Shown here piece after piece: positions 1 through 64,000 of a stretch of DNA of 64,000 bases. This DNA is from Jiella flava (GTDB lineage: Bacteria; Pseudomonadota; Alphaproteobacteria; Rhizobiales; Rhizobiaceae): the NCBI RefSeq assembly GCF_017349315.1, contig NZ_JAFMPP010000001.1, forward strand, positions 496,001-560,000, in the 5' to 3' direction. A program made the translations under genes and the position numbers. A model generated the notes under the pieces. It saw nothing but the letters and a program-made list of their open reading frames with translations. It was not told where the DNA came from and did not search any database. Position 1 is the first letter of the stretch; every line of letters starts with the position of its first letter.

Positions 1-1
1 C

Positions 2-1993
2 GATGTCGAACTCGGCGTTTACGACGGGGCCACGACTGTCCCCGTTGCCGGATGGTCGCGCATTACAGAGACCTTCAATCGTCTGAGTTTTTGTGACGCT
101 TCGCTGACGATCGGCGAGCGCCATATCGAGTCTTCGCATGATGAGACAGAGGCGGCGATGGCGAGGGCAAGCGCCATTCCCGCGCAAAATGACCGTCTGT
201 TTGAGACGCTCCCGGCAGATCTCGAATTATCAGATGTATGGTTCGTGAACGAGCGTCTGCTCCGGCTGCGATGGACCCCCACTTCAAGACAGGCGAGCGA
301 TCGCGTCATCCGGATTTTCCAGCGATCGATTGCGGATCGGCACAAACTGCTCGTCTTAAGCGAGACGATCGTTCCGATGGATCAGACGGCGCTTTTGGAT
401 TGCCGAACGGCCAATCCATTCATGCCGCTCCTCATCGCCATCTGCGATGCCGAACACCGACTCCTCGCTCTGGCGACACTGCCGTTTCCCTCCCTGTGCA
501 GAGGTGGCGTGCATTTCGGTGAACTCCTCGCCGTGGAACCCCAGCGTCCCTATGTCGAGGCGCTTGAAACGCTCTCCAGCCTGCTGGCTGCGGCAGAAAC
601 AGGACGCCAATCGCAATCACCGAAGATCGAGCGCATCGTCGTGGATCTCTCAGAGGCGACGGGGCGGGAGATGATTTTCTCGCCGGCATTGGTGGCTTGG
701 CTTTGCCATGTCCTCAACATCCGCTTCGATTCGACCGGCGATCCGATCGCCGTCAACGACGCCATCGCGCGATATCGCGCCGCCGCCCTGGAGGGTCGCT
801 CCGCCAATCCGGACCCATCACCTTCGACGCTCCACCTCCCCTCAGACGCCATTCCGTCGCTGCATAGTCTGCTGGACCGCCAGATCGTCGTGCAAACCGG
901 CGAACATTGCGGTTCCTTCGTCCTGGCCAATCTTGCCGACGCGCAGCCCATCCTGGTCATCGCACCGCCGCTCTCGGAGGCCGCGCTCCCGTCCCAGACT
1001 CGTTCGCTGTTTCCCGTCATCTCGGCGTCAACGCCAACACCAACCGATGCAAACACCCCCTGCCAATCCAAGGCGCCGCTCGCCGTGCGGATGCGACGCA
1101 TCAGGTCTCCCATCGAGGCCGAGCTGTTGCGTCCTTTGGGACCCGAAATATCCACCCGCGAGATGGCAGCTCGGCTCGGCGGGGGATCTTTGCCGCCCTT
1201 GACCGTGATTTGCCGCTTCTCCGGCGACGAGCGTCGGCTGGCGGGGTGTATGGACGCGATCTTACTCCAGGAAGGGCTTGGCCCGGTCGAGGCCATCGTC
1301 GTCGCCGAGAAGACGGATCAAACGGCCGCAAGACGGGTCTTGGGCCGACTGTTTTCGAGCCGCGGCCAAATCGTCGACGATCGCTCGTCAAGACGCCATC
1401 CGCAGTGGTTCAAAGATGCCGCGCAGCTCGCCAAGGGCGACTTTGTGCTGATCCTCGACGACGATCTTCTCTTCCATGATTGCCGCACGCTCGCCGTCCT
1501 GATGGATATCGCCAGCCAGAGCAAAACCGCCTCGGCCAGTTGCATCCTCGTCGGGCCCACCGCCGCGACAAAAGTCGAGACCTATAGCATGATTTCGGCC
1601 GGCCGCGCTTCAGACGGCCTGGACGCCGAGGAAGCCGCATGGTCCTCATCTGAGACGATCGATGCGCTGTTGCATCTGCCTCCCGTCACCTGGCCGATCG
1701 CGGCAGCACCGACACATCCGATCGTGATGCGACGGGATATTTGGCAGCGAATCGAGCCCGCGCTGTCGCCGGCCGAAGGACCACCAGACGCAATTTCCCC
1801 TCAGAACCTGCCGGATTTCTGGCTTGAAGCCGGCCGCCTGGGGCTTCGGCACTACGTTACGACAACCGTGTCAGCGAGCGTCACCGATCGCGACGCGGCG
1901 CTCGCACGCGTCAGCGAAGCCGCATCCCTCGACTGGCCGCTGCCGCAGGACGGCCTTAAACAGTCCGTTCAGGTCCGGAGACTGGTCGCATGA
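2..1993 (+). CDS. Cassette 1 gene A: large protein with GT2-like glycosyltransferase domain (5' end outside window)
   Basis: The frame is open from base 2 with no stop, so the gene starts upstream; the first internal ATG at 158 would give 611 residues. The C-terminal third looks like a GT-A (family 2) glycosyltransferase: a beta-strand PLTVICRF near residue 347 (counted from 158) and, near residue 430, VLILDDDLLFHD with a DDD metal/nucleotide-sugar motif. The N-terminal half is of no family I recognise but matches the gene at 10563-12551 (FPSLCRGGVHFGELLA against FPSLCRNGLHYAELCA). Its TGA overlaps the ATG of the next gene by 4 nt, so the two are probably translationally coupled. A role in surface polysaccharide synthesis is inferred from the neighbours; donor and acceptor cannot be told. 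Confidence 0.7.
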   Translation, partial: DVELGVYDGATTVPVAGWSRITETFNRLSFCDASLTIGERHIESSHDETEAAMARASAIPAQNDRLFETLPADLELSDVWFVNERLLRLRWTPTSRQASDRVIRIFQRSIADRHKLLVLSETIVPMDQTALLDCRTANPFMPLLIAICDAEHRLLALATLPFPSLCRGGVHFGELLAVEPQRPYVEALETLSSLLAAAETGRQSQSPKIERIVVDLSEATGREMIFSPALVAWLCHVLNIRFDSTGDPIAVNDAIARYRAAALEGRSANPDPSPSTLHLPSDAIPSLHSLLDRQIVVQTGEHCGSFVLANLADAQPILVIAPPLSEAALPSQTRSLFPVISASTPTPTDANTPCQSKAPLAVRMRRIRSPIEAELLRPLGPEISTREMAARLGGGSLPPLTVICRFSGDERRLAGCMDAILLQEGLGPVEAIVVAEKTDQTAARRVLGRLFSSRGQIVDDRSSRRHPQWFKDAAQLAKGDFVLILDDDLLFHDCRTLAVLMDIASQSKTASASCILVGPTAATKVETYSMISAGRASDGLDAEEAAWSSSETIDALLHLPPVTWPIAAAPTHPIVMRRDIWQRIEPALSPAEGPPDAISPQNLPDFWLEAGRLGLRHYVTTTVSASVTDRDAALARVSEAASLDWPLPQDGLKQSVQVRRLVA

Positions 1994-3522
1994 AGATCTG
2001 CATCATCGTACCGTCGGAGGATTACCTGACACGGGCCGGCGCCCGGATTCGATATTCGCGCATCGCCCCGGCGCTGCGTGCGTCAGGCCATACCCTCACG
2101 CTCCTGCCGATCGCGGATTTTTCCGATATCGACCACGACGTCTACATTCTCAGCAAATGCTTCGATGGCCGTGCTTTGCTCGTCGCAGGCATGGCGCGAG
2201 ACAAGGGCAAGCTCGTCGGTGTCGATCTGTTCGACGATTATTTCAGCCATCGCGATGACAGCCGGTTCCAGCGATTGCGGCTCTGGCTCGACGAAAGTTT
2301 TGCCCATATCGATTTTGCCCTCTGCGCAACTTCGGCGATGCGCCACATGCTTGAATGCCGATATCAGAGCACGCCGATTCACGTCATGAACGATCCTCAC
2401 GAAACGTTCGAACCGGAGAAATTGCGCGACCGGCTCACGGAAAAATATGCCGATCTGACATCCAGCCGCGCGCTTCACGTGGCTTGGTACGGGATGGGAG
2501 ACAATCCATATTTTTCCGTCGGATTGCCGGATCTTTGCGGCTTTGCAGGGCATCTCGAGGCACTGCAGCGGCCGGGCTGGACAGTGAAACTGACAATTTT
2601 GACGAACCGCCGGGCGATGGTCGCAGATCAGCTCGTGGAACTGCGGAAGATCCCCGTCCCCTTCGAACTGAAAGAATGGAGCCTGGCTGAAGAGGAAGAG
2701 CTTCTCAAAAAAAGCCACATTTCGTTCCTGCCGGTTTGCGCCCAAAATTTCAGTGTCGTGAAGTCGCTGAATCGTGCGGTCACCGCATTATGCCATGGCA
2801 CACAGGTGTTTTCGCCGGGCTTCGACCTCTATGATCGGCTGGACGATTTCATCTATCAGCGCGCCGCGCCGCTGAATGACGCGATCGATTCCGGTCAGTT
2901 CCGGTTGCGCGACGAGACGATTCTCAAGCTTGAAGAAGTGTTTGCCGACTGTGCGGACCCTGCAGCGGAAGCAAGGCGGCTGATGGCGTTTCTGCAAGAA
3001 CGCGAGGAGCACCGCATCGCCGCATCGCCGATCGGCCTGGCGCCTGAGGCGTCGCCCGACCCATCCTGCGCCCTCATTTGCGGGCGCGACACCAATGCCA
3101 CAGCGTATCGGTTGGCGAAGCGAACGGGGATCTTGACGATCGCGAGCCCCGGCACTCCGGTCACCGCCAATTTCGACATTCGCTTTGAATGGAATGACAC
3201 CTTCACGGGCCTCAACCTCTTGATATCCGAGGCCGTCTGCGCCCGGCTCGCGGATGAAATCGCAGGCAAAGCCCGGCCGTGCGGCCGAATCATTGAGACG
3301 ACGTACCGCAAACTGTCCATGCTGGACCTGCCAAGCCTGGCCTGTCCGGGCGGCGGTGCGGCGTGGACCGGATCACGGGCGGCCGCATTAGCGACCTATC
3401 CGGTTGAATATGCGACGATGCGCGCGGCGATGGCGGAAATTTTGCCGAAGGTCGAATGCATTTCGGACGAGAACTGGCGCTGGCCATTTTCATACGTCCG
3501 GCAGACCGCCCGCTTGAATTGA
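1990..3522 (+). CDS. Cassette 1 gene B: GT-B-like protein of glycan locus
   Basis: 510 residues. It begins MKICIIVPSEDYLTRAGARI, the Rossmann-type start common in GT-B glycosyltransferases, followed by a conserved VGVDLFDDYFS stretch near residue 75. There is no classical E-x7-E motif, so catalytic activity is uncertain. Its full-length partner at 12548-14068 shares the start, the LFDDYFS block, the W-[FY]-G-x-GDN motif near residue 170, EWSL and KSLNRA. It overlaps gene A by 4 nt and is 10 nt from gene C. I infer a cytoplasmic sugar-transfer or glycan-assembly role working with A and C; no specific function can be assigned. Confidence 0.7.
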   Translation: MKICIIVPSEDYLTRAGARIRYSRIAPALRASGHTLTLLPIADFSDIDHDVYILSKCFDGRALLVAGMARDKGKLVGVDLFDDYFSHRDDSRFQRLRLWLDESFAHIDFALCATSAMRHMLECRYQSTPIHVMNDPHETFEPEKLRDRLTEKYADLTSSRALHVAWYGMGDNPYFSVGLPDLCGFAGHLEALQRPGWTVKLTILTNRRAMVADQLVELRKIPVPFELKEWSLAEEEELLKKSHISFLPVCAQNFSVVKSLNRAVTALCHGTQVFSPGFDLYDRLDDFIYQRAAPLNDAIDSGQFRLRDETILKLEEVFADCADPAAEARRLMAFLQEREEHRIAASPIGLAPEASPDPSCALICGRDTNATAYRLAKRTGILTIASPGTPVTANFDIRFEWNDTFTGLNLLISEAVCARLADEIAGKARPCGRIIETTYRKLSMLDLPSLACPGGGAAWTGSRAAALATYPVEYATMRAAMAEILPKVECISDENWRWPFSYVRQTARLN

Positions 3523-3532
3523 GGAGGCGCAG

Positions 3533-4678
3533 GTGAACCCGCCGTCCATCGTCTTTATCGTCAATCTTCTTCAGGATGTCGCCGTTCTGCGTCCGCTGGT
3601 TTTCATGGCGGCGCGCGATCTCGGCCTCGACACCAAAATTTTCGTGACGGCCGCGTTCGACAAACGCGACAGAAGCAATGTCTGGCACAACGAGCTTCAA
3701 CAGATTGCCCGGGAGACCGGCGCGGCATTGAGTTTGATTGAGGATGAAGCCCAAGCCTTCATGCAGCTGCAATATCTTGCCGGTGGCGCGCTCTTGGCAG
3801 CGAGCGAATCGAATTTGGCGGGCCACCGCATCGTGCACGATATTTTCCGCACCAAACCCGACTCATTCGTCGCCATCACTTTGCAACATGGCCTCGAATG
3901 TGTCGGCTTTCTCCAGAGCCGGGATCATGATCGCGCACACGGGCGCGCCGTCACCTTCGCGGCCGACATCGTGTGCGGCTGGCTTGAAGCGGAGAAACTC
4001 ACCGCGCTCGCACCTTCGCAACGGGGAAAGCTGGTGACGACCGGCCCCACGACCCTCCTCCAGCAAGCTTCAAGAGAAGAGCCAGGACGCAAGGAATCAG
4101 GGCAAAGGGGACAAGGGCAAAGGGGGATTGTCTGCGAAAACCTGCATTCCATTCGCCTGAACCTTGCCGGCGATTTCGGGACCGACTTCGTCGCGACCTT
4201 CAATAAGTTCTGCAGCGCTCTGGCATCTCAAGGCGACGACGTCACGCTCCGTCCTCACCCGGGCGGACAATACGTCCTCAAGCACAACACGACCGTTGCA
4301 TCGAACGTCGTGATCAACAATCACCCGATCTATAAAGTCAATCTATCCCGATATGCCTATGGGATCTCGGCCCCGTCGTCGGTCCTCGTCGACATGGTCC
4401 TCGCGGGCATCCCGACGGCCGTTTGGCGCGAGGGAACGGGGCGCATGGACGCCGACAATTATACCGGCCTCACCCAAGTCACCGACGAACATGACTGGAT
4501 CGCCTTCGCCGAAGAAGCCCGCAGCCATCCCGAACGCTATGTCGAAAAACAGACGGATTTTCTGCAGCACCTTTGCATGCCGCTTGACCCCGGCGACGTC
4601 TATCGTCGCTACGCCGAGCTTCTCTGGTGCGCCGCCCGCCGGACACTGCCCACGATCGCAAGCCCCGGTCGCGGATAG
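3533..4678 (+). CDS. Cassette 1 gene C: CDP-glycerol glycerophosphotransferase-like GT-B protein
   Basis: 381 residues, GTG start preceded by a strong GAGGAGG ribosome site at 3521-3527. The C-terminal half shows LRPHPGGQ near residue 241 and APSSVLVDMVLAGIP near residue 281, the pattern of TagB/TagF-type glycerophosphotransferases and related capsule enzymes (HP, then S-S-x-x-x-D-x-x-x-x-G-x-P). The N-terminal part carries ITLQHGLECVGFL, the QHG motif seen in the same superfamily. A low-complexity, G/Q/R-rich insert around residues 183-200 is absent from the paralogue at 14068-16833 and is encoded by a short imperfect DNA repeat. Transfer of a polyol-phosphate or sugar is likely; the substrate is unknown. 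Confidence 0.65.
   Translation: MNPPSIVFIVNLLQDVAVLRPLVFMAARDLGLDTKIFVTAAFDKRDRSNVWHNELQQIARETGAALSLIEDEAQAFMQLQYLAGGALLAASESNLAGHRIVHDIFRTKPDSFVAITLQHGLECVGFLQSRDHDRAHGRAVTFAADIVCGWLEAEKLTALAPSQRGKLVTTGPTTLLQQASREEPGRKESGQRGQGQRGIVCENLHSIRLNLAGDFGTDFVATFNKFCSALASQGDDVTLRPHPGGQYVLKHNTTVASNVVINNHPIYKVNLSRYAYGISAPSSVLVDMVLAGIPTAVWREGTGRMDADNYTGLTQVTDEHDWIAFAEEARSHPERYVEKQTDFLQHLCMPLDPGDVYRRYAELLWCAARRTLPTIASPGRG
4098..4126 (+). repeat. Imperfect purine-rich repeat inside gene C
   Basis: Two near-copies of an AGGGCAAAGGGG unit lie back to back, in frame, and encode a G/Q/R-rich linker that the paralogous gene lacks. Such a tract could change length by slippage. Confidence 0.5.
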
Positions 4679-4689
4679 GCCTTCCCATG

Positions 4690-5742
4690 TCAGCTTGTCG
4701 ATGAAGGCTCGTCCGGCTTGTATTTTTGAAATCTGAGAGATTCGATTTCGACGATGCCTTCAATGCCGGCTTCTTTCACCGAAAAATAGATTTCGACGGG
4801 ATTCCGCACGTTCTCGATCATGAAGCGTAGCGTCACCGCAAGACGGCCGCGGGCAGGAAGATCGAAGGTCGTCTGTGCCCGGGCCGTATGGCGTTCCCGC
4901 AGGATCACTTCCATCTTGTTGCCTGATTGATTTTCAGAGACGCTGAGCACACTCTCAAAGAGCCAGTCGCCCGCTGGCAAATGCAGATAGGGCCCATAGG
5001 TCAGTCGGCGCGCCTGACCGACCAACTCGACCGGTGAGCTGAAACCAATCTGCTTTTCGATTGGCGAATACAAGGCGCCGATCGGCCAGCTCACGGTCTC
5101 ATATCCGCCGGAGACCATCAGTTCGCCGTAACTCTGATCCAGGGCATCCAGAATGCCCCGCTCCTCGTCGGACAACATGTCGGCAGCGTCCTTCGTACCC
5201 TCCAGCCAGAATTTGTGCAGCAAAGGGCCAATCGTCGTCGTGCTATCGAGGCTCGCAATCCGCAAGTGCTTGGCCACCCGCTTCAAAAAGGCTTTGTCCG
5301 GGTCGATACCGTAGAACAAGGCCAGGGATTGAACCAGCGGGAGTAGTTTCGCGTCGACGCCAAGCTTTGGATAAAGGACGACACTGGCCGACTCGCAAAG
5401 TTCCGCCAAGCCCGCGGCCGCCAATGCGGAAACCCTGACAGCCGCGGCAAACGGCCGGTTGTAACGATGGATAAATAAGGCAGCGGCGTCGGACACGTCA
5501 GCGCCAAAGACGACCACTTTGGACTGCGTGCGACGCAAAAGCGTCGTGATGCGTGATTCATTGTTTTGCAAAAACACGACCATGGCATCGGTCGACCGCG
5601 ATTTCAGCGCCTCGTAAAACCGCTCGAGATTATCGACTTGGGCCGTCTGAACGTCGCCAAAGCTCGCCTTCGCAATACACTCCACGACACGAAAGCCAAA
5701 CAGCGTAAAGCTTGTCCTCAGGCCAGATACCAGGAAGAACAT
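4690..5742 (-). CDS. Unrecognised protein within the glycan locus
   Basis: About 350 residues, on the strand opposite to its neighbours. I chose the ATG at 5742 because a TTGAGGT sequence lies 11 nt upstream of it; a TTG at 5760 would add six residues. The N-terminus (MFFLVSGLRTSF) and the following 120 residues read like a Rossmann-type domain of a polysaccharide or sulfotransferase-like protein. The last 120 residues alternate like a jelly-roll (LPAGDWLFESVLSVSE and later LRFMIENVRNPVEIYFSV). I do not recognise the family. Location between glycosyltransferases suggests a part in glycan modification or binding, which is inference only. Confidence 0.6.
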   Translation of the reverse strand: MFFLVSGLRTSFTLFGFRVVECIAKASFGDVQTAQVDNLERFYEALKSRSTDAMVVFLQNNESRITTLLRRTQSKVVVFGADVSDAAALFIHRYNRPFAAAVRVSALAAAGLAELCESASVVLYPKLGVDAKLLPLVQSLALFYGIDPDKAFLKRVAKHLRIASLDSTTTIGPLLHKFWLEGTKDAADMLSDEERGILDALDQSYGELMVSGGYETVSWPIGALYSPIEKQIGFSSPVELVGQARRLTYGPYLHLPAGDWLFESVLSVSENQSGNKMEVILRERHTARAQTTFDLPARGRLAVTLRFMIENVRNPVEIYFSVKEAGIEGIVEIESLRFQKYKPDEPSSTS

Positions 5743-6236
5743 CGATATCGCATACCTCAATTTTCAATCAAAACACGGGAGGAATATCCCCGCCCTCGCG
5801 AGCGTTACGCCCACGTCCCCCACGACAACCAGAACTCTTCGACTTGTCCGGCTCGGAGCGAGCTGGAATCCTGTGATTGACGAAAGAAAACCGGTGATCG
5901 CCAAAGCTTGTCAATCGACCGAAAAAACGCGCGCGCCGCACGTCCGACAGAACGCAGAAAGGACGCACACGCTGATTGACCCTCCGCATTGGGCGTGCCG
6001 AAAAGCGATTCCGATTTTCGGGCCGATGCTGTAGGGAATTGCCCATCGTCATAACTGCCACCTTCGCGGCTCTCGTCGTCGCATCCGTACTCCAGCTCGC
6101 ATGTCCGATCCACATCATCTGGTTTGCAGCCACCTCGTCCACCATCGGCGATTTCGGGCGACGTTTCGCGCGCTCCCCACGGGTCGTCTTGATCACATAG
6201 AATGTCCCAAAATCGGGCCGACAGGGGCTTTTGCGT
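5743..6236. other. Divergent intergenic region, 494 bp
   Basis: The space between the reverse-strand unknown gene and the GT4 gene. It must hold both promoters, but I could not single out convincing -35/-10 pairs. It contains one degenerate copy of the GGCCCGAAAATCG palindrome near 5996-6024. No supported gene. Confidence 0.5.
5996..6024. repeat. REP-like palindrome, copy 1 (degenerate left arm)
   Basis: TGCCGAAAAGCG, a 4-nt ATTC loop, then CGATTTTCGGGCC. Same family as the palindromes at 36254, 47935 and 61794; the left arm is degenerate relative to the perfect copy at 47935. Confidence 0.6.
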
Positions 6237-7544
6237 ATGCCATCACCCATCTTGATCGAAGGTCGCAATCTCGCGTTCAAAAACGGAACGGGAATTGCCT
6301 CCTACGCTCGCAATCTGGTCGCAACGTTGAAAGACCTCGGCTACGAGATGGACGTCCTGTTCGATGTCGAATTCGCGCTGAGCAAGGACAATTCGCGTTG
6401 GAACGAGATCAGACTGTTTGATGTCAACGGACAGGACACTCGTCGATTTCGCGTGAGAGAATATGCGCGCCGTGCCGGACGCTTCTTGACCGCCGCCCCG
6501 TTCGGCATCGCCATGCGCGAAGTCGCCACGTCGGGCCTGATCGCAGACACAAGCGTCTTGCACGGTCTCAACGGATTTGAGCGACGGCAAGCTGCCGAAA
6601 TGCTGTTTTTCACAGCGGATCGGCACCTGCTGCGCTACGGAAAACGGCTCCCCATTACGCCTCTGCGGCAGCCGGCGCTAATGCATGCGACCCACCCGAC
6701 GCCGATCGTCGTCAAAGGCTGTGCCAACATATACACGATTCATGATCTCGTCCCCCTGCGCCTGCCGCACATGACCCGGGACAACAAGCGAAGCACGTTG
6801 AAAACGCTGCAGACGCTGGCAAAAACCGCCGACAAAATCATCACCGTCTCTGAAAATTCACGCCGCGACATTCTCACCTTTCTCGACATCGAGGAGGAGC
6901 GGGTCGTCAACACCTATCAAGCCGTCTCGCTGCCGGCCGGGTACACCGACATATCGAGTGACGAAAAGCTGCGCGAAGTCGACGCCCTTCAACTGACCCC
7001 GCAGGAATATTTCGTTTTCGTTGGTGCCCTGGAGCCCAAAAAAAACGTCGAACGCATCATCGATGCGTACATGACCTCCGGCTCCACCTATCCCCTCGTC
7101 ATCATCGGCAAGCTTGGCTGGGGATACGACCCAATCCTGGACAAGCTTGATACGATCGCACAGCGTCCCAGCGGCGCGAAACGCCCCCACATCATCCGTC
7201 TCTCTTATCTTCCGTCCAATCAGGTCTTCGCGCTCATCGAAAACGCGCGCGCCCTGCTGATGCCCTCCCTCTACGAAGGATTTGGCCTGCCGGCTCTCGA
7301 AGCGATGCTGCTCGGTGCGCCGGTCATCGCCGCCAATTCGAGCTCCCTGCCGGAAGTGGTGGCGGACGCGGGGGTGCTCGTGGATCCCTATGATACAACC
7401 GCGATCAGCCGTGCGATCCGCATGATCGACCACGACGCAGACTTGCGGGCCGCGCTCGCCCAAAGCGGCCCCGAACAAGCGGGCAAGTTCTCACAAGACA
7501 AGTATGACCAGCGCATTTCGGCCCTTTATCGCGAACTACTCTAG
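6237..7544 (+). CDS. Glycosyltransferase family 4 (GT-B)
   Basis: 435 residues from the ATG at 6237 (a TTG two codons upstream is possible). An early glycine-rich stretch (NGTGIASYARNLV) is followed near residue 265 by FVGALEPKKNVERIIDAY, the C-domain start of GT4 enzymes, and near residue 340 by MPSLYEGFGLPALEAMLLGA, with the E-x7-E catalytic signature and PVIAANSSSLPEVVADAG. These show a retaining, NDP-sugar-dependent transferase, probably cytoplasmic at the inner membrane. The next gene is 313 bp away and probably has its own promoter. A role in O-antigen, capsule or exopolysaccharide assembly is inferred from the locus; sugar specificity is not predictable. Confidence 0.9.
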   Translation: MPSPILIEGRNLAFKNGTGIASYARNLVATLKDLGYEMDVLFDVEFALSKDNSRWNEIRLFDVNGQDTRRFRVREYARRAGRFLTAAPFGIAMREVATSGLIADTSVLHGLNGFERRQAAEMLFFTADRHLLRYGKRLPITPLRQPALMHATHPTPIVVKGCANIYTIHDLVPLRLPHMTRDNKRSTLKTLQTLAKTADKIITVSENSRRDILTFLDIEEERVVNTYQAVSLPAGYTDISSDEKLREVDALQLTPQEYFVFVGALEPKKNVERIIDAYMTSGSTYPLVIIGKLGWGYDPILDKLDTIAQRPSGAKRPHIIRLSYLPSNQVFALIENARALLMPSLYEGFGLPALEAMLLGAPVIAANSSSLPEVVADAGVLVDPYDTTAISRAIRMIDHDADLRAALAQSGPEQAGKFSQDKYDQRISALYRELL

Positions 7545-7857
7545 ACAACGATCCGAAGCGAAACCGTCGCTCGAAATAGAACCGTTCAAAAAATGAAGTC
7601 CTCTGCAATACGATTCGTCAGGAACACCAGGGAAAAACCCGGGGATTCGCAAATCTTTTAAAATTGCCTATCGACTTCATTTTAAAGACATAAGTCGACG
7701 AGGACCCGCTATTTTTTCAAAAAGGCACGGGGCGATGACGTTCTTTCGACAAATTTCGCATCGTAAGCTCGGCGTTGCTCAGTTCCTGAGCTTGCCATAA
7801 GACAGATCGCAGATTCGCCCTCCCACGCAGACACAAGTAACATCATCAAGGACCGCC
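7545..7857. other. AT-rich intergenic region with short palindrome
   Basis: 313 bp, clearly more AT-rich than the flanks, especially 7655-7720 (runs such as CTTTTAAAATTG and CATTTTAAAGACAT). A 7-bp inverted repeat TCGACTT/AAGTCGA lies at 7671-7677 and 7692-7698. This is a plausible promoter/operator region for the following gene pair; no coding feature. Confidence 0.4.
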
Positions 7858-8550
7858 ATGACCGACCGACTGAAGATCTATGTAGGCTATGATAGCCGCG
7901 AGGACATTGCCTGGCAGGTCTGCCGCCATTCCATTCAACGCCACAGCGGGCCCGATGTCGAGGTGTACCCGCTCAAGCTGACGACGCTCCGAGAGCTCGG
8001 CCTCTACACGCGCGGAGCAGACAACGCATCGACGGAATTCTCGATCACGCGCTTTCTGACGCCCTATCTCGCCGCCCATGATGGCTGGACGATCTTCGTC
8101 GACTGCGACTTCCTCTTCACCCGTGACGTTCGCACGGTGCTTGAGCATGCCAATCGCGACAAGGCGGTTTTCGTCGTCCAGCACGATTATACCCCGGCCA
8201 ACATGGTCAAGATGGACGGCAAGCAGCAGTCGGTTTATCCGCGCAAAAACTGGTCGTCCTTCATCCTGTTCAACAACGCCCATCCTGACGTGAAAGCGCT
8301 GACACCGGAGGTCGTCAATTCGGCCGCCCCGGGCTTTTTGCACCGCTTCCAGTGGATCTCCGACGACAATCTGATCGGTGAACTGCCGCTCGACTGGAAT
8401 TTTCTCGAAGGCGAGTACGAACGGCGCGAGGAGCTGCCCGCGGCGATCCACTACACCAACGGCGGACCGTGGTTCGAGAACTGGCAAAATGTCGATTACG
8501 CCGAACTCTGGACGGCCGAACGCGATCGCTATCTGGCGACTGCGGGCTAA
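7858..8550 (+). CDS. GT8-like nucleotide-diphospho-sugar transferase
   Basis: 230 residues. The start KIYVGYDSREDIAWQVC and the DCDFLF motif near residue 82 (WTIFVDCDFLF, giving the D-x-D metal site) mark a GT-A fold transferase of the family 8-like group. Further conserved-looking features are SSFILFNN near residue 131 and IHYTNGGPWF near residue 202, where the histidine and glycine-rich loop would sit in the active site. Single-domain, no membrane segment, so probably cytoplasmic. Immediately upstream of the epimerase (21 nt), so both probably share a transcript and act on the same glycan. Confidence 0.8.
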   Translation: MTDRLKIYVGYDSREDIAWQVCRHSIQRHSGPDVEVYPLKLTTLRELGLYTRGADNASTEFSITRFLTPYLAAHDGWTIFVDCDFLFTRDVRTVLEHANRDKAVFVVQHDYTPANMVKMDGKQQSVYPRKNWSSFILFNNAHPDVKALTPEVVNSAAPGFLHRFQWISDDNLIGELPLDWNFLEGEYERREELPAAIHYTNGGPWFENWQNVDYAELWTAERDRYLATAG

Positions 8551-8571
8551 GTGCCAAAGGCGAAATCCACT

Positions 8572-9720
8572 ATGATTCTTGTCACCGGCGGCGCCGGCTT
8601 CATCGGTTCGCACCTCGTGCCACAGCTTGTGGCACGAGGGCATTATGTGCGCGTGCTCGACGTGTTGTCGGCGCAAATCCACGGCATGCTCCCGAGCCCG
8701 TCGCTGGATTGGCTTACGCAAACGCAGAATGTCGACTTTCGGCGCGGATCCGTCACGAGCGAGGCTGATCTGCGCGCGGCGCTGGATGGCGTGACAAGCG
8801 TGATCCATCTCGCGGCTGAAACCGGCACCGGTCAGTCGATGTATGAGATCGATCGGTATTGCCGAGAGAACGTGCAGGGCACCGCACGCCTCATGCATCT
8901 TTTGGCCAACGGCGCTGCGACGACGGTACGACGGGTGCTTCTGGCCTCATCCCGGTCGGTCTACGGTGAAGGGGCTTATGTCGACAGCGATGCCGCAGAG
9001 ACCGAGCGTGCGACGCGCATCACGCCTGCGTCACGATCCGCAGAGGCCCTGCGGGCGCGAAAGTGGGAGCCGACCTGCCCTGAGACGGGCAAGGCACTGA
9101 CGGCAGTCCCGACGCGCGAGGATGATCGGACGGCGCCGGCCTCGATCTACGCGGCGACCAAGCTGATGCAGGAAGACCTTGTGCGAATCGGCTGCGACAG
9201 CGCCGGACTTGGCCATGCCATCCTTCGCCTGCAGAATGTTTATGGCGAAGGTCAGTCGCTCAATAATCCCTATACCGGCATTCTGTCGATTTTCTCGACC
9301 AGGATCAGACGCGGACTCGAATTGCCGATTTTCGAAGATGGGCTCGAAAGTCGCGATTTCGTCCATGTCAGCGACGTCGCGGCCGCATTTGCCGCAGCCG
9401 CCGAGGCGGAGGCGGCACCGAATACGGTGATCAATGTTGGATCGGGACGAGCCACATCGGTGATCGACATCGCAAAAGCCCTCTGCCGCGCCTTCAACGA
9501 GCCTGAAAATCTGACGGTAACGGGTCAGTTTCGCCTTGGCGATATTCGCCACAACGTTGCCGATGTCGGCCGGCTGCGCGATCGCCTCGGCCTCACGCCG
9601 CAAGTCGGCCTCGACGAAGGTCTGCGCCGCTTTGCGCAATGGGTGAGCACCCAACCGCTTCCCGAAGACCGCCTTGGCGAAGCCAACGCCGAACTCGCCA
9701 AGCGCAAAATGATGGGATGA
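8572..9720 (+). CDS. NAD-dependent epimerase, dTDP-L-rhamnose 4-epimerase-like
   Basis: 382 residues from the ATG at 8572 (GTG at 8551 also possible). An extended SDR: GGAGFIGSH nucleotide-binding loop at residue 8, HLAAETGTGQS, a serine in SSRSVYGEG, and the catalytic Y-x-x-x-K in SIYAATK. An insertion before that motif (W-E-P-x-C-P-x-T-G-K-x-L-x-x-V-P-T-x-E-D) is characteristic of the dTDP-L-rhamnose 4-epimerase group, which makes dTDP-6-deoxy-L-talose. I therefore infer synthesis of an activated 6-deoxyhexose for the neighbouring transferases. No rmlABCD genes are in the window, so the precursor would come from elsewhere. Another 4-epimerase specificity remains possible. Confidence 0.75.
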   Translation: MILVTGGAGFIGSHLVPQLVARGHYVRVLDVLSAQIHGMLPSPSLDWLTQTQNVDFRRGSVTSEADLRAALDGVTSVIHLAAETGTGQSMYEIDRYCRENVQGTARLMHLLANGAATTVRRVLLASSRSVYGEGAYVDSDAAETERATRITPASRSAEALRARKWEPTCPETGKALTAVPTREDDRTAPASIYAATKLMQEDLVRIGCDSAGLGHAILRLQNVYGEGQSLNNPYTGILSIFSTRIRRGLELPIFEDGLESRDFVHVSDVAAAFAAAAEAEAAPNTVINVGSGRATSVIDIAKALCRAFNEPENLTVTGQFRLGDIRHNVADVGRLRDRLGLTPQVGLDEGLRRFAQWVSTQPLPEDRLGEANAELAKRKMMG

Positions 9721-9739
9721 TCACGCCGATCCGGGCTTC

Positions 9740-9821
9740 GAGCGGAAGACGATGAACCGAGATCGTCATTCCGCCCGAAGTCTTTGGTGAGCTGCATGAT
9801 GTGATCCGAAACGTCATGCAA
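9740..9821. repeat. 82-bp dispersed element, copy 1
   Basis: Aligns base for base with 53909-53990 at roughly 80 percent identity by eye; the last 18 bases (GATCCGAAACGTCATGCA) are identical. It sits just after the epimerase stop, as copy 2 sits just after a permease stop. On the complementary strand both copies read LHDVSD-x-x-M-x-L-x-K, so a decayed peptide-coding mobile element is possible. Confidence 0.65.
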
Positions 9822-9838
9822 GCTTTCGTTTCGGATCA
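9802..9838. repeat. Perfect 12-bp inverted repeat (stem-loop)
   Basis: TGATCCGAAACG and CGTTTCGGATCA separated by 13 nt. No T-run follows, so it is a poor intrinsic terminator; it more likely belongs to the repeat element, or protects the 3' end of the upstream mRNA. Confidence 0.6.
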
Positions 9839-9942
9839 GCTCATGCTCTCGTCTGCGGGTCCGCAATCGGCGCCGCGGACCAATGGATTGGAAGGACAAG
9901 GGGTTCCAAAAGCGTTTACCGATGCTGTAGAATCAAAGAGCT

Positions 9943-9982
9943 GGAGCATCCTTTCTGCATCCAAGGGGACACAGGGTGCTCC
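9943..9982. repeat. Imperfect hairpin GGAGCATCCT/AGGGTGCTCC
   Basis: Nine of ten positions pair across a 20-nt loop. Resembles the conserved stems of rhizobial intergenic mosaic elements; function unknown. Confidence 0.35.
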
Positions 9983-10562
9983 AGGTCATTGGAGGCAGTC
10001 CTCGCGATTCGTCACGCCATCCTCCGCGAACACGTCTTCGCCAATCGTCGACATGCGGACGCTTGGCGGTACTCCGGCGCGGTGACATATTCACACGTCG
10101 CAGTGCGCGAAATCGCCGGGGTGCCTTGGAAAACCGGCTTTCGCAGTGCGGAAAAATCGCTTGCCGATGGGTGACGAGAGCGTTAGATTCTCGGGTGCTT
10201 CTGTCGCTAAACTCATCAGATCCCAATCCCGCATAAACCAGCCTCAATATAAGCGCTGAAGACTATAGATTTTCTTGCCTATCATCGCATAGCTGCAAGA
10301 AAAATTCACGTCATTGCTTGAATTGTTCGCGGTTGGCTTTCAAGTGGACATTGGTTTTCAAGCAGACGTGGAGCCCGCCGCGCCTCACCGCGCGCTGAGA
10401 CCGGAAATTTTGAAGGGCGCCATCGGATAGCCGAAAAAATGATGCGGTTGAGGGTCAAGCTGCGTTCCGCGATTCGTCATTGAGGAGGCGTCATTCGCTG
10501 AACCTTGCGCCATGGGACTTGGGACGACCACTTGCGACGCCATTGGCAGGAAGAGAACGGGA

Positions 10563-12551
10563 ATGCAAAAAGACGCGGTTGATGTAAGGCGTATGCTTTC
10601 GAAATTCCTCACGATCAAATCACGCTCATCAAACGCCATTTCGACCAATATTTTATCAGAAAAAATGGGCGCCCGCTCAGAACTTCAATCATCTGATGGC
10701 GTGATCCTGTTTCTTAAAATCCATGGTCCGCAATCCGTTTTGCAAGATTTCGACCATTATTTTTCTGAGTCGACGTTCAGTCCGACGATTATCAACAATT
10801 CCGGCTTCATTGTCTTCGATGCAGAGCATCGGACAATTTCCATTCAAGATGCTTGGTATCATCACGATCGAAGCCTGCGCGTCCGGATCGATCGCAACAA
10901 GGGCCAGCAGTCGGTCAGCACATGGCATTTTTATCAATACGATTCCGCTTCGAATGAAACGCTGCACCTGCTGAGTCGGGACATCGACCGAAAAGAAATG
11001 GGCTTCGTCGACATCCCTCTTCACAATCCGTATTTTCCGTTGCTCATTGTTGCGAAAGATCCCGAGGGCGAGATTATCGATAGCGGGATTATTCCATTCC
11101 CATCGCTGTGCCGAAACGGGCTCCATTACGCAGAACTCTGCGCGTTCGCGGGCGACGCGACTTTTCATGCAAGTCTTCGCGCATTGTCATATCAGCTGAC
11201 CCTCGCTCTGATTGGACAGCATCATGGCGAACACGATCCTGCGCTCGGTGAAATCGAGGTCTTCACGCGATGGACGGGCGACGAGGATGCGATATTCAAT
11301 CCAGACTTGACCGCCTGGCTGGATTGGCTTTGCCCGACGCTGAAAATTACCTATTCCCCAATTTTTGAGGCCGGTCGCAAGCTGCAGCCTGCACCGGAAG
11401 CAACGGATGAGCGATCGCTCGAAACGCTGCTCTTGCCGCCACGCACGATCCCGACGCTTCAAGCGCTGCTCGCAACCGGCTCGCGTCACCCGTCACGCGG
11501 CGTGGATTTCCTGGTCGCGGAGCAAGACACGGCATTTCCGATGTGGCGCGTCGCGCTGCCGGCCATCGCGGCCGATCTTGAACGGCTGCAGCCGATCGGC
11601 GGGCAAAACCACTTTCCTCGCCTTTTAAGCAATCCCCGGCAGCCCGAGACACACGAACAGCCGACCCCATGCGCAATCAAGTTCGTGGATCGAGAGCGAC
11701 TTGGCGAGAAAATCAATCTTTTGATGCCGGTCTCGCCGGACGTTTCCGCGATTTTGCCCGGGATCGACGCCGGCCATTCGCCAAAGGTCACCGTTCTCGT
11801 TCTCGATTCGGACGCGCCGGCGATCGGCCTCAATCAGACGCTGGGCTCTCTCAGCCGGCAAACCAATGCCGATGAGCTCCAGGTTCTCGTGGAATTGTCG
11901 GACGATCATGCCGCCGATTGCAGCGCGGTCGAACATGTCTTGGGACCCTTGTTTCCCAATCGAAGCATCGTCTTCGAAAGTCAGCCCGGACGCGACGCCG
12001 CATCGGCCTATGAAAAGGCGCTGGCGGTCGCGTCAGGCGATTATCTGGTCGTCATGAGCCGAAACATCGTGCTCCACGATCACAGAACTCTGGAGGCGCT
12101 GGTGGCCTTGGCCGCGCAGCCCGATGTCGGCTCGGCCGGATGTATGCTCGTGCGAGAGGGTACTTTGAAGAACGAGCTTGAAGTCGTTTTCCACTCCGCC
12201 GGGTTCTTCCCCTTATCGCCCCCCAACGGCGAGGATGAGACGACGGCCCCGCTTCACTGCCTCGATGTCTTCGAGAAGACGACCTATCCCGTCGGCCAGA
12301 ATTCTCCGTTTCTTCAGGCGATCGCCATGCCCCTGGCAAAGAGTTGCGAAAATCTGCGCAACGGCCTCACGGGTCCCGACGGATATTCGCGGCAGGCATC
12401 GGCCCGCGGTCTCGCCCATCTTTGCACCACCGGAATTTCCGCCGGCCTGTTTATCGAACCCACCTTGCCCGCTCCGTCATGGATCGACAATGCGGTGTGT
12501 CGATCAGAACAATTCCCGCTCGCGGCCGGCTTGCAGAAGTTGCACGGATGA
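10563..12551 (+). CDS. Cassette 2 gene A': paralogue of gene A lacking the DDD motif
   Basis: 662 residues from the ATG at 10563, which has an AGGAAG site upstream; an ATG at 10512 would add 17 residues. Same architecture as gene A: an unrecognised N-terminal half (FPSLCRNGLHYAEL; TLLLPPRTIPTLQALL) and a C-terminal GT2-like domain starting near SPKVTVLVLDSD (about 406). Where gene A has VLILDDDLLFHD, this protein has VVMSRNIVLHDH, so the acidic triad that binds metal and nucleotide sugar is missing. It may be a non-catalytic partner, or use a different chemistry. The 4-nt overlap with gene B' repeats the arrangement in cassette 1. Confidence 0.75.
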   Translation: MQKDAVDVRRMLSKFLTIKSRSSNAISTNILSEKMGARSELQSSDGVILFLKIHGPQSVLQDFDHYFSESTFSPTIINNSGFIVFDAEHRTISIQDAWYHHDRSLRVRIDRNKGQQSVSTWHFYQYDSASNETLHLLSRDIDRKEMGFVDIPLHNPYFPLLIVAKDPEGEIIDSGIIPFPSLCRNGLHYAELCAFAGDATFHASLRALSYQLTLALIGQHHGEHDPALGEIEVFTRWTGDEDAIFNPDLTAWLDWLCPTLKITYSPIFEAGRKLQPAPEATDERSLETLLLPPRTIPTLQALLATGSRHPSRGVDFLVAEQDTAFPMWRVALPAIAADLERLQPIGGQNHFPRLLSNPRQPETHEQPTPCAIKFVDRERLGEKINLLMPVSPDVSAILPGIDAGHSPKVTVLVLDSDAPAIGLNQTLGSLSRQTNADELQVLVELSDDHAADCSAVEHVLGPLFPNRSIVFESQPGRDAASAYEKALAVASGDYLVVMSRNIVLHDHRTLEALVALAAQPDVGSAGCMLVREGTLKNELEVVFHSAGFFPLSPPNGEDETTAPLHCLDVFEKTTYPVGQNSPFLQAIAMPLAKSCENLRNGLTGPDGYSRQASARGLAHLCTTGISAGLFIEPTLPAPSWIDNAVCRSEQFPLAAGLQKLHG

Positions 12552-14068
12552 AAATTGCTGTTGTCATTCCCACCGAAGCCTCACGCCGACAGGCCGGGGT
12601 TCGGATTCGCTACGAGAGAATTGCCGAATTCGTCGCCCTGAACGGCAGCGAACTGCGCATTCGGACACTGGACGATATCGCGGGCCAGGAATACGCCGAC
12701 GACGACGTCTATCTGATCAGCAAATGCTTTGATGCGCGGAGCCAAATCCTGGCAGCGCAATTGCGTTCTGCGAACAAGATCGTCGGCATCGATCTCTTCG
12801 ACGACTATTTCAGCCAAAGCGATGACAGCCGACTGCTCCGGTTTCGAAAGTGGCTCGCGGAAATCCGTGGCGATCTGAATTTCATCTTATGTTGCACACC
12901 CAGAATGGAGGTCGTCGCGCAGCAGGTCGCCCCCGGCGTGCCGACACTGGTGATGAACGATCCTGCTGCCAGCGATTCGGCAGATCAGATCGCGGCGATC
13001 GTTGATCGCAAAGTCGAGAGATCACTGTCGACGCGTGAAATTGACGTGTGCTGGTTTGGCGTCGGCGACAATTCCCATTTTGCGGTTGGTCTTTCAGATC
13101 TTTTGGCGTTCAGCCGTCGCCTTTCGCGCCTCGAAACGCGCGGCTATTCGGTTCGCTTGGCCATCAGAACCAACGCCAGAGCGCTTTCCGCGGACACGCT
13201 CGCCCGGCTCAACCGCTTACCGTTCCGATATTCTCTCGACGAATGGTCGCTCGACGCGGAAGAGCGCATTCTTCACGATAGTCTTGTGAGTTTCCTTCCC
13301 ACAAGCGGGCAGGCATTTTCTCGAACCAAATCGCTCAATCGCGCTTTGACGTCACTTTGCGCTGGAACGCAGGTTCTATCAGCCGGATATCCCCTCTACG
13401 AACGGATCGCTTCGTTCATCTATCGTGACGAACTCGATTTTCTCGATGACTTGGCCGTCAATCGCCTGCGATTGCGCTCAGACACGAGTGCGGAATTCTC
13501 TGGACTTCTGAAGCAAGTGGGCAGCGCACCTGAGGAAGCAAGTCATCTTCTCGCATTTTTGGCAAAAATTTCTGAAAACACCGAAGATAAACCTAATTCA
13601 ATTTCCCAACATTTTGCGATTATACATGGTCAAAAATCGGATATTCAAGTCCGTGATTTCTCCGCAAAATTGCAGGCCCTCACTGTTTCCGGTCCATATT
13701 TTCATAACAAATGGACAACCGATATCGTTACCAAGATAAATCCAAATGGTCTGCAGCTCGACGCATGGGTGTCTGAAAAAGCCCTGCTGCGCATGGCGCC
13801 GAGATTTGCGGCGTCGGTTGGTTCCGTTCGGCAGATCAACGGTGCGAGGTATCGCCCGGTGACCCTTCCCAACGCACTGTCGGCAATCTCGCCGGTCGAG
13901 CCGACAATGCCGCAGAGTGTCATTACGATGATGTCGGGTTACGCGACGGTCATGGATCGTGTGGCTCACATCCTGGAAACCATCATTCCTGGCATCCAGT
14001 GCATCACCGATGAAAGGCTTGTTTTTCCTTTCGCCGTGATCGGAAACGCGGCATCTCGGAGGACGTGA
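12548..14068 (+). CDS. Cassette 2 gene B': paralogue of gene B
   Basis: 506 residues, ATG overlapping the TGA of gene A'. The start MKIAVVIPTEASRRQAGVRI, the block IVGIDLFDDYFSQSDDSR near residue 78, CWFGVGDNSHFAVGLSDLL near residue 168, DEWSLDAEE and TKSLNRALTSLCAGTQV near residue 260 all line up with gene B, so the two arose by duplication. The arrangement suggests a GT-B-type protein, but no E-x7-E signature is visible. The C-terminal 130 residues are also conserved (SxEAxx...SDExxxxPFxV style ending), which suggests an intact gene. No membrane segment or signal peptide. Function inferred only from the locus. Confidence 0.7.
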   Translation: MKIAVVIPTEASRRQAGVRIRYERIAEFVALNGSELRIRTLDDIAGQEYADDDVYLISKCFDARSQILAAQLRSANKIVGIDLFDDYFSQSDDSRLLRFRKWLAEIRGDLNFILCCTPRMEVVAQQVAPGVPTLVMNDPAASDSADQIAAIVDRKVERSLSTREIDVCWFGVGDNSHFAVGLSDLLAFSRRLSRLETRGYSVRLAIRTNARALSADTLARLNRLPFRYSLDEWSLDAEERILHDSLVSFLPTSGQAFSRTKSLNRALTSLCAGTQVLSAGYPLYERIASFIYRDELDFLDDLAVNRLRLRSDTSAEFSGLLKQVGSAPEEASHLLAFLAKISENTEDKPNSISQHFAIIHGQKSDIQVRDFSAKLQALTVSGPYFHNKWTTDIVTKINPNGLQLDAWVSEKALLRMAPRFAASVGSVRQINGARYRPVTLPNALSAISPVEPTMPQSVITMMSGYATVMDRVAHILETIIPGIQCITDERLVFPFAVIGNAASRRT

Positions 14069-16833
14069 TGGGTGACAAGTTCGCCTTCTTTGCAATCAAT
14101 CTGATTCAAGATGTCAACGTGATCTGGCCGCTGGCGACGCTCGCGCATCATGATCTCAATCTCAATGTTGGCTTTTTGTTATCGCGTCGATTTACCATTG
14201 CCGACGGAACCGGGCGGTGGCTGAACGAAATCTTCGAGCTCGCTTCGCGATGCCATGCGAAAGTTTATATCTTCGACACGATTTTCGAAGCGGCCAGCGT
14301 TCTCAGCGGAAAGTCGGGAATTGTTGTAGCGGCAAGCGAATCAAACCTCGCCGCCCATCGCGAAACCCATGACCTCTTTCGCGCCCTGCCGCCAGGCTTT
14401 ACATCGCTGACGCTGCAGCACGGCTTTGAGGGCGTTGGGTTTCTTCATAGCCGCGAGCACGACGAGGCGCATGGCACACATATCCGATTTTCAGCCAATA
14501 TCGTCTGCAGTTGGCTTGATCCCCAATATCAGCGGTCGATGCTGCCCTCCCAGCGCCCAAAGCTGTTCGTGACCGGCCCTGGATCGCTCCTCAATCTCCC
14601 GAACGCTGTCCCCAAGCGCTCATCGACAGGGCTTGTCTGCGAAAATCTCCATTCGACACGCTTTAAAGCGAATGCCGGAGCGGTTGGCGACTTCGTGGAG
14701 AATTTTCAAAACTTCTGCAGACGGGTGGCAGAGGACGGCAGAAACGTCGCTCTTCGACCCCATCCGGCTGGCCAGTTTACCGTCAAGAATAATCTTCAAC
14801 TGCCGAAAAATACGTCGATCAACAACGCGCCAATGTATAAAGTCGACTTACGCCAATATGCCTATGGTATATCGGCGGCGTCGTCTGTCATCTTCGATAT
14901 GGTTCTGGCGCGAATTCCCGTGGCGGTCTGGGTCGATAAGAACGCCGCGATGGACGCGAGCGTCTATGCCGGCCTGACCACCGTCACGACAAGCGAAGAT
15001 TGGATTCAATTCGCCCGAGACGCGATCAGATCGCCAGAGACTTTTTTAAAGATCCAAGACGATTTTTTGAAAAAATATGACTTCGCCCTTGATGCGTCTG
15101 GCGTCCGGGAGCGCTTCAAAGCGGTGTTTCGCGCAGCCGCGACTGCTGCACAAGCACAGCATAAAGTGGACCGAGCGGAGCGTCCGATCCTCGCCGTCAT
15201 CTCGCACAAGCGCCCCGAAATGGAAGCCCTGCTCGCCGAAGCGATTCCGAGAGACATTCTTCGCGACGGCGATGCATCCCTCGAAATCGCGTCGCTATCC
15301 CCCGTTCGCCGGTCCTTTGGATCACGCCTGACGCCAGACGTCTTGGCAGCATGGCTCAATACGAGACTGGCGATGACAGGCGCGAAAAGTCTGATCACGT
15401 CCGAGCCGGCGGTTGACCGTCTTGCCTTTGAGGCCAGCGTTCGTGCCGCGCAAGACAATGACATTCCCCTCGCAGTCTACCTGGAGGCTCCGGAGGGAGA
15501 TAAGACGATCCGGTTCCAGCCGGACGACTTGGGCGACGTCGATATCGCGTGCGGCCCGCGCAAACGCTTGGCCTCTCTCCGCCCTCAACTGGAAGAGCGA
15601 TCCGTCAGCATCCATATTTTGGATAACCACAGCGCCGCGGGTCAGACGACACTGCCGCGCCTGGTTTCCCGAAATGGCAGATCCGCTTTTGCCGGCGCGA
15701 AAAGCCTTCTGAAAGCTCTCACAAGACGTGTCTCACGTCAGCGAGTGTTGATTGCCGCGCCGAATTTTCTGCCAACGCTGCAATTGAGTTTCGTCAAACC
15801 GTTTGCGACCCGCGACGGCTCAGAGCTGTTTTCTTATCAAATCGTCACCGAAGCCGACATGGCTCAGCTCGCCAAGAAAGGAAAGAGCCAAGACGAAATC
15901 CGAGATTGGCTCGCTGAAGAAATCAGTTCTTTTTCACCGGATATCATTTTGTTCTGCCGATATGGCGGGCCGCACGAAGACCTCTTCATTAATTATGCAA
16001 GTCAAAATAATATTCCGTCAGTTTATCACATCGATGATGATCTTTTAAACGTGCCGGCCTCAATTGGGGAGAAGAAGGCGCAGATCCATAACGCTCCCGA
16101 ACGATTGCAATCGCTGCGGCGGGCAATGGAAAGCAGCGACCTTGTCTATTGCTCGACCGAGAAGCTCAAAAGTCAGCTGATTGCGCTGGGCATACGAACG
16201 CCCATCAGAGCCGGCGAAATTTATTGCCCAGGGCAGATTATCGCCCCTGCCACGCTACGGCAGCCACAGCGGATCGGCTACATGGCAAGCGCCGACCATG
16301 CCCAAAATCTCGCAATGATCCTGCCGGCCGTCATTCAGTTGCTGCGCCGCCATCCCAGTGTGATTTTCGAGCTTTTCGGCTCAATCCCCTGCCCGCCCGA
16401 GCTGTTGGAATTTGGCGATCAAATCCAGACATCGCCACCGATCCGCAATTATGAGAACTTTTTGGAAGAATTCGCCAAGAGAGAGTGGGATGTTGGCATC
16501 TGCCCGCTGAAGCCGATTCCCTTCAACATGATGAAGGCGAATACGAAATGGGTCGAATACACCTCCATCGGCACGGCGGTGATTGCCAGTCGCGGCACGG
16601 TCTATGACGGATGTTGCGCCGACGGCTGCGGCATCCTGGCAGAGGCTCCTCACGAGTGGCTTGCGGCGTTCGAGATGCTGCTGCAGCCGGAGGTTCGTTA
16701 CGCGCAGGTTCATCGCGCCCAGAAAAAACTGGCTGAAGACTATACCGTCGCGCGATTGCTGGACCAAGTTGTCAGCGTTTTCGATGAAGCAAGGATGCTC
16801 CGTCTCGACCGGACAAAACGCATCGCGTCGTAG
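14068..16833 (+). CDS. Cassette 2 gene C': fusion of a gene C homologue with a GT4-like glycosyltransferase
   Basis: 921 residues; the ATG overlaps the previous TGA (TGATG) and a GGAGG site lies just upstream. Residues 1-370 match gene C: LIQDVNVIWPL, LTLQHGFEGVGFL, LVCENLHSTRF, LRPHPAGQ and AASSVIFDMVLARIPVAVW. A further 540 residues are added: a middle segment of unclear fold (about 370-545), then from RVLIAAPNFLPTLQLSFVKP a GT-B glycosyltransferase with PDIILFCRYGGP, VYHIDDDLLNVP and a C-domain ending in KWVEYTSIGTAVIASRGTVY. It therefore probably carries two transfer activities. The last gene of the cassette; no obvious terminator follows. Confidence 0.75.
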   Translation: MGDKFAFFAINLIQDVNVIWPLATLAHHDLNLNVGFLLSRRFTIADGTGRWLNEIFELASRCHAKVYIFDTIFEAASVLSGKSGIVVAASESNLAAHRETHDLFRALPPGFTSLTLQHGFEGVGFLHSREHDEAHGTHIRFSANIVCSWLDPQYQRSMLPSQRPKLFVTGPGSLLNLPNAVPKRSSTGLVCENLHSTRFKANAGAVGDFVENFQNFCRRVAEDGRNVALRPHPAGQFTVKNNLQLPKNTSINNAPMYKVDLRQYAYGISAASSVIFDMVLARIPVAVWVDKNAAMDASVYAGLTTVTTSEDWIQFARDAIRSPETFLKIQDDFLKKYDFALDASGVRERFKAVFRAAATAAQAQHKVDRAERPILAVISHKRPEMEALLAEAIPRDILRDGDASLEIASLSPVRRSFGSRLTPDVLAAWLNTRLAMTGAKSLITSEPAVDRLAFEASVRAAQDNDIPLAVYLEAPEGDKTIRFQPDDLGDVDIACGPRKRLASLRPQLEERSVSIHILDNHSAAGQTTLPRLVSRNGRSAFAGAKSLLKALTRRVSRQRVLIAAPNFLPTLQLSFVKPFATRDGSELFSYQIVTEADMAQLAKKGKSQDEIRDWLAEEISSFSPDIILFCRYGGPHEDLFINYASQNNIPSVYHIDDDLLNVPASIGEKKAQIHNAPERLQSLRRAMESSDLVYCSTEKLKSQLIALGIRTPIRAGEIYCPGQIIAPATLRQPQRIGYMASADHAQNLAMILPAVIQLLRRHPSVIFELFGSIPCPPELLEFGDQIQTSPPIRNYENFLEEFAKREWDVGICPLKPIPFNMMKANTKWVEYTSIGTAVIASRGTVYDGCCADGCGILAEAPHEWLAAFEMLLQPEVRYAQVHRAQKKLAEDYTVARLLDQVVSVFDEARMLRLDRTKRIAS

Positions 16834-17310
16834 CCAGCGCACCGGGTCACCTGAGCGCCTGAACCGCCACCATTCATTCTTTGGTCGACGGCCGTCACGA
16901 TCAAGAGGCGGACGTATCAGGCGTTGACGGCTCGTGGACGAGCGTTCGTGGACGAGGCGGCGGTTCAAGAGGTGTCTGGGCAGCAATTCCCGCGCCGGCC
17001 GGATGGCAACCATCCGCCCGACCGGTTTTTGCAGGACAACAGGGCCGCCAGCCTAGACGACGGCGACAGCGACAGCGACAGATCAGATCCCTGACCGGCC
17101 GACGCGCCCGAAGCGCTCAGCTCCGCTGGGGTACCCGATCCTCGGACCCGGCCCGTCTGCCACCCTCGCTCTCCTCCAGATCGCCAAGTTTGATCTCCGC
17201 AGCGCCGCTCCCGACAGCGAGAACCTGACATGAAAGCCCGTAAACGGAGAAAGGGCCCGGCGCATCGCGCCAGGCCCTTTCATCAGATCGTTGTGTCGTT
17301 GCTGCTTCGA
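16834..17310. other. 477-bp intergenic region
   Basis: Between the end of cassette 2 and the convergent porin gene. It holds the porin terminator (17249-17281), a GCGACA hexamer repeated about three times near 17060-17080 and a CGTGGACGA direct repeat near 16930-16950. Open frames here have no recognisable protein and compositional features of chance frames. Confidence 0.5.
17249..17281 (-). terminator. Rho-independent terminator of the porin gene
   Basis: On the minus strand, GAAAGGGCC-T-GGCGC, loop GATG, then GCGCC-GGGCCCTTTC, followed by a T-rich stretch. It starts 30 nt after the porin stop. The A-run on the other side could also let it act for the plus strand. Confidence 0.8.
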
Positions 17311-18525
17311 TTAGAAGGAGCGGACGAACTGAACGAAGCCGGACAGCTGGTCGAGCTTGTCGTTCGGGAGAAGAGCGGTGTTCGCCGAGTCGAACTTGAG
17401 GTTCTTGTAGCGAATTTCCGTCAGCATGTCGAAGTTCTTGGTGATCTCGTAGCCGACGTTGCCGACGAGCTCGTAGTACTTGCCCTTGCCGAGATTGACG
17501 TTCGCACCGTAGATGTCGAAGGTCTGGCCATAGGCGCCGGAAACCGCAACACCGAGCTTGCCGAACTGCTGAGCGTAGCCAGCACCAGCCTGCCACTTAA
17601 CCGGCAGCGTGTCGAACAGGCTCGGCACAGCGTAAACGTTGGCGCCGATGTTCGGGCTGACCGTGGTGCCGTCGAACAGGCTGATCTGCGAGTAGACCGA
17701 AGGATCGAAAGCGTAGCTGCCCTCAACCTTGAACTGCGAGTCGGTCGCAATCAGATCCTTCAGGGTCACGCCAGCCTTCAGAGCGAAAGCGTCGTCCTTG
17801 CCCTGAACGCCGATCGAGTTAGCCGAAGCGAGCTGGAAGGTATCCTGCTTCTCGTCATAAGAGGCAGCGAGGTAAGCCGCACCCCAGCCGCCTTCGTACT
17901 TGACGAGGCCGACGACGTTCGGGGTCCAGTTGGCATTGCCGTCGTCTTCGACCGACAGCGAGGCCGACAGACCGTTCGCAGCATAGGTGTAGGAGATGCG
18001 GTTCGTCTTGAAGTCACCAACAGCGAGGTCGGTGTCAGTCAGCACGCCGTCTTCCGTGGTCCAGAGGCTGTCCAGGTAACCCATGGTCAGACCACCCAAC
18101 TGGATGTAGGCCTGGTCCATCGAGTAGCCGGCGTTGTTCGAGTTAGCACCGAACGTGTTGGTCGCCTGAACGCGAGCGAAAGCACGCAGCGTGCCGTACT
18201 CGGTCTCTTCACGGGCGTCGAAGTTCAGACGAGCGCGAACCTGCGAGAGAACCTGGTAGTTGTTGCCGTTCTCGTTAGCCAGGAACTGGTTACCGAAGTC
18301 GTCCTCGATCTTGCCGAAAGCGCTGATCTTGTAACGAACGTAACCGCTGACCGACAAGCAGGTCTCGGTGCCGGGGATGTAGTAAAAGCCGGTGCCGTAG
18401 ACGTCGCAAACCTTGACGTAGTTGGCGGGTTCCGGCGCGACCGGCACGATGACGTCCGCAGCGCGGGCGCCGGAAACTGCGGCGAGGGCCGCAGCGGAGC
18501 CGAGAAGAAGGCTCTTGATGTTCAT
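17311..18525 (-). CDS. Outer-membrane porin, Rhizobiales type
   Basis: 404 residues from the ATG at 18525, chosen because it gives a clean signal peptide (MNIKSLLLGSAAALAAVSGA, cleavage near ARA-ADV) and has an ACTGGAGGT ribosome site. The mature start ADVIVPVAPEPANYVKVCDV, two early cysteines (CDVYGTGFYYIPGTETC) and SGYVRYKI are hallmarks of the alpha-proteobacterial porin family. The rest alternates polar/hydrophobic residues like a 16-strand barrel and ends FVQFVRSF, with the terminal phenylalanine needed for BAM recognition. It forms trimeric diffusion channels in the outer membrane. Single-gene unit with its own terminator; codon use looks strongly biased, consistent with high expression. 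Confidence 0.93.
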   Translation of the reverse strand: MNIKSLLLGSAAALAAVSGARAADVIVPVAPEPANYVKVCDVYGTGFYYIPGTETCLSVSGYVRYKISAFGKIEDDFGNQFLANENGNNYQVLSQVRARLNFDAREETEYGTLRAFARVQATNTFGANSNNAGYSMDQAYIQLGGLTMGYLDSLWTTEDGVLTDTDLAVGDFKTNRISYTYAANGLSASLSVEDDGNANWTPNVVGLVKYEGGWGAAYLAASYDEKQDTFQLASANSIGVQGKDDAFALKAGVTLKDLIATDSQFKVEGSYAFDPSVYSQISLFDGTTVSPNIGANVYAVPSLFDTLPVKWQAGAGYAQQFGKLGVAVSGAYGQTFDIYGANVNLGKGKYYELVGNVGYEITKNFDMLTEIRYKNLKFDSANTALLPNDKLDQLSGFVQFVRSF

Positions 18526-19041
18526 GTCCTGACCTCCAGTCAATTTTATAGGTAAGGGTTGGGCCTTTGTTGAAGGGCGTCCTTCCCTGCCCCATCCCCT
18601 CTGCGAAAGTCCGAAGCCGTCTGCCCCCGCGATCTTTCTGAAGGCGACAATATCCACACCGGGAATCGATGCAATCGCATAACTGCCACACTTGCCCTCT
18701 TGAGACGCTTTGGACACACCCCTGTTGCGAGGATGCCACTTTTTCGTTCACCAGCCGGTAACCAACGGCCGGTTTCGCGCTGATTTCGACCGTTCCGCCT
18801 GCGATTTTGGGGCTCAGGCGCCGCGGGGCGCGCCCGTTTGCCGCCACATCCCAGACCCCGAGGTCCTTGCATCACGACGCGGTCGAGCGTCGAAGCTTTC
18901 GCCGGGCTTGCGACAGTCGGTTTCGGAAGCGGCGCCGGAGCGCTCATACGCCGATCCCAATCGACGACGCAGCGGCGAATCAGGCGAGAATCACCAATCA
19001 AGAGTTATTCTCGCCTCGATGCCGCGAGCCGCCGCGGCCGT
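18526..19041. other. 516-bp region upstream of the porin
   Basis: Contains the porin leader and promoter. On the minus strand a TATAAA at about 18543-18548 sits 18 nt after TTCAAC, a weak promoter candidate. No supported gene or structured RNA was seen in the remainder. Confidence 0.35.
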
Positions 19042-21714
19042 TCACAAGCGGAACATCGGCGCGCCGAGGTCGCGAAAGTCGCGTTCGCGGCAGGTCAACA
19101 CGATCACCTGTAGATCGCGGGCCGCCTCGCGCAGGACGGCATGCATGCGATCGAGCCGGATCTCGTCGGTGTTGACCAAGGCGTCATCGAGAATGACCGT
19201 TGCCGGATGACCACCTTGCTTCAACACCTGCGCCAAGGCCAAACGGGTGACGACCGCCACCTGCTCGCGTGCGCCCGCGGACAGGCGCTCGAAGCGCTCT
19301 GCAATGCCGGCCCGACGCAGAGCCTTCAGTTCGAGTGTCTCTTCGTCGAGATCGACATCGCTGTTCGGATGGAGGAGCTTCAGATAGGGGGCGACACGGG
19401 TCTTGATCGGTCCCAGCCAATGCTCGCGCGCGGCCCGCTGGGCCTCGACCAGCGTGGTATAGAGAAGTCGCGCGGCGTCGGCTTCGAGGGCGACACGAGC
19501 CCGCCAGCGTTCGAGATCGGCGATCGACTCCTTTAGACGCTGCACCGCCTCGCCGATGCCGCTGCCGCCGACAACCCGCACTTCGCCCTCAAGACCGAGG
19601 CAGTCCTCGCGCAATTGCCGGACTGTCTCGCTGATTTGCCGGAGCGTCTTTTCTGCCGCCTGACGACGGGCTTTTGCCGCCTCGGGCCCTTCCGCGTCAT
19701 GGTCGGCGCGGTGGCGCGCGACGCGCGCACGCTTGGCCTCGCAATCGGCGTCGGCGTCGGCAAGACGGTCCTGCAGCCGCGCGCGAGAGGCGGCACGCTG
19801 AGTCTCGGCGCTCTCTTCCGCCAGGCGCTCAAGCCGCATCTGCAAATGATGGCACTCGCTTTCGGCCGCGACCCGGCTGAGCGTCATGGCCTCGCTTTCG
19901 CTCTGGGCGGCGGCCAAGGCGCGATCGGCAGCTTCGGCCGCGCGGCGCGCCTTGTCCAATGCGGCGAGACGCGCGTCCCCATCGCCATCGACATCATTGT
20001 TCTGCAGCGACAGCTCGGCCTTCGCCTCGCCCCGCGCCGAGGCAAGCGCGGCCTCGAGTCGCCGGACCGCCGCCTCTGCCGCATCGCGGCGCGCGCGCTC
20101 GGCATCCAGTCCATGCGGCACGATCGCATCACGGCGAGCGGCAAGCAGATTGAGGTCACCGTGAAGAGTCTGGCGTTTGGTCAATAAAAGCCGCGCTGCG
20201 TCCAGGCTGGCTGCGCCGGCCTGCTTGAGCAGCGCATCGCGGGCGTCTTCCGCGCGCTGCTTGGCGGCGTCGAGATTGGCCGCGCCGCCGCCCGGCTCGA
20301 CGAGCACCGCGCCAAAGCCATCAAGCTGAAAGCGGCTCGGGGTGACGACCCGCTCGCTGTGGCCGGGCGTTACGGCTTTTCCGTCCGGCCCGATGACACC
20401 ACCAGCGCCGTCCGGCTCAAACGTCACGGCGGGCGCGGCAACCTGAAGCCGGATTTCGCAATCGCGGAGCTGACGCTCGGCCTCGTCCAAAGCGCTGAGC
20501 GTCTTATCATCCATCGCGATCGCATCGCGCTGCCCGCTGAGAGCACGGATCTCTTCACTCAGCGCTTCGGCCGCGGCAACGGTGTCGGTCAATCGCCGGA
20601 ACTCCGCCTGGTCACGCGTGAGTGCGATCTGCATGCGATCGATCTCGTGGCGCGACTCCGCCTGTTTCAACGCATGCCGGGTCACCTCGCGGGCCGCTCT
20701 GGCGCGGCTCACCGCAGCCACCGCCTCGCGCGCCGCGGCATCGATCGTCGCATGCTCGGCCGCCGCCGCCGCATAGGCCGTCCGCGTTTCCTCAACCTCG
20801 CGCAACAGCGCGTCGCGCCGGCGCAGCGCGTCGAGGGCGGCCAGACGGATCGCCTCGGCCTGTCGCAGCGCGCCCTCCGCGGCTTGCCATTCCCGGTCGC
20901 GGTCTTCCGCCCGCCGCACCGCCGTTTCGGCCGCACGCAGGGCCTCGCCAGCCTTCTCAACCGTCCCGGCCTCTTCATAGCCTTTGAGCGCGCGGCGCCG
21001 ATCGTCCAGCCGCTTCAGCTTCTGGTCCAGATCGGCGAAGGCGGCGCGCTTTTCATCAAGCTCCTGGCGCGCAGCGCCAAGCTCGTCGTCGATCGCCTTC
21101 AACGGCGCATTTCCGGCAATCCGGCCGGTGGCGGTAAAGTGCCGGTCGTTCAGCGCCTTGGCAGCGCCGATCAGCGCACGGCCTCGCTCGCCGCCAAGAA
21201 TGGTGCCGACCTCGCCTTCCAAAGAGGCGGTGACCGCGTCGCGCCCGGCCCCGATATCGAGACCGGCGTTGGAGCGCCCTTGCTCGACCCACAGCACACC
21301 GAAGGCGCCCTGATGCTCGGTGAGCTTGGAATCGCCGCGCCCCGGATGGGTGAAGCCGAGCAGCGCGGCAAGTTTTTCCTCGACCGCGTCGCCGGTCACG
21401 GGCTTCGGCCAAGGGCCATCGAGTTCGGCCGACGGGCGGGTCCAGAAACTCTTGGCGAGACGATAATCCGTTCCGGCCAGCGAGAAGGCGACACAAACCG
21501 TCGGCCGCCCCTCGCCACCATAGGGCAGGAACGCCTCCACGGTTTCCCCCCGACCTCGGAATTTTTGGAAAAACGCCGCCCGCAGCGCCTTCAAAAGCGT
21601 CGACTTGCCGGCCTCATTGTCGCCGACGACAACATTCAGCCCGGGATCAAGCCCCTCCAATGACGCATCGTCGAGATTGGCGAACTCACGGACAGCGAGC
21701 GACTTCAAATACAT
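19042..21714 (-). CDS. Rad50/SbcC-like AAA ATPase, YhaN type
   Basis: 890 residues. Walker A GDNEAGKST near residue 34, a long alanine/arginine/glutamate-rich coiled-coil middle (about 180-730), then LSAGAREQVAVVTRLALAQ (ABC signature) and PATVILDDALVNTD (Walker B) near residues 820-860. There is no recognisable CxxC zinc hook; a central stretch rich in glycine and valine (about 430-480) may be the turn. This head-coil-head layout is that of SMC-like repair ATPases. The upstream gene, 6 nt away, encodes the matching metallophosphoesterase, as in the YhaO/YhaN pair, so the product is probably the ATPase half of an Mre11/Rad50-like DNA-end-processing complex in the cytoplasm. Confidence 0.85.
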   Translation of the reverse strand: MYLKSLAVREFANLDDASLEGLDPGLNVVVGDNEAGKSTLLKALRAAFFQKFRGRGETVEAFLPYGGEGRPTVCVAFSLAGTDYRLAKSFWTRPSAELDGPWPKPVTGDAVEEKLAALLGFTHPGRGDSKLTEHQGAFGVLWVEQGRSNAGLDIGAGRDAVTASLEGEVGTILGGERGRALIGAAKALNDRHFTATGRIAGNAPLKAIDDELGAARQELDEKRAAFADLDQKLKRLDDRRRALKGYEEAGTVEKAGEALRAAETAVRRAEDRDREWQAAEGALRQAEAIRLAALDALRRRDALLREVEETRTAYAAAAAEHATIDAAAREAVAAVSRARAAREVTRHALKQAESRHEIDRMQIALTRDQAEFRRLTDTVAAAEALSEEIRALSGQRDAIAMDDKTLSALDEAERQLRDCEIRLQVAAPAVTFEPDGAGGVIGPDGKAVTPGHSERVVTPSRFQLDGFGAVLVEPGGGAANLDAAKQRAEDARDALLKQAGAASLDAARLLLTKRQTLHGDLNLLAARRDAIVPHGLDAERARRDAAEAAVRRLEAALASARGEAKAELSLQNNDVDGDGDARLAALDKARRAAEAADRALAAAQSESEAMTLSRVAAESECHHLQMRLERLAEESAETQRAASRARLQDRLADADADCEAKRARVARHRADHDAEGPEAAKARRQAAEKTLRQISETVRQLREDCLGLEGEVRVVGGSGIGEAVQRLKESIADLERWRARVALEADAARLLYTTLVEAQRAAREHWLGPIKTRVAPYLKLLHPNSDVDLDEETLELKALRRAGIAERFERLSAGAREQVAVVTRLALAQVLKQGGHPATVILDDALVNTDEIRLDRMHAVLREAARDLQVIVLTCRERDFRDLGAPMFRL

Positions 21715-21720
21715 GGCTCG

Positions 21721-22857
21721 TCAGCGCTCCGTCCCGGCCACGCGGCGATGTTCGACATAGGCCATGCGGATCGCCAGCCGCGCCGCCTCGCGTTCTGGGT
21801 CTGCAGGATCATCCGCCTTGGCCCGCAAAGTTTCGATCGCCGTGCGCACGAAGCCCGACAGATCGATGCGGTCGAGATCGTCGTCGTCGGGCTCGTCGAA
21901 CAGATCGTCGTCGCGAAGATCGAGAATAAAGAAGCGCTCGCGCCATTCGGCCAGGATTTCGTCGAGCCGCACCCGTTCGCGTAACGGCAATGCGCCGGTA
22001 AGCGTCAGCTTGAGGAGGGTATGGCCCGGCTCTTCAAAGCCCGCCAAAACGGCCTCCAGGCCGTCGACTGCGCCGTCGAGCCGCTCGCTGCGGGCTACCC
22101 AATTATAACGGGCAACCGGCACGCGCTCGATGCGCGGCGCTTCCCCCGGGCCATCGATCTCGACCAGGGCGACGAATCCGGGGGCGTTCGCCGGATAGCG
22201 GTCGGGCTCCGGCGTCCCGGCATAAGCGGTCCTCGGGGCAATCTCGGCGAGAAAGCCGTGCCAGTCGCCAAGCGCGAGATAATCGAGATGGGCGGTCAGG
22301 GCGCGGGTTTCGGCGATCGGATTGCCGGCCTCGGCGGCCTCGGGCAACCGGTTCTCCAGCGCGCCATGGGCCAGTCCGACCCGGATCGCGCCGGCGGGCG
22401 TTTCGGCGGCGTCGAACCAGCCGGTCAAATCCGCGCCCTCCTGGCGCCGCATAAGCGGTGCCGGCAAGACGAAGAGCCGGCCATCAAGCAGGGCGAGAGG
22501 CTCCGGCTCGTCGGCGATGATGAGATTTTGCAGCCCGCGACGGGCACCGAGGGCGCGGACGCGCTCCCAGACACTGCCGGTGATTGCCGCGTCGTGATTG
22601 CCCGGCAGAAACACCCAAAGGCCGCCGAACGCCTTCATCTGATCGAGCACGCGATTGACGTCCCGCTCGGCGACGGTGTTGTCGTCGAAGGCGTCGCCCG
22701 CAACGAGGATGGCGTCGACGCGGCGATCACGGGCGAGCGCCGCGATGGTGCCGACCGCGGCGAAACGGGCGCTCTTGAGTTCCACGCGCCGCTCTTCGTC
22801 GAACCCGCCGAACGGCTTGCCGATCTGCCAGTCGGCGGTGTGGAGAAGCCGGATCAT
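21721..22857 (-). CDS. Mre11/SbcD-like metallophosphoesterase, YhaO type
   Basis: 378 residues from the ATG at 22857 (MIRLLHTADWQIGKPF); an in-frame ATG at 22875 adds six residues. Calcineurin-type metal motifs in order: D-x-Q near residue 9 (HTADWQIG), GDAFDD near 55, GNHDAA near 92, and GLAHG and LGDWHGF further on. These ligate two Mn ions for DNA exonuclease/endonuclease action. The C-terminal 130 residues are a cap-like alpha/beta region with acidic DLRDDDLFDEPDDDD. Followed after 6 nt by the Rad50-like partner gene. Divergent from the gamma-carbonic-anhydrase gene. Confidence 0.87.
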   Translation of the reverse strand: MIRLLHTADWQIGKPFGGFDEERRVELKSARFAAVGTIAALARDRRVDAILVAGDAFDDNTVAERDVNRVLDQMKAFGGLWVFLPGNHDAAITGSVWERVRALGARRGLQNLIIADEPEPLALLDGRLFVLPAPLMRRQEGADLTGWFDAAETPAGAIRVGLAHGALENRLPEAAEAGNPIAETRALTAHLDYLALGDWHGFLAEIAPRTAYAGTPEPDRYPANAPGFVALVEIDGPGEAPRIERVPVARYNWVARSERLDGAVDGLEAVLAGFEEPGHTLLKLTLTGALPLRERVRLDEILAEWRERFFILDLRDDDLFDEPDDDDLDRIDLSGFVRTAIETLRAKADDPADPEREAARLAIRMAYVEHRRVAGTER

Positions 22858-23056
22858 CGCGTCTTTTCGGCCCATGAAAGCGTCATTGCGCCGGACCGTG
22901 CCTTTCCATCACGCGGCAGGCAAGGGCCAGCCTCAATCTTTTCAACGGCATTCTCGCTGATCGCGGCGATCCTTCGCGCCGAAGATCAACCGGCGGCTTG
23001 ACCCTTAAGGCTTCCTCCGCGCAATGATCGCGGCAAGGATGTTAGGGAGGACGACA

Positions 23057-23584
23057 ATGCCGGTCTATCAGTTGGGGGACGATCGCCCCGAAATCGCCGC
23101 GGGCGCGTTCATCGCCCCGAATGCCCAGGTGATCGGCCGGGTGCGGCTTGGCGCCGGCGTCAGCGTCTGGTTCGGCGCCGTCATCCGCGGCGACAACGAA
23201 TGGATCGAGATCGGCGAAGCGACCAACATCCAGGATAACGCCGTCCTGCACAGCGACATGGGCTCACCGCTGACGATCGGCGCTGGCTGCACCATCGGCC
23301 ACAGCGCGATCGTCCATGGCTGCCACGTGGCGGACAACGTCCTCATCGGCATGGGCGCGACGATCCTCAACGGCGCGGCGATCGGGGCGAATTCGATCGT
23401 CGGGGCCAACGCGCTCGTCACCGAGAACAAGACCTTCGAGCCGAATGCGCTGATCGTCGGCGCCCCCGCCAAGGCGATCCGCAGCCTCGACGAGACCGCC
23501 GCGGAGGCGTTGCGGCAGTCGGCGCGCCATTACCGGGCCAATGGCGGGCGTTTTGCCGCCGGGCTGACGCTGATCGCCGAATAA
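23057..23584 (+). CDS. Gamma carbonic anhydrase-like hexapeptide-repeat protein
   Basis: 175 residues; the ATG at 23057 is preceded by GGGAGGAC, better than the upstream in-frame ATG at 23024. Repeated [LIV]-G-x-x-x-x hexapeptides build a left-handed beta-helix (for example IGEATNIQDNAVLHSD, IGAGCTIGHSAIVHGC). The three histidines of the zinc/iron site are visible at HSD, GHS and HGC, near residues 66, 83 and 88. Members are trimeric, cytoplasmic, and often have weak or no carbonic anhydrase activity; some act as acyl-transferase-like proteins. Followed 25 nt later by an aminotransferase gene, with which it is probably co-transcribed. Confidence 0.9.
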   Translation: MPVYQLGDDRPEIAAGAFIAPNAQVIGRVRLGAGVSVWFGAVIRGDNEWIEIGEATNIQDNAVLHSDMGSPLTIGAGCTIGHSAIVHGCHVADNVLIGMGATILNGAAIGANSIVGANALVTENKTFEPNALIVGAPAKAIRSLDETAAEALRQSARHYRANGGRFAAGLTLIAE

Positions 23585-23609
23585 CGCTGCCCGCTCATCG
23601 GACCCCGCC

Positions 23610-24725
23610 ATGCCGCTCTTTACCGACCTTGCCCGCTCGCTGCCCGCCACCGTGCCTTTCGTCGGCCCGGAAGCCCTCGAACGCCAGATGGGGATACGCT
23701 TCAAAGCCCGCCTCGGCGCCAATGAAAGCGTCTTCGGCCCGTCCCCGAAGGTTCTCGACGCGATGGCGAAGGCTGCGGCCGAGAGCTGGGCCTACGGTGA
23801 TCCGGAGCAGTATGCCCTGAAAAGCGCGCTTGCCGAGCATCACGGCATCGACCGAGCCAACATCGCCATCGGCGAAGGCATCGACGGCCTGCTCGGACTT
23901 TTGGTCCAGCTAACGGTCGAGCCGGGCGACACCGTCGTCACCTCGCTCGGCGCCTATCCGACCTTCAACTATCACGTCGCCGGCCATGGCGGGACGCTGG
24001 ACTTCGTGCCGTACCGATCCGACGATCACGAGGATCCGGAGGCGCTGATCGCGCGGGCCAAAGCCCTTCGCCCAAAACTTCTTTATTTCGCCAATCCGGA
24101 CAATCCGACCGGAAGCGTCCACGACGCCGCGGTGATCGAGCGGCTGATCGCCGAGACGCCCGAGGAGACGATTCTCGTCCTCGACGAAGCCTATAGCGAC
24201 CTCGCGCCGCCAAGTGCTCTGCCGCCGATCGACCGGATGCGGCCCAATCTGCTGCGCTTTCGCACCTTCTCCAAAGCCTATGGCATGGCCGGCGTGCGCG
24301 TCGCCTACGTCGTCGGCGAGCCAGATGCGATCGTCCAGTTCGACAAGGTCCGCAATCATTTCGGCGTCTCACGCATCGCCCAGGCGGGCGCACTCGCGGC
24401 GCTTGAGGATCAAGCCTATCTCGAAGCGGTGACGACCAAGATCGCGGACGCGCGCGACAGGTTGGCCGCGATCGCCCGGCGCGCGAATATGACGCCACTG
24501 CCGTCCGCGACCAATTTCGTCGCGATCGATTGCGGCGGCGACGGCGACTATGCCCGAGCGTTGCTGTCGGCCGTTCTGAAACGCGGCGTGTTCATCCGCA
24601 TGCCGGGTGTCGCACCCCTCGATCGGATGATCCGCGTCTCGGCCGGACGGCCGGCCGATCTGGCCCTTTTCGAAGACGCACTGCTGGCCGCGATCGATCA
24701 GGTCGGGCGACCGAAGGTCACCTGA
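23610..24725 (+). CDS. PLP-dependent aminotransferase, HisC-like (class I/II)
   Basis: 371 residues. Fold-type I features: NESVFGPSP near residue 38, YGDPEQYALKSALAEHHGI, the FANPDNPTGS loop near 160, LDEAYSDLAPP near 193 (the aspartate contacts the pyridine nitrogen) and TFSKAYGMAGVRVAY near 223 with the Schiff-base lysine. The pattern matches histidinol-phosphate aminotransferase and its paralogues. The context has no his genes, so I would not call hisC; a paralogue acting on aromatic or other amino acids is equally likely. Cytoplasmic. Confidence 0.85.
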   Translation: MPLFTDLARSLPATVPFVGPEALERQMGIRFKARLGANESVFGPSPKVLDAMAKAAAESWAYGDPEQYALKSALAEHHGIDRANIAIGEGIDGLLGLLVQLTVEPGDTVVTSLGAYPTFNYHVAGHGGTLDFVPYRSDDHEDPEALIARAKALRPKLLYFANPDNPTGSVHDAAVIERLIAETPEETILVLDEAYSDLAPPSALPPIDRMRPNLLRFRTFSKAYGMAGVRVAYVVGEPDAIVQFDKVRNHFGVSRIAQAGALAALEDQAYLEAVTTKIADARDRLAAIARRANMTPLPSATNFVAIDCGGDGDYARALLSAVLKRGVFIRMPGVAPLDRMIRVSAGRPADLALFEDALLAAIDQVGRPKVT

Positions 24726-24776
24726 GACGGGCGGCGCGCGCGCCTCGCAGGCGCCGCCTCCGGCACGAGCAACCGC

Positions 24777-25049
24777 TCAATGCAGGCTCAGCCAGTGGCG
24801 CGCGGCTTTCAGCGCTTGCACGATCTCGGCCCTGGTCATCTGTTGCGCCACGTCCTGACGATAGACCGCGGCGCCGGCCGCACCCTTGCGGTCCGCGAGG
24901 TTGAAATACATGTGGGCGCTGACGAGGTCGACGCCGCCGTCCCGCCCCAGCGCGGCGCGCATGCCGAGATCCACCAACAGATCGGCCTCGACATAGGCGC
25001 CGCCATTTTCGACGCTCGCCAGAAACCCTTGTATGTCGATGTGTGCCAT
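24777..25049 (-). CDS. Sel1-repeat-like small protein
   Basis: 90 residues. The segment DLVSAHMYFNLADRKGAAGA followed by MTRAEIVQALKAARHWL is the shape of the last Sel1/TPR-like repeat plus capping helix common in small alpha-proteobacterial proteins. No signal peptide. Convergent with the aminotransferase gene, stop-to-stop distance about 50 bp. Probably a protein-protein interaction module; partner unknown. Confidence 0.7.
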   Translation of the reverse strand: MAHIDIQGFLASVENGGAYVEADLLVDLGMRAALGRDGGVDLVSAHMYFNLADRKGAAGAAVYRQDVAQQMTRAEIVQALKAARHWLSLH

Positions 25050-25531
25050 GATCCCTGTCCCGTTTTGTTTTCTTATGGGAAGGATCGTCGCATCTTGTTT
25101 TGAAGCGTCGCTTAAAATTTGAAATGAATCCGAAATTAAAAATAACTATCGGCGAAATGGTCAACAAATTCTGACCACTCCTGGAATTGTCCTGAAACAA
25201 GACCCCATGAACACGCGTCATTGCAGCTCGTCATTCACGTTTCCGGGAGAAAAATTCCGTAGGGGAATAAGGTTTTTATATAAGCCAACAAAGATCTCTC
25301 CTGATCACCAAATCGCCACATCGATCAGATCAATGGCCGGCCAATACAGGGACGTGAATCGCCAGGCGTCATCACCGACGTCGCGCTCGAGTGATTGAGC
25401 GCCGGTTCCACGACGAATTCCCTTCGCCGCCGCGCCGTCTTTTGCGTTTCGACCGGCATCGCTCTGCAGTCTGGCAGAAAGGTCAAGGGTCAGGACAGAT
25501 CGTGCCCAACCGACCGAAAAGGACCGAATTG
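25050..25531. other. 482-bp AT-rich intergenic region
   Basis: Noticeably AT-rich between 25060 and 25290 (for example CGCTTAAAATTTGAAATG and AATTAAAAATAAC). Probably holds divergent promoters of the Sel1-like and DUF2147 genes. No convincing ORF or RNA gene. Confidence 0.4.
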
Positions 25532-25870
25532 ATGAAGACATTCGTTCTTGCCGCCGCTCTTGCCGCCACCCTAGCCGTGCCGGCCGTTTCAGCCGAACCG
25601 ATCCTTGGCAAGTGGCGCGCGCCCGGCGGGGGCATCGTCCGGGTGAGCACCTGCGGCGGCGGCTATTGCGCGACGGTGATTTCCGGCGAGCACAAGGGCA
25701 AATCAGTCGGCCGCATGTCCGGCACCGGCGGCGAATATGCCGGTGAGGTCACCGATCCCCGTGACAATCGCACCTATTCCGGGACAGCCCGCGTCAGCGC
25801 GACCCAGCTGAAGCTGACCGGCTGCGCTCTGAAGATCTTCTGCAAGACGCAGGTCTGGACCCGTATCTGA
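25532..25870 (+). CDS. Secreted DUF2147-type small protein
   Basis: 112 residues. Signal peptide MKTFVLAAALAATLAVPAVS with cleavage near VSA-EP, then ILGKWRAPGGGIVRVSTCGG, the lipocalin-like W-x-x-P-x-G-G-x-V-x-[IV] start of DUF2147 proteins. Four cysteines (two near CGGGYC, two near CALKIFC) may form disulfides in the periplasm. Normal members are 110-140 residues, so the gene looks complete. The ATG at 25532 was chosen for the signal peptide. Function of the family is unknown. Confidence 0.8.
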   Translation: MKTFVLAAALAATLAVPAVSAEPILGKWRAPGGGIVRVSTCGGGYCATVISGEHKGKSVGRMSGTGGEYAGEVTDPRDNRTYSGTARVSATQLKLTGCALKIFCKTQVWTRI

Positions 25871-26065
25871 TCGTCCCCCGGTCGCCGGCGGACGACCAAG
25901 CTTGCAATGCATCGATGGAACGGTCGGGCGAGTCCCGCGACGGTCTGAGCCAGTGAAGGACCCATGTCGCGTCATGGCGCTCGACAGGCCGTCTCTCGTC
26001 CTTGCCTTCGCTGCCGCCCGCCCATAATTTGCGGAGCATCTGCCGTTCTCCTTGCGATCGATTCC

Positions 26066-27109
26066 ATGACCTTGCGCCTCAATTCCGTCCTCGATGCCAT
26101 CGGCAACACGCCGCTCATCCGCCTCAATCGCGCGTCGGAGGAGACCGGGTGCGAGATCTACGGCAAGGCGGAGTTCCTCAATCCCGGCCAGTCGGTGAAG
26201 GATCGCGCCGGCCTGTTCATCATCCGCGACGCGGAGGAAAAGGGCCTGCTCGCGCCGGGCGGGCTGATCGTCGAGGGCACCGCCGGCAACACTGGCATCG
26301 GCCTGTCGCTGGTCGCCAAGGCGCTCGGTTATCAGACGGTCATCGTCATCCCCAAGACCCAGAGCGAAGAAAAGAAGGACGCCCTGCGTCTGATGGGCGC
26401 TGAACTGATCGAGGTGCCGGCGGTCCCTTACAAAAATCCCAATAATTATGTGAAGCTCTCCGGCCGTCTCGCCGACCAGCTCGCCAAGACCCATCCGGCG
26501 GGCGCGATCTGGGCCAATCAGTTCGACAACACCGCCAATCGCGACGGTCACGTCGTGACGACGGCCGAAGAGATCTGGCACCAGAGCGGCGGCGACATCG
26601 ACGGCTTCATCTGCGCCGTCGGCACCGGCGGCACGCTGGCCGGCACGGCGATGGGCCTGAAGCGCCATTCCGGCCGGATCAAGATCGGCATCGCCGATCC
26701 GATGGGCGCGGCGCTCTACAGCTATTATACGAGCGGGGCGCTGAAATCCGAAGGCAGCTCGATCACCGAGGGCATCGGCCAGGGCCGCATCACCGCCAAT
26801 CTCGAAGGATTCGAGCCGGACTTCGCCTATCAGATCCCCGACGAGGAAGCGCTGAAGATCGTCTTCGCTCTGGTCGAGGAAGAGGGTCTCTGCCTTGGCG
26901 GCTCCTCCGGCATCAACATCGCCGGCGCCATCCGCATGGCCAAGGATCTCGGCCCCGGCCACACCATCGTGACGATCCTCTGCGACTACGGCAATCGCTA
27001 CCAGTCGAAGATGTTCAATCCCGCCTTCCTGAAGGAAAAAGGGCTGCCGATCCCTGGCTGGATCGGCCGCAAGCCGGAATTCGACGTGCCCTTCGAGCCG
27101 GTCGAATGA
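26066..27109 (+). CDS. cysK: Cysteine synthase A
   Basis: 347 residues from the ATG at 26066. Makes L-cysteine from O-acetylserine and sulfide with PLP. Visible motifs: IGNTPLIRLN at residue 12, NPGQSVKDRAG with the PLP lysine near 45, EGTAGNTGIGLS (substrate loop) near 75, NQFDNTAN near 152, GTGGTLAGTA (phosphate cup) near 190 and GGSSGINIAGA near 280. The C-terminal extension (SKMFNPAFLKEKGLPIPGW) is typical of the alpha-proteobacterial long form. The stop overlaps the alaX start by 4 nt, so the two are co-transcribed. Confidence 0.95.
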   Translation: MTLRLNSVLDAIGNTPLIRLNRASEETGCEIYGKAEFLNPGQSVKDRAGLFIIRDAEEKGLLAPGGLIVEGTAGNTGIGLSLVAKALGYQTVIVIPKTQSEEKKDALRLMGAELIEVPAVPYKNPNNYVKLSGRLADQLAKTHPAGAIWANQFDNTANRDGHVVTTAEEIWHQSGGDIDGFICAVGTGGTLAGTAMGLKRHSGRIKIGIADPMGAALYSYYTSGALKSEGSSITEGIGQGRITANLEGFEPDFAYQIPDEEALKIVFALVEEEGLCLGGSSGINIAGAIRMAKDLGPGHTIVTILCDYGNRYQSKMFNPAFLKEKGLPIPGWIGRKPEFDVPFEPVE

Positions 27110-27837
27110 CCGAAGCGCTGTTTCGCGACGACGCCTATCTCTCCACCGTCGAGGCGACTGTCACCGGGCTTCGCGACGATGGCGGGATTGTCCTCGATCG
27201 GACGGTGTTTTATGCCACCTCGGGCGGCCAGCCGGGCGATACCGGACATTTCGAGCGCGCCGACGGAACACTCATCAAGATCGACGCGACCATCACCGGC
27301 GAGACCAAGGCAGACATCGTTCATCTGCCAGAGGCCGGTCAGCCGGCGCCGGCGATCGGCGAGACCCTCGTTCTCCATATCGACTGGAAGCGCCGCTACA
27401 AGCTGATGCGCATGCACACCGCCTGCCATATCCTCTCGGTCGTGCTGCCCTATCCGATCACCGGCGCCGCGGTCGGCGAAGACGAAAGCCGCGTCGATTT
27501 CGATCTGTCCGAAGCCAGCGCCGACAAGACCGAACTCACCGACAAGATGATGGCGATCGTGACCGCCAACCATCCGATCTTCACCCGCTGGATCACCGAT
27601 GCCGAACTCGACGCCAATCCAGGCCTCGTCAAATCGGCCAACGTCAAGCCGCCGCGTGGGCTCGGCCGCATCCGCCTCGTCTGCATCGGCGAGGACGGCG
27701 CGGTCGACACCCAGCCCTGCGGCGGCACCCACGTCTCGGAGACCCAGGAGGTCGGCGATATCCACATCGGCAAGATCGAGAAAAAGGGCAAGGAGAACCG
27801 CCGCTTCCGCATCCGCTTCGGCGCGCCGCCGGCCTGA
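27106..27837 (+). CDS. Alanyl-tRNA editing protein AlaX-type
   Basis: 243 residues. A free-standing homologue of the AlaRS editing domain that hydrolyses Ser-tRNA(Ala). Signature elements: FYATSGGQPGDTGHFE near residue 38, the first zinc pair in MRMHTACHILS (H-x-x-x-H) near 102 and the second in CGGTHVSETQEVGDI (C-x-x-x-H) near 205. The N-terminal beta-barrel is present, so it is the long AlaX form. Coupled to cysK by a 4-nt overlap; the pairing makes sense because several AlaX-like proteins protect translation when serine-derived metabolites are abundant, though that link is inference. Confidence 0.9.
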   Translation: MTEALFRDDAYLSTVEATVTGLRDDGGIVLDRTVFYATSGGQPGDTGHFERADGTLIKIDATITGETKADIVHLPEAGQPAPAIGETLVLHIDWKRRYKLMRMHTACHILSVVLPYPITGAAVGEDESRVDFDLSEASADKTELTDKMMAIVTANHPIFTRWITDAELDANPGLVKSANVKPPRGLGRIRLVCIGEDGAVDTQPCGGTHVSETQEVGDIHIGKIEKKGKENRRFRIRFGAPPA

Positions 27838-27986
27838 TGCCGCCCTGGGCTCCAGCCACAAACCTGGCATGCGCGATAGCAAGGACGCCTTTGCCCGGAT
27901 ATGACCCGACAATTCGGTCAGCTCTTGGCTGACCGCCTCTCGATCGCCATTATCGTTCCCTGTTTCCGGCATTATATTTCGGTTTC

Positions 27987-28844
27987 ATGACACAAAATCC
28001 GTTCCTCATCTCGCCGCAGGATCTCGCTGATGTCATTGGCCGCGACGGCCTCTCGATCGTCGATGCCTCCTGGTATCTGCCGGCGCAGAACCGCTTCGCC
28101 AAAGCCGAATATGCGGCCGGCCACGTGCCCGGCGCGGTGTTCTTCGATCAGGACGACATCGTCGATCCGACCTCGAATCTGCCGCACACCCTACCGAACG
28201 CGGCGATCTTTGCCGAAAAGGTCGGCGCCCTCGGCCTCTCGGACACCGATACGATCGTCGTCTATGACGGCATGGGCGTCTTTTCGGCGCCGCGCGTCTG
28301 GTGGATGTTCCGCACCTTCGGCGCCAAGGACGTGCGGCTTCTCGACGGCGGCTTTCCCGACTGGCAGGCGGCTGGCCTGCCGATCGAGATCGAGACACCG
28401 CCAATCGATCCGGCGCGGTTCAGCGCGCAGCTCGACGAAGACGCGGCCGTGTTCCTGCCGGCGATGAAGGCGATCGTCGCCGAGGGGGCGATGCAGATCG
28501 CCGACGCCCGCCCGGCCGAGCGCTTCGCCGGGGTGGCGCCAGAGCCGCGTCAGGGCGTGCGGGCCGGTCACATGCCGGGCGCCTATAGCCTGCCCTTCCT
28601 TTCACTGACCGAAGACGGCCGCCTCAAATCGCCCGAGGATCTGCGCAAGGCTTTCGCGGCGGCTGGCATCGATCCGGACCGCCCGGTGGTGACGAGCTGC
28701 GGCTCCGGCGTGACAGCGGCGGTGATCAATCTCGCCTTGGAAAGCCTCGGCAACCGGCAGTCCAAGCTTTATGACGGTTCCTGGACCGAATGGGGCTCGG
28801 CGGCCGATACCCCCGTCGAAACCGGCCCGCGCCCAGGGTCGTGA
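27987..28844 (+). CDS. sseA: 3-mercaptopyruvate sulfurtransferase
   Basis: 285 residues, two rhodanese domains. The inactive N-terminal domain has DASWYLPAQNR and GHVPGAVFFDQDDI near residue 45, then VYDGMGVFSAPRVWWMFR. The active domain has DARPAERFAG near 175, HMPGAYSLPF and the catalytic loop CGSGVTAA near 239; the C-G-S-G-V-T loop is the mercaptopyruvate type rather than the thiosulfate C-R-x-x-x-x type. Cytoplasmic. The next gene starts 5 nt after its stop, so the two form an operon with the cyclodeaminase-like gene further on. Confidence 0.92.
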   Translation: MTQNPFLISPQDLADVIGRDGLSIVDASWYLPAQNRFAKAEYAAGHVPGAVFFDQDDIVDPTSNLPHTLPNAAIFAEKVGALGLSDTDTIVVYDGMGVFSAPRVWWMFRTFGAKDVRLLDGGFPDWQAAGLPIEIETPPIDPARFSAQLDEDAAVFLPAMKAIVAEGAMQIADARPAERFAGVAPEPRQGVRAGHMPGAYSLPFLSLTEDGRLKSPEDLRKAFAAAGIDPDRPVVTSCGSGVTAAVINLALESLGNRQSKLYDGSWTEWGSAADTPVETGPRPGS

Positions 28845-28848
28845 GCCG

Positions 28849-29397
28849 ATGCGCCTCATCCGCACCCGCGTCACCAGCCTGGAAATGTACATCCGCCCCA
28901 ACGCCCTCGTGCCGATGCCGGAGGGCGGCGGCACGCTGGCGATCGCCGAGGCGCGCCAGATGCCGGTGGCGGAGTATCGCACCCTCTATCGCAGGGTCGG
29001 CGCCGCCCATCACTGGACCTCGCGGCTTGTTTCCGACGATCGGCTGAAGCGCGAGATCCATTCGATCGACACGCGCATTTTCGTCATGACCGTGGATGGC
29101 CGCCGGGCTGGCTGGTTCGAACTCGATGTGCGACGCGCCATCGGCGAGGTCCGGATCGTTCATTTCGGCCTGTTGCCGGAGTTTCGCGGCCGGGGCCTTG
29201 CCCATGTCATGCTGTCGCGGGCGATCTGGAGCGCCTTTGCCAGCGGCCCGAAGCGGGTGACGATCGAGACCAACACGCTCGATCATCCGGCGGCGCTGGG
29301 GCTCTATCAAAAGCACGGCTTTCGGCCCTATGCGGTGCGGGATGTGCAAACGCCGGCGATCGAATCCCTGCAGGAACCCATGCGAGCTCTGACATGA
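28849..29397 (+). CDS. GNAT-family N-acetyltransferase
   Basis: 182 residues from the ATG at 28849, 4 nt after the sseA stop; a longer frame would overlap sseA. Acetyl-CoA binding motif A is clear: IVHFGLLPEFRGRGLAHVML near residue 103 (R-G-R-G-L), followed by VTIETNTLDHPAALGLYQKHGF, the motif B helix and Y-x-K-x-G-F ending. The acceptor is unknown. Its stop overlaps the next start by 4 nt. Confidence 0.85.
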   Translation: MRLIRTRVTSLEMYIRPNALVPMPEGGGTLAIAEARQMPVAEYRTLYRRVGAAHHWTSRLVSDDRLKREIHSIDTRIFVMTVDGRRAGWFELDVRRAIGEVRIVHFGLLPEFRGRGLAHVMLSRAIWSAFASGPKRVTIETNTLDHPAALGLYQKHGFRPYAVRDVQTPAIESLQEPMRALT

Positions 29398-30320
29398 AGA
29401 CGATCGCTTTTGATCCGGCCGACAGCCAATTGACCTGGACCGCCGTCGTCGACGCGCTGGACGCTGGCCATCGCGAAGCCAAGCCTTCGATCGGCGATCT
29501 GCTGATCGGCAGCGGCGAGAACAGCTTGCTGACCCGCACGGCCTGGATCGAGGGCTTCGGCATCGCGCTCAAATCGATGAGCGTCTTTCCGGGCAACCCG
29601 CGTGCCGATCCGCCGCGCCCCTCTGTCCAGGGCAGCATGCTGCTTTTCGATCCCGAGACCGGCGCCCCGAGCGCGTTGATCGACGGCCCGCTCGTCACCA
29701 AATGGAAGACCGTCGGCGATTCGCTGCTCGGCGCCCGGCTGCTCGCCAATCCCAAACCCAAAACGCTGCTCGTCTGCGGCGCGGGCACGGTCGCAGCCCA
29801 TCTCGTCGAGGGCTATCCGGCGCTGTTTCCGACGATCGAGACCATCCTCGTCTGGAACCGCACCACCAAGCGGGCCGAGCAGTTGGTCGACGCCGCGTCC
29901 GGCGGTGCGGTGACGATCTGCGTTGCGGCCGATCTCGAAGCGGCGGCCGGCGAGGCCGACATCGTCACCTGCGCGACGCTCGCCAAGGAGCCGTTCCTCA
30001 AGGGCGCCTGGCTGAAAGCCGGCGCCCATGTCGACCTCATCGGCGCCTATACGCCACAAATGCGCGAAGCCGACGACACGGTGCTTAGCCGCGGCGAGCT
30101 GTTCGTCGATTCGCGCCAGACCACCATCGGCCATATCGGCGAGATTCAGATCCCGCTCGACGAAGGCGCGATCACCCGCGACGACATTCGCGGCGATCTT
30201 TACGATCTTGTGGCCGGCAAAGCCGGTCGCAGCGGGCCGGACGCCATCACCGTGTTCAAGAATGGTGGCGGCGCTCATCTCGATCTGATGGTCGGCAGGC
30301 TGATCGAAAAGATCGCTTGA
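29394..30320 (+). CDS. Ornithine cyclodeaminase / mu-crystallin family protein
   Basis: 308 residues. NAD-binding Rossmann motif LLVCGAGTVAAHLVEG near residue 124 and a substrate-binding lysine in TKWKTVGDSLLGARL near residue 103. WNRTTKRAEQLV follows the nucleotide loop. The family includes ornithine cyclodeaminase, alanine dehydrogenase (archaeal) and delta-1-pyrroline/piperideine-2-carboxylate reductases; sequence alone does not separate these, and the typical ornithine cyclodeaminase length is a little longer. Overlaps the GNAT gene by 4 nt (ATGA), last in the operon. Confidence 0.8.
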   Translation: MKTIAFDPADSQLTWTAVVDALDAGHREAKPSIGDLLIGSGENSLLTRTAWIEGFGIALKSMSVFPGNPRADPPRPSVQGSMLLFDPETGAPSALIDGPLVTKWKTVGDSLLGARLLANPKPKTLLVCGAGTVAAHLVEGYPALFPTIETILVWNRTTKRAEQLVDAASGGAVTICVAADLEAAAGEADIVTCATLAKEPFLKGAWLKAGAHVDLIGAYTPQMREADDTVLSRGELFVDSRQTTIGHIGEIQIPLDEGAITRDDIRGDLYDLVAGKAGRSGPDAITVFKNGGGAHLDLMVGRLIEKIA

Positions 30321-30482
30321 GCCGGCTCGCAGCGCTGCCGCAGCCAGGTGTTTTCGCGACACAGACGTCGTCAAATCATCATGCGACATCGCCGCGCTCA
30401 TGGCGTAACGTAAGAGCCTGATGGCGATCATCGACCGTTCATTTCCGGCCCGTCGCCGAGACCCGATCGAAGGAAGCGCTTC

Positions 30483-32468
30483 ATGTCCGATCCCCAGCGG
30501 CACGCTTTGTCTCGTCGCCATTTCCTCGCCGGCTCGGCCGCGCTCGGCGCCGCCGTCGTGCTGCATCCCTATTCGGTGCGCGCGGCCGCCAATCAGGCCC
30601 ATCTACGGCTGATGGAAACGACGGACATCCACGTCAACGTCTATCCTTACGATTACTACGCCGACAAACCATCGGACACGGTGGGCCTGGCGCGCACGGC
30701 TGCGATCATCAAGGAGATCCGCGCCGAGGCCAAGAACGCCATGCTGTTCGACAATGGCGATTTCCTGCAGGGCAATCCGATGGGCGACTACGTCGCCTAT
30801 CAGCGCGGCATGAAAGACGGCGACATCCATCCCGTCATCGCCGCGATGAACGTGTTGAAATACGAGGCCGGCACCCTCGGCAATCACGAATTCAATTACG
30901 GCCTGCCCTTCCTCGACAAGGTGATGGCGGGGGCGAATTTCCCCTATTGCTGCGCCAATCTCGTCAAAGGCAAGCTCGCCGCGACACCGCTTGAGGATAC
31001 GCTCTATCTGCCACCCTATCGCGTCCTCGATCGCACGATCGAACTCGGCGACGGGACGAAGAAAAAGATCCGGATCGGCGTCATCGGCTTCGTGCCGCCA
31101 CAGATCATGACCTGGGATCAGCAAAATCTTCAGGGCAAGGTCGACACCCGAGGCATCGTCGAAGCGGCCGAGGCCTGGGTGCCGAAGCTGCGGGCCGAAG
31201 GCGTCGATCTGGTTCTGGCGCTGTCTCATTCCGGCATTGCCGCGAACGACCCGAACGACGAGAAGCCGGAAAACGCTTCGCTACAGTTGGCCAAGGTCAA
31301 GGGCATCGATGTCGTCTTCACCGGCCACCAGCATCTTCGCTTTCCGGGCGAAAAGGATTTTCAAGACATTGCGGACGCCGATCCGAAGAAAGGCACGCTT
31401 GCCGGCAAGCCGGCGGTGATGGCCGGCTTCTGGGGCTCCGATCTCGGCCTTGTCGACCTGCTGCTCGAACATGACGGGACGGGCTGGCGGATCGCTGACT
31501 TCTCCACCGAGCTCCGACCGATCTACGAGCGGGCGGAAAAGACCGTCACGCCGACGGTGGCAAGCGACCAGCCGGTGCTCGACGCCGCCCGCAAGGATCA
31601 CGAGGCGACGCTCACCTATGTTCGCACGCCGGTCGGCAAGACCTCGGCGCCGCTGTTTTCCTATTTCGCGCTGGTCGCCGACGATCCCTCGGTGCAAATC
31701 GTCAATCAGGCGCAGACCTGGTACATGCGCGAAATCCTGAAACCGACGGAATTTGGCAAGCTGCCGCTGCTCTCGGCCGCCGCGCCGTTCAAGGCCGGTG
31801 GTCGCGGCGGGCCGGACTATTACACCGATGTTCCCGCCGGGCCGATCGCGATCAAGAATGTCGCCGATCTTTATCTTTATCCGAACACCGTCAGGGCGGT
31901 GAAGATCACCGGCGCCGACGTCAAGGAATGGCTGGAGATGTCGGCCGGCATGTTCCGCCGGATCGAAGCCGGCAGGAGCGACCAGCCGCTGCTGGCCGAC
32001 GATTTCCCATCCTACAATTTCGACGTCATCGACGGCGTCACCTATCTGATCGACGTAACGAAGCCGGCTAAGTATACCGCCGAAGGCAAAGTCGCCGATG
32101 CCGGCGCCGCACGCATCCGCGATCTGAAATTCGACGATCAGCCGATCGATCCCAAGCAGGAATTCATCGTCGCGACCAACAATTACCGGGCGAGCGGCGG
32201 CGGCCATTTCCCCGGCATTTCCGAAGATAAGATCGTCTATGTCGCCCCGGATGCAAACCGCGACGTGATCGTGCGCTACATCCACCAGAAGGGCACGATC
32301 AATCCGTCGGCCGACGCCAACTGGCGCTTTGCCCCGGTCGCCAAGACCAGCGCGGTGTTCGAAACCGGGCCGAAGGCAAAAGACTATGTCGGCCAGGTCA
32401 AGGGCGTCACGATCAAGCCGACGGGCAAAGAGAAGGACGGCTTCGCGCTCTACCAGATCACCCTGTGA
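30483..32468 (+). CDS. cpdB: 2',3'-cyclic-nucleotide 2'-phosphodiesterase/3'-nucleotidase, Tat-exported
   Basis: 661 residues. The N-terminus has a twin-arginine signal (SRRHFLAGSAALGAAVVLHP) cleaved near VRA-AAN. The metallophosphoesterase domain shows METTDIHVNVYPYDYY near residue 45, DNGDFLQGNPMGDY near 90, LGNHEFNYG near 130, LALSHSGIA near 245 and FTGHQHLRFPG near 278. The C-terminal 5'-nucleotidase domain follows (about 360-600), with NNYRASGGGHFPG substrate loop near 563. It hydrolyses cyclic and 3'-nucleotides in the periplasm for phosphate and nucleoside salvage. Monocistronic as far as can be seen. Confidence 0.92.
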   Translation: MSDPQRHALSRRHFLAGSAALGAAVVLHPYSVRAAANQAHLRLMETTDIHVNVYPYDYYADKPSDTVGLARTAAIIKEIRAEAKNAMLFDNGDFLQGNPMGDYVAYQRGMKDGDIHPVIAAMNVLKYEAGTLGNHEFNYGLPFLDKVMAGANFPYCCANLVKGKLAATPLEDTLYLPPYRVLDRTIELGDGTKKKIRIGVIGFVPPQIMTWDQQNLQGKVDTRGIVEAAEAWVPKLRAEGVDLVLALSHSGIAANDPNDEKPENASLQLAKVKGIDVVFTGHQHLRFPGEKDFQDIADADPKKGTLAGKPAVMAGFWGSDLGLVDLLLEHDGTGWRIADFSTELRPIYERAEKTVTPTVASDQPVLDAARKDHEATLTYVRTPVGKTSAPLFSYFALVADDPSVQIVNQAQTWYMREILKPTEFGKLPLLSAAAPFKAGGRGGPDYYTDVPAGPIAIKNVADLYLYPNTVRAVKITGADVKEWLEMSAGMFRRIEAGRSDQPLLADDFPSYNFDVIDGVTYLIDVTKPAKYTAEGKVADAGAARIRDLKFDDQPIDPKQEFIVATNNYRASGGGHFPGISEDKIVYVAPDANRDVIVRYIHQKGTINPSADANWRFAPVAKTSAVFETGPKAKDYVGQVKGVTIKPTGKEKDGFALYQITL

Positions 32469-32580
32469 CGCAATGACCACCACGGCGCGGGCGCAGGCGG
32501 CATGCATGCCCGCGTCCTTTGCTCGCCTCCCACGCGTCCTTTGATCGTGAGACGATCCGCGCTATGGCTGGCCGGACGGC

Positions 32581-33606
32581 ATGCCAAGCGGACCTGAATC
32601 CTTGATCCTACGTATCGTCTTCGCCCTCGTTCTCCTCCTCGCGATCGTGCTGGGCGGGCTCTGGCTCTTCGGCCCGCGCGAGCCCGTCGATCTGACGGTG
32701 CATTTCGACCCGACGAAGATCGGGTCGGACGCGGACGCCTATCTCGCGCGTGAGGAAGCCAATATTCCAAATCTCAGGCCCTGGTCGAAGAAGGAAATCA
32801 TCTGGGCCTATCCGAAGTCGCGGGCCAAAACGCCGCTGTCGGTCGTCTATATTCACGGCTTTTCCGCCGATAAGGCGGAGACCCGGCCACTGGCCGACGA
32901 GGTCGCCAAAGCGCTGAAGGCCAATCTCTTCTACACCCGCCTGTCCGGCCATGGCCGCGACGGTGCGGCGATGGAGCAGGTCAGCGTCAACGACTGGGTG
33001 AACGATCTCGCCGAGGCGATGGCGATCGGCCGGGACATCGGCTCGAAGGTGATCGTCATCGGGACTTCCACCGGCGGCACGCTGGCAACCCTCGGCACGA
33101 CTCTTCCCGGCATGATGAAGGACACCGAAGGCCTGGTGCTGGTCTCGCCGAACTTTGCCATCAACGACCGCTGGGCGTTCCTGCTCGACATGCCCTTCGC
33201 CCGCAAGCTGCTGCCACTGATCGGCGGCAAGACCTACGGCTTTCAGCCGCTGAACGAGGGCCAGGCCAAGCATTGGACCACGCGCTATCCGATCGGTGCG
33301 CTGGCGCCGATGGCAGCTCTGGTCAGAGCCGCGCGCAACCTCGATCTGTCAAAAGCCAAGCCGCTGCCGCTCTTGATGCTGTATTCGCAACAAGATCAGG
33401 TGGTCGACCCCGATGCCAGCGACGCCTTCGTGGCGAAATGGCCCGGCCCGCACCAAGTGATCGACGTCCCGGTGTCGGGCGATCCCTTCCACCATGTCAT
33501 TGCCGGCGACATTCTCTCGCCGAAGACGACAAGCGAACTGGCTGAGCGCATTGTCGCCTGGGCCGAGGCGTTGCCGGACGCAAAGGCCACGGCCGACAAG
33601 CCCTGA
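32581..33606 (+). CDS. Membrane-anchored alpha/beta hydrolase
   Basis: 341 residues. One N-terminal membrane segment (ILRIVFALVLLLAIVLGGLW, residues 9-28) anchors the protein, with the hydrolase domain probably periplasmic. Oxyanion-hole sequence VYIHGFSADKAE near residue 90, nucleophile elbow IGTSTGGTLA near 160 (serine in G-T-S-T-G), aspartate in SQQDQVVDPDAS near 275 and histidine in DPFHHVIAGD near 305. Substrate not predictable; esterase or lysophospholipase-like is possible. Confidence 0.85.
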   Translation: MPSGPESLILRIVFALVLLLAIVLGGLWLFGPREPVDLTVHFDPTKIGSDADAYLAREEANIPNLRPWSKKEIIWAYPKSRAKTPLSVVYIHGFSADKAETRPLADEVAKALKANLFYTRLSGHGRDGAAMEQVSVNDWVNDLAEAMAIGRDIGSKVIVIGTSTGGTLATLGTTLPGMMKDTEGLVLVSPNFAINDRWAFLLDMPFARKLLPLIGGKTYGFQPLNEGQAKHWTTRYPIGALAPMAALVRAARNLDLSKAKPLPLLMLYSQQDQVVDPDASDAFVAKWPGPHQVIDVPVSGDPFHHVIAGDILSPKTTSELAERIVAWAEALPDAKATADKP

Positions 33607-33619
33607 CCCGATACGGCCG

Positions 33620-34498
33620 TCAGTTCGCCGCGTTGGCGACGGCGAGCTGATAGCTCATCGGCACGAAGCGATAGCCGCCCTCCTCAAGCTTTTCGGCATA
33701 GCCGATCGCCGGAAACGGCATGTGGTAGCCGATGAAGGGGACGCGCTCCACGGCGATCTGGTCGAAGACGCGCTTGCGCGTGGCGATCGCCGTCTGCGGA
33801 TCCATGTCGAAGCGGACCTGCCAATCGGGCTTTTGCAGCGAGGCGACGAAGTGGTTGGCGGTATCGGCCGTCAGCACCAGCCGCTGGCCCGCCGATTCCA
33901 GCTCAAAGATCATATGCCCGGGCGTGTGACCGAAGGCGTTGTGGGCGGTGATGCCGCTGACCACCTGATCGCCGTCATCGAGAAGGGTCATGCGATCCTT
34001 CAGCGGAACGACGATCCTGTCGACCATCTTGGCGTTTTCCGCCCGGTCGCTGGCCTTCGCCTCGGCGGAGGTCCACCAGGCAAATTCCCGCTTGCCGGTC
34101 ACATAGCGGGCATTGGGGAAGGTCGGCGCGCCGCCGGTCATCAGGCCGAGAATATGGTCGGGATGGAGATGGGTGAGCACCACGATGGTCACCGCCTCCG
34201 GCCCATAGCCGGCGTCGGCCATCCGCGCGACGAGCTTGCCGAAGCCCTTGTCACTGCCGCTTTCGCCAAAACCGGTATCGAACAGAATGAGATTGTCGTC
34301 GAGCGCGATCAGCGTCGGGGTGAAATGATTGACGAAGCGGGTCTCGGGCAGAAAATTGGCGCGCATCAGCGCCGCCATCTCCTCCTGGCTGCGATCCTTG
34401 CCGAAGATCGGATAGGGCCCGTCATTGTGCATTGCGCCGTCGAGCACGGTGGTGATGCGCGCCTCGCCAAGGACAAGGCGCTGCCAGCCTGGTATCAT
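33620..34498 (-). CDS. MBL-fold metallo-hydrolase (body of a probably split gene)
   Basis: 292 residues. Metallo-beta-lactamase fold: metal motif LTHLHPDHILG near residue 111 (H-x-H-x-D-H), GHTPGHMIFELES near 190, LTADTANHF near 213 and a final histidine in YHMPFPA near 260. It begins MIPGWQRLVLGEARITTVLDG; homologues I know have a Tat signal directly before the P-G-[FYW]-x-R-x-x-L-G-[DE] stretch. That signal is present immediately upstream but in another frame (see 34495-34665). The enzyme may therefore be exported only if the frames are joined, or cytoplasmic if started here; a GAAAGG site sits about 10 nt before this ATG. Confidence 0.85.
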   Translation of the reverse strand: MIPGWQRLVLGEARITTVLDGAMHNDGPYPIFGKDRSQEEMAALMRANFLPETRFVNHFTPTLIALDDNLILFDTGFGESGSDKGFGKLVARMADAGYGPEAVTIVVLTHLHPDHILGLMTGGAPTFPNARYVTGKREFAWWTSAEAKASDRAENAKMVDRIVVPLKDRMTLLDDGDQVVSGITAHNAFGHTPGHMIFELESAGQRLVLTADTANHFVASLQKPDWQVRFDMDPQTAIATRKRVFDQIAVERVPFIGYHMPFPAIGYAEKLEEGGYRFVPMSYQLAVANAAN

Positions 34499-34665
34499 GA
34501 TATTGGCCTTTCGATCGGGGTTTGAACGGCGGGCCGACCAGACGTCTCATCGGCCCGCGCAAACTGGCGCAGACCACCAACGCCGGCGGTGAGGATGCCG
34601 CCCAGCATGGCGGTCAATCTTAGGGCAGCGCGCCGGCTGAAACGAGGGACGGGGTGACGGGTCAC
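34495..34665 (-). pseudogene. Out-of-frame Tat signal peptide segment of the MBL-fold gene
   Basis: A GTG-started 56-residue frame begins MTRHPVPRFSRRAALRLTAM, continues LGGILTAGVGGLRQFARADE (a clear twin-arginine signal with A-R-A cleavage site) and stops at a TGA that overlaps the ATG of the MBL-fold gene. It looks like the displaced N-terminus of that protein, separated by a single-base frameshift, although overlapping coupled reading frames cannot be excluded. Confidence 0.6.
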
Positions 34666-34745
34666 GCGATCTTTTTGGCAATCTGAATGGTGACAGCGCC
34701 GTTCGATGACGATGGACGAGAGTGGCCCATCGGCCCGATCGCCGC

Positions 34746-35657
34746 TCAGTGGTCGGTAAACAGGTGCTTCAGCCGTTCAGAAATGAAATCGACGAAAAGT
34801 CGAACCGCCGGCAACATCGCCCGACGTGAGGTGAACGCGATGTGGAAGACCGATTCCGGTCCTTGCCAATCCGGCAGCAGCGGAACGAGTTCTCCGTCGG
34901 CAATCGGCGCCGCGGTGATGACCTTGGGCAAAAAGCCGACGCCTAGGCCCCGCCGGGCCGCGTCGAGAACGACGTTGATGCTGTTCGAGGCAACCCGCGG
35001 CTCGATGCGGAATCGCTGCTCTTCGCCATGCGGCCCCTGCAACAGCAAGACCTCTTCGCTGTGCATGTCGTCGCGGCCGAGCATCGGCAAACCGCGCAGA
35101 TCGTCCAGATCGCTCATCGCCGCGCGCCCGGCGATCAGACGCGGGCTCGCGACGAAGCCGAAGCGGATCGCTCCCAGCCGCTTGACCACATAGTCGGTCT
35201 CGCCGGAAAAATCCGACCGCGCCCGAATCGCAATGTCGATCCGGTCCTCGATCAAATCGAGCCGGCGATGGGTGACGATCAGCTGGATCCGGACCTTGGG
35301 GTGCTGACCGAGAAAGGTTTCAAGCCCGTTCGAGACGATCTCCGCGGGTGCGCCCGGCGGCACACTCACCCGGAGCAAACCACGCGGCTCGCCGGCCACC
35401 TGCGCAGCCACCCGCGCCGCCTCCTCCATTTCAAGCTTGGCAGCCTGGGCGTGGCGAAACACGTCGCGGCCGATCTCGGACACTTCGAAGTGACTGGAAT
35501 TGCGCTCGATCAGCCGCACGCCGAGACGCTCCTCGAGATTGCGCACGCGGCGACTGAGCACCGATTTCGCCACCCCGAGCTCGCGGCCCGCGGCGCTGAA
35601 TCCGCGGTTTCGAACCACCGCTTCATAGAAATACAGATCGTCAAAGGTTCCGGGCAT
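34746..35657 (-). CDS. LysR-family transcriptional regulator
   Basis: 303 residues from the ATG at 35657 (MPGTFDDLYFYEAVVRNRGF), the usual length; an upstream ATG at 35723 would add 22 unlikely residues. Winged HTH in residues 1-60: FSAAGRELGVAKSVLSRRVRNLEERLGVRLIERN. The substrate domain starts near 90 with LRVSVPPGAPAEIV. The subfamily with 'GVAKSVLSRRV' resembles PcaQ/CrgA-like regulators. The MBL gene lies downstream on the same strand, 81 bp after the displaced-signal start, and the small secreted-protein gene is divergent; either could be a target. Confidence 0.88.
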   Translation of the reverse strand: MPGTFDDLYFYEAVVRNRGFSAAGRELGVAKSVLSRRVRNLEERLGVRLIERNSSHFEVSEIGRDVFRHAQAAKLEMEEAARVAAQVAGEPRGLLRVSVPPGAPAEIVSNGLETFLGQHPKVRIQLIVTHRRLDLIEDRIDIAIRARSDFSGETDYVVKRLGAIRFGFVASPRLIAGRAAMSDLDDLRGLPMLGRDDMHSEEVLLLQGPHGEEQRFRIEPRVASNSINVVLDAARRGLGVGFLPKVITAAPIADGELVPLLPDWQGPESVFHIAFTSRRAMLPAVRLFVDFISERLKHLFTDH

Positions 35658-35882
35658 GGGTGGTTCCGGGCGTGGGTAGTTCCGGGCGTGGCCGTTCTCT
35701 GATTGGAACAAGGCGTCTCTCAAATGCCTCTAGCGGGCCATTCGTTCCAACATAAGTCCAGGACATCGGTCGACCCACCGATCCGGCCGGGGCCTTTGAC
35801 CCACCGCGATCGCTCCGACCAACCGCGATTCAGGCCATCAGGCTGCATCGCGATGTCTTGTTTTGAAGGAAAGGCGAAAGCC

Positions 35883-36203
35883 ATGAAAACTCTGACCGCA
35901 TTGTCCACCGCCCTTGTCGCCGGCGGTCTCGCCCTCGCACCGGCCGTCGCCTCGGCGGCGCCGCAAAACCTGCCGGGCGCGCCGTACAACGACAATGTCG
36001 ATCCGCAGAATCTCGCGCCGATCCAGCACCAGCCGACGCCGGACAATGTCATGATCCCCGGATCGAGCGAATCAAGCCGCCTCTACAGCGCGCAGATCCG
36101 CGACACGGTTGCGGCCTCGAACGGCCGCAACTTCGTCCCAACCAAAGAGGACGAGAGCCCGTCCTCGACGGTCCTGGTCCCTGGATCGTCCGCGACTTTC
36201 TGA
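35883..36203 (+). CDS. Small secreted protein with repeated PGSS motif
   Basis: 106 residues. Signal peptide MKTLTALSTALVAGGLALAP with cleavage near ASA-AP; ribosome site GAAGGAAAGG upstream. The mature part is proline/asparagine/serine-rich and has two matching turns, NVMIPGSSESS (about residue 55) and TVLVPGSSATF at the C-terminus. No cysteines. Family not recognised. Probably periplasmic or exported. Confidence 0.6.
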   Translation: MKTLTALSTALVAGGLALAPAVASAAPQNLPGAPYNDNVDPQNLAPIQHQPTPDNVMIPGSSESSRLYSAQIRDTVAASNGRNFVPTKEDESPSSTVLVPGSSATF

Positions 36204-36556
36204 TTCGGAGCCCGCCATTTCGATCGTCGGTTTGTCCACCCGGCGATCGGACCGGCCCGGAAATCGGCGACGATTTTCGGGCCACCATGGGTCGGAACCA
36301 GGCGCGGTCGTCCCCAAAGCCCCTCAGGGACCGTGCCTTCGCGCTCTCGGCCGGTCGCTGGCCGAGAGCGCTGTTTTCGAAACGCAACGAAGCGGTTGCC
36401 CGATCGGCAGACGCCGCCTAGATGTCATCTCGTCATATCTTGCCTATAGATGCCGACGGGTTCGCCCGCGCGTGGCAAGCGTAAGGTCGAGCGTCCCTCC
36501 ATGCCGTCACAAACGACGCGGCGATCCGATCTCCAACCGCGAAGGCCGCCGTCCCT
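36204..36556. other. 353-bp intergenic region with REP copy
   Basis: Contains a REP-like palindrome at 36254-36283 and, further on, the leader of the MFS gene. A very long alternative open frame spans this region and the MFS gene but is a GC-rich shadow. No gene supported. Confidence 0.45.
36254..36283. repeat. REP-like palindrome, copy 2
   Basis: GGCCCGGAAATCG, loop GCGA, CGATTTTCGGGCC: one G-T position in 13. Lies 50 nt after the secreted-protein stop and could stabilise or end that transcript. Confidence 0.65.
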
Positions 36557-37948
36557 GTGAAACGCATCGTCCCGATCGTCCTGGCCGTTGCGCTGTTCAT
36601 GGAGAACATGGACTCCACCGTGATCGCGACATCGCTGCCGGCGATCGCCCGCGACATCGGCACCAGTCCGATCGCCTTGAAGCTGGCCCTGACGAGCTAT
36701 TACGTCGCGCTCGCCATCTTCATTCCGATCTCCGGCCGCATCGCCGATCGCTACGGCGCCCGGCTGGTGTTTCGCCTTGCTATCGCGGTGTTCGTCGCCG
36801 GCTCGCTTGCCTGTGCCACGGTCAGCTCGCTCGAGGGCTTTGTCGCGGCGCGGTTTCTGCAGGGCATGGGCGGCGCGATGATGACGCCAGTCGGCCGGCT
36901 GCTGTTGGTGCGGGCCGTGCCGAAATCCGACCTCGTCGACGCCATGGCCTGGTTCACCATCCCGGCGTTGATCGGTCCGCTGCTCGGTCCGCCGATCGGC
37001 GGCGCCATCGCCACCTTTGCCGACTGGCGCTGGATTTTTCTCATCAATCTGCCGATCGGGATCGCCGGCATCATCCTTGCCGGCCGCTTTTTGCCCTGGA
37101 TCGAGACCATTCCCAGCATTCGCTTCGACCTGCCCGGCTTTCTGCTGTCGGGCTTTGCCTGCGCCGGTCTGGTCTTTGGCTTTTCCATCGTCTCGTTGCC
37201 TGCGCTGCCGCCCCTTTACGGCTTGGCGCTGGCCGCGGCGGGGTTGATTTCGGGGCTGGTCTTCGTGCGTTATGCCCTCACCACCCAGGAGCCACTGCTG
37301 CGCCTCAGGCTGTTAAAAACCCCGACGCTGCGCGCGGCGATCGTCGGCGGCACGCTGTTTCGCATCGGTTCGGGCGCCGTTCCCTTTCTGCTGCCGCTGA
37401 TGCTGCAGCTGGGCTTCGGCTACACACCGCTGCGATCGGGGCTCGTAACCTGTGTCTCGATCGGCGGCGCCTTGATGATGAAGTTTCTCGCCAAGCCGAT
37501 TTTGACGCGGTTCGGCTTTCGCCGCACGTTGATCGCGACCTCCCTCGTCGGCGGTTGCATGACCGCGATGATCGGCATTTTCAGCCCGAACTGGCCGGTG
37601 CCCGGCGTGGTCGCATTGCTGCTTGTCGGCGGCTTCTTCCGATCGCTGTTCTTCACCTCGCTCAACACCATGGCCTTCGCCGATCTGACGAAGCGGGATT
37701 CGGGCGATGCGACCGCCATGCTCGGCGCGGTTCAGCAGATCTCGGTGGCCTTCGGGGTGGCGCTCGCCGGCGGCATTCTCGAACTCGGCATGGCGATCAA
37801 CCGTATGACCACGGTGAGTATTACCGACTTCACCATGGCCTTCTGCACGGTGGGAACGGTTACCGCCATGGCGGTGTTCGCCTTCATCGCCCTGCCGGCC
37901 AACGCCGGAGATGAAGTTGCCGGCCGCCGCCGGGTGCCGGCTGAATAA
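36557..37948 (+). CDS. MFS transporter, EmrB/QacA-type drug exporter
   Basis: 463 residues, GTG start. Hydrophobic throughout, with 12-14 membrane segments. Motif near residue 12: FMENMDSTVIATSLPAIA, the D-x-[ST]-x-x-x-x-[AS]-L-P-x-I-A signature of the DHA2 family; motif A G-R-I-A-D-R-Y-G-A-R near 60; motif C-like IGPLLGPPIGGAI near 139; DWRWIFLINLP near 155. Proton-driven efflux of drugs or metabolites from the inner membrane is likely; substrate unknown. No membrane-fusion partner gene adjoins it. The Ppx-RlmE operon is convergent. Confidence 0.88.
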   Translation: MKRIVPIVLAVALFMENMDSTVIATSLPAIARDIGTSPIALKLALTSYYVALAIFIPISGRIADRYGARLVFRLAIAVFVAGSLACATVSSLEGFVAARFLQGMGGAMMTPVGRLLLVRAVPKSDLVDAMAWFTIPALIGPLLGPPIGGAIATFADWRWIFLINLPIGIAGIILAGRFLPWIETIPSIRFDLPGFLLSGFACAGLVFGFSIVSLPALPPLYGLALAAAGLISGLVFVRYALTTQEPLLRLRLLKTPTLRAAIVGGTLFRIGSGAVPFLLPLMLQLGFGYTPLRSGLVTCVSIGGALMMKFLAKPILTRFGFRRTLIATSLVGGCMTAMIGIFSPNWPVPGVVALLLVGGFFRSLFFTSLNTMAFADLTKRDSGDATAMLGAVQQISVAFGVALAGGILELGMAINRMTTVSITDFTMAFCTVGTVTAMAVFAFIALPANAGDEVAGRRRVPAE

Positions 37949-37980
37949 GGCCGCCGATCAACCGAGCGGGCCGGCCTTTT
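37947..37980. terminator. Likely terminator between MFS gene and rlmE
   Basis: AAGGCCG and CGGCCTT arms around an 18-nt GC-rich loop, followed by a short T-run on the plus strand; the A-rich left flank would give a T-run on the minus strand. The rlmE stop lies in its loop, so it may serve both convergent genes. Confidence 0.5.
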
Positions 37981-38698
37981 CACCATCATCCTCACCCGTG
38001 TCGCCGTCGCTGTCCTCACGGCGGCCCTTGAACCCCTTGGCGAGAATGAACAGCTCGACCGAGCCGTCGCGCGAGGCCGGCGGCTTGACGTGATGAACCG
38101 AGGTGAAATTCTGCTTCAGGAGCGTCAGGACATCGTTCTCGGTGCCGCCCTGAAAGGTTTTGGCGAGGAAGTGCCCGCCGGGCTTTAAGGTCCGGATGGC
38201 GAAATCCGCCGCGACCTCGCACAGATGCATGGTGCGCAAATGATCGGTGCGGCGGTGGCCGGTGGTTGGCGCCGCCATATCGGAGAGCACGATATCCGGC
38301 GCCCGGCCGAGCGTGTCGATCAGCATCTGCGGCGCCGCATCGTCGAGAAAATCCATCTCCAGGATCGTCGCCCCGGCCACCGGCTCGACCGCCAGATAGT
38401 CGATCCCGACGACGCCGATGGACTCGCTGGTCGAGCCGGTCCGCTCGACCGCGACCTGGCTCCAGCCACCGGGCGCGGCGCCGAGATCGACCACCGCCTG
38501 GCCGCGCTTCAAAAGCTTGTAGCGATCGTCGATCTCGATCAGCTTATAGGCGGCGCGGGCGCGGTAGCCGTCGGCCTTGGCCCGGCGCACATAGGGATCG
38601 TTCAAATGCCGCTCGAGCCAGCGCCGCGACGAGGCCTTGATGCCGCGCTTCTTCTTGACACGAACCGTCATGCCGCGATCGTCGCCGCGTCCTGCCAT
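37958..38698 (-). CDS. rlmE: 23S rRNA (uridine-2'-O-)-methyltransferase RlmE/FtsJ
   Basis: 246 residues from the ATG at 38698. Methylates U2552 of 23S rRNA with SAM during large-subunit assembly. The SAM loop [18 protein letters not shown] is near residue 69; the K-D-K-E-type catalytic set is visible as K in AAYKLIEID (about 52), D in [18 protein letters not shown] (about 135), K in [12 protein letters not shown] (about 178) and E in [13 protein letters not shown] (about 215). The N-terminal [21 protein letters not shown] is the basic RNA-binding start seen in alpha-proteobacteria. ATG overlaps the ppx stop (TAATG), so it is translationally coupled. Confidence 0.94.
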
Positions 38699-40269
38699 TA
38701 TTTGCCTCGTCGTCCGTCCCGGCGGCGCCAGACGCCGTCGGCCACCATCATTTCGGTCAACAGCCCTTCGCGCAATCCGCGATCGGCGACCCTGAGCGCC
38801 CGCGCCGGCCACATCCGCCGGATCGCCTCGAAGATGGCGCAGCCGGCCAGCACCAGATCGGCCCGATCCGAGCCGATGCAGGGATTGGCGACCCGCTCCT
38901 CGAAACTCCAGCCGGAAATCGTCTTCACCAGCGCGTCAGCATCGTCTGCGGTCAGCCACAGCCCGTCCACCTGGCGGCGATCGTAGCGTTCGAGGTTGAG
39001 ATGGACGCCGGCCAGCGTCGTCACCGTTCCCGACGTGCCGAGGAGATGGAAATTCTCCGTTCCGACCAGGTCCTTCAGCTTGTCCCGATTGGGAAAGTCC
39101 TCGATCAGCGCGATCGTCTCGGTGACCATGCGCTCGAAGATTTCCGGCGTCACATTGCGGCCGCCATGGCGCTCGGCGAGCGTGACCACGCCGACCGGCA
39201 GCGAGGTCCAAGCCACGATCCGGCTCGCCAGCCGCCGCGTATGCGGCCCACGCAGATCGAGCAGGGCGATCTCGGAGGAGCCGCCGCCGATATCGAACAG
39301 CACCGCGCCCCGCGCCTTGCGATCGATCAGCGAGCCGCAGCCCGAAACCGCCAGCCGCGCTTCGGTCTCGCGCGAGACGATTTCCAGCGACAGACCCGTG
39401 CGGGCGGTGACCTCTTCGATGAATTCCGCGCCGTTGGCCGCCGCCCGGCAGGCCTCGGTGGCGATCAGCCGGGTGCGATTGACCTCGCGCGCCGCGATCT
39501 TCTGGGCGCAGACGGTCAGCGCCGCCGTCGCCCGGTCCATGGCACCGCGCGACAGGCTGCCGGTGCGCCCGAGACCTTCGCCGAGCCGGACGATCCGCGA
39601 AAAGGCGTCGATCACCCGGAACTGGCCAGGGCGCGTCGGCACCGCGATCAGGAGGCGGCAGTTGTTGGTGCCAAGATCGAGCGCGGCGTAAACCTGTGGC
39701 TTGTCGCGCTGCGACGCGACGATCGCCGGCGTGCCGGCCTGTGGCCCATCCATCTGGGTCTGGGCAACGGCGCCGGGCCGGCCATCGCGTCGGGCCGTAT
39801 CGCTGCGGTTCGGATTGCGACCGGGCTCGCCCCTGCCACGCGCCTTGGCTGGAGAAAGGGCACCGGCACGCTTACTCTCCGAACACTTGTCCTCTCCAGC
39901 TTCGCCAGATGACACCTCACCGCGGCGCGGCCGCGCATATTTGCGGGCACCACGCGGCATTCCCGCCGGATGAGCGGCCGGGCGGGCCGGTTCCTGTGGG
40001 GCAGCGCTCGCCGCATCCGGCTTCTTCCGGCTCTTGCGCCGACGCCGTCGCTGACGTTTGGTCAACGGGGCAACGTCAAGAGCCGCATTCGCCTCCGCCC
40101 GGGACTCGCCCGCTCTTTCGGCACCACCGCCCGCGTAATCCCGCGGAAAGTTGCGACACGCGTCGCGATCCGATCCGCCGACATGCCGATGCCCGGCTCC
40201 GAAGGCGACGTCCTCATGAGCTATCTGCGGCCGGTGCCGATGTCTCCCCGAATCGTCATGGTCACTCAC
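38698..40269 (-). CDS. ppx: Exopolyphosphatase / guanosine pentaphosphate phosphohydrolase (Ppx/GppA)
   Basis: 523 residues, GTG start. The actin-like ATPase-fold domain begins near residue 191: [19 protein letters not shown] (phosphate 1), followed by [18 protein letters not shown] near 300, [18 protein letters not shown] near 320 and [12 protein letters not shown] near 405. It removes terminal phosphates from polyphosphate or pppGpp. The first 190 residues are an unusual low-complexity, strongly basic extension ([16 protein letters not shown] near 70) absent from most Ppx proteins; it may be an alternative far-upstream start, but a real arginine-rich tail is plausible in this order. Upstream of rlmE in the same operon. 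Confidence 0.9.
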
Positions 40270-40545
40270 ACGATCTCTCCGGCGCGAAACAGCGGATTTT
40301 CGCGTTCCATAGCGCCATTTGTTTCAGTTTCTCACTAAGTGTAACAGGCCGAAGGGGAAGCACAAGAGCGGGCTTGCCGGGCAAAACGGCGCTCCACATC
40401 CGGTTTCGACCCGCTGCGACGAGCACCGCGACGATCCCATCGATCCGATCTGGTCGATCATCATGCTCGGTGAGCGGGACAGAAAGCGGTGAGCGGGCAC
40501 AGTCCGGCCGATGCGAATCAAAGCGGCAGGCTTTAAACTCTTGGA

Positions 40546-43500
40546 ATGTCACCGACCGTCTTCTCGATCCCGCCGGGCAAGCCGTTTTTGAGGACTCTCG
40601 CCGAAGCGCTTCTCTCCGGCCGTCTGATCGAGAGCTTTCGCTATGACGGCGACCCGCTGCGGCTTGCCGACGTCACCATCTATCTCCCGAGCCGGCGCGC
40701 CGCGCGCAGCCTCAGCGGAGCCTTCACCGACGCGCTCGGCGGCCAGACCGCGATCTTGCCGCGGATTCGTCCGATCGGCGATGGCGACGAGGCCGGCATT
40801 TTCGCCGCCCGGACAGACGCGCCAGGCACCGCCCTGCCGGCCATGCCCGAACTCGAACGCCGGCTCTGCCTCGCCCGGCTCGCCCGCCAATGGCGCCATC
40901 TCGCCGATCGGGTTCCAGGCGAAACCTTGGCGGACGACACGCCTGAGCGCATCACCTCGGCCTCGGAAGCCTTGTGGCTCGCGGGCGGTCTCGGCGCGCT
41001 GCTCGACGAGTTCGAGACCGAGGGCACCGCGTTTGAGACGCTCGCAGACCTCGCCCCGGAAGCCTTGGCAGCCTGGTGGCAGACTACCTTGTCGTTTCTC
41101 GAAATCATCACCACGCATTGGCCGGCCTTTTTGAGCGCCCGTGGCGTCAGCAGCGAAGCGGCGGCAAAGAATGCCTGGCTGCGCGACGAGACGGCGCGGC
41201 TGCGGGCCGGCGCCACCCGAGGGCCGGTGATCCTCGCCGGTTCGACCGCCACCGCGCCGGAAACCATCGAGTTGATGCAGGCCGTCGCTTATCTGCCGAA
41301 CGGCGCGCTCGTCCTGCCGGGGCTTGATCGGCACATCGGCAGCCACGGCTTTTCGGCGATCGATCGCGATCGCGCCATCGCCGCGCCCGGTCATCCGCAA
41401 TACGGCCTGAAGCGCATCCTCACCCGCTTTGCCATGGCGCCCGAGGCCGTGCGGCATCTCGATGAGGGCTTGTCGCCCGCCCTCGCCGCGCGCGAAGCCT
41501 TCCTCGCCAGCGCGCTTCGCCCGGCCGAGACGACCGCGCTGTGGGCAGAGGAGGCCCAGCGCTTCGGCCCAAACGTCCTTGACGACGTCGCCCTGATCGA
41601 AGCGAGCGAGCCGCGGGTCGAGGCGCTGGCGATCGCCGTTGCGATGCGCGAGGCGTTGGAGGAGCCCGGCGCGACCGCGGCGCTGATCACCCCCGATCGG
41701 CGGTTGGCCCGCCGGGTTCTGGCCGAGCTCGAACGCTTCGGCATCACCGCCAATGATTCCGCCGGCCGGCCGCTGGCGACCACCGCCCCCGGCACGCTGC
41801 TCGCCAGCCTGTTGCAGGTGGCGCTGGAGCCGGGCGACCCGGTCGCCCTACTCGGTCTGTTGAAACATCCGCTCTGCCGCCTCGGCCGCAGCGCGATCAA
41901 CGCCCGCAACGCCGCCCGAGCGATCGAGCTGATCGCGGTCCGAGGCACGGTCGAAATCGCCGACGGCGCTGATCTCGGGGCGATCGTCAGGCGCCGGATC
42001 GCAGCGATCGAAGCGCTCCCCGCGGGCGAGGCGGCCAAGCTCATCACCCGACCGGCGCGTAATGTGAAAGCCGCCGAATACCCGGCTGCCAGCCAGTTTG
42101 CCGAAGATTTTTCGGCGGCGCTGCGCCCGCTCACCGCCCTGCGCAAGGCCGAACCGCAGGAGCTGCCGGCCTTTGCCGTGGCGTTGACAGAAGCGTTGGA
42201 GACACTCGCCAGAGACGACAGCGGCGGCTCGAAGACGCTCTATGCCGGCGAGAACGGCGCGGCGCTCGTCCAATTCCTGTCCGATCTCGTCGCCGCACCG
42301 GAAACCGGCTTCGCCTTCCCGGCGCGCGAACTGCCCGATGCGATCGCGGCGCTGATCGCCGGCGTCAGCGTCAAGCCGCGCGGCGGCCTTTCGGCCCGCG
42401 CCTTCGTTCTCGGCACGCTGGAGGCGCGCCTCGAAAGCGTCGATACGGCGATCCTCGGATCCTTGAACGAAGGCGTCTGGCCGGCCGGCGCCCAAAGCGG
42501 CGCCTTTCTCTCCCGGCTGATGCGGCGGGAAATCGCGCTCGATCCCCCGGAGCGGCGGATCGGCCTTGCCGCCCACGACTTCTGGATGGCGATGGGCGCC
42601 AAGCGAGTAATCATGACCCGCTCGCGCCGCGTCGACGGCGCGCCGGCCATCGCCTCGCGCTGGCTGCAGCGGCTGACGACGCTGGCCGGCCCGGACGTGA
42701 CTCGGACAATGAGCGCGCGGGGTGCCGCCTATCTGGTCGCCGCCGACGCGCTGGAGACCGCGACGGATCAGCCGCGCATTCCCCGCCCCGAACCGCGTCC
42801 GCCGCTCGAAAGCCGGCCGCGCCGCTATTCGGTCACCGAGGTCGAGACGCTGATCCGCGACCCCTACGCTCTTCACGCCCGGCGCATTCTCAAGCTGGAA
42901 CCGCTGCCACCCTTGATGCGCGCGCCGCACGCGGCCGAACGCGGCAGTCTGATCCATGCGATCCTTGCCGACTTCGTCATCAAGGGGATCGATCCGAACG
43001 CGCCAAACGCCGTCGAGGCGTTGACGCTGATCGCCCGCGAGCATTTCGACCGCGAAGCGCTGCCGGGCGAGATCGAAGCCGTGTGGTGGCCACGGATGGT
43101 CGGCACGATCGGCGATTTTCTCGCCTGGGAGCGGGCGCGCGACGGCGACATTGCCGAACGCCTCGCCGAGCGCGGCGGGGCGAGCGAATTTCCGTCGATC
43201 GGCGTCACACTGACCGGCCGCTCGGACCGGATCGACCGGTTGAAGGACGGCCATCTCGTCATCCTCGATTTCAAGACCGGCACCAGGCCGTCGGTGCGCC
43301 AGGCCCGCGCGCTGCTCGCGCCGCAGCTGGCCCTCGAAGGCGGCATGGCGATGCGCGGCGATTTTGAGGGAACCAAGCCCGGTGAAATCATCGCCGATCT
43401 GGCCTATGTGCGGCTGCGCGAGCGCGAATTGAAGGAAGAAGGGCTGGAGACTGCCGGCACCAAGGCGATCCAGCCCTGCGATCCGACGGAGCTGTCGGAG

Positions 43501-43677
43501 CGGGCGATCCGCCGTTTCGAGGGGCTCGCCGCCAGGTTCCTGAAGCGCGAAACCGCCTTCGGATCGCGGCTGCGGCCGATCCTCGCCGGCGAGACCTCCG
43601 GCGACTACGATCATCTCGCCCGGGTCAAAGAATGGTCGGTCGCCGGCGGCGAAGATAGCGAAGGAGAGGTCGAATGA
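40546..43677 (+). CDS. addB: Double-strand break repair protein AddB
   Basis: 1043 residues. The non-Walker helicase-like subunit of the alpha-proteobacterial AddAB nuclease-helicase, which resects DNA ends and loads RecA. N-terminal VFSIPPGKPFLRTLAEALLS and LADVTIYLPSRRAARSL are diagnostic of the family. The C-terminal PD-(D/E)xK nuclease shows ERGSLIHAILADFVIKG near residue 802, and LVILDFKTGTRPSVRQA near 905 with the catalytic D and K. No four-cysteine Fe-S pattern is visible. Its stop overlaps the addA start by 4 nt. Confidence 0.95.
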   Translation: MSPTVFSIPPGKPFLRTLAEALLSGRLIESFRYDGDPLRLADVTIYLPSRRAARSLSGAFTDALGGQTAILPRIRPIGDGDEAGIFAARTDAPGTALPAMPELERRLCLARLARQWRHLADRVPGETLADDTPERITSASEALWLAGGLGALLDEFETEGTAFETLADLAPEALAAWWQTTLSFLEIITTHWPAFLSARGVSSEAAAKNAWLRDETARLRAGATRGPVILAGSTATAPETIELMQAVAYLPNGALVLPGLDRHIGSHGFSAIDRDRAIAAPGHPQYGLKRILTRFAMAPEAVRHLDEGLSPALAAREAFLASALRPAETTALWAEEAQRFGPNVLDDVALIEASEPRVEALAIAVAMREALEEPGATAALITPDRRLARRVLAELERFGITANDSAGRPLATTAPGTLLASLLQVALEPGDPVALLGLLKHPLCRLGRSAINARNAARAIELIAVRGTVEIADGADLGAIVRRRIAAIEALPAGEAAKLITRPARNVKAAEYPAASQFAEDFSAALRPLTALRKAEPQELPAFAVALTEALETLARDDSGGSKTLYAGENGAALVQFLSDLVAAPETGFAFPARELPDAIAALIAGVSVKPRGGLSARAFVLGTLEARLESVDTAILGSLNEGVWPAGAQSGAFLSRLMRREIALDPPERRIGLAAHDFWMAMGAKRVIMTRSRRVDGAPAIASRWLQRLTTLAGPDVTRTMSARGAAYLVAADALETATDQPRIPRPEPRPPLESRPRRYSVTEVETLIRDPYALHARRILKLEPLPPLMRAPHAAERGSLIHAILADFVIKGIDPNAPNAVEALTLIAREHFDREALPGEIEAVWWPRMVGTIGDFLAWERARDGDIAERLAERGGASEFPSIGVTLTGRSDRIDRLKDGHLVILDFKTGTRPSVRQARALLAPQLALEGGMAMRGDFEGTKPGEIIADLAYVRLRERELKEEGLETAGTKAIQPCDPTELSERAIRRFEGLAARFLKRETAFGSRLRPILAGETSGDYDHLARVKEWSVAGGEDSEGEVE

Positions 43678-46600
43678 GCCCGCTCGCACCGCTCTTCGTC
43701 GACGAGGATACCAAGCGCCGCCAGGCGATCGCCTCCGATCCCGGCACCTCGGTCTTCGTGTCGGCCAATGCCGGCTCCGGCAAGACCCATGTGTTGACCG
43801 AGCGGGTGGTGCGGCTGCTCCTCTCCGGCGTCGATCCGTCGAAGATCCTCTGCCTCACCTTCACCAAGGCGGCCGCGGCCGAAATGTCGGCCCGCGTCTT
43901 CGCCCGACTCGGCGAATGGGCGACAATGCCCGACGAAGCGCTGGCGGGTGCGCTTGAACGGCTCGACGCCAGGCGTCCGCCGAATGCCGCGCGGCTGGCC
44001 GAAGCCCGCCAGCTCTTTGCCCGGGCGCTGGAGACGCCCGGTGGTCTGAAGATCCAGACGATCCACGCCTTTTGCGAGGCGATCCTCCACCAGTTTCCAC
44101 TGGAGGCGGACGTCCCCGGCCATTTCGAGGTGATGGACGACGCCGAGAGCGCCCGGCTGCTCGCCGAAACCCGCAAACGGCTTTTGACTGGCAGTGCCCA
44201 TATGCCCGGCCATGCCGCGAAAAATCTCGCCGAAGCCTTTGCCGAGGCGCTCGAGGTGGCCGGCGAGTTCGGCCTCGACAAGCTCCTCGCCGACATCGCT
44301 TTCAAACGCGACGAGGTGTTCCGGCATCTCGAAGAGGCAGGCGGCCTCGACGAGGCGATCGCCCGTCTCGCTCGGGCGCTCGCGATCGGAGAAGGCGACC
44401 AACCCGCCGCGACCCTGGCCGAGGCGCTCGCCTGCCCACATCTCGACCCGGCGACCTGCGACGTCCTCAGGATTGCGACGCTGGCCTCGAAAGCGGCCAC
44501 CGACGCGAAATTCGCCGATCGGCTGGCGTCATTTCGCGACGACAAGGCGGCACCGGAAGACCGGTTTGCCGCCTATCGCGCCATCGGCCTCGATTCCAAG
44601 GGGGAGGTGCGGTCCTCCCTGAACAGACTCGTCACCAAGGCTGTCGCCGAATTCATTCCCGATCTGCTGGAACGGGTGCAGGCGGCGGGAGAGCGGGCAA
44701 AGGCGATCGACGAGCGCCGCGCAACCCTGCGGCTATTTGGCGCCAGCCGCGCGGCGCTGACCATCGCCGACGCCTTCGAGCGCGAATACGCCGCGCTGAA
44801 ACGCCGGCGCGGCCGGCTCGATTTCACCGACCTCATCGCCCAAACCGCCGATCTGCTCTTGCGTTCGGAAGCCTCGGCCTGGGTGCATTACAAGCTCGAC
44901 CAGGGCATCGACCACATCCTGATCGACGAGGCGCAGGATACCAGCCCCCGGCAATGGCAGGTGATGCGCGAGCTGGCCGAAGAGTTCTTCGCCGGCACAG
45001 GCAGTCACAATCGCCGCCGCACGCTGTTTGCGGTCGGCGACGAGAAGCAGTCGATCTACTCGTTTCAGGGCGCCTCGCCGCAGATGTTCGATGACGAGCG
45101 TCGCCGGGTCGAGCGACGCGCCGGCGAGGCCGAGCTCGCCTTTGAGGCGATCCAGCTCAACCGCTCCTTCCGCACGGTCGAGACGGTGCTGTCGGCAGTC
45201 GATCAGGTCTTTGCCGATCCGGACAACCGGAAGGGCCTTTCGGCCAGCGGCGAAGCCCCGGTCCACACCGCCGCCCGGCGCGACGGGCCGGGCCTCGTCG
45301 AGATCTGGCCGCCGTTTCAGGCCGTAGCCCAAGATGAGCCCGAGGACTGGACGCTGCCGCTCGACGTCGAGCCGCAGACCTCGCCGGCCAATCGCCTCGC
45401 CACCCGCATCGCCGATCAGATCGCGGCCTGGCTCGGCGATCCGATCCTGGTCAAGGGCGAGCGCCGGGCGCTCAATCCCGGCGACGTCATGGTGCTGGTG
45501 CGCAAGCGGTCCGGCTTCGGCGCGGCGCTGGCCGCCGCCCTGCGCGACCGCCACATCGCCGTCGCCGGCACCGACCGGCTGGCGATCACCGATCACATCG
45601 CCATCGAGGATCTGATGGCGCTCGGCCGGGTGGTGGCGAATTTCGACGACGACCTGTCGCTCGCCGCCGTATTGAAAAGCCCGCTCTTTAACTTTTCCGA
45701 CGACGAGCTGATGGGGCTTGCTCTGTCGCGCGAAGGGACGATGCCGCTTTCCCTCGGCCTGCGGCTGCTTGCTGGCGAAAATGGCCTTGACCGGCTGCCG
45801 GAGGTCGTGCCCGACGGATCCGCGGCGATCGCCCTTCTCGAAAAGGCAAAGGCGGCCATCGCACGCCTCGACACGCTGCGCGATCGCGCCGGCTTCCAGG
45901 GCGTGTTCGAATTCTATGCCCGCATCCTCGGCCCGGAGGGCGGACGGAAGGCGCTCGTCGCACGGCTCGGCCGCGATGCCGGCGAGGTCATCGACGCCTT
46001 CCTCGATCTCGCTTTGGCCAAGGAGGAGGCTGGCGTCACCGGCCTCGACGCCTTCCTCGCCGAACTTTCCGAAAGCCCGCCGACGTTGAAGCGTGAACTT
46101 GGCCACGGTCGCGGCGAGGTGCGCATTTTGACCGTCCACGCCTCGAAGGGCCTCGAAGCCCCGGTGGTCTTTCTGGTCGATCCGGGCTCGGCGGCCTTTT
46201 CCGCCAGCCACGGCGCCAGCCTGATTGCCTTCGATCCGATGCCGGGCTTGCGGCCAGGTCAGGCGCCGGGCTTTCTCTGGTGCCCGTCGAAGGCGCTGCG
46301 CAACAATGCGGTCGAGGCGCTGAAGCACACCGAAAAGGCCCGCGCCGAAGACGAGTATCGCCGGCTGCTCTATGTCGGCATGACCCGCGCCGCCGACCGG
46401 TTGGTGATCTGTGGGCTGGCGCCGCAACGCGGGCCCAATCCGGAAAGCTGGCTGCAGCGAGCGATCGGCGCGTTGCAGGATCAGGCCGATGCGATCACCG
46501 ACGCCGGCGGTGAGGCGATCGCCTGGCGGATCGGCGCTGCGGCGGGCGGTGACAAGCTCGCTCCCGAGCGGCAGCGGCCGACAGCCATGCCGAAACTGCC

Positions 46601-47342
46601 GCTGTCGATGCTTGCGCCGGAGATTTTGCCGCCGCGGCCGCTGTCGCCGTCGCTCGCCGGCGCCGCCGCCGAAATCCTGCCCGAGCCGCAGGCCGAGGCG
46701 GACGAAACGCCGCCGCCCCACCCCTCGCCGGTGCTGAGCGCCGCAGCCATACCGTCCTTGGCGATTCGCCGTGGCCTGGCCGCCCACCGCATGCTGGAGT
46801 TTTTGCCCGATCTTGCGCCTGAGGATCGTCCGCGGGCTGCGCGTGCGATTTTGACGGCGCTCGCCCACGACCTGCCGGTGGATGAGGGCGAGGCCCTGAT
46901 GCGGCAGGTGCTGGCGGTGATGGCAGAGCCCGCCTTCGCGCCGATCTTTGCGCCGGGCAGCCGGGCCGAGGTGGCGGTGGCCGGCGACGTCACGCTCGCC
47001 GGCAGACAGTTCACCGTCAACGGCATGATCGATCGTCTGGCGGTCACCGCCGACGCGGTGCTGATCGTCGACTACAAGACCAACCGCCTGGCGCCACGCG
47101 ATCTTTCCGCCGTCCCCGACGCCTATGTCGTGCAGCTGGCGCTTTATCGCGCGCTGATCCAGCCGCTCTATCTGGGCAAACGCGTCGACGCGGCGCTGAT
47201 CTTTACCGAGGCGCCGCGGCTGATCGCCATTGCGCCGGAGCGGCTGGATGCAGCGCTCGCCAAGCGCCCGGCCTCCAATGCCGCAAGCCCCACTGTTTCA
47301 ACCGCGAAAACGCAGCGTCCGACGAATGGCGACCTTGCTTGA
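43674..47342 (+). CDS. addA: Double-strand break repair helicase-nuclease AddA
   Basis: 1222 residues. UvrD/Rep-type ATPase and nuclease subunit. Walker [16 protein letters not shown] near residue 32; [15 protein letters not shown] (motif Ia) near 62; [13 protein letters not shown] (motif II) near 418; [18 protein letters not shown] (motif III) near 455; [16 protein letters not shown] (motif V) near 818 and [13 protein letters not shown] (motif VI) near 901. The C-terminal nuclease has [16 protein letters not shown] near 1128. Coupled to addB by a 4-nt overlap and followed by trxA after 56 nt. Confidence 0.96.
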
Positions 47343-47398
47343 ATTGCTTCAGCAGCAAGGCTACCTATTCGAACGAACCATCACATGAGGAGCCGGAT

Positions 47399-47716
47399 AT
47401 GGCCACCAAGAAAGTCGATGCCCAGAACTTCAAGACCGACGTGCTCGAAAGCGACAAGCCGGTGGTCGTCGACTTCTGGGCCGAGTGGTGCGGGCCGTGC
47501 AAGATGATTGCGCCGAGCCTCGAAGAGATCTCGGAAGAAATGACCGACGTCGCCGTCGCCAAGATCAATATCGACGAGAACCCGGATATCGCCGCCCAGT
47601 TCGGCGTGCGCTCGATCCCGACGCTTTTGCTGTTCAAGAACGGCGAGCCGGCCGCGGTGCAGGTCGGCGCCCAATCGAAGTCGAAGCTCGTCGACTGGAT
47701 CAAGGGCGCGGCCTGA
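47399..47716 (+). CDS. trxA: Thioredoxin 1
   Basis: 105 residues from the ATG at 47399 (GAGGAG site at 47387-47392). Cytoplasmic disulfide reductase. [20 protein letters not shown] holds the W-C-G-P-C redox site at residues 32-36, and [10 protein letters not shown] the conserved cis-proline near 75. Length and motifs are those of bacterial thioredoxin 1. Last gene of the conserved addB-addA-trxA run; folC, which usually follows within a few kb in this order, is here about 15 kb away. Confidence 0.96.
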
Positions 47717-47934
47717 GCCGTATCGCTCCCATCGCTCCGTGACGGTCCGCTGCATTTGCCCGTCTGGCTCGAAGCGATAATTGGCGGCGCCCCTACGGCG
47801 GAATAAGCTCACAAACATCCATCAGCCGACTTGGTGACTTGGTATCGGGCGAGACAACGTATCGACGCTCCATACCTGGATCGCCCTGCGTCCGGTCGGA
47901 CGCGGAACGGTCGCTCTACCCCTTTGAATCGACG

Positions 47935-47972
47935 CATCGGCCCGAAAATCGATTCCGATTTTCGGGCCGATG
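47935..47972. repeat. REP-like palindrome, copy 3 (perfect)
   Basis: 17-bp perfect arms: CATCGGCCCGAAAATCG, loop ATTC, CGATTTTCGGGCCGATG. The best copy of the family found at 5996, 36254 and 61794. Confidence 0.85.
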
Positions 47973-47999
47973 TTTTAGCGCGTCCTGAACATCAGGCGG

Positions 48000-48242
48000 A
48001 TCGGGATCCGGCGTTTCGATGGAGTTGCAGCATTCTTCTAACTGGACGCGGCCGAGGAGGATGCTGATCTTGTTCCAGAGATCGTCGACGGTTTGCCGTT
48101 TTGGCCGATGCAGCAGATGCTTGAGCTTGGCGAAGGCCTGTTCGATCGCGTTGGGATCGGGCGAATAGGGCGGCAGGTGGAGCCTTTCGCCGCCTGCCGC
48201 TTCGATCAATCCGGTGACATGAGCGCCGTTGTGGGCGGTGAC
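48000..48242 (-). pseudogene. IS630-family transposase remnant (C-terminal part)
   Basis: The reverse strand encodes AHNGAHVTGLIEAAGGERL, then LPPYSPDPNAIEQAFAKLKH and a TVDDLWNKI stretch: the D-N/H-x-x-x-H ... PPYSPDxNPIE ... K-x-x-L pattern at the end of IS630-type DDE transposases. Only about 80 residues are left. The N-terminal HTH and the first catalytic aspartate are missing, the usual DN start is HN, and no terminal inverted repeats were found. The frame continues into the neighbouring REP palindrome, so the element is a dead fragment. Confidence 0.75.
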
Positions 48243-48369
48243 GCGCCTCTTGGCGTTCGAAGCGTTTTCAGCTGGAATTTTCCACGGATGATCCCGGAAT
48301 CGGGACGATGAGAATTCCATGAAGAAGTCAACGTTCACAGCGGCGCAGATCGCTTTCATGTCAAAATAG

Positions 48370-48480
48370 GCCGATCAGGGCCCGTCGTTGCTGAGGGGCT
48401 GCCGGAAGGCCGGGTTTCGGACGCGACCGTCGACAATTGGCGCAAGCGCTACGGCGCAAGGCCGCGCGACCGGGGTCGAT
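48370..48480 (+). pseudogene. Possible IS3-type transposase OrfA remnant
   Basis: One frame reads EGLPEGRVSDATVDNWRKRY, like the helix-turn-helix C-terminus of OrfA (V-S-D-A-T-[FY]-x-x-W-[RK]-x-[KR]-[YF]-G). It is too short and too degenerate for a firm call. Confidence 0.35.
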
Positions 48481-48692
48481 TGGCCATCACATGCCGCGCG
48501 GCGGCATTGTCTGCTTCGCTCCTTTGCCGGCGACAGTGAAAAAAGAAATCAATGATGTCGCGTTGATCGCCGGCGGTGCCGTTCACAGCAAAGAGCCCCG
48601 GCCTCCCGCAAGCGTTGCCGACAGATCGTGTTAAAGTCTTAAAATACAATCCAAACGGCCGTAAAAATAAAGATATTCCCTTTCGGATTTCT

Positions 48693-49367
48693 CTAAAAGT
48701 TTGTGCCTTCAAGAATATCCATGCGCATCGCTTCGGCGGCGGCTCCGCCGTCTCTTGATACAATCGCATCATAAACGTCTCGGTGCCGCCGAGCGGAAAT
48801 AAAGAACAGAGCTTGATTGGGCACAGTTCGCCGCACCGATGGCCCGATATGCATCCACAACGGCTCAAGGATATTTTTGATAAAGGAAATTTTGCTCATT
48901 TCCGCGACTTGCATGTGGAAATGATAGTTCGCTTCCAGGAAAAGGTCGACGTCATCTTGCTCCGTCGATTTCTCGATTTCTTCGACATAAGATAGCAGGA
49001 TCTCCAATTCCTTTTCGCTTCGATGAACCGCAGCTTGTTCGGCAGCTGCTCCCTCCAAAATGATCCGCAACGTACAAATGTCACCAAGCTGCTTCGCGCT
49101 GAATTCCGGAACCATCATAGTTCGGTTTGCTGCCGAAACGACGCAGCCGACACTTTCCAATCGCTGCAGCGCATCTCGAACAGGCATCAGGCTTGTGCCG
49201 AGACTTTGAGCGAGTCCGCGCAACGGCAACTTTTGGCCCGGCACGAACCGGCCCATCATCAAGTTGCGCTTCATCTGGTTGTAGATTTGTTCGTGCAGCA
49301 TCTCCCGAGACACGGGAGCGAGATCGGGGTCTAGCTGCACATCAATTGCTTTTTGGTCGCCAGCCAA
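48693..49367 (-). CDS. GntR-family regulator with FCD domain (FadR subfamily)
   Basis: 224 residues; TTG start at 49367 with AAAGGA 10 nt upstream. Winged-helix domain in residues 18-85 (LHEQIYNQMKRNLMMGRFVP, LPLRGLAQSLGTSLMPVRDA) and an all-helical FCD ligand-binding domain, with N-Y-H-F-H near residue 148 and a later R-R-H-R-D-V-Y. FCD regulators bind an organic acid through a metal and are usually repressors of the divergent catabolic operon. The intergenic region contains two GTTATAAC palindromes, the expected operators. Probably controls pxpA and the following genes. Confidence 0.9.
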   Translation of the reverse strand: MAGDQKAIDVQLDPDLAPVSREMLHEQIYNQMKRNLMMGRFVPGQKLPLRGLAQSLGTSLMPVRDALQRLESVGCVVSAANRTMMVPEFSAKQLGDICTLRIILEGAAAEQAAVHRSEKELEILLSYVEEIEKSTEQDDVDLFLEANYHFHMQVAEMSKISFIKNILEPLWMHIGPSVRRTVPNQALFFISARRHRDVYDAIVSRDGGAAAEAMRMDILEGTNF

Positions 49368-49392
49368 GGTGAATTCCTTTCGGTGCTATTTC

Positions 49393-49402
49393 TGTTATAA
49401 CA
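49393..49402. promoter_or_regulatory. Operator candidate 1 (TGTTATAACA)
   Basis: A perfect palindrome just before the GntR gene start. The GTTATAACAC core is repeated at 49458, 64 bp centre to centre, about six helical turns. Likely binding sites for the adjacent FCD regulator. Confidence 0.6.
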
Positions 49403-49457
49403 CTAAACGACAAACTTGACTCAAGAGAAAATCACCGTCACATTTGCGATTAAATCC

Positions 49458-49465
49458 GTTATAAC
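49458..49465. promoter_or_regulatory. Operator candidate 2 (GTTATAAC)
   Basis: The GTTATAACAC core recurs here, 26 bp before the pxpA start, placed to block transcription of pxpA. Same orientation as site 1, which allows looping between the two bound dimers. Confidence 0.6.
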
Positions 49466-49490
49466 ACCAGACGGAACGGGGGAACGAGGA

Positions 49491-50213
49491 ATGGTCACGC
49501 TGAATTGTGACATGGGTGAGAGCTACGGGAATTGGCAATTCGGCGACGACGCCGGGATCATGCCCTACGTCGACTGCGCCAATATCGCCTGTGGCTTCCA
49601 CGCCGGTGATCCCATCACGATGCACAAAGCTGTCGCGCTCGCTGTGGATCACGGCAAAGATATCGGTGCGCACCCCTCCCTGCCTGATCGAGAAGGGTTT
49701 GGCCGGCGCGAGATGCGGCTGCCGCCTGAAGAACTTCGGGCCGCCTTCATCTACCAGATCGGCGCCCTCGCCGGCGTTGCTCGCGCGCACGGCGCGTCCC
49801 TGTCTCACGTCAAGCCACACGGCATCATCTATGGAATGGCGGCTCGCGAGGACGTCTACGCAGTCGCAATAGCCCAAGCCGTGAAAGTCTTCGATCTTCC
49901 CCTTTTCGGAATGGCGGGCACTCAGCACGAATTAGCCGCGGAGGCGGTCGGCGTTCCCTTCGTGGGGGAATTCTTCGCCGATCTCAATTACGGGCCTGCG
50001 GGCCAGCTGATCATTCCGCGCATTCATTCTGCCATCGATCTCGACAAGGCATCGGCACGGCTCGCGCGCGCCCTGGCGGAGGGCAAGGTCCAGTCCGTGG
50101 AAGGTAACGACGTCGATATCCGATTTTCCACCGTTTGCATTCACTCAGATCCCCCGAACTCCCGAGAAGTTGCCGCTACCATGCGCCGTGTATTGGATAC
50201 CGTAAAACGGTAG
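49491..50213 (+). CDS. pxpA: 5-oxoprolinase subunit PxpA-like (LamB/YcsF family)
   Basis: 240 residues from the ATG at 49491, which is directly preceded by GAGGA. Family signatures: LNCDMGESYGNWQFGDD at residue 3, CANIACGFHAGDP near 29, IGAHPSLPDREGFGRREM near 58, VKPHGIIYG near 104, FFADLNYGPAGQLIIPR near 158. Catalytic histidines and aspartates of the carbohydrate-deacetylase-like fold are intact. With PxpB and PxpC it opens a cyclic amide. It stands apart from pxpB/C, separated by the transporter and aminotransferase genes. Divergent from the GntR gene. Confidence 0.9.
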   Translation: MVTLNCDMGESYGNWQFGDDAGIMPYVDCANIACGFHAGDPITMHKAVALAVDHGKDIGAHPSLPDREGFGRREMRLPPEELRAAFIYQIGALAGVARAHGASLSHVKPHGIIYGMAAREDVYAVAIAQAVKVFDLPLFGMAGTQHELAAEAVGVPFVGEFFADLNYGPAGQLIIPRIHSAIDLDKASARLARALAEGKVQSVEGNDVDIRFSTVCIHSDPPNSREVAATMRRVLDTVKR

Positions 50214-50279
50214 TCCAAAGGGGCGTGAAGACCCCGATCTATAGGGAAAAGCTAAATCTCAACAGAGGAAAATAGAAAT

Positions 50280-51356
50280 ATGAAGAAGCTTCTCTTGTCC
50301 GGTATCATGGCATTACTTGCCGGAACGTCAGTCAGCGTGGCGGCATATGCTGCCGATGGCCCTGAAAAATTCCCCGTTCAATTGGTTGACGGTGACAAGA
50401 AGACGGATTCCGAATGGACGCTACTCAAAAAAGATGAGGTGAAGAAGCCCTGGAATATTTGCGTCCTCTTCCCGCATTTGAAGGATAGTTATTGGGTTGC
50501 GGCAGATTACGGCATCGCCGATGAAATCCATCGTACCGGCACTGCGATGACCCTCTACGAGGCCGGCGGTTACACCAACCTGTCGACGCAGCTCTCGCAG
50601 CTCGACAACTGCATTGCGCAAAAGTTCGACGGCATTATTCTTGGCGCCATCAGCGCAGACGGCGTCGGCCCGCTGGTCAAGAAGGCGACGGACGCCGGAA
50701 TTCCGGTCATCGATTTTGTGAATGGCGTCAACGAGCCGAGCGTGTCTGGCCATGCTCTCGTATCGTTTTACGATCTGGCTTACACGACCGGCAAATATCT
50801 GGTCGATCAGGCGAAGGGAAAGAAGCAAGTGGTCGGCTTTTTCCCCGGGCCACAGGGCGCTGGCTGGTCCGACGACGCCGTGAGGGGCTTTAACGACGCC
50901 ATCAAGGGTTCGTCGGTCGAGCTGGCCGTGACAAGGCGCGGCGATACCGGCCTGAACACGCAACTCGACCTGATCAACAATGCCCTGCAGACTTATGACA
51001 ACATCAACTGGCTGGTCGGCGTCGACATTGCTGCTCAGGCCGCGGCTGTCGCCGTCAGAAACGCAAACATGCAGGGCAAAATCAACGTCGCGGCGTTCGA
51101 TATTATTCCGCCGGTGTATGACGACATCGCAGCGGGAGCGACAAAAGCGTCGCCAACGGATTTCACGGTGCTCCAAGGCCGGCTCGCTGTCGACATGATC
51201 CTGAGGTTGCTCGAAGGCCAGAAGCTGGCAGCCAAAAGGGCTGGGCCGAAGCCTGAAATGGTCACCTCGGACAACTATAAGGACTTCACCAAGACCGACA
51301 TGTTTGCGCCAGCCGGCTATCAGGTCGAATTTTCGATCGAAGCGACGAAAAAGTGA
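50280..51356 (+). CDS. ABC transporter periplasmic binding protein, TorT-like
   Basis: 358 residues. Signal peptide MKKLLLSGIMALLAGTSVSV with cleavage near AYA-ADG. The type I periplasmic-binding fold follows: ICVLFPHLKDSYWVAADYGI near residue 60, YEAGGYTNLSTQLSQLDNCI near 96, DGIILGAISADGVG near 118. It resembles TorT and the galactose/ribose-binding family rather than amino-acid binding proteins. It belongs with the ATPase and permease that follow (3-4 nt overlaps). The ligand is not predictable from sequence; the locus points to a small neutral or zwitterionic amide. Confidence 0.85.
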   Translation: MKKLLLSGIMALLAGTSVSVAAYAADGPEKFPVQLVDGDKKTDSEWTLLKKDEVKKPWNICVLFPHLKDSYWVAADYGIADEIHRTGTAMTLYEAGGYTNLSTQLSQLDNCIAQKFDGIILGAISADGVGPLVKKATDAGIPVIDFVNGVNEPSVSGHALVSFYDLAYTTGKYLVDQAKGKKQVVGFFPGPQGAGWSDDAVRGFNDAIKGSSVELAVTRRGDTGLNTQLDLINNALQTYDNINWLVGVDIAAQAAAVAVRNANMQGKINVAAFDIIPPVYDDIAAGATKASPTDFTVLQGRLAVDMILRLLEGQKLAAKRAGPKPEMVTSDNYKDFTKTDMFAPAGYQVEFSIEATKK

Positions 51357-52891
51357 TGCCGGTTCAAACTCATGCGGTGGAGGGCGAGGTGTTTGCCTCG
51401 CTCTCCAACGCATCCAAATTTTACGGCAGCTTTGCGGCCCTCAAGGATGTGAGCATCAAGCTTTCCTGCGGTGAAGTGCATATGCTCCTCGGCGAAAACG
51501 GAGCGGGCAAGTCAACGCTCGTCTCCCTGCTCACCGGAACGAACAGACTTGACGAGGGCAAACGGACTCTTCGTGGTGCCGATTGTCCAAACCTCACGCC
51601 GCTTGAAGCGCGTGAGGCGGGCATCAACACCGTCCTCCAGGATTTTGGTCTGGCGCCGACGCTTACGGCCGTCGAAAATTATACGCTTGGCCGAGAGAAA
51701 ACAAAGGGCGGGTTTCTCGATAAGGCGCAAATGAGGGCCGACATGATCCGAGCGATGGAAAAGCTCGGAGTTTCCATCGATCCGGACGCACGCGTCGACA
51801 CTCTCACCCGTGCGGAGCAACAACTTCTGGAAATTGTTCGGGCCCTTGGTGGGAAGCCTGGCGCGCTCATACTCGACGAACCAACGGCCACGCTGAGCCA
51901 TGACGAATCCGAACATCTCTTTTCGGCGGTTCAGCTATTGCGCAGCGAAGGCTGGGCTATTCTTTATATCAGTCACCGAATGGAAGAAATTCGGCGGCTG
52001 GGCGATGTCGTCACGATCCTCCGTGATGGTCGGTTTGTCGGGTGCCACCGTCTTGCAGACGTCAGCAACGACCAGATGATCACCGAAATGGTCGGGCGGG
52101 AGATGGCGAACTTCTATCCGGAAATTCCCCACAATCCCACGACAGTCGCCCTTGAGGTCAAAGGGCTTTCTTCTGGCCAGAAGGTCAGGGACATATCTTT
52201 TGCCGTTCGGGCGGGGGAGATTGTCGGGCTCGGTGGGCTGGTGGGCTGCGGCAAGGCGGAAGTGGCGCGTGCCATATTCGGTCTTCAGCCGATCGACGAT
52301 GGCCAGGTCATCGTTGCCGGGACTCGCATTTCAAAGCCGACGCCTGCCGCCATGCTCGATTGTGGCCTGGTCTATCTGCCGCAAGATCGTCGCGGCGAAG
52401 CGCTCGCTCTTAACCGCTCTGTCGCCGAGAATATTGTCGTAGAGGTCCTAGGCGAGAAAAATTCCGCGACTGCTGGCTTTGTAAAGACCTCCGTCCTCGG
52501 CCGTCTTGTCGCGGACGTTATGACAAGGCTCAAGGTGCAGCCGGCAGAGCCGAGAAAGCTCGTCCAAGAACTTTCCGGCGGCAATCAACAAAAGGTGGTT
52601 CTTGGTCGCGCTTTATCGCGCAGCAGAAAAATTTTCGCCTTTGACGAGCCCACTGCCGGCATCGATGTCGGCGCGCGACTGGACTTTTATAAACAGCTCC
52701 AGCAGCTCTGCGCCGAGGGTGCAGCCATTCTTTTTATCAGTTCCGACCTGCAAGAACTCGTTCATCTTTCCCATCGGATCTACGTCATGCACGAGGGCTT
52801 CTGCACGGCCGAACTCGACCAAGGTCAGATCACTGAGGAACGCGTAATTGCCTACGCATTCGGCGAAAAACCGAAAGAGGACATTCAATGA
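51356..52891 (+). CDS. Sugar-type ABC transporter ATP-binding protein (two ABC domains)
   Basis: 511 residues; the stop of the binding protein and this ATG share one base (TGATG; GTG at 51353 possible). RbsA/XylG type. Domain 1: Walker A LLGENGAGKSTLVSLL near residue 43, Walker B LILDEPTATLS near 171 and a weak signature (TRAEQQLLEIVRAL). Domain 2: degenerate Walker A GGLVGCGKAEVARAIFGL near 295, strong signature LSGGNQQKVVLGRALSRS near 405 and FAFDEPTAGIDVGARLD near 426. This asymmetry is normal for the family. Energises uptake with the permease downstream. Confidence 0.93.
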   Translation: MPVQTHAVEGEVFASLSNASKFYGSFAALKDVSIKLSCGEVHMLLGENGAGKSTLVSLLTGTNRLDEGKRTLRGADCPNLTPLEAREAGINTVLQDFGLAPTLTAVENYTLGREKTKGGFLDKAQMRADMIRAMEKLGVSIDPDARVDTLTRAEQQLLEIVRALGGKPGALILDEPTATLSHDESEHLFSAVQLLRSEGWAILYISHRMEEIRRLGDVVTILRDGRFVGCHRLADVSNDQMITEMVGREMANFYPEIPHNPTTVALEVKGLSSGQKVRDISFAVRAGEIVGLGGLVGCGKAEVARAIFGLQPIDDGQVIVAGTRISKPTPAAMLDCGLVYLPQDRRGEALALNRSVAENIVVEVLGEKNSATAGFVKTSVLGRLVADVMTRLKVQPAEPRKLVQELSGGNQQKVVLGRALSRSRKIFAFDEPTAGIDVGARLDFYKQLQQLCAEGAAILFISSDLQELVHLSHRIYVMHEGFCTAELDQGQITEERVIAYAFGEKPKEDIQ

Positions 52892-53907
52892 CAAATGCAA
52901 GATCTTCGGCGGGCAATGCGCCATCCACTCCAGCGAATGCGGTCTCCAAGCTTCTCAGCTTCGGTGCGCTTCCGATCGTCCTCATAATCTGCATCATCAT
53001 TTTCCAGATTGGCAATCCGCGTTTTCTGTCTGCACCCAATGTGTTGAACATGACGCAGCAAGCCGTCTACTTGCTGCTGATCGCTTTTGGCCAAATGCTC
53101 GTGTTGCTGGCCGGTGGATTTGATCTGTCGGTCGGTGCCGTGGTGGCTCTCACGTCAATCGTGTCCGCGAAGGTCATGGTTGCTGTCTCGCTCGCCTATC
53201 CGGACGCGCCGTACCTGACCATCACCGCCGGATTTCTGGCAACGATGTTGGTTGGTCTTGCCTGCGGCTGGGTCAACGGGTTCGGAGTCGCGATTATGAA
53301 GGTGAACGCCTTTATCGTCACCCTCGCAACATCGTCGATCTTCGCCGGGGTGACGCTTGTGACGTCACAGGGCATCCAGGTCTCCGGCCTCCCGCGTGAT
53401 TTTGTCTACGGCATTGGTTCCGGGTATTTCATGGGCCTTCCTGTTTCGCTCTATTTTGCCGTTCCGGCCGTTGCCGCGGTCTTCCTTCTGGTCCGCCATA
53501 TGCGCTTTGGCCGTTACATCTATGCGATCGGCTCGAATGTGAGATCCGCGGTGGTCGCAGGAGTCAACATCAACCGCTATCTGATGGCCTGCTACATGCT
53601 TTGCGCCACCATGACCGCCTTCGCCGGGTGGTTGTTGACGGCCCGCGTTTCATCGGGAGAGCCGATGCTCGGTGGTGAATTCCCACTGCAATCCATTGCA
53701 GCGGCTGTCATCGGCGGATGTTCGCTTCGTGGCGGTGAAGGGTCTCCGTTCGGTGTCCTTCTCGGCGTCATCTTTATCACGGTCGTGAAAAACGGAATGG
53801 ACCTGCTCCGGATCGGCTCGAACTATCAAATGATTGTTTTCGGTGTCGTCCTGGTTGGTGCTGTGGTTCTCGATCGCTACCGACTTGAAAGGGCAGCCAA
53901 GCGCTAG
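52888..53907 (+). CDS. ABC transporter permease, RbsC-like
   Basis: 339 residues, 8-10 hydrophobic segments. Conserved regions of the BPD_transp_2 family: GQMLVLLAGGFDLSVGAVVAL near residue 69, GLACGWVNGFGVAIMKVNAFIVTLATSSIF near 128 and IAAAVIGGCSLRGGEGSPFG near 270. It overlaps the ATPase gene by 4 nt and forms the inner-membrane channel of the importer. One permease gene for a homodimer. Confidence 0.92.
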   Translation: MTNARSSAGNAPSTPANAVSKLLSFGALPIVLIICIIIFQIGNPRFLSAPNVLNMTQQAVYLLLIAFGQMLVLLAGGFDLSVGAVVALTSIVSAKVMVAVSLAYPDAPYLTITAGFLATMLVGLACGWVNGFGVAIMKVNAFIVTLATSSIFAGVTLVTSQGIQVSGLPRDFVYGIGSGYFMGLPVSLYFAVPAVAAVFLLVRHMRFGRYIYAIGSNVRSAVVAGVNINRYLMACYMLCATMTAFAGWLLTARVSSGEPMLGGEFPLQSIAAAVIGGCSLRGGEGSPFGVLLGVIFITVVKNGMDLLRIGSNYQMIVFGVVLVGAVVLDRYRLERAAKR

Positions 53908-53908
53908 A

Positions 53909-53990
53909 GAGCGGACTGCGATGAACCGGAACGCCATAGCGCTCGAAGACTTTGTTGAGCCGCATGGCGGGATCCGAAACGTCATGCAAC
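53909..53990. repeat. 82-bp dispersed element, copy 2
   Basis: Matches 9740-9821. It lies immediately after the permease stop, inside the catabolic island, so the element has spread to both native and acquired DNA or has inserted since acquisition. Confidence 0.65.
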
Positions 53991-54011
53991 GTTCAGCATC
54001 ATGCCCTGAAT

Positions 54012-54052
54012 CCTGTCCCTGTGAAGCCTGTCCCTGTGAAGCCTGTCCATGA
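54012..54052. repeat. 2.7 copies of a 15-bp tandem repeat
   Basis: CCTGTCCCTGTGAAG twice, then CCTGTCCATGA. Lies between the permease and the aminotransferase genes, upstream of the chosen aminotransferase start; probably non-coding. Confidence 0.7.
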
Positions 54053-54107
54053 CACCAAGCGGCCGGCACGGTCCCGCTTCGTCTCCATTCCGTCAAGGAT
54101 TAGTAAA

Positions 54108-55493
54108 GTGACCAACCACATCTCAAATTCACTTGCTCACGCCGATATATCGTCGGTTCTGCATCCCTACACCGACGCGCGCGCCCATGAACGGCAAGGC
54201 CCAGTCGTCATCGACCACGGCAAAGGCATCTATGTCTACGATGATAAAGGGAATGAATACATTGAAGGTCTCGCCGGTCTTTGGTCCGTCGCTATCGGAT
54301 TCAACGAACCACGGTTAGTGAAAACAGCCGCGGAGCAGATGGCGAAGCTCCCCTATTATCACACCTTCAGTCACAAGTCGCACGAACCGTCGATAAGACT
54401 TGCCGAAAAACTGGTTGAGATGACGCCGCCCTCACTCAACCACGTCTTCTTCACGAGTTCTGGCTCTGAAGCCAATGATACCATGGTCAAAATGGTCTGG
54501 TACATGAACAACGCGCTTGGCCGCCCCAATAAGAAGAAGTTCCTGGCGCGCAACAAAGCCTATCATGGAATCACGGTCGCATCCGGTAGCCTGACGGGTC
54601 TTCCCAATAACCATCGGGATTTCGACCTGCCTGCAATCCCGGTCCGGCATCTGACATGTCCGCATTTCTATCGGTTTGCGGAAGAAGGCGAAACGGAAGT
54701 CGAATTCGCCGCTCGCTTAGTCGCTGAAGCGGAGGCGGCAATTTTAGAGGAAGGGCCGGAGACGATCGCCGCTTTCATCGGCGAGCCTTTGATGGCTGCG
54801 GGTGGCGTGATGGCGCCGCCGGAAGGCTACTGGCAGGGCATCGAAGCTCTCTGCCGCAAGTATGATATATTGCTTGTTGCTGATGAAGTAATCTGCGGCT
54901 TTGGACGGCTCGGAACAACTTTCGGGTGCGAATACTTCGGCTTCACGCCAGACATCATGATCACATCGAAGCAGCTAACCTCGTCCTACATGCCGCTTGC
55001 CGCAATCGTCTTCTCTGACGATGTTTACAACGCGATTGCGGACAACACGGCAAAAATCGGAACATTTGGCCACGGCTTTACCGCTTCGGGCCATCCGGTC
55101 GCAACGGCTGTGGGGCTTGAGAACCTAAAGATCATCGAAGAGCGCGAGCTTGTGGCGAATGCTGCAAAGGTCGGCAGGTTTTTCCAAGCTCGCCTGCGAG
55201 AACTCGCCGATCATCCGCTGGTTGGTGAGGTCCGGGGCATTGGATTGATCGCGGCGGTCGAAATGGTTGCCGACAAGCAGACCAAGCGGCCTTTTGCACA
55301 ACCGGGTAAGATTGGCGCGACGGCCTTTTCCGCGACCCAGGAGCACGGATTGATCGTCCGAGCGATCGGAGATTCGATCGCGCTTTGCCCGCCTCTCATT
55401 ATCGATGAGGTTCAGGTCGATGAGTTGGTGAATCGGTTGAAGAAGGCGCTTGATGACGTTGCTGAATGGCGATCTTCTGAGAACTTCAACTGA
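54108..55493 (+). CDS. Class III omega-aminotransferase
   Basis: 461 residues from the GTG at 54108, with AAGGA upstream; a longer frame reaches back through tandem repeat sequence and is unlikely. Fold type I PLP enzyme of the omega-amino-acid:pyruvate group: DDKGNEYIEGLAGLWSVAIG near residue 45, FFTSSGSEANDTMVKM near 115, LLVADEVICGFGRLG near 255 with the PLP aspartate, and TSKQLTSSYMPLAAIVFS near 284 with the Schiff-base lysine. Transfers the terminal amino group of an omega-amino acid to a keto acid, giving a semialdehyde. Fits between the ring-opening genes and the aldehyde dehydrogenase. Confidence 0.9.
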   Translation: MTNHISNSLAHADISSVLHPYTDARAHERQGPVVIDHGKGIYVYDDKGNEYIEGLAGLWSVAIGFNEPRLVKTAAEQMAKLPYYHTFSHKSHEPSIRLAEKLVEMTPPSLNHVFFTSSGSEANDTMVKMVWYMNNALGRPNKKKFLARNKAYHGITVASGSLTGLPNNHRDFDLPAIPVRHLTCPHFYRFAEEGETEVEFAARLVAEAEAAILEEGPETIAAFIGEPLMAAGGVMAPPEGYWQGIEALCRKYDILLVADEVICGFGRLGTTFGCEYFGFTPDIMITSKQLTSSYMPLAAIVFSDDVYNAIADNTAKIGTFGHGFTASGHPVATAVGLENLKIIEERELVANAAKVGRFFQARLRELADHPLVGEVRGIGLIAAVEMVADKQTKRPFAQPGKIGATAFSATQEHGLIVRAIGDSIALCPPLIIDEVQVDELVNRLKKALDDVAEWRSSENFN

Positions 55494-55509
55494 AGAGGCG
55501 GGGGAAGAC

Positions 55510-56385
55510 ATGATCTATGACCAACCAAGATTCATGCCAGCGGGAGACCGCTATGTGCTGATCGAGTTTGGCAACGAGATGAATCTCGACCTGAATTTTT
55601 TGGCGCAGGGCTTGGCGACGGCGGCTGCCAATGCCGAAATTGGCGGAGTTATTGAAACGGCGCCATGCTTTGCATCGCTGCTCGTTCATTACGAGCCGAC
55701 GCAGATCGGCTATGACGATGTTGTTCGAGAATTTCTGCAGCTGAGTGCCGCGCTAGGATCGTCAGAGGATATCGAGCTCGAAAGTCGGCTTTTCTATCTG
55801 CCCGCGCTTTACCTCGACCCTTGGACGAAAGCCTGTGTTGACGATTACTGCGCCAAAATTGCCAAGAAGGCGCCAGACGCCGAACTCGTGGTTCAAGAGA
55901 ACGGTCTGGACAATGTCGAGCATCTCGTCCGTCTGCATTCCTCTTCCGAATACTGGGTTGCGTCGCTTGGTTTCTGGCCCGGCCTGCCATTTCTCATGGC
56001 GCTCGATCCCAGAGCGAGATTGACGGCTCCGAAGTACAACCCGCCGCGGACGAATACCCCAAAAGGTGCGATCGGTCTTGGCGGTGCGGCCAACTCCATC
56101 TACCCGGTTGCGACCCCTGGCGGCTATCAGATCTTTGCGCGAACCCCGGTCCCGATTTGGGACCCGACCGGCCGACAGGAGGTATTTGAGGGAAGCCTGT
56201 GCCTCTTCAGGCCAGGGGATCGAATCAAGTTCGTGCCGGTCACCCGTGATGAATACGACGCTTGCGAGGCAGCGTTGAACGACGGCCGGTACAGTTACAC
56301 TGTTGTCGAGTATCAGAAATTCGGAGTCAGAAACTACAAGAAATGGGTTTCAAAACTGGATAAAAAGACGGGAGCGGCGGCATGA
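55510..56385 (+). CDS. pxpB: PxpB-like carboxyltransferase-domain protein (KipI family)
   Basis: 291 residues from the ATG at 55510. Diagnostic motifs: RFMPAGDRYVLIEFGNEMNL at residue 6, VRLHSSSEYWVASLGFWPGLPFLMALDP near 145 and YPVATPGGYQIFARTPVPIW near 200. This matches PxpB/KipI and the first half of the urea-carboxylase carboxyltransferase domain. About 50 residues longer than typical PxpB, with a C-terminal tail (VVEYQKFGVRNYKKWVSKLD). The stop overlaps the pxpC start. Expected to combine with PxpC into the active site that uses carboxybiotin. Confidence 0.88.
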   Translation: MIYDQPRFMPAGDRYVLIEFGNEMNLDLNFLAQGLATAAANAEIGGVIETAPCFASLLVHYEPTQIGYDDVVREFLQLSAALGSSEDIELESRLFYLPALYLDPWTKACVDDYCAKIAKKAPDAELVVQENGLDNVEHLVRLHSSSEYWVASLGFWPGLPFLMALDPRARLTAPKYNPPRTNTPKGAIGLGGAANSIYPVATPGGYQIFARTPVPIWDPTGRQEVFEGSLCLFRPGDRIKFVPVTRDEYDACEAALNDGRYSYTVVEYQKFGVRNYKKWVSKLDKKTGAAA

Positions 56386-57356
56386 TCAAGATCTTGAAAG
56401 CTGGCCTCGAAACCTCAGTCCAGGATTATCCTGGCCGCATCGGCTACTGGAATCAAGGATTTCCGCCTTCCGGCCCTATGGACAGTTGGTCCTTTCGAAT
56501 GGCGAATGTGCTCGTGGGCAATGCGCCGGGTGCCGCTGGCTTCGAGTGTCAGTTCCTTGGCCCCACGCTGCAGTTTGGTGAAGATACCGTCATCGCCATA
56601 ACCGGGGCTGATATGACCCCGGCAGTCGACGGTGAAGCGGTGCCGCTTTGGCAATCCCTCGCCGTCAAGGCGGGCCAGACGCTTGTGCTCTCGGGGGCCC
56701 GCGTCGGTGCGCGCGCCTATATCGCATTTGCCGGCGGTTTGGCGAACCCGGAAATGCTCGGCTCGCGGTCCACATTCAACAAGGCGGGCGTGGGCGGCAT
56801 TGACGGACATTCGGTAAAGCCTGGGCAGGAATTACCGCTGTTCCAGGGAGACGGCACTCCCGGGCTCAAAGTCCCGGATAATCTTCGCCCGCAGATCCGC
56901 ACCGACAAAACCTGGGACATTGAGGTGTGCGCTGGCCCGAACGACGACTGGATCGACGAGGCCGGCCATGAGCGGTTCCTCACATCGCCCTGGACCCTTT
57001 CCGCCAAATCGGACCGGACCGGCTTTCGACTGGAGGGACCGGAGTGGACCTTCACGCAAAAGGCCACCAACAAACCGAGGGAACATGGTTCGTTGCCGTC
57101 GAACATCATCGATCATGGCTATCCGATGGGTGCGATCAATCTTGCCGGACAGACACCCATCATTCTCGTCAACGACGGACCTTCCATGGGCGGTTTCATC
57201 AACCCATACACGGTTCCATCATGCGCATTTTGGAAGCTCGGTCAGTCTAAGCCCAACGAGACCTTCAAATTCAAGCTCGTCAGCGTATCGGAGGCGCAAG
57301 ATCTCGCACTGCAGATCGCCAAGCGCTGCGTCGCCGAAAACTTAGTCAAAGCATAA
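56382..57356 (+). CDS. pxpC: PxpC-like biotin-dependent carboxyltransferase family protein (KipA family)
   Basis: 324 residues, ATG overlapping the pxpB stop by 4 nt. Begins with the family signature ILKAGLETSVQDYPGRIGYW, then GFPPSGPMDSWSFRMANVLVG; continues ARVGARAYIAFAGGLANPEM near residue 108 and GYPMGAINLAGQTPIILVND near 245. Homologous to the second half of the carboxyltransferase domain of urea carboxylase. Full length. Followed after 15 nt by the biotin carrier gene, which supports a biotin-dependent function rather than the biotin-free PxpABC of E. coli. Confidence 0.9.
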   Translation: MIKILKAGLETSVQDYPGRIGYWNQGFPPSGPMDSWSFRMANVLVGNAPGAAGFECQFLGPTLQFGEDTVIAITGADMTPAVDGEAVPLWQSLAVKAGQTLVLSGARVGARAYIAFAGGLANPEMLGSRSTFNKAGVGGIDGHSVKPGQELPLFQGDGTPGLKVPDNLRPQIRTDKTWDIEVCAGPNDDWIDEAGHERFLTSPWTLSAKSDRTGFRLEGPEWTFTQKATNKPREHGSLPSNIIDHGYPMGAINLAGQTPIILVNDGPSMGGFINPYTVPSCAFWKLGQSKPNETFKFKLVSVSEAQDLALQIAKRCVAENLVKA

Positions 57357-57371
57357 AGAGAACAACTGATT

Positions 57372-57608
57372 ATGGCAAAACAGCTTCTTTCCCCGCTTCC
57401 AGGTGTATTCTACCGCCGACCCTCTCCAGACGAGGCAAACTTCAAGAATGACGGTGACGCCGTCGCTGCTGGCGACACGGTGGGGATCGTGGAAGCCATG
57501 AAGTCCTTCTTTCCGATTGAGGCGGAAGAAGCAGGTGTCGCGATCCGCTTTTTAGTCGAAGACGGAGCTGCCATCGATGCTGCCCAGGCAATCGCCGAGA
57601 TGGATTGA
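57372..57608 (+). CDS. Biotin carboxyl carrier protein (short, stand-alone)
   Basis: 78 residues. LLSPLPGVFYRRPSPDE starts a biotinyl domain, followed by VEAMKSFFPIEAEEAGVAI with the biotinylated lysine at residue 43 (E-A-M-K-S in place of the usual E-A-M-K-M) and a second half-domain V-E-D-G-A-A-I-D-A-A-Q-A-I-A. Nothing but the biotinyl domain is present; AccB of fatty-acid synthesis is twice as long, so this is a dedicated carrier for the neighbouring carboxylase. 6 nt upstream of the biotin carboxylase gene. Confidence 0.93.
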   Translation: MAKQLLSPLPGVFYRRPSPDEANFKNDGDAVAAGDTVGIVEAMKSFFPIEAEEAGVAIRFLVEDGAAIDAAQAIAEMD

Positions 57609-57614
57609 GCGGCC

Positions 57615-58982
57615 ATGACGATCAAATCACTCTTCATCGCAAATCGCGGTGAGATCGCCGTGCGTATCATCAAGGCGGCGAAAGCCTTGGGGATACGCAC
57701 GATACAAGCAGCGAGCGAAGCTGACACCGGATCGCTCGCATGTAAACTCGCTGATGACGTTGTCGTAATCGGACCGCCGCAGGCTGCGAAATCCTATCTC
57801 GACATCGACGCGGTCGTCGCCGCAATAACGGCAAGCGGCGCGGATGCGGTGCATCCCGGCTACGGCTTTCTTTCGGAAAACCCTCGATTTGTATCCGCAG
57901 TCCAAGCTGCCGGGGTGATATTCGTCGGGCCCGATGCCGAGACGATCGCGAAGATGGGCGACAAGGCCACGGCACGCGCAGAAGCGATAGCTGCCGGCGT
58001 GCCGGTTGTTCCGGGCAGTGAAGGCCTGATCAGCGACCTCAATGATGCTCGCGCGCAGGCGCGTCGCATCGGCTATCCTGTGATGATCAAGGCAAGCGCT
58101 GGCGGCGGCGGGCGAGGTATCCGCATTGTCGATGATGAAGCATCACTTGAGACGTTGGTGCCACAAGCCATGGCGGAGGCCCGAGCGGCCTTTGGCAACG
58201 ATAGCCTGTATATGGAGCGCTATATCTCGCGTGCTCGTCACATCGAGGTGCAGGTGCTCGGGGACGGAACCGATGTGGTGCATCTTTTTGAGCGGGAATG
58301 CTCGCTGCAGCGCAAGCGGCAAAAGGTATGGGAAGAGGCGCCAGCCGCGAACTTGCCGCAGCGCGTTCGTGACGCGATCTGTGCCTCTGCCGTGGCTCTT
58401 GCAAAAAGGGTGCACTACAAAAATGCCGGCACGCTCGAATATCTTTACGACAGCGAGACCGAGGAATTCTTCTTCATCGAGATGAACACCCGGATCCAGG
58501 TTGAGCATCCTGTGACGGAAGCGATCACCGGAATCGATCTTGTTCAAGCTCAGCTGCGTGTCGCAGGGGGTGAGCGCCTTTGGTTTTCGCAATCCGACAT
58601 CGAAGCGAAGGGGCACGCGATCGAGGTGCGCATCAACGCCGAGAACCCGCTGAAGATGTTCATGCCGTCGCCGGGACTTATCACTGGCTATGCTGCACCA
58701 GCAGGTGATGCGGTCCGTTTCGATACACTGTTATACGACGGTTATCAGATTGCGCCGTATTACGATTCGCTCGTCGGAAAGCTGATTGTTGCGGCTAACG
58801 ATCGCGCGTCGGCAATCGACGCTCTGACGAGTGCCCTTGATACTCTCAAGATCGAGGGGATTCATACGACCGTCCCGCTGCATAAGGCACTCGCCAGCAA
58901 TCCGGAGGTTCGCAACGGTCGTTTCCATACCGCATGGTTGGAAGGCTGGATGGGGGCAGGTGGTCTGTCTGCCAAATCTTGA
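57615..58982 (+). CDS. Biotin carboxylase subunit, dedicated to the lactam/amide system
   Basis: 455 residues, AccC-like. IANRGEIAVRIIKAAKALGI at residue 8; ATP-grasp loop ASAGGGGRGIRIV near 160; HIEVQVLGDG near 209; ECSLQRKRQKVWEEAPA near 229; EMNTRIQVEHPVTEAITGID near 287 with the catalytic E-M-N-x-R and H. It carboxylates biotin from bicarbonate and ATP. Full-length without fused carrier or carboxyltransferase domains. With the preceding three genes it completes a split urea-carboxylase-like enzyme. A housekeeping accC is expected elsewhere in the genome. Confidence 0.94.
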   Translation: MTIKSLFIANRGEIAVRIIKAAKALGIRTIQAASEADTGSLACKLADDVVVIGPPQAAKSYLDIDAVVAAITASGADAVHPGYGFLSENPRFVSAVQAAGVIFVGPDAETIAKMGDKATARAEAIAAGVPVVPGSEGLISDLNDARAQARRIGYPVMIKASAGGGGRGIRIVDDEASLETLVPQAMAEARAAFGNDSLYMERYISRARHIEVQVLGDGTDVVHLFERECSLQRKRQKVWEEAPAANLPQRVRDAICASAVALAKRVHYKNAGTLEYLYDSETEEFFFIEMNTRIQVEHPVTEAITGIDLVQAQLRVAGGERLWFSQSDIEAKGHAIEVRINAENPLKMFMPSPGLITGYAAPAGDAVRFDTLLYDGYQIAPYYDSLVGKLIVAANDRASAIDALTSALDTLKIEGIHTTVPLHKALASNPEVRNGRFHTAWLEGWMGAGGLSAKS

Positions 58983-58987
58983 GCGTC

Positions 58988-59039
58988 GGATGATGCCGGC
59001 GAAAGATCGCTGGCGTCATCCGTCGCCTTCGGCGCGACG
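58988..59039. terminator. Convergent hairpin region after the biotin carboxylase gene
   Basis: GGATGATGCCGGCG pairs with CGCTGGCGTCATCC (12 of 14) around GAAAGAT, followed by a CGTCGC/GCGACG hairpin. No strong T-run, but the position between convergent genes supports transcript ending. Confidence 0.4.
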
Positions 59040-59065
59040 GACTCGACCAAAGTCGGGAGGGACGT

Positions 59066-59734
59066 TTAGGGGCTCGGGTCACCGAGAATTGCATGACGCG
59101 AATCGGTGATGTGTTGAAACATAATGGTTTCGGCATGACGACCGTCGCGGTCTAAGATCGCCTGATAGATCTCCTGATGCTGGGCAGCATAGCGCGCCAT
59201 GCGATCGGTCGTGAGCGACACTTCTTTCATCCTGCCCCACAGTCTGCCCGAGCGGACGGCGTGGATTGACTCATAAATATTGTTCAACAAGTTGTTGCGG
59301 GCAGCTTGAACGATAAGGCGATGAAAAAGCGCGTCACAGTTCTCGAAATCGATAAAATTGAATGCAATGCTTCCGAGTTCGATGGCTTTCCGCATCTCTT
59401 CAATATCATAGGGCGTTGCTCGCAATGCGGCGATTGCGGCCGCCTTCGGTTCCACGATCAATCGCGCCTCGAAAACCTCGGCTGGATATGTCCGAACGAC
59501 GAGCTTCTGCTGCTTGAAGGAACTCTTCTGTGCCGAGCGGAGACGATCATCGGCAAGAAATGTCCCCCGTCCCACATGGCGGATTAGGCGCCCGTCTTGC
59601 TCCAGCTTCGCCAGCTGCCGGCGCAACGCTGTTCGGGGGAGCCCGAGTTTCAGGGACAAGTCGCGTTCCGGCGGGAGCCGTTCTCCAGGCCCTATGCCTT
59701 CTGCGACGATAAAATCTTCCAATAAGCCGCTCAT
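59066..59734 (-). CDS. Second GntR-family regulator, FadR/FCD type
   Basis: 222 residues from the ATG at 59734, with GGGAGA upstream; a much longer frame would extend through the promoter and into the divergent gene. HTH: PPERDLSLKLGLPRTALRRQ near residue 20, then LEQDGRLIRHVGRGTFLAD. The FCD domain begins near residue 80 (FEARLIVEPKAAAIAALRA) and shows D-A-L-F-H-R-L and a later A-Q-H-Q-E-I-Y. Divergent from the aldehyde dehydrogenase; the space between holds a TACCAAT-3-ATTGGTA palindrome and repeated ACCAAAT half sites. It may respond to a pathway intermediate (semialdehyde or dicarboxylate). Confidence 0.87.
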   Translation of the reverse strand: MSGLLEDFIVAEGIGPGERLPPERDLSLKLGLPRTALRRQLAKLEQDGRLIRHVGRGTFLADDRLRSAQKSSFKQQKLVVRTYPAEVFEARLIVEPKAAAIAALRATPYDIEEMRKAIELGSIAFNFIDFENCDALFHRLIVQAARNNLLNNIYESIHAVRSGRLWGRMKEVSLTTDRMARYAAQHQEIYQAILDRDGRHAETIMFQHITDSRHAILGDPSP

Positions 59735-59785
59735 TTTTCTCCCAAATTGCCCAACCAATTTGATCTGGATTGACACCAAATACAA

Positions 59786-59802
59786 TACCAATTTTATTGG
59801 TA
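59786..59802. promoter_or_regulatory. Operator candidate TACCAATTTTATTGGTA
   Basis: Perfect 7-bp arms around TTT between the divergent GntR and dehydrogenase genes. ACCAAAT half sites flank it at 59775-59781 and 59806-59812, and a CCAATTTGAT lies near 59755. Likely binding site of the adjacent GntR protein. Confidence 0.6.
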
Positions 59803-59840
59803 GCAACCAAATAAACGCTACTCTCCCTGGAGAAAATGTC

Positions 59841-61334
59841 ATGCCGAAGACGGTTGGTCTCGAGTCGAGCATCGAAGCGGAAAGCGCTCTTGAACTTGCT
59901 TCACGGGCTCCGAACACAATGCTCATCGATGGAGATTGGTCGGGCGGAACCAATTCGAATTGGTTTGATGTCATTGATCCAGCCGACGGCTCAAAGATCG
60001 CATCCGTCGTCAATGGAACCCAGGACGACGGATTGCGTGCCGTGGCTGCTGCCGCTTCAGCAGCCGAGGGCTGGAAGGCGAAGTCGCCGCGCCAGCGCTC
60101 TGATATTCTTATGCGATGCTTCCACCTGATGACGGAGCGCGCCGAGTTTCTGGCGAGGCTGATTACGGCGGAGAACGGCAAGGCTTTGCCGGATGCCCGC
60201 GGCGAGGTCTCCTACGCCGCCGAATTCTTCCGCTGGTATGCGGAGGAGTCTCCGCGAGATTTTAGCGAGTTGGCGATCGCGCCCTCCGGCGCAAATCGCA
60301 TCGTCGTTCAGCATCAGCCGATTGGCGTTGCCGTCTTGATTACGCCCTGGAATTTCCCGGCGGCAATGGCGACCCGAAAGATTGCGCCGGCGCTTGCAGC
60401 CGGGTGCACCTGCATCCTTAAGCCCGCGGCGGAAACGCCTCTAACGGCGCTCGCGATTGGGGCGATTATGCTCGAAGCTGGCGTGCCTGCCGGCGTCGTC
60501 AATATCGTCACGACCACCTCCGCCGGTGAGGTCGTGAATGCGATGTTGCATGATCCCCGTGTGCGCAAGCTGTCTTTCACAGGATCGACTGGGGTTGGCA
60601 AAATCCTGCTTAAGGAGGCTGCAGATCAGGTTATCAGCAGCTCCATGGAGCTTGGAGGCAATGCTCCGTTCATCGTGTTTGACGACGCCGACCTGGAAAG
60701 CGCGGTCGCAGGCGCGATGGTGGCGAAGATGCGAAATGGCGGTGAGGCATGCACCGCCGCCAATCGGTTTTACGTCCAGCGTGGCATCTATGATGCCTTC
60801 GTTCAGAGACTGACGGACGAAATGAGCGCCTTGAAAGTGGGGCGGGGATTGGACGCCGGCATCCAACTCGGGCCCCTGATTACGCCGGCCGCTGTGGCGA
60901 AGGTTGAACGGCTCGTTCTCGACGCGGTCAATCGCGGCGCAAAGATCGTCACGGGTGGAACGAAGATTGCAGGGCCTGGTTATTTCTATCCTCCGACCGT
61001 CCTCTCGGAGGTTGTGCCGGGCTCTGACATCCTCAATGAAGAGATTTTCGGCCCGGTCGCCGCAATCATCCCGTTCGAGACGCAGGAAGAAGTGATCGCA
61101 TTGGCCAACAACACCGAATACGGGCTGGTCTCATACATCTATAGCGCGGATCACAAGAGAGCATTTTTTGTTGCTGGAGAGATCGAGTCTGGCATGGTCG
61201 GTGTGAACCGAGGAATCGTCTCGGACGCTGCGGCGCCCTTTGGCGGTATGAAGCAAAGCGGACTGGGCAGGGAAGGCGGAAGGCACGGAATGCTCGAATA
61301 TGTCGAAATGAAATACATCGCAGCCAGTTGGTGA
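59841..61334 (+). CDS. Aldehyde dehydrogenase, succinate/glutarate-semialdehyde type (GabD-like)
   Basis: 497 residues from the ATG at 59841 with GGAG upstream; the long upstream frame crosses the regulator gene. Motifs: VLITPWNFPAAMATRKIAPA near residue 164, KPAAETPLTALAI, FTGSTGVGKILLKEAAD near 243, SMELGGNAPFIVFDDADLE (general base E) near 263 and the nucleophile in GGEACTAANRFYV near 300. NIVTTTSAGEV and GLGREGGRHGMLEYVEMKY at the C-terminus are GabD-like. Oxidises a semialdehyde to a dicarboxylate with NAD(P). Completes the pathway after the omega-aminotransferase. Whether the chain is C4, C5 or C6 cannot be read from sequence. Confidence 0.92.
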   Translation: MPKTVGLESSIEAESALELASRAPNTMLIDGDWSGGTNSNWFDVIDPADGSKIASVVNGTQDDGLRAVAAAASAAEGWKAKSPRQRSDILMRCFHLMTERAEFLARLITAENGKALPDARGEVSYAAEFFRWYAEESPRDFSELAIAPSGANRIVVQHQPIGVAVLITPWNFPAAMATRKIAPALAAGCTCILKPAAETPLTALAIGAIMLEAGVPAGVVNIVTTTSAGEVVNAMLHDPRVRKLSFTGSTGVGKILLKEAADQVISSSMELGGNAPFIVFDDADLESAVAGAMVAKMRNGGEACTAANRFYVQRGIYDAFVQRLTDEMSALKVGRGLDAGIQLGPLITPAAVAKVERLVLDAVNRGAKIVTGGTKIAGPGYFYPPTVLSEVVPGSDILNEEIFGPVAAIIPFETQEEVIALANNTEYGLVSYIYSADHKRAFFVAGEIESGMVGVNRGIVSDAAAPFGGMKQSGLGREGGRHGMLEYVEMKYIAASW

Positions 61335-61502
61335 AGATTGGCTGTGACGTTCGGGGACATCGTTTCACCGCTGCCCCCCGCCGGATTGGCGCCAGTTTCC
61401 TCTTTCCGGGGCAAGTCCAGTCGGCTGTCCCGCTGATCAGGGAAGCTATCGCCGACGGCGAGACTTTCGGGCGCATGCCTCCAAGGATGCCTGCGCCAGG
61501 AC

Positions 61503-61790
61503 TGATATCAAGCACCGCAGGGCCAAGGCCAAATATCCATGGACCAATCAATGGACGGCCCGAGAGGATGAACCGCGCCATCAGGCGGCTACGGTCAAGC
61601 GCTTCGACGACGAGAGCCACGACCAGCTCCGGCAGCATTTCGCTGACGTCGTTGTCGCCGACAATGTCGCCCGCAGGCTCAAGACCCCTCAAGGGTCTTA
61701 CCCCCGACGGGTTCATCTGCAAAATCCGGGACTCTCAGCCCGAACGCTGCACCGTCAACCCGCTCCAGCAAATACCGGAACCAGACAGCG
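61503..61790 (+). pseudogene. IS481-family transposase remnant with frameshifts
   Basis: Three frames together rebuild the C-terminus of an IS481 transposase. IKHRRAKAKYPWT then, after a frameshift, GRPERMNRAIR; after another, ATVKRFDDESHDQLRQHFAD and ARRLKTPQG; after a third, LKGLTPDGFICKIRDSQPER and TVNPLQQIPEP. Intact proteins read ...HPWTNGQVERMN...ATVKR...SHDQLR...RRLKTL.GLTP...NP.HQMPGLN. At least three indels; the catalytic D-D-E core upstream is not recognisable. A dead fragment marking the right edge of the acquired block. Confidence 0.8.
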
Positions 61791-61793
61791 ACA

Positions 61794-61833
61794 GCATCGG
61801 CGCGAAAAGCGGAATCGATTTTCGGGCCGATGC
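61794..61833. repeat. REP-like palindrome, copy 4
   Basis: GCATCGGCGCGAAAAGCG, loop GAAT, CGATTTTCGGGCCGATGC; two mismatches in 18. Adjacent to the IS481 remnant, as copy 3 is adjacent to the IS630 remnant. Confidence 0.75.
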
Positions 61834-61849
61834 GTCAATTTTGAGAGTG

Positions 61850-61893
61850 AGAGCGCCCTATCTGCGTCCGATGGGACGCAGATAGGGCGCTCT
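61850..61893. repeat. Perfect 20-bp inverted repeat with 4-nt loop
   Basis: The left arm begins AGAGCGCCC and ends CTGCGTCC; the right arm 61874-61893 is its exact complement, loop GATG. Such a long perfect hairpin with no T-run is unusual for a terminator; it may be an end of a lost mobile element, or an insertion hot spot. Confidence 0.85.
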
Positions 61894-61994
61894 AAGCTCA
61901 GCTGACCTCTTCTCAACGGAACGCACGCCATGGCCGATCGCGACCTCCGCCGCCGGTTTCAGGCCACAGAGATTGAACGAGGGAGGACACGCCG

Positions 61995-62516
61995 CTGATC
62001 GCTCTTGTCGCCCGCATCGTTCCTGGCATTCTGATCGGCGGCCTGTTCAGCCAGTCGGCGGAGTTCTCCCAGCAATATCTGCAGCGGCTTGGCGGCGCCA
62101 CTGACGAAATGCGGGCGGTGGTCGAGCGATTCGATGCCAGCGCGAGGGCCGAACAGCTGCCCCCCGACACGGCGATCGCCAAGCTGAAAGCCAGCGCCGA
62201 CACGCTCGCCGCCCGCCAGGGCCGCAATGCCGAGATCAACCAGCAACGCTATCGCGAACTTGCAGCCCAGTATCGCACGATGCTCGGGTCCGCGCCGGTC
62301 ATGCGGCCCTTCGAGCTGCTGCAGGCACCCGATTGGCCGCTGGTCAAACGCACCGGCGACGATTACCGGCCAGCGATCCCGACCACCGGCGACGGCGTCC
62401 TCTTCGCCCTATTCGGCTTCATCGTCGGCTGGGGCTGCGGTGCGAGCGCCCATGGGGCAGTATCGATCAGGCGCCGCCGACGCCGACGCCAAGCTGCCCT
62501 CGAGCGGAACGCCTGA
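61995..62516 (+). CDS. DUF2937-like membrane-associated protein, probable CTG start
   Basis: 173 residues if translation begins at the CTG at 61995, which has an ideal GGGAGG site 8 nt before it; the first ATG, at 62109, would remove the first 38 residues, including a hydrophobic start (IALVARIVPGILIGGLFSQS) and the QQYLQRLGGATDEMRAVVERFD block that I associate with DUF2937 proteins. A C-terminal membrane segment (DGVLFALFGFIVGWGCG, about residue 136) and a basic tail (RRRRRRR) follow. No in-frame ATG, GTG or TTG lies between the upstream TGA at 61974 and the CTG. Function unknown. Confidence 0.6.
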   Translation: MIALVARIVPGILIGGLFSQSAEFSQQYLQRLGGATDEMRAVVERFDASARAEQLPPDTAIAKLKASADTLAARQGRNAEINQQRYRELAAQYRTMLGSAPVMRPFELLQAPDWPLVKRTGDDYRPAIPTTGDGVLFALFGFIVGWGCGASAHGAVSIRRRRRRRQAALERNA

Positions 62517-62518
62517 TT

Positions 62519-63856
62519 TCAGCGCGGCGCCAAGCCGGTCTGGCCGAGCACCTCGCCGACCAGGTAGAGCGAGCCGCAAATGACGAAGCGCGGCGCCACG
62601 ATCGCCTGCCAATTGGCCGAGATGAGATGGATCGCCTCCTCGACGCTGTCGCATGGCTCGGCATCGAGCCCCGCCTCGATCGCGGCATCGGCCAATTCGT
62701 CCGGATCGATGCCGGATTCGCTCATGCCGATCGGCACGGTGAAGACCCGCCGGGCCATGCCGGCAAAGGCGGAGAAGAAGCCGACCGGCTCCTTGGTGTT
62801 GATCATCCCGACGATCAAAAAGAGCGGCCGCGAGACCCGCTCCTCCATATCGGCGAGGGTCTCCGCGATTGCGACGCCCGCGCCCGGATTGTGGCCGCCA
62901 TCCAGCCAGATCTCCGCGCCCTCGGGAACGATGTCGATCAGCGGGCCGCTGGTCATGCGCTGCATGCGCCCGGACCAGTCGACCTTGGTCATCCCGGCCT
63001 CGATCGCCGCATCCGACGGCGCGAATGGCGATTGGCGCAAGGCCGCGATCGCCGTGGCCGCGTTGGTGAGCTGATGGCGCCCCGGCAGGCGTGGTAGCGG
63101 CAGGTCCAACAAGCCGAGATCGTCCTGATAGACCATCCGGCCGTGTTCCTCGTAGGCGAAGAAATCCTGGCCATAGACCGAGATCGGCGCCCCGACCCGG
63201 TCGGCGATACTGGTCAAGACGTCGAGCGCCACCTGTTCGGCCTGCTGGCCGATGACGACGGGAACGCCGGGCTTGATGATTCCGCCCTTTTCGGCGGCGA
63301 TCAACTCCACCCGATCGCCGAGAAACGACTGATGATCGAGGGAGATCGCGGTGATGACGCTGACTGCCGGCGTCTCGATGACGTTGGTCGCATCGAACCG
63401 GCCGCCGAGTCCGACCTCGACCAAGGCGATGTCGGCCGGATACTCGGCAAACAGCATGAAGGTGACGGCGGTGAGGATCTCGAAAACGGTGATCGGCTGA
63501 TCGTCATTGGCGGCGGCCGCCTGCCGCACGGCCTTGGCGAGCACCGCGTCCGAGACGAGCTGCGAGCCGCCGCCCGAGGGATCGGCGAGCCGGTAGCGCT
63601 CATGCCAATGGACGAGATGCGGCGAGGTGTGGGTGTGGACGGCGCGCCCGTCCGCTTCGAGGATGGCGCGCGAAAAGGCAGTCACCGAGCCCTTGCCGTT
63701 GGTGCCAGCGACATGGATCGTCGGCGGCAGCCTGAGATGCGGGTCTCCCAAAACCGTGAGCAGCCGTCTTATCCGCTCCAGCGACAGGTCGAAGCCTTTG
63801 GGATGGCGGCCGAGCAGGGCCTCGATTTCAGCCGTGGCAAGTGAGCTTGTGGTCAT
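62519..63856 (-). CDS. folC: Bifunctional folylpolyglutamate synthase / dihydrofolate synthase
   Basis: 445 residues. Adds glutamate to dihydropteroate and folates with ATP. P-loop THVAGTNGKGSVTAFSR-type motif near residue 46 (VAGTNGKGSV), HTHTSPHLVHWHERYRL near 74, VEVGLGGRFDATNVI near 142 and SLDHQSFLGD near 168, then LPGRHQLTNAATAIAAL near 265 and LDGGHNPGAGVAIAETL near 318. Full-length. Convergent with the DUF2937-like gene, stops 2 nt apart, and 46 nt after the apparent accD stop, as in many Rhizobiales. Confidence 0.94.
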   Translation of the reverse strand: MTTSSLATAEIEALLGRHPKGFDLSLERIRRLLTVLGDPHLRLPPTIHVAGTNGKGSVTAFSRAILEADGRAVHTHTSPHLVHWHERYRLADPSGGGSQLVSDAVLAKAVRQAAAANDDQPITVFEILTAVTFMLFAEYPADIALVEVGLGGRFDATNVIETPAVSVITAISLDHQSFLGDRVELIAAEKGGIIKPGVPVVIGQQAEQVALDVLTSIADRVGAPISVYGQDFFAYEEHGRMVYQDDLGLLDLPLPRLPGRHQLTNAATAIAALRQSPFAPSDAAIEAGMTKVDWSGRMQRMTSGPLIDIVPEGAEIWLDGGHNPGAGVAIAETLADMEERVSRPLFLIVGMINTKEPVGFFSAFAGMARRVFTVPIGMSESGIDPDELADAAIEAGLDAEPCDSVEEAIHLISANWQAIVAPRFVICGSLYLVGEVLGQTGLAPR

Positions 63857-63902
63857 CGCGGCGTGTTACGCCAGCGCTTGTCCGGATGCAAAAGGAAACG
63901 CG

Positions 63903-64000
63903 TCAGGCCGCAGGTGCGGCCTCGTCGTGTTGCCCATCCTCGGCAGCTTCAGCATCCTTGGCCGGCGTCGCGGCCTCCCAAGCTTCCGACGCATCCGGCA
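63903..64000 (-). CDS. accD: C-terminal end of an upstream gene, probably accD
   Basis: The reverse strand is open from the window edge to a TGA at 63903-63905 and encodes an acidic, alanine-rich tail (SEAWEAATPAKDAEAAED and then AAPAA). In Rhizobiales accD, the carboxyltransferase beta subunit of acetyl-CoA carboxylase, ends in such a tail and lies just upstream of folC. Only the tail is visible, so the identity rests on composition and gene order. Confidence 0.5.
   Translation of the reverse strand, partial: PDASEAWEAATPAKDAEAAEDGQHDEAAPAA

Follow-up and report, generated by a model that had tools for sequence, protein, structure and literature searches.

Here we report that Jiella flava carries what is rather probably a horizontally acquired island for the catabolism of small lactams, with 2-pyrrolidone (gamma-butyrolactam) the most likely substrate and delta-valerolactam the next, as judged from gene content. 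Its ring-opening step would depend on a PxpABC system whose coupling to biotin is well supported by sequence comparison. The window, meaning the whole 64,000-nucleotide stretch of contig NZ_JAFMPP010000001.1 that was analysed (positions 496,001 to 560,000), holds the catabolic block at 48693-61334, within a 14.3-kb island that is flanked by trxA and folC and absent from a congener. The island seems to have been transferred into this genome. Every gene named in an earlier sequence-only reading was found intact and in the order claimed, according to Pfam and NCBI model scores (Table 1). The two FCD regulators of that reading were also borne out; the first falls just outside the block as it had been drawn, and we therefore begin the block at 48693.

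Table 1. Features of the island, with positions in the window and the matches on which each assignment rests
Feature	Position	Strand	Evidence
Probable IS630-like (DDE_3) transposase remnant, left edge of island	47919..48359	-	PF13358 27.6 bits, E 3e-6, just under cut-off 28.6
GntR/FCD regulator 1, divergent from pxpA	48693..49367	-	FCD 79.9 bits, GntR 52.7
Putative operator copy 1, GTTATAACACNARAC, gntR1-pxpA spacer	49394..49408	+	Sequence match
Putative operator copy 2, immediately 5' of pxpA start	49458..49472	+	Sequence match
PxpA (LamB/YcsF family), 240 aa, putative hydrolase of carboxylated lactam	49491..50213	+	Profile matches
TorT-like substrate-binding protein	50280..51356	+	Profile matches
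Two-domain CUT2-type ABC ATPase	51353..52891	+	Profile matches; ABC_tran in two stretches
CUT2-type permease	52888..53907	+	BPD_transp_2 (Pfam)
Class III omega-aminotransferase, PRK06105 subfamily, GTG start likely	54108..55493	+	772 bits vs cut-off 517
PxpB, long urea-carboxylase-like type, carboxyltransferase subdomains C/D	55510..56385	+	CT_C_D 157 bits (Pfam)
PxpC, urea-carboxylase-like type, carboxyltransferase subdomains A/B	56382..57356	+	CT_A_B 283 bits (Pfam)
Biotin carboxyl carrier protein, 78 aa, EAMKS motif	57372..57608	+	Biotin_lipoyl 52 bits; PRK07051 106.8 vs cut-off 87
Biotin carboxylase, 455 aa	57615..58982	+	N, CPSase_L_D2 and C domains all present; PRK12833 722.6 bits vs cut-off 686
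GntR/FCD regulator 2, likely start, divergent from dehydrogenase	59066..59734	-	FCD 84 bits
SSADH-like aldehyde dehydrogenase, 497 aa	59841..61334	+	Aldedh 536 bits (Pfam); TIGR01780 568, below cut-off 646

Gene neighbourhoods provide the first line of evidence for biotin coupling. In a survey of 397 genomes from the order, 48 of 56 long PxpB genes have a dedicated carrier no more than 4 kb away, and none of the 56 short ones among the matches listed does; the two classes were assigned from E-value and frame length, with further, weaker matches falling outside the short class. The corresponding count for urea carboxylases is 0 of 38, and 48 of 51 dedicated carriers sit beside a long PxpB. Six loci encode carboxylase and PxpB as a single open reading frame; five of these carry the name Pelagibacter or Pelagibacteraceae. 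In Thermomicrobium a biotin transporter gene adjoins a related cluster. A residue signature derived in this analysis, and not a published criterion, points the same way: PxpB positions K175, Y176, Y206 and Q207 are shared by all 58 partnered rows and by 10 of 10 urea carboxylases, as against R175, W206 and H207 in 13 of 13 short PxpB. Here, “partnered” means that a carboxylase or a carrier is in reach, both not being required; the rows comprise the window, 51 others with both partners, four with the carboxylase only and two with the carrier only.

PxpA matches PF03746 at 284 bits and passes two subfamily models (NF003814, 269 vs cut-off 226; NF003816, 231 vs 213), while scoring below all three PxpA equivalog models (193-224 bits vs cut-offs of 337-392). 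PxpB stays under the 5-oxoprolinase model TIGR00370 (97.1 vs 145.6 bits), as does PxpC under NF045499 (173 vs 500), PxpC passing the broader TIGR00724 (256.5 vs 230.2). The nearest solved structure to PxpC is urea carboxylase. For PxpB alone, solved structures hardly separate the long from the short type, with 105 bits against urea carboxylase and 103 against the short Pyrococcus 2phc_B. The partner counts, the fusion, the signature residues, the PxpC structure match and the Thermomicrobium biotin transporter together give strong support to the earlier proposal that PxpB and PxpC form a split urea-carboxylase-like enzyme with the adjoining carboxylase and carrier.

A rule that all long PxpB have nearby biotin partners was considered and rejected: it is nearly true in the order sample and fails in many loci from MAGs. 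Of the 109 rows of the PxpB tree, 28, mostly from MAGs, are long PxpB that lack both partners in the surrounding 5.5 kb; the tree is a quick build with long branches, and its rows are partly non-independent (each of the pairs L099/L033 and L098/L012 represents a single contig). Some of these contigs end early; many MAG loci and L101 show no partner. The partnerless proteins keep most signature residues, with Q207 in only 64%. Intermediate arrangements also occur: both partners lie 8-10 kb from a long PxpB in L100 and L099/L132, and a carrier was seen, with no carboxylase nearby, in G289 and in the Thermomicrobium stretch. Carboxylases, which may or may not act on Pxp in trans, were found in all eight genomes searched for them. 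A search limited to CC-licensed PMC papers returned no report of activity for a biotin-partnered Pxp.

The same gene set was sought in other genomes, as had been suggested, and the run of nine genes that starts with pxpA and ends with the carboxylase recurs, together with the FCD gene, in unchanged order in L003, L004, L005 and L006; the block is thus not a chance assembly. In L005 the dehydrogenase is placed within the block, and in G055/L096 the block is conserved minus aminotransferase and dehydrogenase, which in G055 are paired at a separate site. Both genes are carried by five of the six clade members. An aminotransferase at least 45% identical occurs in 5 of 63 relative loci, several of them short, and since most relatives are without one, the wider family may act on a different substrate. 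Counterparts of regulator 1 (59-69% identity) are found in L003-L006 and L096. These five are also the only loci with an exact match to the operator among the 163 fetched, many of which have no such spacer. We suggest that FCD regulator 1 probably acts on the operon through two predicted GTTATAACAC operators, and that regulator 2 probably controls the dehydrogenase.

Catabolism of a lactam via an omega-amino acid is the best inference from these genes. The aminotransferase (Aminotran_3, 308 bits in Pfam) has as its best solved relative 6g4b, matched over its full length at 629 bits, which we take to be PjAT, the caprolactam-pathway aminotransferase of P. jessenii. Of the three substrates offered by the sequence-only reading, a C4 (2-pyrrolidone) or C5 lactam is the best fit, since each of the four full relatives has a dehydrogenase that scores over the SSADH cut-off. 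Caprolactam is less likely; it is kept in play by the proximity of the aminotransferase to 6g4b and by the window dehydrogenase, which falls under that cut-off. Given this score and its 48-49% identity to the relatives' dehydrogenases, the window enzyme was probably recruited separately. The ABC importer belongs to the CUT2 (sugar) type, and its binding protein is TorT-like (299 bits vs cut-off 200; Peripla_BP_4 in Pfam). Although this protein passes the NCBIfam cut-off, we rejected its assignment as a TMAO-specific TorT, as the type recurs beside Pxp clusters in Thermomicrobium, L007, L015, L017, L108 and L122.

The CUT2 importer and its binding protein suggest a polar substrate, which, with a carboxyltransferase like that of urea carboxylase and the molybdenum hydroxylases adjoining related clusters in T. 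roseum and G209, would suit another N-C(=O) or N-C(=N) compound (ureido, guanidino, hydantoin-like or a hydroxylated lactam) yielding a longer or substituted omega-amino acid. We regard this as unlikely: the aminotransferase family and the relatives' SSADH suit plain omega-amino acids, and profile searches found no allophanate hydrolase or amidase domain among the block's genes. Somewhat less probable again is a biotin-dependent 5-oxoprolinase converting 5-oxoproline to glutamate, with aminotransferase and dehydrogenase present for other reasons. Homology to proven 5-oxoprolinases and the G055 block without an aminotransferase would accord with it, as would the two PF02682 matches of this genome (frames of 314 and 291 aa), both of the long type, that profile search having found no short PxpB here. 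Against it stand the shortfall of PxpB (97 of 146 bits) and PxpC (173 of 500) at the equivalog cut-offs and the retention of aminotransferase and dehydrogenase across most of the clade. The genome also has a second Pxp cluster. Because it further holds a separate 1246-aa hydantoinase/oxoprolinase-family frame, 5-oxoproline may be handled elsewhere.

It appears very improbable that the carboxylase and carrier belong to an unrelated acyl-CoA carboxylase and that PxpABC works without biotin. NCBI models do name both proteins “acetyl-CoA carboxylase”, some long PxpB have no nearby partners, and the PxpABC enzymes from E. coli and B. subtilis are not known to require a carboxylase or carrier. The partner counts, the carboxylase-PxpB fusion and the signature residues argue otherwise, and Pfam found no acyl-CoA carboxyltransferase among the block's genes. 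Other carboxylases are encoded elsewhere in the genome, whose carboxylase N-domain matches number six with that of the window included.

In the lactam pathway that we favour, the ABC importer would take up the lactam and the biotin carboxylase would use ATP and bicarbonate to load CO2 onto biotin attached to the 78-aa carrier. PxpB-PxpC, acting as a urea-carboxylase-style carboxyltransferase, would then pass the carboxyl group to the lactam nitrogen (or oxygen), and PxpA would hydrolyse the activated amide, in the position that allophanate hydrolase occupies in urea breakdown. The carbamate product would shed CO2 to give the omega-amino acid, which the aminotransferase may convert to a semialdehyde and the dehydrogenase to a diacid (GABA to succinate). 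Whether this lactam carboxylase-hydrolase is an undescribed biotin enzyme, in which N-carboxylation by carboxybiotin pays for an unfavourable ring opening, we judge to be evenly balanced; it would define a separate Pxp branch, widespread in Alphaproteobacteria including SAR11 (with its fused carboxylase-PxpB), within which the window clade is specialised for GABA-type lactams. PxpABC has so far been taken as a biotin-free 5-oxoprolinase, and databases name its biotin partners “acetyl-CoA carboxylase”. Should the proposal hold, many such genes, those of SAR11 included, are mislabelled, the reaction is a new biotin-dependent one, and the system offers a natural test case for the PxpBC mechanism, with activation by carboxyl transfer. 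It would also be a second solution for lactam opening, unrelated to caprolactamase and useful for nylon-type lactams.

Among known systems, the PxpABC 5-oxoprolinase of E. coli, B. subtilis and C. glutamicum likewise combines homologues of PxpA, PxpB and PxpC in a single operon, whereas the present system comes with a dedicated biotin carboxylase and carrier, a long PxpB, urea-carboxylase-like residues, and PxpB and PxpC scores under the equivalog cut-offs. Urea carboxylase shares the carboxylase, the carrier, the two carboxyltransferase halves, to which PxpC and PxpB are homologous, and the K-Y and Y-Q signature residues; it is, however, one chain where four separate subunits are found here, and it works with allophanate hydrolase in place of a LamB/YcsF hydrolase. 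Scored singly against TIGR02712 (cut-off 1304 bits), PxpB reaches 185, PxpC 300, the carrier 23 and the carboxylase 512. The caprolactam pathway of P. jessenii (CapAB, PjAT and a GabD-like dehydrogenase) resembles ours in its order of chemistry, its omega-aminotransferase and GabD-like dehydrogenase, clustered there with the lactamase (PMC6061476), and its use of ATP for ring opening. Its ring opener is from the unrelated hydantoinase/oxoprolinase family, whose A/B subunits were not found in the block, four PF02538 matches lying elsewhere in the genome. This caprolactamase requires both ATP and bicarbonate (PMC8453981), which may be viewed as a parallel for carboxyl activation. In the fungal lamA/lamB/gatA system of A. 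nidulans (AmdR regulon), the LamB/YcsF family has been linked to the 2-pyrrolidinone gene lamB (PMC3412718), and lamB is described as co-regulated with the GABA transaminase gene gatA (PMC8016842).

Pfam and NCBIfam scans bore out every gene that the sequence-only reading had listed for the candidate lactam-catabolism block: an importer, PxpA, PxpB, PxpC, a biotin carrier, a biotin carboxylase, an omega-aminotransferase, a dehydrogenase and two FCD regulators. From pxpA through the carboxylase gene, the frames share a single strand and are spaced by -4 to 66 bases; only the gap ahead of the aminotransferase gene is larger, at 200 bases. The dehydrogenase gene opens a separate unit, divergent from the second regulator. 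The carrier and carboxylase exceed the cut-offs of PRK07051 and PRK12833, which NCBI labels "acetyl-CoA carboxylase" subunits; the carboxylase's catalytic motifs were compared by eye with E. coli residues. The scans detected no acyl-CoA carboxyltransferase in the block, and five more carboxylase N-domain matches lie elsewhere in this genome, one an AccC-sized frame of 453 aa. The TorT label of the binding protein is probably a misannotation, common to its kin beside Pxp clusters.

Positions of features in the window and in related loci
Feature	Sequence	Position
Gene block	window	48693-61334
Two copies of GTTATAACACNARAC, gntR1-pxpA spacer	window	49394; 49458
Binding protein passing NCBIfam as TorT (TMAO sensing)	window	50280-51356
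trxA stretch aligning with congener G349	window	47306-47720
Point where the G349 match resumes	window	62031
Perfect palindrome near island end (arms 17, loop 4 bases)	window	47935-47972
Perfect palindrome near island end (arms 20, loop 4 bases)	window	61850-61893
RuBisCO-like and sugar-kinase-like proteins between aminotransferase and carrier-carboxylase pair	L100	14123-16725
Molybdenum hydroxylase, PxpA (68% identical), aminotransferase (70%) upstream of second-type Pxp set	L116	11128-15846
Second biotin-partnered Pxp set of the window's genome (L102)	G000:C48	130000-149000

We compared PxpB and dedicated carriers (at least 94 bits) across one set of 397 genomes from the order. Of the 56 long, urea-carboxylase-like PxpB, 48 have a carrier within 4 kb and two more have one within 12 kb, as against none of the 56 short PxpB among the matches listed and none of 38 urea carboxylases; conversely, 48 of 51 such carriers adjoin a long PxpB. 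Among the six leftover long PxpB, three (G168, G009, G015:C7) have an adjoining 72-74-aa carrier of another kind, one contig ends just past the carboxylase (G262), one set is split between two contigs, each bearing an incomplete carboxylase (G248), and the stretch around the last (G015:C14, L101) holds no carrier. In G289 a carrier is present and its stretch holds no carboxylase.

Carboxylase and PxpB form a single reading frame in six of 63 loci, of 816-819 aa, or 637 aa in the cut L041, whose record is named only Proteobacteria. The other five (L025, L026, L029, L034, L036) are named Pelagibacteraceae or Pelagibacter, and all carry a 72-aa carrier after PxpC; the cluster that PMC10308929 reports next to FArhodopsin genes in SAR11 may be the same. 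A stretch of a Thermomicrobium roseum plasmid (L129; Thermomicrobiota) encodes binding protein, ATPase, permease, carrier, PxpB, PxpC and PxpA; a neighbouring gene carries the annotation BioY, a biotin transporter, and the stretch holds no carboxylase. This relative sits between a molybdenum hydroxylase and bioY, and its lactam could be supplied by hydroxylation of an N-heterocycle.

A PxpB tree of 109 rows, built by a quick method and with long branches, has a branch with full support that separates the 13 short PxpB from the urea carboxylases and all long PxpB. K175, Y176, Y206 and Q207 (window numbering) are identical in all 58 partnered rows (the window, 51 that have carboxylase and carrier both within 5.5 kb, four with carboxylase only and two with carrier only) and in 10 of 10 urea carboxylases; the short rows have R, mostly R, W and H, respectively. 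PxpC matches urea carboxylase at 211 bits, far above E. coli YbgK (132), and PxpB separates the types less (urea carboxylase 105, short Pyrococcus 2phc_B 103, E. coli YbgJ 81 bits). Counting against biotin coupling, 28 of the 109 rows hold a long PxpB that has no carboxylase or carrier within 5.5 kb. In L100 and L099/L033 both partners lie 8-10 kb away; for L101 and a group of metagenome-assembled loci no partners were seen; some of the latter carry PxpB and PxpC in tandem, and some are truncated where the contig stops. All 28 retain K175, Y176 and Y206, and only 64% retain Q207. Tandem pairs occur in the metagenome-assembled loci L024, L032, L043, L051 and L052, with no carboxylase, carrier or PxpA recognized nearby; hydantoinase, BKACE or enolase-type genes lie near those of L024 and L051.

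The same gene set, whose occurrence in other genomes had been suggested as a check, is complete in four of the 63 loci from one PxpC scan of genome contigs: Rhizobiales AFS002495 (L003), Bradyrhizobium DOA9 (L004), Ancylobacter crimeensis (L005) and Bradyrhizobium sacchari (L006). Each encodes regulator, PxpA, importer, aminotransferase (80-81% identical to the window's), PxpB, PxpC, carrier, carboxylase and dehydrogenase. A fifth relative (G055, L096) has everything except aminotransferase and dehydrogenase in the cluster, and these adjoin each other elsewhere in that genome (L162; 74% and 48% identical to the window's). The dehydrogenases of the four full relatives all pass the succinate-semialdehyde dehydrogenase (SSADH) cut-off (672-679 vs 646 bits) and the window's, 48-49% identical to them, falls below it (568 bits), so the step seems to have been kept and the gene itself replaced. 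Other aminotransferases at least 45% identical lie near long PxpB in L033/L099 (one genome), L100, L101 and L109/L116. In L116 and L109, from a member of the window's family, the molybdenum hydroxylase, PxpA and aminotransferase lie upstream of the second-type Pxp set and a 64% identical dehydrogenase downstream of it.

GTTATAACACNARAC recurs exactly in the gntR1-pxpA spacer of L003 (two copies), L004, L005, L006 and L096, and in no other of the 163 fetched loci, many holding no such spacer. A second copy with one mismatch is present in L004, L005 (other strand) and L006; in L096 only exact copies were sought. Allowing up to one mismatch, its 10-base core has three matches in the window (0.23 expected), all in this spacer and two overlapping; one of 100 shuffles gave as many. 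The operator is absent at the window's dehydrogenase gene, which is probably controlled by the second regulator.

The block genes have 52-61% G+C vs 69% for addA and 66% for folC, with trxA itself at 60%. In congener G349 the match beyond trxA resumes after only ~240 bases, leaving ~14.3 kb extra in the window. Of three further family members, two have trxA and folC ~140 and ~280 bases apart; in the third, no trxA turned up in the fetched stretch. At the left edge of the island lies a probable DDE_3 transposase remnant, whose score is slightly below the cut-off.

The aminotransferase aligns along its full length with 6g4b (629 bits), an entry titled only "aspartate aminotransferase family protein" that we take to be the P. 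jessenii caprolactam-pathway enzyme. In P. jessenii, one cluster combines caprolactamase and omega-aminotransferase with a GabD-like dehydrogenase for 6-oxohexanoate (PMC6061476). PMC3412718 relates LamB/YcsF to the lamB gene of A. nidulans, for lactams such as 2-pyrrolidinone, and PMC8016842 places lamA and lamB under AmdR, like the GABA transaminase gene gatA. We would rank 2-pyrrolidone first and valerolactam second as putative substrates, because the full relatives' dehydrogenases are SSADH by a curated cut-off. 5-Oxoproline is less likely, since this genome has, apart from the block, a hydantoinase B/oxoprolinase domain in a frame of 1246 aa, as well as the second Pxp set. The latter adjoins hydantoinase A and B genes and is 50% (PxpA), 54% (carrier), 63% (carboxylase), 35% (PxpB) and 39% (PxpC) identical to the window's. 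An aminotransferase 14-19 kb from it is 56% identical to the window's and has one in-frame stop.

What the sequences establish is the gene content and its conservation, the association and fusion with partners, the shared residues and the operator; the reaction, the substrate and the formation of a complex are putative. Lactam hydrolysis is uphill, at 23 kJ/mol computed for caprolactam (PMC8453981). Carboxyl transfer would activate the lactam, by analogy with urea to allophanate, PxpA would hydrolyse the carboxylated lactam, and decarboxylation would draw ring opening forward. Caprolactamase, itself an unrelated enzyme, also needs bicarbonate according to the same paper, a likeness to the proposed carboxyl activation.
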